A stretch of 35,583 nt of DNA from a virus. The stretch lies in IMG/VR virus record IMGVR_UViG_3300025000_000271, positions 1-35,583 of that record; one strand, 5' to 3'. Below, one piece after another: positions 1 through 35,583 of this stretch. Positions within the stretch are counted from its first letter, which is position 1; each line of letters opens with the position of its first letter. Under the pieces are notes generated by a model that was not told the DNA's origin, did no database searches, and was given only the letters and a program-made list of their open reading frames with translations. The translations under genes and the position numbers were made by a program.

Positions 1-78
1 CCGGGCACAACAAGAGCGGCTCGGCGGGCAATAACTCCTCAAGGGTTTGCGGAAGCATTTTACAAAGCTAATAAATAG
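1..78 (+). CDS. 3' end of an unrecognised protein (partial)
   Basis: A reading frame is open from the first base and ends at a TAG at 76-78, giving the last 25 residues of a protein that starts outside the window. The tail is basic and then mixed (it contains ITPQGFAEAFYKANK). I do not recognise the family. This stretch looks richer in G+C than the phage DNA to its right, and it is followed 10 bases later by an attC-like hairpin, as a cassette gene would be. It could also be a chance frame, because only 26 codons are visible. Confidence 0.4.
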   Translation, partial: PGTTRAARRAITPQGFAEAFYKANK

Positions 79-88
79 AATGAGGACT

Positions 89-149
89 GGCTAACGGCTC
101 CGGCGCTTGAGCGGATTTCCGTTCATACCGCTCGAAGCGTTTGTTATCC
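89..149 (+). other. integron attC-like recombination site (candidate)
   Basis: The segment reads GGCTAAC (89-95), then CGCTTGAGCGG (104-114), a 13-base loop, CCGCTCGAAGCG (128-139) and GTTATCC (143-149). The two inner arms pair perfectly over 11 bp except for one extra G at 134. The outer 7-mers pair with one mismatch. That matches the R''-L''-L'-R' plan of integron cassette attC sites, including the bulged base in L'. Against it, GTTATCC and GGCTAAC deviate from the GTTRRRY/RYYYAAC consensus and the two spacers are unequal (8 and 3 nt). It lies between the gene ending at 78 and the methyltransferase gene, where an attC would be expected. Confidence 0.45.
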
Positions 150-185
150 ATCGCGAAAGCGGGAACATGAGTATTTACAAAAATT

Positions 186-725
186 ATGAGAAACGAAATG
201 GTGCATTTTTCATCGAAAAATAATGAGTGGACTACACCGAGCGAGCTTTACGAAAGTTTGAATCGTTTATTTAATTTTACTCTTGATCCATGCTGTACAA
301 AAGACAATGCTAAATGCGAGCGGCATTTTACAATTGCCGAAGATGGGCTTAGTCAAGATTGGAGTAAAGACCGAGTGTATATGAACCCGCCCTACGGAAG
401 GCAAATAGGCGGTTGGATTGAGAAAGCGTATAAAGAAAGTTTGAAAGGCGCAATAGTTGTTTGCTTAATACCAGCTCGAACGGATACAAAATATTGGCAT
501 AACTATATATTTGGGAAAGCACAGGTTTTCTTTTTGAGGGGGCGGGTTAAATTTGGAGACGGGAAAAACTCTGCGCCCTTCCCTTCGGCAATTGTAATCT
601 ACCCCGCATCTCATAATTTTTGTGCGCCGGAGCCGTTATCCACAGCGCGGGGAATGGAGATGTTTGAGATATTAAAAGAAAAAAATATTGGAGTGTGCAG
701 AAACGCAAGCTTGCGCTGTGGATAA
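186..725 (+). CDS. phage Dam-type DNA N6-adenine methyltransferase
   Basis: The product should transfer a methyl group from S-adenosylmethionine to adenine in DNA, probably protecting phage DNA from restriction. Visible motifs are the N-terminal VHFSSKNNEWTTP, the SAM-loop-like LDPC (residues 33-36), the catalytic NPPYG (67-71), LRGRVKF (118-123 region) and FPSAIVIY (132-139), all typical of the phage Dam family (PF05869). That family usually ends soon after the last motif. Here about 40 more residues follow, encoded by an inverted-repeat region, so the C terminus may be an acquired extension. ATG at 186 or ATG at 198 could be the start; 198 matches relatives better (they begin close to xVHFSS) and neither has a strong ribosome site. 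The gene points toward the convergent repressor operon. Confidence 0.85.
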   Translation: MRNEMVHFSSKNNEWTTPSELYESLNRLFNFTLDPCCTKDNAKCERHFTIAEDGLSQDWSKDRVYMNPPYGRQIGGWIEKAYKESLKGAIVVCLIPARTDTKYWHNYIFGKAQVFFLRGRVKFGDGKNSAPFPSAIVIYPASHNFCAPEPLSTARGMEMFEILKEKNIGVCRNASLRCG

Positions 726-737
726 CGGGGTTGCGCA
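623..737. repeat. long inverted repeat with two inverted DnaA-box sequences
   Basis: CCGTTATCCACAGCGC (633-648) is repeated exactly and inverted at 713-728, and outer TGCGC/GCGCA arms (623-627, 733-737) add five more pairs. Each 16-bp arm contains a perfect TTATCCACA DnaA-box sequence (637-645 forward, 717-725 reverse). Between them is an AT-rich stretch (about 670-690) and the 12-bp palindrome CGCAAGCTTGCG (704-715). In addition, 624-638 is an exact inverted copy of 92-106 in the attC-like site. The repeat overlaps the 3' end of the methyltransferase gene. It may be an origin or initiator-binding region, or debris of repeated recombination sites. Confidence 0.6.
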
Positions 738-798
738 TAAGCAGCAGCCGTAATTGATAGATAAAAAATTGTTCTTTGATATTTTGAATTGACTTAAC

Positions 799-834
799 AA
801 AACAAAAAAGCAGACAGTAAAAGGCTGTCTGCTT
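799..834 (-). terminator. rho-independent terminator of the leftward operon
   Basis: On the minus strand GCAGACAG pairs perfectly with CTGTCTGC (832-825 with 817-810) around a 7-base loop, extended by two A-T pairs, and runs into a T tract (TTTTTTGTTTTG). It lies 11 bases beyond the stop of the XRE gene and closes the three-gene minus-strand operon. There is no T tract on the plus side, so it is not clearly bidirectional. Confidence 0.85.
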
Positions 835-844
835 GATGCGCTTG

Positions 845-1048
845 TTATTTTGCTTTTTGCCGGGAGTGGTGTTTTAATTTTCCTTGTTGCAAAAGTTTAT
901 AGAGGATGAGTAGTTGATTAGATGGATTATATTCTCCCGCTTCTAACTTGCTGACATAGTTTTGAGATGATAGCCCAAACAAATCAGCAAGCTGGGCTTG
1001 TGTAAGCCCAGCATCGAGACGGATTTGCTTGAGTTGTTTAGTTGTCAT
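845..1048 (-). CDS. XRE-family helix-turn-helix regulator
   Basis: This 67-residue protein is almost entirely one lambda-repressor-like HTH domain (about residues 4-55), with the diagnostic LTQAQLADLFGLSSQ and VSKLEAGEYNPS segments, followed by a basic tail. It lacks the C-terminal dimerisation/self-cleavage domain of CI-type repressors. It is the last gene of a leftward operon. Its start overlaps the end of the 139-residue gene by 11 bp and it has a GAGG ribosome site. Possible roles are a small lysogeny repressor or Cro-like regulator acting on the palindrome at 2135-2149, or the antitoxin of a toxin-antitoxin pair with the gene before it. The domain call is firm; the target is inferred. 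Confidence 0.85.
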   Translation of the reverse strand: MTTKQLKQIRLDAGLTQAQLADLFGLSSQNYVSKLEAGEYNPSNQLLILYKLLQQGKLKHHSRQKAK

Positions 1049-1457
1049 TTTTAACCTCGACTAACTTGTAAACTCTCTTGATCTCTTTATCGGTTTGCAA
1101 ATACTTACGGATAGTTATCGTATCGTTATTAACCTCTACAGCAACGTCTGTATCGTTTGCATCGCTGCGGTATCCGGCTAACCAATCAAACTCACTATCA
1201 TAAGCCCAAGTATTTATGCGTTTAGAGTTGGCGCCATCGTGATAAGATTTATTTGCGACTGACATTAATAATCCATATTGTCTGCCGGTTAGCTCGTGGA
1301 TTGCCATCTCCCATACTGAGGAGATATTATCCTCGATGTGTTTTATGGTTTGGTTGCCGTGATGTCCGTTGTAAAATTTAAGGGCAGCATTAAGCTTGCG
1401 GGTTGTGGGTAGTTGAGACTCTATAATATGTCCTCTACCGATAATTTTAGTTGCCAT
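1038..1457 (-). CDS. unknown protein encoded upstream of the XRE regulator
   Basis: I do not recognise this 139-residue protein. It begins MATKIIGRGHIIES, has a central segment rich in aromatic and polar residues (WEMAIHELTGRQYGLL, about 49-65; WAYDSEFDWLAGYRSD, about 84-99), and ends in a charged strand-like region. There is no signal peptide or membrane segment. An AAGGAG ribosome site lies 8 bases before the ATG. It is translationally coupled to the small XRE protein (11 bp overlap), an order seen in some reversed (HigBA-like) toxin-antitoxin operons and in phage immunity operons. Nothing in its sequence identifies a toxin fold, so that reading is only positional. Confidence 0.7.
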   Translation of the reverse strand: MATKIIGRGHIIESQLPTTRKLNAALKFYNGHHGNQTIKHIEDNISSVWEMAIHELTGRQYGLLMSVANKSYHDGANSKRINTWAYDSEFDWLAGYRSDANDTDVAVEVNNDTITIRKYLQTDKEIKRVYKLVEVKNDN

Positions 1458-1483
1458 TGTTCTTACTCCTTTTTTTTTGGTGA

Positions 1484-2083
1484 TTAAAAATTATGATCAA
1501 AATCATTAGCTATTTTATTTGCATCCGCAAGACTTGATCCGTTAAGCAATGCCTCTGCTGCTTTGTTTGCTTGATAACCAAAATTACTTGATGGGTCTCT
1601 GTTAATCCAATAAATATATTTTGCAGCCACCGGGTATTTGCTCTCAAGCTCTATAACTTTTTTCCCCGCTGCATCAACATCACCTTGATTACCACTGCCG
1701 ATTGATGTCTGATATGCTCTCTCCATATAATTGCGGTTAACATCAATTTGCTCTGAGCGATAATCATAAGCGGCTAACAACTCTGAGTAACCAGGTATTG
1801 CAGCATTTAGTTTTGCAAGTTTGTTAGCGGATTTTATAGACTCAATCTCACGGATAAAATTATTAACAGTCTCATAGTATTGTGTATCAATAGTAACTGG
1901 CTTGTCTAATAACATTGTCGGATAAGCTTTGCCAAGTTGCTTAACCATTACTGATTTGCTCAGGCGGATATAATCAGTTGTTTGGGTAAGGTTTACGGCC
2001 GGGACGCTAACTGTATAATTTGAGCCATCAAAGTTAATTTCAACATCTTTTTCGGTTGGGGTTTTTACTGTTAAATTTTTCAT
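1484..2083 (-). CDS. unknown protein, first gene of the leftward operon
   Basis: This 199-residue protein is not recognised. An N-terminal strand-rich part (to about residue 40) is followed by a mostly helical, soluble region with several Ala/Asn-rich stretches, for example KSANKLAKLNAAIPGYSELL. No cysteine pairs, membrane segment or signal peptide are visible. It has a strong AAGGAG site 7 bases before the ATG and is the first gene after the minus-strand promoter at 2132-2160, so it should be the most directly transcribed gene of this operon. In a lysogen it would probably be expressed together with the XRE regulator. A role in immunity or defence is possible but not shown. Confidence 0.7.
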   Translation of the reverse strand: MKNLTVKTPTEKDVEINFDGSNYTVSVPAVNLTQTTDYIRLSKSVMVKQLGKAYPTMLLDKPVTIDTQYYETVNNFIREIESIKSANKLAKLNAAIPGYSELLAAYDYRSEQIDVNRNYMERAYQTSIGSGNQGDVDAAGKKVIELESKYPVAAKYIYWINRDPSSNFGYQANKAAEALLNGSSLADANKIANDFDHNF

Positions 2084-2131
2084 TTTGAGCTCCTTTTTGT
2101 TTTGTTAAAGTCAATCATAATGTCTGATGTA

Positions 2132-2160
2132 AATATATAGTAACTATATGCCAATGTCAA
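2132..2160 (-). promoter_or_regulatory. sigma70-like promoter for the leftward operon
   Basis: On the minus strand TTGACA (2160-2155) is separated by exactly 17 bp from TATATT (2137-2132), 48 bases before the first ATG of the operon at 2083. The -35 box is a perfect match to the consensus. The spacer and -10 box overlap a perfect palindrome at 2135-2149. Confidence 0.75.
2135..2149. promoter_or_regulatory. candidate operator palindrome
   Basis: ATATAGTAACTATAT is a perfect 7-1-7 palindrome covering the spacer and part of the -10 box of the leftward promoter, and it lies 55 bases before the rightward early genes. This position suits an autoregulatory site for the XRE protein encoded in the same operon. 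Only one copy is obvious, whereas lambda-type switches have several. Confidence 0.55.
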
Positions 2161-2203
2161 GTAAAATCGTAAAAAAAATAAAAATAATTTTAGAGTGTGC
2201 AAA

Positions 2204-2488
2204 ATGAGTGGGTTGAGAAATAAAAATACTGCTCGGTTTCATTCGGATAAAGAGCAGTCTGAAAGAGCGTCCCGAGCAAATATATTATTTATTTATCAGA
2301 ACATTTCTGCTTTTAAAATTAAAGCAACCAATACCGACTTAATAGCTTTCGAGAATTTTAAGAATCAAATAGAAGCTTTTACAGATAAACAAAAAAGTTA
2401 TATAGACTGCATGTATGAAAAAACAATGGGTGGACTTGGTTTACCAGCTTATAAAGGAATAAAATCAAAATATGGAGTAAGGCTATGA
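2204..2488 (+). CDS. small unknown early protein upstream of rusA-like gene
   Basis: This protein of 94 residues starts at ATG 2204; a GTG nine bases upstream in the same frame is possible. It is charged, with a helical C-terminal half containing FTDKQKSYIDCMYEKTMGGL. I do not recognise the family. It is the first rightward gene and overlaps the resolvase gene by four bases (ATGA), so the two are translationally coupled. That suggests a role in early DNA metabolism, but no catalytic motif is visible. Confidence 0.65.
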   Translation: MSGLRNKNTARFHSDKEQSERASRANILFIYQNISAFKIKATNTDLIAFENFKNQIEAFTDKQKSYIDCMYEKTMGGLGLPAYKGIKSKYGVRL

Positions 2489-2937
2489 TACTAACATTAA
2501 AAATTACTGGAATACCAAAACCAAAACAGTCTGCAAGGTTTAGAATCGCAAGCAACAGTAACGGCGCTCAGTTTATTCATAAATATCAGAAAAAAGAAGT
2601 TGTTGAAAATGAAAACAATATTAAGTTGGAGGTTCTTTCCCAACTTCCGGAAGGTTTCCAGCCTTTTAGGAGTCCTGTTAAAGTGAATAAACTACATTAC
2701 ATTTTTCCCCCAACAAAGGGGATGAGAAAGCGAGATATTGCCCGGATTGAAGCGCATGAGATCGTTTATAAAAGCACAAAACCGGACCTGACAGACAATC
2801 TTCAGAAGGGTTTGTTTGACGCGCTTGAGGGTGTCGTTTTTCTTAATGACAGCCAAATTTGCAGTATAAATAATCTTAAAAAATATTATGGTTTTACTCC
2901 GGGAATTATTTTGGAATTAGAAGAGATTTTAAATTAA
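2485..2937 (+). CDS. rusA: RusA-family Holliday junction resolvase
   Basis: This 150-residue protein should cut four-way DNA junctions to resolve recombination or branched replication intermediates before packaging. The family signature is clear: the N-terminal GIPKPKQSARFR segment, then KPDLTDNLQKGLFDALEGVV (99-118) followed by NDSQI (121-125), which supplies the conserved aspartates D101, D104, D112 and D122 and a lysine (K108). Length and motif order match phage RusA proteins. It lies in the early region directly before the replication-initiator-like gene, a common phage arrangement. The activity itself is inferred from the family. Confidence 0.9.
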   Translation: MILTLKITGIPKPKQSARFRIASNSNGAQFIHKYQKKEVVENENNIKLEVLSQLPEGFQPFRSPVKVNKLHYIFPPTKGMRKRDIARIEAHEIVYKSTKPDLTDNLQKGLFDALEGVVFLNDSQICSINNLKKYYGFTPGIILELEEILN

Positions 2938-2990
2938 AAAAACACTCACAAAATATTTTTTTTAATGCTCGGAATATAAGGTAAAATACT

Positions 2991-3953
2991 ATGGCAAGGA
3001 AAAGAATGATTGACCCAAAAATATGGGAATCTGCTTACGACAAGGGATGGAAACCAGAAGAAATTACTGTGCTAATTGCCGCTATTTCTGCCGCAGATGA
3101 CGAGGGAAGAGGACGAATTTCTCAGATAAAACGGAACGTTTCTGAGATGTTTTCAGATAGAAAATTAAAAAAAGTGATCGAAAACTTACAAGATTCTGTT
3201 CAAATTTATGATAAAATTTATTTTTTTCTTCCGAATTTCTCCGAATATCAGTCAATTAACCATCCAAAACCCTCTAAAATACCGCCACCAGATAAAAAGT
3301 CAAGTAATAGTAAAAATAATAACTTAGCTGAAAATGATAACGTAATGAGTCCCGGAACAAGTCCCGTACTAAGTCCCAAAAATGGCGCTGTAAGTGAAGT
3401 GAAGTTAAGTAAAGTTAATTTAAAAAGAAGTGAAGTGAAGGAAGAACTTTTTTCTTTTAATGAAATTTTTCTTGGAAAAATTAAAAACCTTTTTAAGGAA
3501 CATACAAAATATTCTGATCCTAACTTACAAACTTTTGTTTATCCAATTTATAATTTTTTCGAAAAGATTCCAGAAAACATGAACGAAAAAGATATTGAAA
3601 AATGCTTAACAGAAGTTTTTAAAAAGCTTACAAAAAATATAGGGATTAACATGGATTTTCTTGTTGAAAATATTCAAAAAGAAATTACTGCTGAACATGA
3701 GAAAATTTCTTTAAAAATAAAAAATAGATTGAACGGCGGAAAAGAAATTCCCCGGACATCCGTCAAACAATCTGACGAAGAAATTTTTATAGAAAATAGA
3801 AGATGCACCATACTTGCAGAAATTGAAAGATGCAAAGATAAAATCCCTCCCTTGTCTTTATCCAAAATAAATGAATTTATGAAAAACAAAAAATTTACTC
3901 AAGCCGAACTTGAACTTCTGAACGCGATTGATCCCGGCAGCAAATGGAGTTGA
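2991..3953 (+). CDS. phage replication initiator / replisome-organiser-like protein
   Basis: The N-terminal part (residues 1-85: RMIDPKIWESAYDKGW, LIAAISAADDEGRGRISQIK) resembles the winged-helix domain of phage replisome organisers, which bind the phage origin. A low-complexity, Ser/Pro/Lys/Asn-rich linker follows (about 95-155), and then a charged helical C-terminal region (about 155-320) that could recruit a helicase or helicase loader. The linker DNA carries iteron-like repeats, as in lambda O, where the origin lies inside the initiator gene. An AAGG site precedes the ATG. No helicase or polymerase gene is visible, so replication would use host enzymes. Domain assignment is by eye. Confidence 0.65.
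   Translation: MARKRMIDPKIWESAYDKGWKPEEITVLIAAISAADDEGRGRISQIKRNVSEMFSDRKLKKVIENLQDSVQIYDKIYFFLPNFSEYQSINHPKPSKIPPPDKKSSNSKNNNLAENDNVMSPGTSPVLSPKNGAVSEVKLSKVNLKRSEVKEELFSFNEIFLGKIKNLFKEHTKYSDPNLQTFVYPIYNFFEKIPENMNEKDIEKCLTEVFKKLTKNIGINMDFLVENIQKEITAEHEKISLKIKNRLNGGKEIPRTSVKQSDEEIFIENRRCTILAEIERCKDKIPPLSLSKINEFMKNKKFTQAELELLNAIDPGSKWS
3348..3440 (+). repeat. iteron-like direct repeats inside the initiator gene (candidate origin)
   Basis: AGTCCC occurs at 3348, 3360 and 3372, exactly 12 bp apart. AAGTGAAGTGAAG occurs at 3392-3404 and again at 3428-3440, exactly 36 bp apart, with related AAGTTAAGTAAAGTTAA in between. The flanking DNA is very AT-rich. The repeats encode the Ser-Pro and Lys/Ser/Val-rich linker, so protein-level repetition alone could explain the spacing. 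The position within the initiator gene is that of the lambda origin. Confidence 0.45.
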
Positions 3954-3956
3954 AAT

Positions 3957-4196
3957 ATGCCAAGAATTACTTTTAAAGAATCGAAAAAATTAAGAGATAT
4001 AGCACCAAAAGAATACTTTAAGGCTTTTTCTGATTTGTTAAAGAAAAAAGAATATAAAAAACAGTTGTTTGAAAAAAGAAAACTTCCTTCTGAAGCTAAA
4101 ATATTTGAACTTATGTCAGAAAGAATGAGCATAAACCCTTTAACCGTCCGGAGAATAATTGTTGAGATTTCGTGCATAAATCGGATGAAATCTTGA
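3957..4196 (+). CDS. small basic protein, possible DNA-binding
   Basis: This 79-residue, lysine- and arginine-rich protein is not recognised. Its C-terminal half (SINPLTVRRIIVEISCINRM) could form a helix-turn-helix, which would suit a late-gene activator just before the late promoter at 4213-4241. That function is inferred only from position and charge. It starts 3 bases after the initiator-like gene, with a GGAG site reaching back into that gene, so it belongs to the early operon. Confidence 0.55.
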   Translation: MPRITFKESKKLRDIAPKEYFKAFSDLLKKKEYKKQLFEKRKLPSEAKIFELMSERMSINPLTVRRIIVEISCINRMKS

Positions 4197-4212
4197 ATAA
4201 GTTACAAAAAAT

Positions 4213-4241
4213 TTGACAAACCTTTTTTTATTTTGTATGGT
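4213..4241 (+). promoter_or_regulatory. sigma70-like promoter before the packaging and late genes
   Basis: TTGACA (4213-4218) and TATGGT (4236-4241) are 17 bp apart, in the 91-base gap between the last early gene and the small terminase candidate. This is the only clear promoter before about 29 kb of closely spaced plus-strand genes, so it may be the main late promoter. Confidence 0.6.
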
Positions 4242-4287
4242 TGCAATTAAATAAAGCGAATAGTTTAGCGGAGAGAATAGCGGTGTC

Positions 4288-4665
4288 ATGCCAAAAGAAG
4301 AGACACAATTTAACAGCGAAACAGCAAAAGAAGCTCAAAAAAAGATGGCTGTTAAACGCAAGGGGATGACTTACTACACAACCCAAATTAAAGATAGGTT
4401 TGTTAAAAGCCGTGATGTTAAACAGATACCGTTAAATGTTGCAAAAAGATTAAATTTTCTAACAAACGAACTTGCAAAGGACGATTTGGAAGATGCTAAA
4501 AGAGAAAAACATCTTGAAGAAATTAAAGCTCTTTCAACTCTCCACAATAAATTTTTGGACAAAACGTTTGCTACTCAGTTTGAGTCTGATAATCGCAATC
4601 ACGATACTTCATCCATCACAATCAACACCGTACAACCCGACCCACCAGAGCCAGAGCATGAATGA
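4288..4665 (+). CDS. candidate small terminase subunit
   Basis: This 125-residue protein overlaps the large terminase gene by 8 bp and lies where phages encode TerS, the DNA-recognition subunit of the packaging motor. The sequence is hydrophilic, with a basic N-terminal third, a central helical segment able to form coiled coils (about 40-90: LAKDDLEDAKREKHLEEIKAL) and an acidic, proline-rich tail (PDPPEPEHE) that could contact TerL. No family motif is recognisable, so the call rests on position, size and charge. Confidence 0.55.
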   Translation: MPKEETQFNSETAKEAQKKMAVKRKGMTYYTTQIKDRFVKSRDVKQIPLNVAKRLNFLTNELAKDDLEDAKREKHLEEIKALSTLHNKFLDKTFATQFESDNRNHDTSSITINTVQPDPPEPEHE

Positions 4666-6193
4666 TATTCAAGAAATTATATTTCAACCGCAACCCGGCG
4701 GGCAGCAGGAATTCCTTAAAAAAATTTATATTGATGAAGTTCTATTTGGCGGCGCAGCTGGTCCCGGGAAGTCTTGGGCGTTAGTGTTTGATGCTTTAGG
4801 AACGCAGTATCAATTTACTCCGCTTGGGAAACCAGCTTACGACTGTTCAGACTACAGAGCAGTGCTTTTCAGACGGCAAACAACACAATTTTCAAAACTT
4901 ATAGACGAAGGGAATAAACTATACACCCGCTTAGGCGCTGATTACATTGCGCAAAGACGCGGTGATCCAGGGCCATCTTTTAATTTCAAGTCCGGTTTTG
5001 TTTCCGGCGTTGGTTATACCGGGCAAATTGGGGCAAGAATATTTATTTGCCACATGTCTGAAGAAAAGAACAAAGAAGATCATCAAGGAATTGAATACCA
5101 ATATGCCGGTTTTGACGAGCTAACACAGTTTACAGTAACGCAATACACATACATCCTTTCGCGATTGAGAACAACGATTGAACATCTTAACGCACGGATG
5201 AGGGGGACAACCAACCCAACCGGAAGCGGGCTTGTTTGGGTGAAAAAAAGATTTATAAAAAACGGCGCGTTAGTTCTTGAACAAGGGAAAGTACATCATT
5301 TCAATCCCGATCCCGAAAACAGTATTGAGGATAACCCAACCGGCGTACTTGCAGAGAGACGCGGCGTTATGTCAAAGTCCAGAATGTTTATTCCCGGACT
5401 TTTGCTTGAAAATAAAGTTTTGATGAAAACAGATCCGACTTACCAGTACAACATCATGGCCATGGGAAAGAAGTATGAAAAAGCCTTGTTGCACGGTGAT
5501 TGGGATGCTTTCGGCGGAGAGTTTTTTGATGATTATTCTACCGACATGAACGTTGAGCCTTTTGATATTCCGCAAGATTGGTTTTTACTTGGTTCAATTG
5601 ATCCCGGCTGGAGTTCACCTTGCAGTTTTGGACTTCACGCTGTTTCGCAAGAAGGGAAGAAATACCGCTTGTTTACCTACTACGAAAAAAAATTAGCTCC
5701 CTACGAACACGCTAAAAACATAAAAAAGAAAATTAAAGAATTCCCGTACACACACGGGAGAATGCCGGATATAATCGTTTCTGGCACTGATGCTTTTGCG
5801 AAAAAAGAAAAATTTGCTATTCAAGCAAACGAAACAACTTTCTCAGACGTGTTTGAAAGTTACGGGCTTCACCTAACCCCCGCGAAAACTGACAGGGCGT
5901 TAGGTTGGATGACCATGAAAAGTTTAATGCGCCGGGGGAAATGGTTTTTGTTCAAAGATTATAACAATCAAGGAGTCGAAGAAATTGTTGCTGCCGAACA
6001 TGATGAAAACGATCCCGAAGATATTAAGGGGCGCGGGAACAGTATTGAGGTTTCCGATCACTTCTTGGACGAGGAAAGATATTCTTGTATGAGCGCAATT
6101 GTACCAGCCTTGCAAGTTGAAAGCAGTTTGCCGGATTGGTATGAAAAGGAAATGGATGATGATACCGAGAACTATTCAAGCATGGGAGTTTAA
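4658..6193 (+). CDS. terL: terminase large subunit (ATPase and nuclease)
   Basis: This is the DNA-packaging motor protein, which pumps DNA into the prohead and cuts concatemers. Starting at ATG 4658 gives 511 residues. The ATPase domain has a Walker A motif, GGAAGPGKS (31-39), and a Walker B motif, YAGFDE (149-154). The RNase H-like nuclease domain shows three acidic positions: GSIDPG (D315), SGTDAF (D378) and VSDHFLDEERY (D467). The frame is also open upstream to about 4472, but that stretch lies inside the small-subunit gene, and ATG 4658 is where homology-like sequence begins (FQPQPGGQQEFL). Size and motif order are normal for the family. Confidence 0.93.
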   Translation: MNDIQEIIFQPQPGGQQEFLKKIYIDEVLFGGAAGPGKSWALVFDALGTQYQFTPLGKPAYDCSDYRAVLFRRQTTQFSKLIDEGNKLYTRLGADYIAQRRGDPGPSFNFKSGFVSGVGYTGQIGARIFICHMSEEKNKEDHQGIEYQYAGFDELTQFTVTQYTYILSRLRTTIEHLNARMRGTTNPTGSGLVWVKKRFIKNGALVLEQGKVHHFNPDPENSIEDNPTGVLAERRGVMSKSRMFIPGLLLENKVLMKTDPTYQYNIMAMGKKYEKALLHGDWDAFGGEFFDDYSTDMNVEPFDIPQDWFLLGSIDPGWSSPCSFGLHAVSQEGKKYRLFTYYEKKLAPYEHAKNIKKKIKEFPYTHGRMPDIIVSGTDAFAKKEKFAIQANETTFSDVFESYGLHLTPAKTDRALGWMTMKSLMRRGKWFLFKDYNNQGVEEIVAAEHDENDPEDIKGRGNSIEVSDHFLDEERYSCMSAIVPALQVESSLPDWYEKEMDDDTENYSSMGV

Positions 6194-6379
6194 ATGATAG
6201 CTGTTGTTACTAAAAAGCAAATGAAGAAATTAAAAAATGATCCAAGTTTTGAAAGAATTAATAATGAGAACTTTCATAAGATAGCTAAATATTGTTTTGG
6301 CGATCAATTTGAAAGATTATTAAAAGCGAAGAAAACAATGGTTGAAAAAGGTAAAAATGTCAGCGTTCCAGCAAAATAG
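6194..6379 (+). CDS. small unknown protein between terminase and portal
   Basis: This 61-residue basic protein begins on the base after the terminase stop codon (TAAATG) and overlaps the portal start by 23 bp, so it is translationally coupled on both sides. It is predicted helical, with no membrane segment, and the family is not recognised. It may be a minor packaging accessory. Coding is supported by the tight fit and by the lysine/asparagine-rich composition shared with its neighbours. Confidence 0.55.
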   Translation: MIAVVTKKQMKKLKNDPSFERINNENFHKIAKYCFGDQFERLLKAKKTMVEKGKNVSVPAK

Positions 6380-8351
6380 CGTTTTTGAAGATATTCCAAC
6401 AATATCCCGAGTGTCAAACGCTGAGGTAAATCTTTCTTCAGACTTTGAGCAATTTTTTAAAGACCAAATGAGAAATTTTTATTTAGCTGCGGGATATATT
6501 TATTCTGATGCTGATCTTAAAAAATTGATTAAAGAAAAACGTCCAGCTTTTCAAGTGAATTTGTTTGCTCCGATTTTACTTGAGATTGTTGGCTCGTTTA
6601 TAGGCAACCTTCCCGGTATTGATATTGTTGGGACAAATGATGACGATCAGGCAAAGGCTCACGTGCTCAAAGAGCTTAACGATTCTGTTATGTACGTGAA
6701 TAATGATTGTGAGGCTGAGTTTAAGAAAGCTTTCCTAACTGCGATTATTGCCCGTCGTTCTTGGATTAAGCAAGAGTGGAGGTTTAACAATCGCGGAGTT
6801 GGCAACATAATCATTGAGTTTTATAATTCCTTTATCAAACATGACACATCTTCAACACGGTGGAGCGACACACAGTTTCTTTCCGACACTGCATGGCTTA
6901 CTCCTGAGCAAATAATCAGAAACTATGCCCGTGGTAAAAGTGATTTGGAAGCAGAGATAAAAGAAAAATCGCTTACCATTTTCGGAGAAAGCGAAAAGAA
7001 GAACAAAGAAATTGCACGTTGGTATGAACTTCTAACCGGTTCCGCAATGAGCTATAAGGGCGACGAGAAAGGTTTTGACTCACAAGATTTTAAAAACGAA
7101 TGGGATGCGCACGGTGTTTGGCACAGACGCGAAAGTAGAAGATTGAAAGTTGTTGATTTTTATGAGAAACGTTATGAGAAAACAAAAACTTTAATTGATC
7201 CGCAAACTTTTAAACCTTACGATGTGACCGATTTTAGTGATGAAGATTTAACTGCGATAGTGCAATCTTACCCAATACAGCCGCGTATAAAAGAAGATTA
7301 CACAGAAAAAGTTTATCAAATATCTGTTGTGCCGGGGATAAATGTAAAACTGTTTGAAGGGTTACAAGAAATACAGAACGGAAATTTTAAGTTTACAAAA
7401 ATAGATTGTTTCGACTTCCACCCGGATCAGCTTGAAACAAAATCAATTGTTGATAACATAAAAGACGGCGTGAGAAGTAGAACGTTGCTGAAGAATACTA
7501 ATCTAACCTACATCATGCGAATGGCTCACGGCGGGTATTTGGCTGAAGAAGGGCTTGCAAAAGGACACACCGGATTAAAAGAACTTGATTCAAATAAAAT
7601 TGGAGGCGTTACATACGTCCCAAATGGTTCTATTTCGGGCAATCGGATTAAAGAAAAAACCGTCCCGAATCCAAACATCGCTATAGAAAGATTTAACGAG
7701 CAAGATTGGGAAGAAATTCAAACTGTTTCCGGTTCAACAGCTAACAGCAGGGGCAAGCAAGAAAGTTCTTCTGAGAGTGGAAAGTTATTTCAGAAACGTG
7801 TTGAGCGCGGGGCTGTACTGCAGGAATGGGTAAACAGTAATTTTCAAAGCGCGTTGAAGATAATTACTCAAAACAATATTTACTTGATTCAAAACAACAT
7901 GACTGAAGATAGAGTTGTGCGCTTACTTCGTGACGAAAATAAACCGGAATTTATGACAATAAATAAACGTGTACTTGGACAAGTTTTGAACGATGTGACT
8001 GTAGGTGATTTTGATGTCGAAATTTCTCATACAGCTTTTGGACGTGAAGCAAAAGAACTTGACCGGGAAAAAGAAGGAGAGGTAATTTCAGTATTGATGC
8101 AGCTTAACCCGGCTTATGTTCCGGCGGCAACCATTGTGAAAAATAGCGGAATAAAGAGTAAGGACGAGTATTTGGCACAAATTGAAATGGTTGACCAGCA
8201 AACAGAACAAGAAAAAACTATTGCTGAAGAAGATTTAAACCTTAGACGAGAAAGTACAATTTTACAAAACCAACAAAGCAGACTGAAAGCGCAAGAGCTT
8301 CAGAACGATGTCGGTTTTGATATGTTACTTAAAGACGCAATTGGATTTTAA
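6357..8351 (+). CDS. portal protein, P22-type
   Basis: This protein of about 664 residues should form the dodecameric ring at one capsid vertex through which DNA is packaged and ejected. The length, the early helical part, the glutamate/lysine-rich core, and the conserved TVSGSTANSRGKQESSSESG stretch followed by a long helix (GAVLQEWVNSNFQSALKIIT) fit the P22-like portal family found in short-tailed phages. ATG 6357 with an AAAGG site is the best start; a TTG fifteen bases upstream is less likely. It sits between terminase and scaffold in the usual order. Confidence 0.88.
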   Translation: MSAFQQNSVFEDIPTISRVSNAEVNLSSDFEQFFKDQMRNFYLAAGYIYSDADLKKLIKEKRPAFQVNLFAPILLEIVGSFIGNLPGIDIVGTNDDDQAKAHVLKELNDSVMYVNNDCEAEFKKAFLTAIIARRSWIKQEWRFNNRGVGNIIIEFYNSFIKHDTSSTRWSDTQFLSDTAWLTPEQIIRNYARGKSDLEAEIKEKSLTIFGESEKKNKEIARWYELLTGSAMSYKGDEKGFDSQDFKNEWDAHGVWHRRESRRLKVVDFYEKRYEKTKTLIDPQTFKPYDVTDFSDEDLTAIVQSYPIQPRIKEDYTEKVYQISVVPGINVKLFEGLQEIQNGNFKFTKIDCFDFHPDQLETKSIVDNIKDGVRSRTLLKNTNLTYIMRMAHGGYLAEEGLAKGHTGLKELDSNKIGGVTYVPNGSISGNRIKEKTVPNPNIAIERFNEQDWEEIQTVSGSTANSRGKQESSSESGKLFQKRVERGAVLQEWVNSNFQSALKIITQNNIYLIQNNMTEDRVVRLLRDENKPEFMTINKRVLGQVLNDVTVGDFDVEISHTAFGREAKELDREKEGEVISVLMQLNPAYVPAATIVKNSGIKSKDEYLAQIEMVDQQTEQEKTIAEEDLNLRRESTILQNQQSRLKAQELQNDVGFDMLLKDAIGF

Positions 8352-8384
8352 CATTTATCAACCAACTTAGGGGGGAAACCCAAA

Positions 8385-8867
8385 ATGAAAAAAATAGCTG
8401 TACTTATAACACTTCTGTTGGTTTTATCTGTATCTGTACAAGGACAGGTAACACTAAACGTAAGTTCTTTCCGTGCCGATGCGAACGGGGTAGAATTCCC
8501 ATTTCAAGGCGCCATTGATACTGTAGGCGGGACTTATGATTCGCTTGCCTCGGGTTTGTTTGACATAAGAGATTATGACGGCTGTGATAGCTTGGACTGG
8601 TCGTGTTTAGTAGTGTCTGATACCGGCAACGTGAAATTTACTTTACGTTTACTTGGGTCTGATTACAGCACTTCTATTGCAAGCGCGGTAGTATTAAAAA
8701 CAATACTTTCAGCAAGCACAACCGAAACAGAACAGGGCGGATCGTTTTCACTTTCCGGGATAAGAAAAAAATATATGTGGCTGGATATTGAGCAAACAAC
8801 CGGGACGGGCAAAAATGATGACGCGACTTTTAAGGTTAAGCTGAAGCTGCCGAAGCGGGATTTTTAA
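8385..8867 (+). CDS. unknown head-region protein with a signal peptide
   Basis: This 160-residue protein begins with a textbook Sec signal peptide: two lysines, a hydrophobic core at residues 4-18 and a likely cleavage site after VQG (residue 20), leaving Gln first. The mature part is strand-rich, with Ser/Thr/Gly content like a beta-sandwich. A strong AGGGGG site precedes the ATG. It lies between portal and scaffold, where decoration or minor head proteins are often encoded, yet a signal peptide would send it out of the cytoplasm where heads assemble. It may be an envelope protein rather than a virion component. Function unknown. Confidence 0.7.
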   Translation: MKKIAVLITLLLVLSVSVQGQVTLNVSSFRADANGVEFPFQGAIDTVGGTYDSLASGLFDIRDYDGCDSLDWSCLVVSDTGNVKFTLRLLGSDYSTSIASAVVLKTILSASTTETEQGGSFSLSGIRKKYMWLDIEQTTGTGKNDDATFKVKLKLPKRDF

Positions 8868-8915
8868 AAGCTTTTTTTAGCTTGTTTGGTAGTAATTAAT
8901 TAAAGAGTACAAAAA

Positions 8916-9152
8916 ATGGAACCTATATTAAAAGTTGATACAGTTGAGTTAACTGCTGAAAGAATTCACAAAGAATTTGAACAGTCAATCGCCCTAAAAA
9001 AGTATTTGGTTGAACAGCGGAATACTGGACTGAATAGAATGAACCCGAGCGGAATGACATTACTTGTACGGAAATATGGTAAAAAGATGTCTGAAGCTTT
9101 AGAAAATTACTATACAGAGGCTTTTGGTATAAAAATAATTTTAGAAAAATAA
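8916..9152 (+). CDS. small unknown protein before the scaffold gene
   Basis: This 78-residue charged, helical protein (contains ELTAERIHKEFEQSIALKKY and KMSEALENYY) has no membrane segment or known motif. It lies between the secreted protein and the scaffold with gaps of 48 and 17 bases. A small head-assembly role is possible from position only. Confidence 0.55.
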   Translation: MEPILKVDTVELTAERIHKEFEQSIALKKYLVEQRNTGLNRMNPSGMTLLVRKYGKKMSEALENYYTEAFGIKIILEK

Positions 9153-9169
9153 AACAAAGGATAAAACCA

Positions 9170-10405
9170 ATGTTCAAAAGATTAAAAGCAATAGCCCCTT
9201 TCTTCTACTCACCGGAAGGAGCTAACGAATCGGGCAAAACCGATGAAAAAATAATTGACGGCGCGGATAAAACCGAAACCGTTGAAACAGACGTTGAGAC
9301 AATTGAATCTCACGATTCCGCAACAGACAAAAATACCGAGCCGGACCCGGAATCACTTGAAGGTATGGAGATTGAATTAGAAAAAGCGAAAAGCAAATTA
9401 TTCGATCCGGGCAAAACCGGGGAGAACAAAACTGATGATAGCAGCAAAGAAAAGCCCGAAGCTTCGGGACAAGCGGGTAAAACCGAAAAGGACAATTTGG
9501 GTAAAGCTAAATTTGTCAAAGTTGATGACGAGTTTATCAACAAAGCTTCTGAAGAAGATAAAGAATTTTTGCAATCTATAAAGGGCGAGTCTTTAAGCGA
9601 AAAAGCAATTAAGATTCATGTAAATGCTCAAAAGTATATTAAACAATTAAAAGAGGGAACGGCAACTCCCGAAACTCTTAAAGCGGCTTCAACACAAGTT
9701 AAGCCAATGTCGAATGATCAAATTACCGAAGCTAAAAACAATATGATTTACAATCAGATTGCAGCAAGGTTTTCTGATTTTCCAAAAGAAGGTTTAACCG
9801 ATCCAGAAGCGCGTGACGATTACGAAAGAGTTTTGTTTAATGAATCGCCGAGCAAACACAGAGAATTTACTAAACTGTTTGAGGACAGCGCAACACGTGT
9901 CGACCAATGGGAAAAAGGCTATCGTGATTTATCTACAACTTGGGAAGATAGAGCTTCCGCGCAGATTACGGCGGGCGTTGATACTTTTACCGAGGAGTTG
10001 AAGAAACACGGACTTTCTCCAAAAGATTTGGGGATTGAGTTTACTGATCAGTGGATTTTGCAAAACTTAATTTATAAGAATGATGGGAAGCCTGACGAAA
10101 ACGTTGTGCGTTTTCAACACAATATCCCAATAGTTCTTCCAAATGCAGTCGGCACAAAACTTATTCAAAACTTTCTTCCGCAAATTATTGAAGCAACAAA
10201 AACGCAAGCGCGGAAAGAAGCTCTTGAGGGGAAGGAAAAGCTGACTCCAAATCCAAGTATTAGTAATTCAAATCTTAGCGCGAAAGATAAAATCAGCAAA
10301 GATACTCTCCTTGTTGATGATAACAGTTCGCTTGCAGAAATAGAAGCTGCTATTGAACAAGAAAAAGTAAAATTATTCGGTCCGGACGGTAAAGAACTTA
10401 AATAA
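9170..10405 (+). CDS. capsid scaffolding protein (candidate)
   Basis: This 411-residue protein is strongly acidic and low in complexity in its first 130 residues (many Glu, Asp, Thr, Lys), helical in the middle, and ends with Lys/Ser/Asn-rich stretches and a Glu-rich helix (SLAEIEAAIEQEKVKLFGPD, about 384-403). It lies directly before the capsid gene. That composition and place are typical of internal scaffolds, which guide coat-protein assembly and then leave the prohead. No protease motif is visible. The sequence does not match a scaffold family that I can name. Confidence 0.7.
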   Translation: MFKRLKAIAPFFYSPEGANESGKTDEKIIDGADKTETVETDVETIESHDSATDKNTEPDPESLEGMEIELEKAKSKLFDPGKTGENKTDDSSKEKPEASGQAGKTEKDNLGKAKFVKVDDEFINKASEEDKEFLQSIKGESLSEKAIKIHVNAQKYIKQLKEGTATPETLKAASTQVKPMSNDQITEAKNNMIYNQIAARFSDFPKEGLTDPEARDDYERVLFNESPSKHREFTKLFEDSATRVDQWEKGYRDLSTTWEDRASAQITAGVDTFTEELKKHGLSPKDLGIEFTDQWILQNLIYKNDGKPDENVVRFQHNIPIVLPNAVGTKLIQNFLPQIIEATKTQARKEALEGKEKLTPNPSISNSNLSAKDKISKDTLLVDDNSSLAEIEAAIEQEKVKLFGPDGKELK

Positions 10406-10430
10406 AATATTCTTAGGAGATCGAATAAAA

Positions 10431-11900
10431 ATGAAGAACGTAAATAAATCACTATTGTTTGAACTGCTTACAATTGTGTTCGCTTGCTTCGCAATTTATT
10501 TTGTGAGTGACGCGTTTGCACAAATGACTGTTGGATCCGGGGGGATTCTAATAGCTACTGTTGTAGGCGGTCTTTACACACCCGACATGGTTCATTACAG
10601 AAAGTTAATATCTAAAAAAGTTAATAAAGAAATTTGGTATAAGGGGAAAATGTCCAAACTTCTTTCTGTTATTGATTATGACAAATTTGAAAAAACGGGC
10701 AGATATGCAGCCTTAAAAGATTCTCCAATGCCTAACGGCGGAATTATCAATTTGATACGCGATTTCAAATCTAAGAAAGGCGTTGAAATGGATATTCCAA
10801 TGATTAGACCTTTGACCGGACACGGTAAAATTGGTTCGGCAAGATTGAAAGGAACTGGCGAAGCAAGAAAAATTTTCAATCAAAAGGTTGCAATTAATTT
10901 AAGACGCCACGCTGTCACTATCCAAGATAATGACATGTCTGTACAAAGCATTTTGGAAGATACTGAGCTTGCAACGATGTTGTTTGAAGATGGCGCGAAC
11001 GATTTAAAAGATTGGTTCAGCCGTTTAATGCCTTTTGAATATATGTTCGGTTTGTTTAACGGTTATTCAGAAAACATTTACGATTCTGTAAATGGTTTGG
11101 GTACAAATTACGCAAGAAAATCACACCCGAACTTTTATGTACAGGGATCAGGTTTGGTTGCGACACCAGCGACAATGTCAACACCTTACACTTTTAACGC
11201 TGCTTATGAAACACAGTGTAAAACTGCTCTTGCGACATTAGCAGCAGAAACTTCCACGACAAAGTTCAAATATCAATCATTGCGTAACATGAAATATTTG
11301 GCTGTTCAGAAAAAAATTGCTCATGTTCTTTTCAACGGAATGGAAGTTCATTTTGTTTTCATAACAGAATCCCAAGCATGGCAGTTAAAGTCTGATCCTG
11401 AATGGATTAGTTTGTGGAAAGATGCAGCTGCCCGCGCGAAAGATAACCCGGCAATTAGCGGAATAATCGAAGGGTACATTGTTGATGGTTTGTACATCTG
11501 CGTTGACCCAACGATTCCTTCAGCTTATATAGACGGCGATGCTCAGTTTGTTGCCGCAGTTTCAACAACCGGCGCGACAACAGGCGTACAATACGGCGGA
11601 GTTGACAGCGATAACGTGCCGAGTTATATGGAAGATCCAAGAGACACCGGCCCAAGAAAACCGGCTATTCTTTTGGGTAAAGGCGCGATCCATGTTGGTG
11701 AAGGACGTGGTTTTGTTAAAACTGAAGAAGTTGACGATCACGATCAATGGATTGAACACGGCGGAAAAATGATTTACGGCGTCGCTAGAGCCGATATTAT
11801 TGACGCTGATAACTATTTGGGTAACGGTGCCGGATTATTCTACGCTAACCAAAGTTCGTTATTGTACTGGACATATTCACCGGATTCAATAACAGTATAA
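10431..11900 (+). CDS. major capsid protein, N4-gp56/DUF4043-like, with signal-peptide-like N terminus
   Basis: From about residue 40 the protein resembles the N4-gp56/DUF4043 coat family: an N-terminal arm, PLTGHGKIGSARLKGTGEAR followed by VAINLRRHAVTI, then an acidic helix (ANDLKDWFSRLMPFEYMFGL) and a strand-rich C-terminal half. Size and place after the scaffold fit a coat protein. The odd part is residues 1-31, where basic residues, a hydrophobic core (8-25) and AFA-Q at 28-31 look like a cleavable signal peptide, though Glu11 interrupts the core. ATG 10431 follows an AGGAG site at the right distance. The next ATG (10524) has no ribosome site, so the hydrophobic segment is probably translated. 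Confidence 0.85.
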   Translation: MKNVNKSLLFELLTIVFACFAIYFVSDAFAQMTVGSGGILIATVVGGLYTPDMVHYRKLISKKVNKEIWYKGKMSKLLSVIDYDKFEKTGRYAALKDSPMPNGGIINLIRDFKSKKGVEMDIPMIRPLTGHGKIGSARLKGTGEARKIFNQKVAINLRRHAVTIQDNDMSVQSILEDTELATMLFEDGANDLKDWFSRLMPFEYMFGLFNGYSENIYDSVNGLGTNYARKSHPNFYVQGSGLVATPATMSTPYTFNAAYETQCKTALATLAAETSTTKFKYQSLRNMKYLAVQKKIAHVLFNGMEVHFVFITESQAWQLKSDPEWISLWKDAAARAKDNPAISGIIEGYIVDGLYICVDPTIPSAYIDGDAQFVAAVSTTGATTGVQYGGVDSDNVPSYMEDPRDTGPRKPAILLGKGAIHVGEGRGFVKTEEVDDHDQWIEHGGKMIYGVARADIIDADNYLGNGAGLFYANQSSLLYWTYSPDSITV

Positions 11901-11921
11901 TTCTGTAAAATAAAATTCAAT

Positions 11922-11947
11922 GGGGGAGTTTGAAACAAAACTCCCTC
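11922..11947 (+). other. strong hairpin after the capsid gene
   Basis: GGGAGTTT (11924-11931) pairs perfectly with AAACTCCC (11938-11945) around a 6-base loop, with two further outer pairs. The following bases (TCGCTTATAAAG) are not a T tract, so it is not a clear terminator. It begins 21 bases after the capsid stop codon, where it could act as an attenuator or protect the 3' end of an abundant mRNA. Confidence 0.6.
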
Positions 11948-11995
11948 GCTTATAAAGATTACAAAGTTTAATTAAATAATGTAGGAGATAACAAA

Positions 11996-12292
11996 TTGAG
12001 CGCAGGAAAAAAGTATAATTGTTCGGTGCCGGTGCAAGGAAGATCGTTTATGGACGAATACGATTTAACAGCCGCCGCCGCAGCCGCCCTTGAAAACGTT
12101 ATGATTATCCCCGGAGCAAACGGGGCTGATGATAAAGTCTTGGGGTGGTATAATGGGAGTGCTGGTATTACAGAATCACTCTATGCAAATCTTCCAAAAG
12201 GTTCTGTCCTTTTTGATATACAGACAACAAACATCAAAATCAAAACGGGTGCAAGAGGTACTGACAGTTGGGAAGATGCCGCAGTTTCATAA
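11996..12292 (+). CDS. small head protein (TTG start), possible decoration protein
   Basis: This 98-residue protein starts at a TTG that follows a good AGGAG ribosome site at normal distance; no earlier ATG exists and the next in frame is 18 codons in. The sequence has an alanine run (TAAAAAALENV), then Gly/Asn-rich strand-like segments. Its place just after the capsid gene, its small size and its strand-rich character suit a head-decoration protein. It is not recognised as a known family. Confidence 0.6.
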   Translation: MSAGKKYNCSVPVQGRSFMDEYDLTAAAAAALENVMIIPGANGADDKVLGWYNGSAGITESLYANLPKGSVLFDIQTTNIKIKTGARGTDSWEDAAVS

Positions 12293-12316
12293 TAGTTCCA
12301 TAATTATTTTTCACAT

Positions 12317-12339
12317 GGGCGGAATTAAAACCTCCGTCC
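12317..12339 (+). other. GC-rich hairpin, possible weak terminator
   Basis: GGGCGGA (12317-12323) pairs with TCCGTCC (12333-12339) with one G-U pair, followed by TAATTTTAAC. The T run is short and interrupted. It lies in the 80-base gap before the next gene and may set relative expression of the capsid genes and the connector genes. Confidence 0.4.
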
Positions 12340-12372
12340 TAATTTTAACAACAAACCAAAGGATAAAACCTC

Positions 12373-12792
12373 ATGAAACTTGTAAAACTTATAAAAGTTA
12401 ACCCGAACAAGACCGAAGAAGAGATTGAAGTTAATCCGAAACATGTTGCGGACTTGCTTGAATTCAAACCGGTTTCGGGTATGACTTATAGACTCCCGGA
12501 AGGTGTGAATCTGGAAGATTATTTGAATGAAGTACAGGCGGGGAACGTAACCGGCGGGAATGGTATTCCAGTTAATGATCTGATAAAAAAATCTTTGTTT
12601 TTGGATAAGAATGAAGATGGAACTTTTAAAATGCCGGATGAAATATTTGCCGGGCATTATCTTGAAATGACGGGAAAGAAACCACATCACAGCGCGAAGA
12701 GAGAAAATCTTGTTGCTCAGTTGGTTGACGCTGAATTAGTTGTCGATGATTCAAAAAACGAAGATGATGAAACTGAAGAAATAGAGGAATAA
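12373..12792 (+). CDS. unknown protein with a HeH/SAP-like motif and acidic tail
   Basis: This 139-residue protein has a strand-rich N-terminal half, a segment around residues 93-118 (YLEMTGKKPHHSAKRENLVA) that resembles the short HeH/SAP-type helix-extended-loop-helix fold found in several phage head-completion proteins, and an acidic tail (DDSKNEDDETEEIEE). It lies between the capsid genes and the first connector-like gene, where such proteins are usual. A minor head or head-completion role is likely; the HeH call is by eye and uncertain. Confidence 0.55.
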   Translation: MKLVKLIKVNPNKTEEEIEVNPKHVADLLEFKPVSGMTYRLPEGVNLEDYLNEVQAGNVTGGNGIPVNDLIKKSLFLDKNEDGTFKMPDEIFAGHYLEMTGKKPHHSAKRENLVAQLVDAELVVDDSKNEDDETEEIEE

Positions 12793-12798
12793 TAAACT

Positions 12799-13461
12799 TT
12801 GAGCCGTACATCAAACATATACAGCCGGGTAGTCCGCAATGTTCGAAAATATATTCCGGATTATACCGGCGCAAACAAGCTTGAGATTTATGAAGCGATG
12901 CAGAAAGCACAAAATGAAGTGATTGCTCTTTGCGGACTTGAACGCGAAATAACTCTCACAATGGTTTTAAACCAAGCTGATTATTCTCTTGTAAAAAGCA
13001 GTAAAAAAATAATCGGGGTTATATCTGAAATGATATTGCCTACAACCTGGGAAGCTTCACGGGACACAGACCACGGTGAACCGTTATCCGGGCAAGGGCT
13101 AACATTTATTCCAAATAAAAAATGGGGTGAATTGTTGGCTGCAAACGTTTCGGCGAGTAACCCGATTTATTATACAATCTTCGGCAATGAATTAAAACTT
13201 AACCCGGCTCCTTCAACTGCAGGAGAAGAAATTATTCTTTGGTGTACGCTTACCGGAAGTGATACCGAAATTGCGGCTGCTGTTGACCCGGAGATAGAGG
13301 ATATGTTTGATTCCGCTATTGAGTACGGCGCAAGTAATGAGCTTGTTGACCACTTAACAGACAAATATGAAGTTTTGTTTAAACAAGAGATTCAAAACAA
13401 GGGTTACATTCCACACTTAAAACAAAACCGGGATAAGGTTGATCCGGTGGGAGATTGGTAA
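12799..13461 (+). CDS. head-tail connector (adaptor) protein
   Basis: This 220-residue protein starts at TTG 12799, behind an AGAGGA site. The N-terminal helices (NKLEIYEAMQKAQNEVIALC) lead to a beta-rich middle with the FGNELKLNPAPSTAGEEII segment, then C-terminal helices (ASNELVDHLTDKYEVLFKQE). This arrangement is typical of podovirus adaptors that bind beneath the portal ring and seal the DNA channel. It is the first of three proteins of this general kind. The family assignment is by pattern. Confidence 0.65.
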   Translation: MSRTSNIYSRVVRNVRKYIPDYTGANKLEIYEAMQKAQNEVIALCGLEREITLTMVLNQADYSLVKSSKKIIGVISEMILPTTWEASRDTDHGEPLSGQGLTFIPNKKWGELLAANVSASNPIYYTIFGNELKLNPAPSTAGEEIILWCTLTGSDTEIAAAVDPEIEDMFDSAIEYGASNELVDHLTDKYEVLFKQEIQNKGYIPHLKQNRDKVDPVGDW

Positions 13462-13709
13462 TGAAAAAAGTTTTAGAAAGTGAAGTCGAAAAAATTATTG
13501 ATACTTCTCTTATTCAATTCCAAACGATGGGATTAAAAACAACCGTTGTAACTTTAACGCTTCCAAATGGATTTGAAATCACCGAATCCGCCGCTTGCGT
13601 TAACCCGACTGATTATGATGTTCAAATTGGAAAAGAAATTTGTTTACGCAGGATAAAAGATAAAATTTGGGAATTGGAAGGTTATCGTAACCATTCTGAA
13701 AAGGAATAA
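13461..13709 (+). CDS. Gp49-like phage protein (PF13876-type)
   Basis: This 82-residue protein starts at ATG 13461, sharing one base with the previous stop (TAATG). The sequence FEITESAACVNPTDYDVQIG (37-56) and RIKDKIWELEGY (61-72) match the short Gp49 family, which occurs widely in phages and has no assigned activity to my knowledge. Its usual company is structural or late genes, as here. Confidence 0.75.
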   Translation: MKKVLESEVEKIIDTSLIQFQTMGLKTTVVTLTLPNGFEITESAACVNPTDYDVQIGKEICLRRIKDKIWELEGYRNHSEKE

Positions 13710-13715
13710 TTAAAA

Positions 13716-14348
13716 ATGCCAACGCCGAAATTTGACAGAATAGCAAAAGAATTTATGAGCCGGATCGGGGATAATTTTGAGACGGAATTTATTATCGGCG
13801 CGGCAATGCCGGAAGGAGAGATATTATCGGCTGCGGATATTTCGGCTTATGTGAATAAGGCTTTGTTTATTCTTTTCAATTCCGAATGGGATAGGGTTGA
13901 AGGGGACAAACAAAGGTTTATAAACATCTTCCCGGAATTAGTTTTTCCTACACCTTCGGCAGTAAATTTAACAAGCGGGATTTATACAATAGCCGCAAAC
14001 TATCTAGATTTTTTTGTTATTGTAAACGGTTTAACCGCCACAAACAAATTTATAAAAGTTTGGACTCCCGACAAATACGCTATGGTGAAGGGAAGTGTTT
14101 TTGATGAGTTGGTCCCAACGGCTGATGAACCTGTAGTTATACAAATTAATGAGAACAAATTAAATTTTTTCCCTACTACTTTAACAACGGCAACTTTGGT
14201 TTATATAAAACAACCTTTGAATCCTACTGATGGGAGTTTCTTAACACAAAACGGCACTTATGACAGTCCGTTTAATATTCAATGGAATTCAAAAATCGCT
14301 GAAATAGCTGAAAAGCTTTATAAGACTGATAGACAAATGGAGCAATAG
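13716..14348 (+). CDS. second connector or tail-accessory protein
   Basis: This 210-residue protein has N-terminal helices (ISAYVNKALFILFNSEWDRV), a beta-rich core with an NENKLNFFPTTLTTATLVYI strand pair, and a C-terminal helix (WNSKIAEIAEKLYKTDRQME). The plan repeats that of the protein encoded at 12799-13461, with short helices around a beta core, and it may be a diverged paralogue or the next ring of the neck. It lacks a signal peptide or membrane segment. Function is inferred from position and fold pattern. Confidence 0.6.
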   Translation: MPTPKFDRIAKEFMSRIGDNFETEFIIGAAMPEGEILSAADISAYVNKALFILFNSEWDRVEGDKQRFINIFPELVFPTPSAVNLTSGIYTIAANYLDFFVIVNGLTATNKFIKVWTPDKYAMVKGSVFDELVPTADEPVVIQINENKLNFFPTTLTTATLVYIKQPLNPTDGSFLTQNGTYDSPFNIQWNSKIAEIAEKLYKTDRQMEQ

Positions 14349-14354
14349 AAATAA

Positions 14355-15236
14355 ATGGCACTTTCAAAAATTTATACGCTGAAAAAAGTAAGAAGTATTT
14401 TGCAGAGATGGCTTAACGAATTGGATAAATCGAAACTTGATCCGACTATGGTTGACGATTTAATAAATCTTGCTACTATTGACACAGCCGAAATATTAAA
14501 CGGCGCGAAGATTCCGGATTACGGCAAAACGGCAAATCTTTCAGACGCGGCTTCTTCACTTTCTACATCAATTGTAACAGGCGCTACTTATACAAACAGT
14601 ACGCGCAAAGTTACGAAAACAACGCACGGTTTTACCTCAGCGAGTATTGGAAGAAGAATTGCCGCTTGGGTTTCAACTACCCGAATTGTTGTTGCTGAAA
14701 TTGAATCAATTGTTGATGTAGATAATTTTATAACAACAAAAGCTCTTGGTGATGATGCTGCGGGGACTCTTAACTATGCCGTATTTTCTGCGCATTCCGG
14801 GCTTAATTTGGATTTATCAAGTCTCAAAATGGATAAGATAGAAAAACTTGTTGATTCTATAAATGGCGAAGTTCTGTTAACACCATCAAAACACTTTGAT
14901 AATTTGGACGGATTTGATGAGAAACAAAGCAACATATTCTATTATCAGCATGGCGAAACAATATTTTTATATCAGGGAACTTCTGTTGCTTCAATAGGAA
15001 CGCTTACGCTTCATTATTATGGCTATCCCGCGTTACCGGCGAGCGAAACAGATTATTTGGATATTAGAGACAAATATATTCCTTTGGTGATCGCAAAGGC
15101 GAAAAATTATTTATACGAGCATTTAGAAATGTCTGTGCCAAAAGAATTGTTATCGCAAATAGATCAAAAGACAGCTTCGATAAGAGGCTCCAATTTAGAG
15201 GAAAAGAAAGCAATTAAACAGGGTACTCATAACTAA
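14355..15236 (+). CDS. third connector-like structural protein with an inserted beta domain
   Basis: This 293-residue protein has N-terminal helices (1-50) and a C-terminal part (from about 165) with the HGETIFLYQGTSVASIGTLT strands and a final helical region (YIPLVIAKAKNYLYEHLEMS) similar in plan to the two proteins before it. Residues 60-150 are Ser/Thr/Ala-rich and strand-like, resembling an inserted Ig-like or head-fibre domain. It overlaps the nozzle gene by one base. A neck or tail-tubular role is likely. Confidence 0.6.
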   Translation: MALSKIYTLKKVRSILQRWLNELDKSKLDPTMVDDLINLATIDTAEILNGAKIPDYGKTANLSDAASSLSTSIVTGATYTNSTRKVTKTTHGFTSASIGRRIAAWVSTTRIVVAEIESIVDVDNFITTKALGDDAAGTLNYAVFSAHSGLNLDLSSLKMDKIEKLVDSINGEVLLTPSKHFDNLDGFDEKQSNIFYYQHGETIFLYQGTSVASIGTLTLHYYGYPALPASETDYLDIRDKYIPLVIAKAKNYLYEHLEMSVPKELLSQIDQKTASIRGSNLEEKKAIKQGTHN

Positions 15237-17767
15237 TGCGAAAATACCCGGTAGAAATATCAAATTTTAAGGGGATGCAGACTGGAATTGCTGACCCGGA
15301 TATTAACGCGATGGATTATCTTCAGAATGTTGATACGTTTGAGGAGCCCGGAATTATTACGCTTCGTCCGCCGTATGAATTAAAATACGCGGCGCCTACT
15401 TTACCAACAAATTTTGAGTTGATGGGTTATTTAGGCTTTGCTCATTTTAATGATAAGCAAGCTGTTCTAACCGGGCAAGAAGTAACTTTGGCAGTTTGCG
15501 CAGGCGCGTTGACGGCGATTGATAACGGCGGGAGTCCGATTGTTTCCAATGAGTTGGAAATTTTACTTTATTACATAAGACCGTACTGGAATCCAACTAC
15601 TCAAAAATGGGTTGATGAATGGCAGTGGCTGAATGATATTATTATCACAAAAGTAACTGTCGCGAGTGACGCTACTTATTCGAGTATGTTTAAAGTTTAC
15701 GGGGGAAGTTCTCACGGTTTGGGGGATGATTCTGTTGATAAATGGACTTGCATAAATTTAACGCAGAATATTATTTCTCAAGTAATTACTTCAAAGGCTG
15801 ATTCAGCGAATACAAGAATTAATCATACTCTTTATAGTTCTTCGTTTGTTGTTGATGATGTTATAATTTTTATGAAGAATTACATTCCGCTTACAGAACT
15901 TCAGGGAAGTTTCAATACGACTGATAAAGAAATTAATTTTCATAATATTCTGCATGATTTGAGAATAGGCTTTGGCGGTTACGAAAACCGTTTGGGTTTA
16001 GGAATTGGTTATAGAAAGAAATTTTTCAAGTGCAAAGAATTTGATTTTACAAACGTTCATTCTGATTTAACAGAAACAGCTTTAGAGAACTTTGCAACTA
16101 TTGACGATGTAATTTTAAACCCATATTCATTTATACCACAAAACGCTTACGGGCTTGATCTTGTTGCTGTTGCCGGGACTTTGGTTGCGGGGACTAAGTA
16201 TTTCCGTTTAACCGGGAAACTTGATGGATATGTTGACTGCCTACTTTATGAAGGAAGTTTGGAGGTTGACGGTACAAAAAATATTGAGATTTACCCTTAT
16301 ATAAAATTAGGGGCGCACAATAAAAGGATTACACATTTTTCTGTTTATTACGCTGAAGATGAAAATAGTAATTATTATAAAATAAAAGATTATGTATTAA
16401 CTGCCGACACAATAACAAAAAGCGAATGGAAAGTAACTGAGAACGGATTTTTATATTTAGATGGTGTTGTCCCAGAATTACATAGTGAAAGTAATGCAGT
16501 TAGTATTAATGCTGATATAAATTCTGTAGGAAGCTGGAAAAGATATAGCAGTTTGGGGCAATCATTCGCTGAGTTTGCGACAACATTATCAATAAATACA
16601 GGGTCAGGTGCCCCTTCTACCTATTATTTTAATATTTCATCAACTTTAGGATGGAGTTACTCAGTTGATGTAAGGACAGGATATGAGTTTCCAGTTTCAG
16701 GGCTGAAAAAAAATACAAAATATAAATTAACTGTTTATTTGAAAACAACGAAAAGCGGCGGCAGTACGGCATACGCTTTTTTTTCAAATGATGATAACAG
16801 GTCAACACTATATCCTCAGAGTGAATCTCAAATAGGCACCTCATTTGCTGAAAAAGTTTTTATAGTTGAAACAAACGATTCAGAATTACCAACAAAGATA
16901 GTAATTGCTATAAACTCAATTACGATTGAACAGTTGGCAATTGATAACTTTTCATTAAAACAAGAAGCCGGGAGTGAATTAACTCCAACTACCGACTTAG
17001 GTTCCGAAATATCCGCAGAGATGGGTTATGTACCTACTTTACAAATTGTAAGAAGTTGGGATATGTGTGTTGTCTTAAACTTCCGGGCGCATTATTTGAA
17101 TCCGTACATTGCGCAGGATGGACGTTTGGAAAATTTTATTCTTCGTTCAAATATTTCGGGTGGGAATATCTCCATGTATGACGCGGTTATTTTTGATAAC
17201 ACGATTGAGGCTGAAAGATTCCGGGGAGAAAAAACAATTGCAATAGCTCCTTTGGCAAACGATAATATTTTGCTGCTGAAAAATGACGGGATCGAGGAAA
17301 GAGATCCGGAAACGGGCAGAACATATTTTAACCAAACGGGCAAAGGGATAATTTCGCGGGAGAGTTTGGAGGTTATTGGCGGAATTCCGTTTTGGATGTC
17401 TTTAGAGGACGCGCACGCTTATGTAAACCAAGATATTAAAGACTGGATGAGTGATAGTATAAGAAAACTTTACAATCAAATTATCGGCGGGAAAAACGCG
17501 ATTGTTAGCATCCGTGATAAGTATAACCATTACAGAATTAGAATTTACGATGTAACAAACAGAACAGAATTTTTATTAACAAGCCGGGGATGGCACGTTC
17601 ATAAAAAAGAAGTATTTGCCTATAAGTACAGCAAAGGATTTAACAACCAAGTTTGGTTTATGGATATTGATGGGAATCTATATGTAATAACGGGACCAAA
17701 AGATTTAGATGCTGCGGATGAAGGAATGTTGTTGACAGACACTTTTGCAGACGAGGATGTTTCTTAA
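15236..17767 (+). CDS. tail nozzle-like protein with a carbohydrate-binding-like insertion
   Basis: The start (SNFKGMQTGIADPDINAMDY, 9-28) and the string of beta blades resemble podovirus nozzle/stabilisation proteins (P22 gp10 and T7 gp12 type), which plug the lower tail. The 843-residue length is near that of these proteins. Residues about 415-577 look different: NSVGSWKRYSSLG, a KYKLTVYLKTT strand and a final IEQLAIDNFSLKQE strand are typical of jelly-roll carbohydrate-binding domains. This may be an insertion that helps the tail bind host polysaccharide. The C-terminal part returns to blade-like strands (GIPFWMSLEDAHAYV). Assignment of the main body is by pattern. Confidence 0.65.
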   Translation: MRKYPVEISNFKGMQTGIADPDINAMDYLQNVDTFEEPGIITLRPPYELKYAAPTLPTNFELMGYLGFAHFNDKQAVLTGQEVTLAVCAGALTAIDNGGSPIVSNELEILLYYIRPYWNPTTQKWVDEWQWLNDIIITKVTVASDATYSSMFKVYGGSSHGLGDDSVDKWTCINLTQNIISQVITSKADSANTRINHTLYSSSFVVDDVIIFMKNYIPLTELQGSFNTTDKEINFHNILHDLRIGFGGYENRLGLGIGYRKKFFKCKEFDFTNVHSDLTETALENFATIDDVILNPYSFIPQNAYGLDLVAVAGTLVAGTKYFRLTGKLDGYVDCLLYEGSLEVDGTKNIEIYPYIKLGAHNKRITHFSVYYAEDENSNYYKIKDYVLTADTITKSEWKVTENGFLYLDGVVPELHSESNAVSINADINSVGSWKRYSSLGQSFAEFATTLSINTGSGAPSTYYFNISSTLGWSYSVDVRTGYEFPVSGLKKNTKYKLTVYLKTTKSGGSTAYAFFSNDDNRSTLYPQSESQIGTSFAEKVFIVETNDSELPTKIVIAINSITIEQLAIDNFSLKQEAGSELTPTTDLGSEISAEMGYVPTLQIVRSWDMCVVLNFRAHYLNPYIAQDGRLENFILRSNISGGNISMYDAVIFDNTIEAERFRGEKTIAIAPLANDNILLLKNDGIEERDPETGRTYFNQTGKGIISRESLEVIGGIPFWMSLEDAHAYVNQDIKDWMSDSIRKLYNQIIGGKNAIVSIRDKYNHYRIRIYDVTNRTEFLLTSRGWHVHKKEVFAYKYSKGFNNQVWFMDIDGNLYVITGPKDLDAADEGMLLTDTFADEDVS

Positions 17768-17794
17768 TTTCAAAAAATATTGTCCGGGGGGATA

Positions 17795-20700
17795 ATGAAA
17801 AAGTTTATTCTACTTTTCTTTTTAATAGCCGCTTTAATTACCGAAGCGCAAACATCATGCTACCAATACACTTACTTAAACAAATACGGCAGGGGAGTTG
17901 CGGGACAGTTGATACAAATTTTACCTTACGGGAATACCTACCCTACCGGGGCAATTACAGTACCGGATGTTTCGGGAACTCCGGGTTTGTATGAAAAATG
18001 TACTATTGCCGATGGTGATTATGACGTCTATTTGAACGGCTCAAAGAAATTCCAAAAGGTATGGATCGGCGCGGAGAGGCAAACTACTATTGCCGATAAT
18101 TATGAAACGAATTTCGACGGCAGTAATAAATTAATTTACGGCGCTCTTTCTCAAGCTGTTAAGGATAGTATTGCTAAAGCCGGGACTGTAGATAATGTAA
18201 CAATAGAAAAAGTTTCGGGGGTTCAGCAAGTAAAAGAGGGCGGAATTCAAGGGGAACATATTGCCGATGGCGAAGTTGGTATGCCGGAATTATCGCAAAC
18301 AGTAAAAGACGGTTTGGTTGGTGATGGATCGGGGAGGCTGCCGGATGGTGTAACCTTGCAAGTTACTGTTAATGGTACAGATACAACTTATTCTTTGCAT
18401 GATGATTACAAAGCTAAGATTGACGCGATTGTAAATATTATTGATTACTACCCAACGGCAATTAAAAGTAGCGCGCCGGGAAGCGCGACTGAAAGTCAAT
18501 CAACATCGGCATTAAATAACGCGAACAATGCTGTTAAAACGGCGGGCGGAGAAATTGTTTTGCCGCGCGGAACTTATAGCCTTAACGCAAATGTAACCAT
18601 TGACAGCCTTGTACATTTACGGGGTGATGGTGTCGGCACAAAAATATCTGTAGCAAGCGGTTATACTTTAACGATTAAAGGCTCGTTTGAGAATGTTGTT
18701 TTTGATACGACGGGGAATGTGGATTTGAGCGATGCTAAAATAGAAGCCGCTACGCCGGAAATGTTCGGATATATAAGTGGCAATTATGCTCATACACAAA
18801 TCAACAAAGCATTTGAAAGCGGTGCAAAAAAAATAAAATTATTACCTTATGCAACTTATTTAGTTAAGGATACAATAGAGGTGGCATCGAATACCATTTT
18901 TGAGGGTGATAATTCTATTATAAAAACCGATACAAGTATTTCTTCTTCTTTGGGTTACATTGTTTTGGTAAAGGGTGCTCAAAATGTAACAATAAGAGGG
19001 ATTGAAATTAATAATTTAGCAAATTATCCAAATGATTTAACTATTGCAAGAACATCTGGGACTTATAAAAGCATTGCCGGAATTGGAATATTAGGGAGTT
19101 CTGATATAACGATTGAGAACTGCAAAATAAATGGGGCGACTTGGGCGGGTTTGTTTATTAGACCAAATAGCTCTACCAATTCCAAAAGATGTAAAATAAT
19201 TAATAATAAATTCCAAAATGCAGGTTATTCTTTTACAGTAATACCAGTTTGGGGGTCTGCAAATTTGCCATTTGCAAACGATACTACGGATGGTTATGGT
19301 CACATTATAACCGGAAATACAATTACAAGAAGTCATGTTTATAAAAATTTAAAGCCGGGTTTTGAAGATGTGGCAAGTGTTGATGGCATAGCTTTAGATG
19401 TTGTTAGAAATTCTATAGTCTCAAACAACATAATAAGTGAAGTTGCGGGGATTGGAATTAGAATAGAAGAATCACAATCGGTTAGCGTTACTGCAAATAC
19501 AATCAGCAATGTTGGACAGGAAGGAATTACATTTTATAATTCTTCTTTTGATTGTGTGGCTATAGGAAATACAATTAATAAATTTGGCAGAATACCAGGA
19601 ATGATTAGCGTAAGGGAATACCCGGAAAATTCCGGCGTTTGGTATTATCCCACAGTCGAACATTATCCAAGTGACGGACATCCGCAACCGTATACGCCAG
19701 GAGATTCCGCCTTTGTCGAGTTCCCTTATTTTGTGACTGGTGATACAGCAAACATTCCGGTTTATGATAGAACAGAAATGTACGATGGGGTACATTATTT
19801 ATTGCCTTTTAGAGGTTATAGCGGAATTTCTGTTACAGCGTTATCACAAAGAATTATGATTATCGGGAATACGATAATTGGCGACACTTCAAAAACCGGC
19901 ACTAAATACAATTATGCTTCTGATTATGCAATAAGTATCGGGAATCATTCAGTAAACAGCTCATTTAGTTCTGATGCTGGTTATTGTGTTGTATTGGGGA
20001 ATTCTGCTTATTCTATTCGGAATTATAATAAACAAATATTCGCTCCTAAATATGAAGATTCTTTGTCCGTCTCTGTACTAAAGGGAATAAATTATTCTTC
20101 AAAAATATATCACAACAACGCATCGGTTTATAATAAATTTAAGACACATCATTATGAAGATACTTTAACGGTTTATAACGATTTATTTTTAGGTTCAGGG
20201 AAAACTCGCATTAGAGTTGTAGGTGACAGTTTATATATACTTAACAATTACAACCAAAATGTATTAGTAATGAGTATGGCTTCGGCAGATGCTCAAATGA
20301 GTTTCCCATTATCAAAAAAAATAGGTTTTGGAACACCAACCCCGAATTGGGATTACGAATTTTTTAGCGACACTCAGGCAGACGTTTATATACATACAAA
20401 CGATGAAACTGCGGGGAAAATTGCCGCTTTAAGATTTGGCACGGTTAATTCGGCTACAACAAGAGCAAAAGGAGCAATTTTTTTCGAGGCAGACGGGACT
20501 GGCAACGGACGTGGTAAAATGCGTTTTGCCGTTGATGGTGCTGCTGATGGCGGGGATGCTTCAACAAGTGATGTTGGAATGACCCTTGATGGTTTGCGTA
20601 ATTTGGTGATTGGAACTTTATCTGTTGGGGCGAATTCTCAAAAAGTTTTAGGAATAAGCGCTGGGAATGCTCCAACAACTGCCCCGGCAGATATGATTCA

Positions 20701-21304
20701 GCTTTGGGTATCTGATAGCTCAGCCGGTAACGCAGAGTTATACGTTATGGACGAAGCCGGACATGTGACACAACTGTCTGAACACGCAAGTGATGCGCCG
20801 GAATGGTTTTATGACAGCGATGATAGAGTAGGGAAAACATACAACATCTTCACCGGGATAATAACGTACACAAATTATGACAGAGACCAAAGATTAAGCC
20901 AGCTTGAAAGGTTAAAAAAACCTTTACCAAAAGATAGCTTGCAACTTATAACAATTTATACCGAAACATTTATTGAGTACAATACACGGACGGGGCAGCA
21001 TTTGCAGCGTACAACTTGGGAATCTAATCAACAGTGGAATTTACAGCAACGAGAAAAACAGATTGCTGAGTACGAAGCGGATAGTTTGAAATTTGTAAAA
21101 GAAAAATCAGATTTTGAAAAGGTATGGAATGCCAAACGTGAAAAAAGAAGAATGAGTAATTCCGGCGAACGTGTAATAATTAACGAGCTTAATGAAATAG
21201 AAAGCAGAGAGCCAAAATTTGAACAACAGCGTCCGGCAAAGTTTAAGAAAAAAGATATGCCGAAAGCATTAAAGAGGGCTTTGAAGAAAATTAATGCCAA
21301 CTAA
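17795..21304 (+). CDS. tailspike / receptor-binding protein with beta-helix and signal peptide
   Basis: ATG 17795 behind a GGGGGG site gives 1169 residues. Residues 1-18 form a classic signal peptide (cleavage TEA-Q). A small beta domain (about 20-110) and a linker follow, then a pectate-lyase-like right-handed beta-helix from about 240 to 700 (turns such as TIRGIEINN, ITIENCKINGATWAGLFI, VSVTANTISNVGQEGITF), typical of phage tailspikes that bind or cleave surface polysaccharide. About residues 840-1000 form a fibre-type domain (GFGTPTPNWDYEFF, NAPTTAPADMIQLWV). The C terminus is a long, strongly basic helical region. No catalytic residues can be assigned. The signal peptide is odd for a virion protein made in the cytoplasm. 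Confidence 0.75.
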   Translation: MKKFILLFFLIAALITEAQTSCYQYTYLNKYGRGVAGQLIQILPYGNTYPTGAITVPDVSGTPGLYEKCTIADGDYDVYLNGSKKFQKVWIGAERQTTIADNYETNFDGSNKLIYGALSQAVKDSIAKAGTVDNVTIEKVSGVQQVKEGGIQGEHIADGEVGMPELSQTVKDGLVGDGSGRLPDGVTLQVTVNGTDTTYSLHDDYKAKIDAIVNIIDYYPTAIKSSAPGSATESQSTSALNNANNAVKTAGGEIVLPRGTYSLNANVTIDSLVHLRGDGVGTKISVASGYTLTIKGSFENVVFDTTGNVDLSDAKIEAATPEMFGYISGNYAHTQINKAFESGAKKIKLLPYATYLVKDTIEVASNTIFEGDNSIIKTDTSISSSLGYIVLVKGAQNVTIRGIEINNLANYPNDLTIARTSGTYKSIAGIGILGSSDITIENCKINGATWAGLFIRPNSSTNSKRCKIINNKFQNAGYSFTVIPVWGSANLPFANDTTDGYGHIITGNTITRSHVYKNLKPGFEDVASVDGIALDVVRNSIVSNNIISEVAGIGIRIEESQSVSVTANTISNVGQEGITFYNSSFDCVAIGNTINKFGRIPGMISVREYPENSGVWYYPTVEHYPSDGHPQPYTPGDSAFVEFPYFVTGDTANIPVYDRTEMYDGVHYLLPFRGYSGISVTALSQRIMIIGNTIIGDTSKTGTKYNYASDYAISIGNHSVNSSFSSDAGYCVVLGNSAYSIRNYNKQIFAPKYEDSLSVSVLKGINYSSKIYHNNASVYNKFKTHHYEDTLTVYNDLFLGSGKTRIRVVGDSLYILNNYNQNVLVMSMASADAQMSFPLSKKIGFGTPTPNWDYEFFSDTQADVYIHTNDETAGKIAALRFGTVNSATTRAKGAIFFEADGTGNGRGKMRFAVDGAADGGDASTSDVGMTLDGLRNLVIGTLSVGANSQKVLGISAGNAPTTAPADMIQLWVSDSSAGNAELYVMDEAGHVTQLSEHASDAPEWFYDSDDRVGKTYNIFTGIITYTNYDRDQRLSQLERLKKPLPKDSLQLITIYTETFIEYNTRTGQHLQRTTWESNQQWNLQQREKQIAEYEADSLKFVKEKSDFEKVWNAKREKRRMSNSGERVIINELNEIESREPKFEQQRPAKFKKKDMPKALKRALKKINAN

Positions 21305-21656
21305 CGAACAAAATATCGCAATCTTAATAAGAACAGTTTGGCTGAATAGAACAAACATTCTTAAAAATAAAGGGATGGGTTTGCGCGGAACTTTTGACAA
21401 TATTGGTATTATCGCAGAGTCCACAAGCAATTTTGTTTTAACGGTAAGAAGAAAAAATACAGAAGTTGGGACTACAGTTGAAAAGAGTTATACGCTAACG
21501 TCGGGAAAAAGATTTTATCCAAAAATTTTGCCTTTGCGTTTTAACGGTTATGAATTTCAAATAGAGATTAGCGGGACAATTGCGCTGCCGGGTACTTTCC
21601 GGCTTGAGTTTATTGGTGTTGATATAAAACCTTTATTAGTTGGGAATAGAGGATAA
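21294..21656 (+). CDS. small unknown structural protein after the tailspike
   Basis: This 120-residue beta-rich protein overlaps the tailspike gene by 11 bp, so it is translationally coupled. It has strand-turn patterns (ESTSNFVLTVRRKNTEVGTT, LRFNGYEFQIEISGTIAL) that suggest a single beta-sandwich. No known family. Position suggests a small tail or fibre-attachment protein. Confidence 0.6.
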   Translation: MPTNEQNIAILIRTVWLNRTNILKNKGMGLRGTFDNIGIIAESTSNFVLTVRRKNTEVGTTVEKSYTLTSGKRFYPKILPLRFNGYEFQIEISGTIALPGTFRLEFIGVDIKPLLVGNRG

Positions 21657-21669
21657 CTACCACCCCCAA

Positions 21670-21688
21670 CCCCTCCTAAAAGGAGGGG
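21670..21688 (+). repeat. CCCCTCC/GGAGGGG hairpin element next to a ribosome site
   Basis: CCCCTCC (21670-21676) and GGAGGGG (21682-21688) form a perfect 7-bp GC-only stem around TAAAA, preceded by CACCCCCAA. It fills the 44-base gap before the gene at 21701. This pattern resembles a short intergenic hairpin common in Bacteroidota-group genomes. The hairpin hides one GGAGG while a second GAGGAG remains free 6 bases before the ATG. Confidence 0.55.
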
Positions 21689-21700
21689 AGGAGAAATTGA

Positions 21701-22210
21701 ATGAGTGTTATATTAAAATTAAATCCATTTAGTGATTTTGGAAGTCTTAAAAGATCGCTGGATTCTCTTGTGAAACAGATTGAAAGTTATTTAAGCAATG
21801 TTTCAGTCACAAGCGGAGTGGCTGCCGGTGAGACGATAAGCGTAACTCCAGCAGGCACTGTTGTAAATAATTCTAATAATACCGGTATGATTACAAAGGT
21901 TTTCACATTTAATTTGAATACACAGAACAACACAACAATTTATCAACTTCAAACAAATGATTATTTAATTAAATGCGATGTTGTTTTGACTGAAGCTTAT
22001 CAGGTTACAAGTCCGGTGCCGATTGTTTCGGTTTTAGATACTACAAAAAATATTCGTTTAGACGCAACAAACATTTTTGAAAATGGAGTGAATGAATTAA
22101 TTCCCGATCCGGAAAAGATAGCCTCTCCGGGGCTGCTTAAATTTTTACATGATCCTAAAACTTCGAGTACGGGGAAGGGGTATGTGCTTATTCAGATTTA
22201 CAGACCGTGA
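21701..22210 (+). CDS. unknown structural protein of the tail cluster
   Basis: This 169-residue protein begins with a helical segment (GSLKRSLDSLVKQIESYL, 14-31) followed by a Val/Thr/Gly-rich stretch and strand-rich C-terminal two thirds. The plan, helix then beta domain, is common in fibre or fibre-adaptor proteins. It has a GAGGAG site after the GC hairpin. No family recognised and no enzymatic motif. Confidence 0.6.
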   Translation: MSVILKLNPFSDFGSLKRSLDSLVKQIESYLSNVSVTSGVAAGETISVTPAGTVVNNSNNTGMITKVFTFNLNTQNNTTIYQLQTNDYLIKCDVVLTEAYQVTSPVPIVSVLDTTKNIRLDATNIFENGVNELIPDPEKIASPGLLKFLHDPKTSSTGKGYVLIQIYRP

Positions 22211-22266
22211 TGAGGGGGAGAAAAGGAGAAGCGGGGAAAATGAGAAAAGGAGAATTGGAGAAGAGG
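22210..22266 (+). repeat. purine-only low-complexity tract with GGAGAA repeats
   Basis: From the stop codon of the previous gene to the GTG start of the next, the strand is almost entirely G and A, made of repeats of AGGAGAA and GGGGAAA type. It holds several possible Shine-Dalgarno sequences and a 9-codon open frame (ATG 22240 to TGA 22267-22269) that ends on the next gene's start codon. It resembles simple repeats scattered in Bacteroidota-group genomes. Confidence 0.5.
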
Positions 22267-23264
22267 TGAAAAGAAAGATTAGAAATATTTTTTTATGGGT
22301 TTTGGCACTTGGAATAGTTGCGGCTTCTGCAACTGTTGTTAAGTGGAGCGGAGAGATCGGGACTAAATTAAATTCGTGGGGAATCGGCGGGTATTTCGGT
22401 TATAAAATGCAGCTTGATAGTTCTTTTCTTCCTTCGGGTTATGCTGATAGGAACGTAATTACTTTCAGAAATTATATTGATAAAGCTAAGTTTGCAAGCG
22501 GAGTTTTTAGAGAACTTATTATAAATAGAAATGACAGTACAAAATTTCATTTTCTTTTACCGGTTCATCAACATGACCGGGATAGTTTGGAAAATATTGA
22601 TGTTTTTGTTTTTAATAAAACCGATTCTACAATTGAAGGAACTACTTTTAGAAAATTTTTAGATTACTTGAATATATTGAGAATAAATGAAAATGATTGG
22701 CGAAATACTGTTCAGGGCAATATGTTTTATTACAACGCCGCCGATACTTCGTTAAAGAAAATTACTTTTGAAGCAATGCGCGATAGTTTGATTGTTCTGA
22801 AAGCGGATTATCCGAATTTACTTGATTGGGATGTACAAATTTTTAACGCTGCTGATTCTTCTACTAAAGGACTTAGTTTTATTGAATTGGTTGATAGTCT
22901 TGGAGTTTTAAAAGCTGATTTTCCGAACCTGGCGAATAATGATGTATTGTTATATAACGCAAGCAATAAAACAATTTTCGGTTATACTTTTGCGGAGTTG
23001 AAAACAGCTTTGAATGTTGATACTGTTGATTATGCTCATAATAGCGATACATCTCAGGTTGCTATTAACGCGGATAAGGCTGATTTTCTTTGGAACACGG
23101 GGAAAACTATTGCGTATACAGCTTCGGCTTTTTCGCAAACTACACACACACATTCAAGTTTAACCGGCAATTATACGGGTACAATAAATTTTACTACCGC
23201 CGATGGCGATTATTCAATTTCTGTTTCAAATGGAGTTATAACAAGTTTTGTGTTTACGCCATGA
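22266..23264 (+). CDS. membrane-anchored or exported fibre-like protein
   Basis: GTG 22266, after a GGAGAAG site, gives about 332 residues. The frame is open further upstream but only through the purine tract. The N terminus is basic (MKRKIRN) and then hydrophobic (8-24, ending ASA), so it is a signal peptide or anchor. Two repeated modules follow (KADYPNLLDWDVQIFNAADS and KADFPNLANNDVLLYNASNK), and the C terminus is Thr/Ser-rich (THTHSSLTGNYTGTINF), as in fibre tips. It overlaps the next gene by four bases. Fibre-like is a pattern-based call; the anchor would be odd for a virion fibre. Confidence 0.6.
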   Translation: MKRKIRNIFLWVLALGIVAASATVVKWSGEIGTKLNSWGIGGYFGYKMQLDSSFLPSGYADRNVITFRNYIDKAKFASGVFRELIINRNDSTKFHFLLPVHQHDRDSLENIDVFVFNKTDSTIEGTTFRKFLDYLNILRINENDWRNTVQGNMFYYNAADTSLKKITFEAMRDSLIVLKADYPNLLDWDVQIFNAADSSTKGLSFIELVDSLGVLKADFPNLANNDVLLYNASNKTIFGYTFAELKTALNVDTVDYAHNSDTSQVAINADKADFLWNTGKTIAYTASAFSQTTHTHSSLTGNYTGTINFTTADGDYSISVSNGVITSFVFTP

Positions 23265-23623
23265 TAAATTATAGAAAATATTGTTTGGAAGATTTTGAGC
23301 AGGTGAAAAGTTTATGCGATAAAAACAACATTGCTTTTCCGACAGATAACGAGTTACTGTTTGTTGCCGAAGATGATGAAGGAAAAATAATCGGGATTTG
23401 CGGACTGAAAAAAGTTTACCAGGTTGAACCGTTAATAAGTGAAAATGCGTTAGTAAGTAACAATTTATTCAAAATGGTTGAAGGTGTGATTGTGCAAAAT
23501 GATATTCCAAGAGTCCGCGCGATTACAAAAGAAGAAAACTTATTTCGGTTTACAAAAGTTGGTTTTAAAAAGATTGAAGAAGATAAAATAATATTGGAGA
23601 AAAAATACAATGGGCGAATCTAA
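23261..23623 (+). CDS. GNAT-like N-acetyltransferase fold protein
   Basis: ATG 23261 overlaps the previous stop (ATGA) and gives 120 residues. The plan fits a small GNAT fold: helix 1 (LEDFEQVKSLCDKNNI), strands around LLFVAEDDEGKIIGICGLKK, a helix (NNLFKMVEGVIV) and the C-terminal FTKVGFKKIEEDKIILEKKY, which resembles the usual GNAT ending. The acetyl-CoA loop (R/QxxGxG/A) is not visible, so it may be inactive or bind another ligand. It sits inside the tail/ejection operon and overlaps the next gene by 14 bp. Acetylation of a host or virion component is speculative. Confidence 0.6.
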   Translation: MINYRKYCLEDFEQVKSLCDKNNIAFPTDNELLFVAEDDEGKIIGICGLKKVYQVEPLISENALVSNNLFKMVEGVIVQNDIPRVRAITKEENLFRFTKVGFKKIEEDKIILEKKYNGRI

Positions 23624-24191
23624 AAGAAGCGAAAAGTCCGGGGAATTTTACGATCAAGCCAGCTCGAATGTTGGAGAGATTAAACAACAAAACGTAAATA
23701 CTCCTAATGTTTATAAAGGTTACAGTTCTCCTTTCGGCGCGGATAAATCTTTATCAACTTTGAACAATATTTACACGCGCGGGAAAGCTAACATCAATAA
23801 AAATTTTGATACCGGGTTAAACAAAATTTCAAACGATACCGGAGCGGCATTATCTTCACGCGGATTTATGGGCGGCGGGAGTTACGCGGATAATATTTTA
23901 ACAAAAGCTAAAATTGGTTTGAATGAAAACAAAGCCGGCGCGTTAAGTTCTTTGGATGATAGTTTGGCTAGTAACACTCTTAACGTTTACGATAAAGCAA
24001 ATACTCTTGATTTCCAAAGATTGGGCGGGGAAGCTACGGTGAACCAAAACAACATCAGCAACCAAGCCCGGAAGTGGCAGCAAGTTTTACAAGCTCTTGG
24101 ACTTCAGGGCAACGCAATTCAAGGGTTGGACGATACTACTTGGTTGGACGATACTTTAGCAGTTGCAAATACGGCAGCTAATTTTGTGTAA
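23610..24191 (+). CDS. probable internal virion (ejection) protein
   Basis: This 193-residue protein is rich in Asn, Gly, Ala and Ser, with GAALSSRGFMGGGSYADNIL in the middle and an amphipathic C-terminal region (KWQQVLQALGLQGNAIQGLD). The combination of low complexity and amphipathic helices, and its place before two longer proteins of the same cluster, resembles the small ejection proteins of P22-type phages, which travel with the DNA into the cell envelope. No sequence family is recognised. Confidence 0.55.
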   Translation: MGESKRSEKSGEFYDQASSNVGEIKQQNVNTPNVYKGYSSPFGADKSLSTLNNIYTRGKANINKNFDTGLNKISNDTGAALSSRGFMGGGSYADNILTKAKIGLNENKAGALSSLDDSLASNTLNVYDKANTLDFQRLGGEATVNQNNISNQARKWQQVLQALGLQGNAIQGLDDTTWLDDTLAVANTAANFV

Positions 24192-24209
24192 AAAAAAGAG
24201 AGTAACTAA

Positions 24210-25184
24210 ATGGGCGCAATAGCAAAATCACTTGAAAGAGCTGGATATTTAAAACCGGTTGGCGACGCGGTTCAAAACTATTTTCTGAAGAAACAGCAGG
24301 AAGAAGATTTCAAAAAATTGGCTGACGCTTACGCTTCTTCGCAAAATAGAATTGGTGAACTGAACACTGGATTTGACAGGAACGATATAGCTGAAATGGA
24401 ATTTAATGTACCAAACACAGCTATTCCTTTCCAAAAAGATATTAAAAATGTTGGCCAAATGTCTGCGGCTGAAGATATAAATAATTCTACAAACGCGCCG
24501 ATGACTGATTATGTGCTTGGTGACGTTCTCCCGCCGGAGGAGAGGTATAAACGCTCTTCGGCTGAGGTAAGTAATTTTGCCGCACAAGGTTTGTTAAATA
24601 AAAATGTTGATACCCAAAGATTGGGCGGACTTACAGAAGTACTTTCTGCTTTAGCTAACGCGGGGAAACCGAAACCGATTGAGTATTTTAATCTTGGACC
24701 GGGTGATGAAAGATTTATGCGTGACCCGAACAGTGGAGAAACAAAAAGCGTCGCCAAAAGGGAGAAAGAAAAAACTTTTGATATTGAGGGCAGTTTTGAA
24801 AATGATGATACCGGGACTATTTGGACTTTTGATAAAAATATAGGGAAGATGATTGATACCGGGATAAAGTTTGAAAGAACAAAAAACAAAACTGAAGAAA
24901 AGAAAGCAGAAGAAGATAAAACGAATCAAGAAATTTATAATAATATTTTGGCTTCCCCCTGGGTGAAATCATCTGACTTGATTAATCAAGGGCTAATGGA
25001 TAAAAAAGATACTTCAATAGGTAAGTATGGCGGCGCTTATGTTGTAAGAGGTAAAGACGGGAACGCAAGATTAATTTTTACAAATGAGATGCTCGAAAAT
25101 TACGCAAAAGGTCAAGTCGCAAAAGCCCCAAACAAATGGGATAGAAAAAAAAATGATGATAACGATCCTTTGGGAATAAGATAA
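24210..25184 (+). CDS. probable second internal virion (ejection) protein
   Basis: This 324-residue hydrophilic protein starts with an amphipathic helix (AIAKSLERAGYLKPVGDAVQ) and a helical Lys/Glu/Gln-rich stretch, continues through asparagine-rich segments, and ends with a strongly charged region (RTKNKTEEKKAEEDKTNQEI) and an Asp/Lys tail. It has a GAG-type ribosome site and shares one base with the start of the giant gene after it. Order and composition fit the middle ejection protein of a podovirus. No enzymatic domain is visible. Confidence 0.55.
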   Translation: MGAIAKSLERAGYLKPVGDAVQNYFLKKQQEEDFKKLADAYASSQNRIGELNTGFDRNDIAEMEFNVPNTAIPFQKDIKNVGQMSAAEDINNSTNAPMTDYVLGDVLPPEERYKRSSAEVSNFAAQGLLNKNVDTQRLGGLTEVLSALANAGKPKPIEYFNLGPGDERFMRDPNSGETKSVAKREKEKTFDIEGSFENDDTGTIWTFDKNIGKMIDTGIKFERTKNKTEEKKAEEDKTNQEIYNNILASPWVKSSDLINQGLMDKKDTSIGKYGGAYVVRGKDGNARLIFTNEMLENYAKGQVAKAPNKWDRKKNDDNDPLGIR

Positions 25185-28100
25185 TGCCTGTACAGATTTT
25201 ACAAAATTTTAGAAAAAAATATCCTCAATATAATGATTTGGATGACTCTACAATTGCCGATAGATTAGCAAAAAAATATCCAAAGGCTTATTCTGAATTA
25301 CCAAATTTAGTAGTTCAAGATATAAGTCCAACTAATAAACCCAGACTAACTAATGCTGAACAATTTAATCCTGATGGCGCTGGTTACGATTATGAATCTG
25401 CTAAAAAGTATGGGATTGAACCCGATGAAACCGGGCATTATCCTTCAAGAGTTTCGGAAACCGGACAAATCTTAAAAGGGAAACAACATCCTACTTTTAA
25501 TAAAACCATTCAAGGCGAAGAAAAGTTAGGATATAAAATTGCAAAAAATGATAAAGACGGAAGATATTATTCTTATAAAGAACCCGCAGTCCCCACACCG
25601 ATCCCAGACATCACCGCGCTTGATAATTTTATGGCTCCGCCTGAAGTAAAACAACCCGGACAAGAGCAGTTTGAAGGACTTACAAAAAACGGTATTCCCG
25701 AAGATGTAGCCGGATATATGGCGTTAAAGAATATTCTTGAGCCGATACAAAAAGGTGTCCCGAAAGAAATGACAGATCCGCAAAGAGTAATCCCAAAAGA
25801 AGAAAACTTAAATCCCCGCGCAATAATCGGGCAGAAAGTAATTGAAGGTTTAAAAAATGCCGTAACTTCTTTTGGAGAGGGCGGAAGAAGAACATTGCAA
25901 GGTGTTAAAGGTCTTTTGGACGATCCTACAGATTTGGGAAGTCGTGTCGAAACCGTAGTTGGCGGACTTGAAACCGGAATAAGCGCGATACCTGGAGTAG
26001 TTGGATTAAATATTGTGTCCCCTTCTGTTGATATGGCGGCGAGAAGTTTTGCGAAAAATTTTAATTTGGACGAAGAAAAAGCTTCGGGAATAGTTCAAAG
26101 AGCCTTGCCTTTTGTTTTTGGAAAATGGGTTGGTGTTGGCAGTTTATCTGCCGAAGCGATAACCGAAGGGATTAAAGATTCCGGTGTGTTGAACGGTTTA
26201 AATTATCAAGATCAGAAAACCGTAAATGATTTGATACATAACGCTGTGTTTTTCGCAGTTGCGATGGGCGGCAAAAAAACTGCTGAAGCTACACGGGACG
26301 CCGTGGCTCGCAAAACTTACAAGCCGGTGGTAAAAGATATCACTTCCGCCGAGATGAAGGCTGAGACGGGGCTTACGCGCGAAGGAGAACAGATTTTTAG
26401 AGACAGACTGAACGATCCGGCGTTATCGGCTAATGAAAAACAAACTACTTTAGATTTTTTGAAGAGGAAAGGAATTACCCCGGAAAGTTTAGGGGCTAAC
26501 GCTGAAGTAATTCGTAAACCTATTGGAGTGATTCCAGAAAAAAATATTTTACCGGGGGAAGAAAAGATATTCACAGAAAAACCAAAAGTTGAAAAGACAA
26601 AAACCCAACAAGCGGGCGATGTTCTCAAAATAGAGAATCCAGAAGTATTAAAAGAATTTGGAGAACTCCCTAAGTTTGATAGAGTTTCTACAGAAAAAGA
26701 ATTGAGTTTAACGGGGTTGAAAGAACTTGACGATTTGACTATTCAGAAAATTAGTGAAAATAAAAATGTTGTTGAAAAAATCCTTGACTTAAAAGATTAC
26801 AGAAAAACTGAAAAAGCCGCAAGCACTTTGCGGGAGATTAAAAAAGAAGTTGATAATTTACGCAGTCAAGGAATCAGCGCAAGTTATGAAAACGAGCAGT
26901 TGAAAATTAACGGAAAGAAAGTTTATCCATATACCACAACTCAACCGATTCAGCTTGATAAAATAGAGATAGAACCAACTGAAGCAAAAACGCCGTTTAA
27001 AAAATTACCGGCAAATGAAGTTGACAGACAGACTTTAATGGCTCAGATGTTTGCAGACAAACGTGTACTTACTCCGGAACTAAATAGATTATTGCCTGAA
27101 GGGTTTGGACAGAAGAAACTTGAGAAAGGAACTCAAGATATTATTGACGACGCGGGAAAAGAGCAGAGCAAAGAGGCTCAAATTGTTCGTGACTTTGTGA
27201 AAGCAGTTGAAACAGAATTCCAACAGCAAGGCGGAATAAAGCTGAAAGACAACAACACAATTACCCGTGACGATTTGGAAGAAATGATTGACGGCTATTC
27301 GGCGGAAAGGGATAAAACCTTTGAAGAAGGAGATACAAGTTTTGAGTTTGGGGAGAATGTCCGGAAGGAGTCAGAAGTCAGAAGTCAGAAGTCAGAAGAA
27401 CAATATAACGAGGTTGAGAAAACTAATACAGAAAAAAAATATCGGAATTTTATTGAACGCGCACTTCAAAGAGATATTGACGAAAGCAAAGGGCAAGAAA
27501 TTTTAGACCAGTTGACCAATGATAAAGTTAGTCCTCAAAGTGTTGCTAATAAATTTTGGAAAGAAACTTATTCTAATCTTGACGATAACCAAAAGTTAAA
27601 TTTTCAAAAAATGATTTTAAAGAATAGAGGTGTGGAAGTAGCAAAAACCGACGCTGAAATAATTCAGCAAGGTTTAGAAATGGCTGATTATGGTAATGAC
27701 GCGGAATATTTAGAAGGGACAGAGAGAGGTGATATTGCTTTAATGGCTGTAGCGAATGATTTGGTGACAAAAAATAATAATAAAAAATTGGAGTTACCTG
27801 AACCAACTACAAAAACGAAACCCACAACCGAGCGCACGGCAGCCGGTGATCAGTTTACTTTTGGTAAAGAAGTAAAACCAAGTTTCCCGACAAAAGCTAT
27901 GTACGAAGGGAAAGCAGACCGTTCGGAAGAAACTCCGTTATTCTCACAGCCGAAAGAGGATAAGGCGCAGGAGAGTTTGTTTGAGGGGAAGAAAGAAATA
28001 ACAGAACTTGAAAATAAATTGAATGCGATTGCCCGGAAGTTTGATTTGGTAACAAGCGAAAAAATGACTGAAAAGCTTACTACTGAATACAATAAAATTG

Positions 28101-31100
28101 AAGCTGAATTATCTAAGCTAAAGGACAAAAACATTGACAATAAGAAAGAAGAAGCTTTTGGATTTAAGCTTATTGATAAAGATGGTAATGAATTTATCCC
28201 AATAAAAAAAGAAGGGAATCAATACCGTGCTTTAGATAAAGATGGAAAGGAAGTAATCAGAAATATTAAAGACCCCCAATATCCCAATCGTGAAGGTGAC
28301 AAAATTGTAAGGGATTTTTCTCAAAATGATAAAACTATCGAAGAAATTATAAATTCTAAGATTGGACAAAAACCGTCAAGACAAAGTTCGTCAGAAAATG
28401 ATATTGAAGAATTTTCAGAAAAAGTTTCACTAAACGATTATATAGACAAAACCATTGAAGAAGTTTCTAAGTCTGAAAAATTAAGAAAACAAAAAGATAT
28501 TGTTGCAACCGATAAGTTTTCTTCTTCTTTACCTGGCGTTAATATATTTGAAAAAATATTTTCAAGTCAACCGGCACAAAACATAAAAACGCCAACGGGA
28601 AATACAAAATTTGATAACCAATTTAAGTTAAGACAAAATGATTTTTTTGAAAGTAAAAGAAGCAAAATGTCAAAAGCTTTTCAAGAACTAAAAAGCGCAA
28701 TGACATATCTCGAGAAAATAAAAAAAGATGAAACGCTTTCAAAATCACAAAAAGATTATATAACCCGCGAAATTGATGTGTTAAGAAAAGATTTAACGGC
28801 AAATATCAGAGACAAGAGAAATAAAATTTTATACGCTGTTTTTGGGGATATTGAGGGGGACACCGCAAGCATCCAGAAAAGAGTTGCCGACTTAGGACAA
28901 TTTGCAAGTGCTAAAAGACTTGAAGCTATTTATAGCGATCCAGAATTAGTTGATAAACAGATTAATCTCGGTTATACGAAAGAAGAAGCAAAGGCAATTG
29001 TCGAATCTTTACAAAACGATTTACCAAAAGAAGTATTGCGTTCTTATGATAGAATGAGAAAAATACTTGATGATTACGGTGAATTTTTAGCTTTGGAAGG
29101 TATTGTCGAAAAAACAACAGATAATTATTTCCCTTTTAAGGTACTTGAATTTATTAATGATTTTGGATTAGCAACAGGGCAGAAAAGAGTACAAAAAATA
29201 ATTCCCGGAAGTTCGAAACAGTTTAAGGGAACAGGCAAAGAATATGATATAGACGCTTTAAGTATTCTGTCTGAATATTTTACTCAAAATGAAAGAGCAA
29301 GAGCATATAATAAATTTGAAAAAAATGTGGTAGAGAAATTTCATAATGCTGACAAAATTGATGAGAACAATAAACCTTTACCGGGATATGACGAATATTA
29401 TTTTGACCCAAGACGAGTATTTTTTAAAATGTTTGCAGTTACAGAAACTCAATTAAATAAGTTATTAAGAGAACCGGATTTGTTTGAGGATGCCGGCAAT
29501 ATACAAAGCGTTGTCCGTGAAATTTTTGCGATGGGCCGGAAAAAAGGGAAAAGATATATTATTCCTAAGGGGTTAGCTGAAACTTTGTATGATGTCTATG
29601 GCAATGTATTGCCTAAAAATATTCCATATATAAGCAATGCCACTCAATGGTGGAAAAGAAATATGGTCGGCAGAATTGGTTTATTTATTAACATGTATCA
29701 TGCAAGAAATATGAGAACCGATGTTTCTAAAGTCTTTAACATACATCCCCAATCTTTCCAATATCTTCCTGAAGTTGAAAATTTTTTAAGAACAAAAACT
29801 AACGTTCCTCAAAAAGTGTGGTTAGCAACAATTGATTTGGTAGGAATGAAAACTCCGATTAAAAAAGCGATGAGACTTGGAAAGAAAAAAAGATTATTAA
29901 CAAATAATGAACTACAAAAATATTGGGACGAAGGAATTGAAGCTGATACTTTTCAAGGACAAATATGGACTGAAGGATTAGGTATTTCCGAAAGAGAATT
30001 AAAAACTAAATTTATGAAAGACAGCGTAAAAAGAAGATTTGGCGAAGTAAAAGAAGCAATTGGAATAACTTCAGTCCTGGATAAATTTGATGATGTTGCA
30101 CGTTTGAGAGAAGCTAAATTAAGATTTGCGACTTATAGTTATTTAAGGGGCATTAAAGGATTGTCAAAAGAAGCTGCTCACGAAGAAGTCGGGAAAACAT
30201 TAATTAACTATAATCATTTTACACCTTTTGAAAAGAAATGGTTCGTGAATGGGTTTATCCCGTTTTATTCGTTTAGAAAAGGTAATCTTGAAACCACTAT
30301 ACAGCAATTTAAAGAAGGGAATAAAAGACAGCGCGCCTTTATAATTGGGACAATGCTCACTTCTACTTTGGGTGTAAGTTTATATAATTATTTATACGCG
30401 CCTGATGATGAAGAAAAATTACAGAATGACCCGAATAAAAAATATATTGCTGATAATTTTCATTTAGCGACTCCGTACTTTGATGATAATGGGAATAGAA
30501 TTTATCTTTATGACCAAAATTGGAATGATGATATTTCAAGAATTTTTAATATTAACGGAGGGATTGCAACCGCAAGAAAAGTAATAAATAATCAATTATC
30601 AGTACCCGAAGCGATAGGAGAATTTGGGTGGAACTTAACAAAAGGCAATTTTGACGATATTATTCAGAATATGACTCCATTATTATCCACACCTTTTGAA
30701 TATGCTACTAACAGAAATTTTTATTATGGTTTCCCAATTTACAAAGAAGATGATCCAGCATTGGAGAAATTCACAAAATCATTATTATATGGCTCAGGTG
30801 TAGCTTCAAGAAATTTTTCCACAATGCGCGGATTGTTGGTAGGTCGGCAAGACGCTACAATGAAAGGATTAAGGTTAAGCGGTTTGCCAATAACTTCTGT
30901 TGATTTAAGTAGAAGCGAAAACAATTTTGAAGCATTTAACGATAGACTATTAAAAGAAAAATTGCAAGAAATAAGAGATGTTGAAAAAGATTTGAGATTA
31001 TTAAAAGCTGAGGCGATAAAAACAAATGATTACAATTCTGATAAATCAAAGCTATACAGACAGACAAAAGATCAATTAGACCAAATGAAAGAAGATTCTG

Positions 31101-31204
31101 ATGCTTGGCAACAAAAATTAGAGCTTCAAAAAGAAAAAAGAAATAAAGAAAAAGAAATTCTTGGTACTGATAACAAAAGAACAACTCGCAGAGCGGGGAG
31201 ATAA
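25184..31204 (+). CDS. giant internal virion / ejection protein (2006 residues)
   Basis: This is the largest gene. The N terminus (1-40) has a YPQYNDLDDSTIADRLAKKY motif, followed by DYESAKKYGIEPDETGHYPS...KGKQHPTF (69-105), a module common near the start of large phage ejection proteins. Residues about 230-370 hold long Gly/Ala/Val-rich stretches that could enter a membrane. A long Lys/Glu-rich coiled region follows (about 440-1500). The last 500 residues contain FTPFEKKWFVNGFIPFYSFR and a hydrophobic segment (about 1718-1740), reminiscent of large polyvalent-protein-associated domains. No lytic transglycosylase motif is evident. It probably forms or lines the DNA-ejection conduit, as the giant internal proteins of T7-like and P22-like phages do. 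Confidence 0.7.
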   Translation: MPVQILQNFRKKYPQYNDLDDSTIADRLAKKYPKAYSELPNLVVQDISPTNKPRLTNAEQFNPDGAGYDYESAKKYGIEPDETGHYPSRVSETGQILKGKQHPTFNKTIQGEEKLGYKIAKNDKDGRYYSYKEPAVPTPIPDITALDNFMAPPEVKQPGQEQFEGLTKNGIPEDVAGYMALKNILEPIQKGVPKEMTDPQRVIPKEENLNPRAIIGQKVIEGLKNAVTSFGEGGRRTLQGVKGLLDDPTDLGSRVETVVGGLETGISAIPGVVGLNIVSPSVDMAARSFAKNFNLDEEKASGIVQRALPFVFGKWVGVGSLSAEAITEGIKDSGVLNGLNYQDQKTVNDLIHNAVFFAVAMGGKKTAEATRDAVARKTYKPVVKDITSAEMKAETGLTREGEQIFRDRLNDPALSANEKQTTLDFLKRKGITPESLGANAEVIRKPIGVIPEKNILPGEEKIFTEKPKVEKTKTQQAGDVLKIENPEVLKEFGELPKFDRVSTEKELSLTGLKELDDLTIQKISENKNVVEKILDLKDYRKTEKAASTLREIKKEVDNLRSQGISASYENEQLKINGKKVYPYTTTQPIQLDKIEIEPTEAKTPFKKLPANEVDRQTLMAQMFADKRVLTPELNRLLPEGFGQKKLEKGTQDIIDDAGKEQSKEAQIVRDFVKAVETEFQQQGGIKLKDNNTITRDDLEEMIDGYSAERDKTFEEGDTSFEFGENVRKESEVRSQKSEEQYNEVEKTNTEKKYRNFIERALQRDIDESKGQEILDQLTNDKVSPQSVANKFWKETYSNLDDNQKLNFQKMILKNRGVEVAKTDAEIIQQGLEMADYGNDAEYLEGTERGDIALMAVANDLVTKNNNKKLELPEPTTKTKPTTERTAAGDQFTFGKEVKPSFPTKAMYEGKADRSEETPLFSQPKEDKAQESLFEGKKEITELENKLNAIARKFDLVTSEKMTEKLTTEYNKIEAELSKLKDKNIDNKKEEAFGFKLIDKDGNEFIPIKKEGNQYRALDKDGKEVIRNIKDPQYPNREGDKIVRDFSQNDKTIEEIINSKIGQKPSRQSSSENDIEEFSEKVSLNDYIDKTIEEVSKSEKLRKQKDIVATDKFSSSLPGVNIFEKIFSSQPAQNIKTPTGNTKFDNQFKLRQNDFFESKRSKMSKAFQELKSAMTYLEKIKKDETLSKSQKDYITREIDVLRKDLTANIRDKRNKILYAVFGDIEGDTASIQKRVADLGQFASAKRLEAIYSDPELVDKQINLGYTKEEAKAIVESLQNDLPKEVLRSYDRMRKILDDYGEFLALEGIVEKTTDNYFPFKVLEFINDFGLATGQKRVQKIIPGSSKQFKGTGKEYDIDALSILSEYFTQNERARAYNKFEKNVVEKFHNADKIDENNKPLPGYDEYYFDPRRVFFKMFAVTETQLNKLLREPDLFEDAGNIQSVVREIFAMGRKKGKRYIIPKGLAETLYDVYGNVLPKNIPYISNATQWWKRNMVGRIGLFINMYHARNMRTDVSKVFNIHPQSFQYLPEVENFLRTKTNVPQKVWLATIDLVGMKTPIKKAMRLGKKKRLLTNNELQKYWDEGIEADTFQGQIWTEGLGISERELKTKFMKDSVKRRFGEVKEAIGITSVLDKFDDVARLREAKLRFATYSYLRGIKGLSKEAAHEEVGKTLINYNHFTPFEKKWFVNGFIPFYSFRKGNLETTIQQFKEGNKRQRAFIIGTMLTSTLGVSLYNYLYAPDDEEKLQNDPNKKYIADNFHLATPYFDDNGNRIYLYDQNWNDDISRIFNINGGIATARKVINNQLSVPEAIGEFGWNLTKGNFDDIIQNMTPLLSTPFEYATNRNFYYGFPIYKEDDPALEKFTKSLLYGSGVASRNFSTMRGLLVGRQDATMKGLRLSGLPITSVDLSRSENNFEAFNDRLLKEKLQEIRDVEKDLRLLKAEAIKTNDYNSDKSKLYRQTKDQLDQMKEDSDAWQQKLELQKEKRNKEKEILGTDNKRTTRRAGR
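27369..27396 (+). repeat. four tandem AGTCAGA heptamers inside the giant gene
   Basis: AGTCAGA is repeated four times without interruption and stays in frame, encoding an SEVRSQKSEE-like stretch around residue 729-738. Such heptamers are known as spacer repeats in Bacteroidota-group genomes. A slippage event here would shift the frame of the last two thirds of the protein. Confidence 0.8.
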
Positions 31205-31267
31205 TTTTTATTTAATAAAACGGTTGCTAAAAATTAAAGTGTATGTTAAATTTTCTGCGGACAAAAA

Positions 31268-31618
31268 ATGGTACAACATATAAAAAAAACCGGGGAAGAT
31301 AATTTCGTGGTGACATTAACAAAAACAAAATTGATGATTTCGGTTGCAATAATGCTAATCAGTTTTATCGGCTCTCCGCTACTTGCAAATTTTATTGGTA
31401 ATGTTTTCTGGAAAGATAACCTGGAAAAAAGAATTATTGAAGTTGATGAAAAAACCAAGTCCAACACAGCAGAAATTGAAAAGCTTAAAGAAGCTGACAG
31501 AAATTACGACGTGCTTTCGGTAGAGGTTCAAAACTTGATTAGAGAACTTCGGGAAATTAAGCCGCAGTTATCAGAGTTTAACAAACAGATAATTGATATT
31601 TACAAACAAAAAAGATAG
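31268..31618 (+). CDS. membrane-anchored coiled-coil protein of the lysis cassette
   Basis: This 116-residue protein has one hydrophobic segment (about 22-46, MISVAIMLISFIGSPLLANF) followed by a long charged coiled coil (50-115). It opens the lysis cassette, before the holin-like protein. The plan resembles XhlA-type holin-associated proteins or an inner-membrane spanin component. Neither family is certain. The ribosome site is weak. Confidence 0.6.
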   Translation: MVQHIKKTGEDNFVVTLTKTKLMISVAIMLISFIGSPLLANFIGNVFWKDNLEKRIIEVDEKTKSNTAEIEKLKEADRNYDVLSVEVQNLIRELREIKPQLSEFNKQIIDIYKQKR

Positions 31619-31629
31619 GGGGGTGAGTT

Positions 31630-31896
31630 ATGAAATTCTTCCAATTTTTAGAAAAAGCATTAAGCGAATCAAACGGGGAACCTTCGGGAATGAGAGTGCA
31701 AGTATTTTATCTTGTAGTCATATTAGTAGCTGTAATAGCAGTCGGGTTTATTTATGTAGTATGGAATCATCCTGATATAGTTATTCTTTATTTAACAACT
31801 ATTGTGACTTTAATTGCAGTGGCTCTTGGATTTAAAAAATGGCAAAAGAGTGATGAAGTAAAGGAAGAAACTAAACCGGAAGGAAAAACGGGATAA
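31630..31896 (+). CDS. holin (two transmembrane segments)
   Basis: This 88-residue protein has two hydrophobic stretches (about 26-46, YLVVILVAVIAVGFIYVVW, and 50-69) and a charged C-terminal tail (KWQKSDEVKEETKPEGKTG). Size, topology, the charged tail and position just before the endolysin gene are typical of holins, which open the inner membrane at lysis. A GGGGGTGAG ribosome site precedes the ATG. Holin families are too diverse to assign one. Confidence 0.75.
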   Translation: MKFFQFLEKALSESNGEPSGMRVQVFYLVVILVAVIAVGFIYVVWNHPDIVILYLTTIVTLIAVALGFKKWQKSDEVKEETKPEGKTG

Positions 31897-31900
31897 GAAA

Positions 31901-32338
31901 ATGGAAATATCTGGAAACGGTTTAAAAATTATTAAAGAGTTTGAGGGGCTTAAATTCAAATCTTATTTGTGCCCGGCTGGTGTTCTTACTATAGGTTACG
32001 GGCATACCGGGAAAGATGTGAAGCCGAACCAAGAAATATCTATTGAAGAAGCAGAATCATTATTAATACAAGATGCCGTTAAGTTTGAAAACGCAGTGAA
32101 TAGATTAGTGAAAGTTGAGATAAACCAAAATCAATTTGACGCGCTTGTTTCTTTCACGTATAATCTTGGAGAGGGGAATTTAGGAAGATCCACTTTGCTC
32201 AAAAAAATTAACGAGAAAGATTTTGCCGGAGCCGCGCCGGAATTTATGAATTGGACAAAAGCGGGCGGGAAAGTTTTAGACGGACTTAAGAGACGGCGTA
32301 AAAGTGAAAAAGAGTTATTTGAAAAGGTGGTTTTATGA
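31901..32338 (+). CDS. endolysin, GH24 lysozyme (P22/P1 type)
   Basis: This 145-residue protein cleaves the beta-1,4 bond of peptidoglycan. The catalytic triad pattern Glu-8x-Cys-5x-Thr is present (E15, C24, T30) in the segment GLKFKSYLCPAGVLTIGYGHT, and SFTYNLGEGNLGRSTLLKKI is the conserved middle of the family. The cysteine in place of aspartate occurs in P22 and P1-type lysozymes. No signal peptide or SAR segment is seen, so export should depend on the holin. It overlaps the next gene by four bases. Confidence 0.93.
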   Translation: MEISGNGLKIIKEFEGLKFKSYLCPAGVLTIGYGHTGKDVKPNQEISIEEAESLLIQDAVKFENAVNRLVKVEINQNQFDALVSFTYNLGEGNLGRSTLLKKINEKDFAGAAPEFMNWTKAGGKVLDGLKRRRKSEKELFEKVVL

Positions 32339-32928
32339 CAGATGCAATTAAATATTCTATTGTAGGTGTGCTCTTAGCTGTCCTGATCTTCTTTGCCGGG
32401 AGATGGACAAAAGATTGTACAGAAGGAAAGCCGAATATTATTTTAAATGATACCTTAGGAGTTCAACAAAATAATTTCTTGCCTGGAGTAAAGCCTGACA
32501 GCGGGAAAATTGTTGCTAATACAAAAAAAGAAAATGTTGATAGTATTTCCGCATACTGGAATAAATTTTGGGCGGACTCTTTAGGCGATATGTACGGACG
32601 AGGTTCTTTCGAAGTTGTAACAAGAAAAGAGGACAAGTACGGTACGCGCGAATATCATTTTGTAAGTAGAACTCCGCTTGACCCCGAAGGTACATGGATA
32701 ATTGACGAGAATTTGAATTTACCTGTAATATATCCCAAATCAACAATAGGACTTTTTGCCGGGATTGAAAACAGATTTGATAGAAACGTAAATTTATTTG
32801 CCGGGCTGAAATACTATGTGATTGACACAAAACATTTCCAACTATACGCAAAGGGCAGTGTGAACTATCAAATGCTTGATAAAAAGTTTGATGGAAGAAT
32901 CGCTTTACAAACAGAACTAAAATTATAG
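32335..32928 (+). CDS. spanin-like protein with membrane anchor and beta-barrel-like C terminus
   Basis: This 197-residue protein starts with an inner-membrane anchor (about 6-22, YSIVGVLLAVLIFFAGRW), followed by a periplasmic Asn/Lys/Ser-rich spacer. Residues about 140-197 contain alternating aromatic and polar residues (GLFAGIENRF, NLFAGLKYYVI, FQLYAKGSVNYQML, RIALQTELKL) like outer-membrane strands. It directly follows the endolysin (ATGA overlap), the usual spanin place. A single protein touching both membranes could do the work of an Rz/Rz1 pair. There is no lipobox. The barrel reading is from the residue pattern. Confidence 0.6.
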   Translation: MTDAIKYSIVGVLLAVLIFFAGRWTKDCTEGKPNIILNDTLGVQQNNFLPGVKPDSGKIVANTKKENVDSISAYWNKFWADSLGDMYGRGSFEVVTRKEDKYGTREYHFVSRTPLDPEGTWIIDENLNLPVIYPKSTIGLFAGIENRFDRNVNLFAGLKYYVIDTKHFQLYAKGSVNYQMLDKKFDGRIALQTELKL

Positions 32929-32934
32929 GTTTTT

Positions 32935-33390
32935 ATGAATTGGGAGTTGGAATTTCTATTTATTCTCACATCGGTTTATTATTTTTTTGAAGCCAAAATT
33001 CACTTTATAATTTTTCATAAAAATAAATTTGCTGATAAAGACGGCAGCGTTCATAAAGAACTTGCAATAATATCGGCGCTTACAAATTTGGGGACAGCTT
33101 TACCGTTTATTCTCAAATTTTATAACTCTGGCTTTACTTATCCGCGACTTTTACTTATTTTGTTATTGCTTGCAGTTTTTTTCGCACTTATGAGAGCGTA
33201 TTTTCACGACGGTTTTTATAATCTTTTCAGAAAAGAAAATTTCTTTTTTACAGGAAGTGATCAGAAATATACAAAGTGGTACGATTTTGATGCAGTATGG
33301 ATTACGCTTGAAAAAAATGGGATTGAAGCATGGAAAGCAAAAACTATAATTTTATTGATTGTTGTAATAGTTTATAAAATAGTATCTTAA
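32935..33390 (+). CDS. four-helix membrane protein after the lysis cassette
   Basis: This 151-residue protein has hydrophobic segments at about 5-25, 44-60, 69-88 and 134-151. The loops are basic and aromatic. It is the last gene of the late operon, 6 bases after the spanin-like gene and before a terminator. No family recognised. It may be a late membrane protein, for example a lysis regulator, or a superinfection-exclusion protein; the sequence does not decide. Confidence 0.6.
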   Translation: MNWELEFLFILTSVYYFFEAKIHFIIFHKNKFADKDGSVHKELAIISALTNLGTALPFILKFYNSGFTYPRLLLILLLLAVFFALMRAYFHDGFYNLFRKENFFFTGSDQKYTKWYDFDAVWITLEKNGIEAWKAKTIILLIVVIVYKIVS

Positions 33391-33405
33391 CGGTCTGCTA
33401 ATTGA

Positions 33406-33440
33406 AACCGGGAGCCTTAGAAAAGCTCCGGTTTTTTATT
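33406..33440 (+). terminator. rho-independent terminator of the late operon
   Basis: AACCGGGAGC (33406-33415) pairs with GCTCCGGTT (33425-33433), with one bulged G and a 9-base loop, and continues into TTTTTTATTTATT. It lies 15 bases after the stop of the last late gene and just before the attachment region. Confidence 0.85.
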
Positions 33441-33454
33441 TATTGTAACCAATT

Positions 33455-33684
33455 TTGCAACCATTGTTTTATAACTAATTGTAATATAAGGGATTAGATA
33501 TATGACCATTTTAATGGCATTCAAGAGGTCAGGGGTTCGATCCCCCTTAACTCCACAATAAAACTTCGTAATTGGCTTGAATTTAGGCTTTTCTAAATCT
33601 TATTTCCTTCAAATTTGTTGCAGTTTCCTATAAGTTCCGTTATTCTCCGTTATGTTCCGTCAAATAATGCAACCTTTTTGCAAC
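33455..33684. promoter_or_regulatory. candidate integrase arm-binding sites around attP
   Basis: TTGCAACC (33455-33462) lies left of the core, and TGCAACC (33668-33674) and TTGCAAC (33678-33684) lie right of it; GTTGCA (33617-33622) is an inverted copy. A second repeat, CCGT in units starting 10 bp apart (33637, 33647, 33657; TTCCGTTATT, CTCCGTTATG, TTCCGTCAAA), lies next to the integrase. Repeats on both sides of a tRNA core match the layout of arm-type integrase or excisionase sites. The 33390-33683 interval holds no gene apart from the tRNA fragment. Confidence 0.5.
33514..33555 (+). other. attP: attP core: 3' half of a tRNA-Ala(GGC) gene
   Basis: The segment has an ATGGCAT anticodon loop (GGC at 33516-33518), the 3' anticodon stem strand TCAAG, variable region AGGTC, a perfect T-arm (AGGGG, loop TTCGATC, CCCCT), acceptor strand TAACTCC and discriminator A. 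The 5' half is missing: no CTTGA or GGAGTTA lies upstream. Temperate phages that use tRNA genes carry exactly such a 3' end. Upstream and downstream are phage genes (membrane protein; integrase), so it is attP rather than a prophage border. The host target would be tRNA-Ala(GGC). Confidence 0.85.
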
Positions 33685-34778
33685 TACTTTTTTCGTTTCT
33701 TTGACAGGGCTTGCGCTGTTTGGGAGAGCGTGTTCAGGTGCATTCGTGCGTAGCTTTTTTCTGTTGTTTTAATATTTCGGTGGCGTAATAGTTTTTTTAC
33801 TGAGTATATGTCGGCGCCGTTGCTTACAAGATCGCTGGCAAACGTGCGGCGGATGTCATGCAGTGAATAGCGGCGGCTGAGTTTGTTATATAACGGATGT
33901 TTTTTATTTGTGAAGCTTCTTTTTACGTGTTTTTCAAAAAACCTTGCGCCGTCTGTGGATTTGTAAATAAATACTTTGCCCGATTCTTTTTTAAATGATT
34001 TCAAAAATATTTCCAAATCTTTGTATAGCGGAAAATCATCAATTCTTTTTCCTTTTATGTTTTGAAACCGGATCGCTTTGTTTTGAAAATCTATTTGTTC
34101 CCAAAGAAGCGCGCAGGCTTCGCCGGTGCGGAATCCCGTCATATATAGGAACTTAAACATTCTGTATTGATTTATGTCGTGTTTTTCAAAAAAATCTAGA
34201 AGCAGTTTTATTTCCGGCTGGGGGATTACAACAATTTCTTTTTCTTCAATTGAGAGTCCTTTTTCCACGGGAATAATATTATCGAACGCTTTGTTTTTCT
34301 GCAACCATATAAAGAATATACGGAGATGAATTAAATATGAAATGACTGAATTCCGGGAGAGTTTCTTTTCTCCATTTGTCCAATATTCACTCAGTTTATC
34401 AACGTGCGTTTTGTCAATTTCCCGAACAAAAATATCTTCACCAAAAAGTTTTATAAAATCGTTTTTTATTACTTTGAAAACGTCTTTATAGCTTGCTGAT
34501 GTTTTTTTCTTCGAGTCTAAAAAATCGTCAAAGGCTTTTTTGAACGGGTAATGACTTTTTAAAAGTGTGGTTACTTTGCTGAACTTATAATCATATTCTT
34601 TCTTCAGTTCTTTGGCAATGCGCTGATCGTCCCGGTTTTTGGGGCGGAGAGGCTCTCCTGTTGCGGGATTTTTGAGAGGGATAGCTTTTCTCTTAGGTTT
34701 GCCGGTGACCGGGTTTTGTTCGTTCTTATCAAAAAAGTAGTAGTTGATAATGTTGTTTTTTGGTACTAAGGAGCCCAT
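33684..34778 (-). CDS. int: tyrosine recombinase (integrase)
   Basis: This 364-residue integrase carries out recombination between attP and the host tRNA gene. The catalytic set is visible: R217 (TGFRTGEA), a candidate lysine at 242/244, H307-x-x-R310 (HDIRRTF), H333 (LLRHRNI) and Y343 (TTEKSYA). The N-terminal part (1-90) is basic and should bind the arm sites, and residues about 90-165 form the SAM-like core-binding domain. It lies 128 bp from the attP core and its stop falls within one of the repeats. It is cotranscribed with the two genes upstream (7-base gap). Length is normal. Confidence 0.95.
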   Translation of the reverse strand: MGSLVPKNNIINYYFFDKNEQNPVTGKPKRKAIPLKNPATGEPLRPKNRDDQRIAKELKKEYDYKFSKVTTLLKSHYPFKKAFDDFLDSKKKTSASYKDVFKVIKNDFIKLFGEDIFVREIDKTHVDKLSEYWTNGEKKLSRNSVISYLIHLRIFFIWLQKNKAFDNIIPVEKGLSIEEKEIVVIPQPEIKLLLDFFEKHDINQYRMFKFLYMTGFRTGEACALLWEQIDFQNKAIRFQNIKGKRIDDFPLYKDLEIFLKSFKKESGKVFIYKSTDGARFFEKHVKRSFTNKKHPLYNKLSRRYSLHDIRRTFASDLVSNGADIYSVKKLLRHRNIKTTEKSYARMHLNTLSQTAQALSKKRKK

Positions 34779-34785
34779 AATTATT

Positions 34786-35379
34786 CTATAATTTTATTAA
34801 TAATCCGGATAGTAAACAGAATGTTGAAATTTCTTGGTCTTTTTTTGTTGTTAAGTTGTAATCCGCTTCAAAAAGCAGAGAAAAAAGGGTGTCAAGTTCT
34901 ATGTTTAATCCAATTGAGGACCTGAACAAATTAAAATTTTCTTTATTCCCGTTAATTATTATTCTATAATTCTCATTATCTAAATTAACTTCATCAGAAG
35001 TCCAGAAAGTTATTCCATACTTTATAGAGAAATAAGGAGAGAAAATACTTTTGTTTATAAGATAAAATTTAAGTCCCGAGCAAATAGATAAAGAGCTTGT
35101 TTCCCCGCCGGAAATTTCAAAATTATTATTTTGGGAACCTGAATCTTTATAAAATTTATTATCGTTAAAAATAAATTGAGTATATGAAATTTCAAACGGT
35201 ACGCTAACGCCTTTTATAATGTTGTGCTCTAGCTCAGGAGCGACAGTAAAGCCCGTTCGCCAATAAGTTAAAAAAGATTGCGGGGTTGATGGTTTTGTCA
35301 CTCCAAATTTTATTGCTATAATATTGCCTTGCGCCAATAGTGGCATTGCGAGTAAAATAAAAGCCGCGAATATTTTCAC
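34786..35379 (-). CDS. secreted outer-membrane beta-barrel-like protein
   Basis: GTG 35379 starts a 197-residue protein sharing one base with the previous stop codon (TAGTG). Residues 1-16 are a signal peptide with an LLA-Q site. The rest alternates polar and hydrophobic residues in strand-length units (FSPYFSIKYGITFW, FNLFRSSIGLNIELD, FSLLFEADYNLTT) and ends in LLIKL, typical of small outer-membrane barrels. It directly precedes the integrase in the minus operon and would lie near one prophage end after integration. It may alter the lysogen's surface. Family not identified. Confidence 0.7.
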   Translation of the reverse strand: MKIFAAFILLAMPLLAQGNIIAIKFGVTKPSTPQSFLTYWRTGFTVAPELEHNIIKGVSVPFEISYTQFIFNDNKFYKDSGSQNNNFEISGGETSSLSICSGLKFYLINKSIFSPYFSIKYGITFWTSDEVNLDNENYRIIINGNKENFNLFRSSIGLNIELDTLFSLLFEADYNLTTKKDQEISTFCLLSGLLIKL

Positions 35380-35583
35380 TATAAATTCCTCCCGGTTTCA
35401 AGTCCCAATTCTTCAAGTTTCTTTTTTAAGAACACAAGATTTTCGTTATAGTTTTTTGTTTTACCGTACTGTATTTCTTTTTCTTTTACCATTACTTCGG
35501 TACTTAATTTTTGAGTTTCTTCGTTTAGTTGTTTTATAGTGCTTAACAAATAACGAATTACAAAAATTGATTGAGCGGAGATT
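35379..35583 (-). CDS. coiled-coil protein (partial, start beyond the window)
   Basis: The minus-strand frame is open from the window edge to TAG at 35381-35379, giving the last 67 residues. They read as a long helix with heptad-like spacing (STIKQLNEETQKLSTEVMVK, NLVFLKKKLEELGLET), so a coiled coil. The stop overlaps the GTG of the outer-membrane-like protein by one base, so they are coupled. The hydrophobic segment at the visible start (IFVIRYLL) might be part of an anchor. Function unknown; it is shown here only in part. Confidence 0.7.
   Translation of the reverse strand, partial: ISAQSIFVIRYLLSTIKQLNEETQKLSTEVMVKEKEIQYGKTKNYNENLVFLKKKLEELGLETGRNL

Follow-up and report, generated by a model that had tools for sequence, protein, structure and literature searches.

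The 3′ half of a tRNA-Ala(GGC) gene that stands between the lysis genes and the integrase gene of a virus contig is very probably the phage attachment site (attP) of a temperate podovirus-like phage. The contig is IMG/VR record IMGVR_UViG_3300025000_000271, classed linear, and the whole of its 35,583 nucleotides is referred to here as the window. Temperate phages commonly carry a copy of a tRNA gene end beside the integrase gene, which enables them to insert into the tRNA gene without breaking it. The site in the window belongs to this known kind of tRNA-targeting attP, in a little-studied host group, and it leaves the knowledge of phage integration unchanged. It indicates that the phage is probably temperate and names the gene in which it would insert, tRNA-Ala(GGC); in addition, it provides a 43-bp sequence with which the host and lysogens can be sought, and an integrase/attP pair for a group of bacteria that has received little study.

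The tRNA-Ala(GGC) 3′ half

The likeness to cognate tRNA-Ala genes begins at 33513 (A31 of the anticodon stem), one base to the left of the start in an earlier sequence-only reading of this DNA, which had rightly recognized the half but placed it at 33514-33555. The anticodon GGC lies in a 7-nt anticodon loop (ATGGCAT), and is followed by the 3′ strand of the anticodon stem (TCAAG), a variable loop (AGGTC), a 5-bp T stem without mispairs (AGGGG/CCCCT) around the loop TTCGATC, and the 3′ strand of the acceptor stem (TAACTCC) with the discriminator A. The T at position 70 in the acceptor strand fits the G3-U70 identity pair of alanine. This is the sole good T-arm in the window, as defined by five pairs and a TTCRA loop. 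The 41-mer at 33515-33555 (+), TGGCATTCAAGAGGTCAGGGGTTCGATCCCCCTTAACTCCA, occurs only once in the window when up to three mismatches are allowed, and it is matched in none of 100 shuffles.

What stands in the place of the 5′ half? The phage bases at the 5′ strand of the anticodon stem are TTTTA, while CTTGA would be required to pair with TCAAG. No D-arm or 5′ acceptor half was found near the 3′ half, and neither ARAGORN nor Rfam detected a complete tRNA in the window. A D-arm consensus search of the window gave a single match with three mismatches at 20716, which is inside the tail-spike ORF and 13 kb off, and 10 of the 100 shuffles in the control also gave a match. The earlier claim that tRNA-Ala(GGC) is present as a 3′ half only is borne out by the loop, the T stem, the acceptor strand and the shuffles; ARAGORN, Rfam and the D-arm search agree with it that the 5′ half is absent from the window.

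Layout of the probable attachment site

On the left of the half, head, tail and lysis genes assigned by Pfam and PHROG all run rightward (Table 1). On the right, the gene for a tyrosine integrase converges on the half, 128 nt from its 3′ end. The half has phage genes on both sides, as had been noted from the letters. Those to the left are lysis genes and that to the right is the integrase gene, which is the arrangement of an excised phage circle. The catalytic residues R217, R310, H333 and Y343 of the integrase are invariant in an alignment of seven sequences. A bare half with lysis genes at its 5′ side and an integrase gene at its 3′ side is therefore either attP or a tandem-prophage junction, which would look identical. 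The assignment to attP, already made in the sequence-only reading, is supported by the conserved integrase residues, by relatives of the integrase that adjoin tRNA genes and by the order of lysis genes, half and integrase.

Between the core and the integrase gene, three tandem repeats of about 10 bp (GTTCCGTTAT/TCTCCGTTAT/GTTCCGTCAA) occupy 33634-33663, and the motif TGCAAC occurs at 33617 (-), 33668 and 33679. TGCAAC/GTTGCA occurs 4 times in 33391-33690, compared with 21 times in the whole window. The repeats and motifs may be arm sites of the integrase, as weak candidates picked after looking.

The lysis region (31268-33390) consists of small membrane ORFs, the lysozyme gene and two ORFs without a PHROG match, with a weak hint of an Rz-like spanin at 31268-31618. 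A 2006-aa ORF at 25184-31204 has no Pfam or PHROG match; from its place after the tail genes, it probably encodes a large virion protein or an ejected protein.

Table 1. Features of the window that bear on the putative attachment site.
Feature	Position	Strand	Evidence
Terminase	4550-6193	+	
Portal	6342-8351	+	
Capsid	10431-11900	+	
Tail-spike-like	17780-21304	+	
Phage lysozyme/endolysin, lysis end left of attP	31901..32338	+	Pfam PF00959, E 3.5e-50; PHROG 7
Two small late-end ORFs from lysozyme to attP, function not assigned	32335..33390	+	No PHROG match
Putative attP arm on the left, containing a single TGCAAC motif (33456)	33391..33512	.	Sequence; predicted function
Probable attP core: tRNA-Ala(GGC) 3′ half, from the anticodon stem-loop as far as discriminator A73	33513..33555	+	Sequence; unique in window; near-matches in genomes are tRNA-Ala(GGC)
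Candidate arm region of the integrase, from core to integrase gene	33556..33683	.	Sequence, k-mer count; weak
Tyrosine integrase, 364 aa	33684..34778	-	Pfam PF00589, E 2.9e-25; PHROG 1 integrase, E 1.3e-45
Outer-membrane beta-barrel-like ORF beyond the integrase	34786..35379	-	Weak Pfam PF13505, below curated cut-off

Gene order and contig ends

A second viral contig, L002 (IMGVR_UViG_3300025009_000417), is 100% identical to the window over 723-16190 and 1-96 and extends 3561 bases further to the left, where it carries more early genes and no obvious host gene. None of the other viral contigs carries the right end of the window. The resulting order (lysis genes, tRNA half, integrase gene, a gap, early genes, replication, packaging) is that expected for the circular map of a temperate phage. 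Both contig ends cut genes, the right one cutting an ORF, and no terminal direct repeat, which would point to a complete circular genome, was found at them. The free or circularly permuted genome proposed earlier is likely from the layout, but with a linear contig that has no repeats at its ends and truncated genes at both of them, we infer it from gene order.

Relatives of the integrase at tRNA genes

The highest identity to the window integrase was found for an integrase of genome G653, at 40% over residues 178-347, which correspond to the catalytic domain. On contig C39 of this genome the integrase gene converges on an intact tRNA-Ala(GGC) gene. On contig C8 the same integrase DNA (2348 identical bases) runs up to a bare 3′ half, where the contig stops, and contig C7 has a third copy of the half after other DNA. 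A 46-bp core, TGAATGGCATTC...CTCCAC, is common to the three contigs from the anticodon stem on. Judged from the sequences, the arrangement on C39 appears to be the integrated form that the window predicts, at the same tRNA. The element (L091, L092, L095) thus shares with the window the tRNA, the convergent geometry and a core starting from the anticodon stem. It differs in that its integrase is only about 40% identical, in the catalytic domain only, in that the integrase frame is short (about 175 aa), and in that no phage genes were recognizable in the 5 kb of the element examined. The G653 integrase may be decayed.

The association with tRNA genes holds for the distant relatives of the integrase in Ignavibacteria-type genomes in general. 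In all 14 of those examined, a tRNA T-arm lies at most 140 nt from the 3′ end, or stop codon, of the integrase gene; the same pattern occurs 14 times elsewhere in the 52 kb, and the chance of 14 out of 14 is about 3e-18. Many of these integrase genes adjoin bare tRNA 3′ halves. The tRNA is convergent with the integrase gene, as in the window, at five loci (L057, Asn; L077, Val; L079, Lys; L078 and L080, Ala), and is intact in all of them except L078, which stops at a contig end. At ten other loci (L055, L056, L074, L075, L076, L081, L082, L058, L059 and L024) a tRNA 3′ half on the same strand lies 25-132 nt past the integrase 3′ end, a geometry opposite to the convergent one of the window. In a tree of the integrases the two orientations were mixed and did not form two clades. 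Intact genes give Ala, Val, Lys and Asn as targets, and our reading of the tRNA halves suggests Pro, Met, Thr, Arg and Asp as well. Tentatively, and with some doubt prevailing, this integrase family might have switched tRNA targets repeatedly in Ignavibacteria-type hosts, keeping within 140 nt of the core and in two opposite orientations. If so, target change in tyrosine integrases could be studied on this family as a natural series.

A prophage of 23.5 kb in genome G385 (contig C2, 262662-286265; L060, L061) is located between an intact tRNA-Ala(GGC) gene and a displaced copy of its 3′ half, the two sharing a repeated core of 52 bp; therefore, phages of this clade use this gene. From their length, order and sequence, we read its ORFs as terminase-, portal- and capsid-like. 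In having an intact tRNA-Ala(GGC) gene and a 3′ half it resembles the integrated form predicted for the window phage, but its integrase is different and sits by the displaced half, not by the intact tRNA. It is a second, independent user of the tRNA-Ala(GGC) gene.

The host

The sequence-only reading had predicted a host target and proposed that genomes be searched for a tRNA-Ala(GGC) gene with the same last 42 bases and for prophages having the integrase beside this gene. The predicted target stands as a tRNA-Ala(GGC) gene ending in ...TTAACTCCA, but the exact 42-mer has no match in 84,980 species genomes, and the exact 38-mer none in the viral contigs. No prophage of the window phage was found, and the nearest counterpart is the G653 integrase beside an intact tRNA-Ala(GGC) gene. 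A degenerate form of the fragment matched seven intact tRNA-Ala(GGC) genes of mixed phyla, including one from Ignavibacteria (L015). This genome served as the centre for samples of 395 genomes of the phylum and 391 of the class, which are even draws from larger groups, so that absence from them is weak evidence. The phylum sample contained 26 near-matches with up to three mismatches, 25 of which are intact tRNA-Ala(GGC) genes by ARAGORN and the other a displaced half. The closest, with one mismatch, were in four genomes of the class Ignavibacteria. We infer that the host is probably Ignavibacteria-like.

The search of the viral contigs gave no close relatives of the integrase, and its matches in the phage database are distant, the 20 best having 23-29% identity. 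Two contigs related through the terminase (L003, L005) have only packaging or lysozyme genes in common with the window, and no match to its integrase.

Alternative explanations

Could the half be the end of an integrated prophage? For a single prophage, attL would include the 5′ half, whose absence excludes this reading, and attR is unlikely because the integrase gene stands where host DNA is expected. A junction of two tandem prophages, or of a prophage and an island, in the same tRNA gene would have a local sequence layout identical to that of attP; in that case the half would be the attR of the phage on the left, and the integrase would be part of the next element. Such arrays are known (a set of 3919 islands includes 125 arrays with at least two members; PMC4383910), and the ORFs to the right of the integrase have no phage (PHROG) match. 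They are, however, uncommon a priori; the G+C content is alike on either side (0.345 and 0.341), no second set of phage genes was seen, and L002 runs leftwards into early genes without an obvious host gene, as a single circular map would. We consider a tandem junction improbable, and the window is likely to represent free phage rather than a tandem lysogen.

It is still less probable, to the point of being very hard to maintain, that everything from 33556 to the end is host chromosome, with an ordinary prophage end and an unrelated integrase nearby. A host origin is conceivable for the beta-barrel ORF at 34786, but a search of 390 genomes from the group, run without a positive control, gave no match to it, and the integrase gene and the half, 128 nt apart, are arranged in a way that is also found among relatives of the integrase. 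The beta-barrel ORF is perhaps a lysogenic conversion gene, or host-derived. As for the half itself, some phages carry tRNA genes, and it might be a decayed one or be transcribed as an RNA of its own. We give this almost no credence: the likeness starts at the anticodon stem-loop, which is a usual crossover site, the relatives of the adjoining integrase are all by tRNA genes, and no promoter-like site was found near the half. A functional phage tRNA was rejected from the ARAGORN and Rfam results. An attP remains the preferred reading of the site.

Proposed mechanism of integration

The integrase would pair the 43-bp 3′ half of tRNA-Ala(GGC) with its identical counterpart in the host gene (attB), and the crossover would take place in or beside the anticodon loop. 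The tRNA-Ala 5′ half of the host (..GAGCGCTTGAATGGC) would then be joined to the integrase side, where the phage copy would complete the tRNA gene (attL), and the host's own 3′ half would be displaced to the far end of the prophage, next to the lysis genes (attR). An attP centred on the anticodon was reportedly described by Williams in 2002 for temperate phages and islands that target tRNA genes. In the Islander collection, attP carries a fragment of the tRNA gene and integration restores the gene; 3′ fragments were found in 3760 of 3919 islands, and 2083 are centred on the anticodon (PMC4383910). tRNA fragments arising from integration are widespread (PMC9897764). The window is like class A of Islander (PMC4383910) in having a 3′ tRNA fragment in attP, an adjoining tyrosine integrase and identity from the anticodon stem-loop, and in that the gene would be restored on integration; it differs in its target, tRNA-Ala(GGC) with the acceptor end ...TTAACTCCA, and in being known from the phage side alone.

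A possible cassette swap at the left end

The window and L002 differ at 97-722 of the window and 1591-4180 of L002, and are otherwise 100% identical. The segment of the window carries a Dam methylase and is replaced by a MazG-like gene in L002. Both breakpoints are at TAACG. L002 has four single-gene units, each followed by a TAACGGGGTTGC-RM-ATAA-like site (1878, 2940, 3654 and 4182), a motif found in no other viral contig. The other cassette sites fold no better than shuffles, and window 85-150 folds as an attC-like hairpin with z of about -2.1 to -2.4. The difference is possibly a swap of gene cassettes. Clusters of attC cassettes (CALINs) with methyltransferases have been reported in phages, and the region resembles them (PMC9892861).
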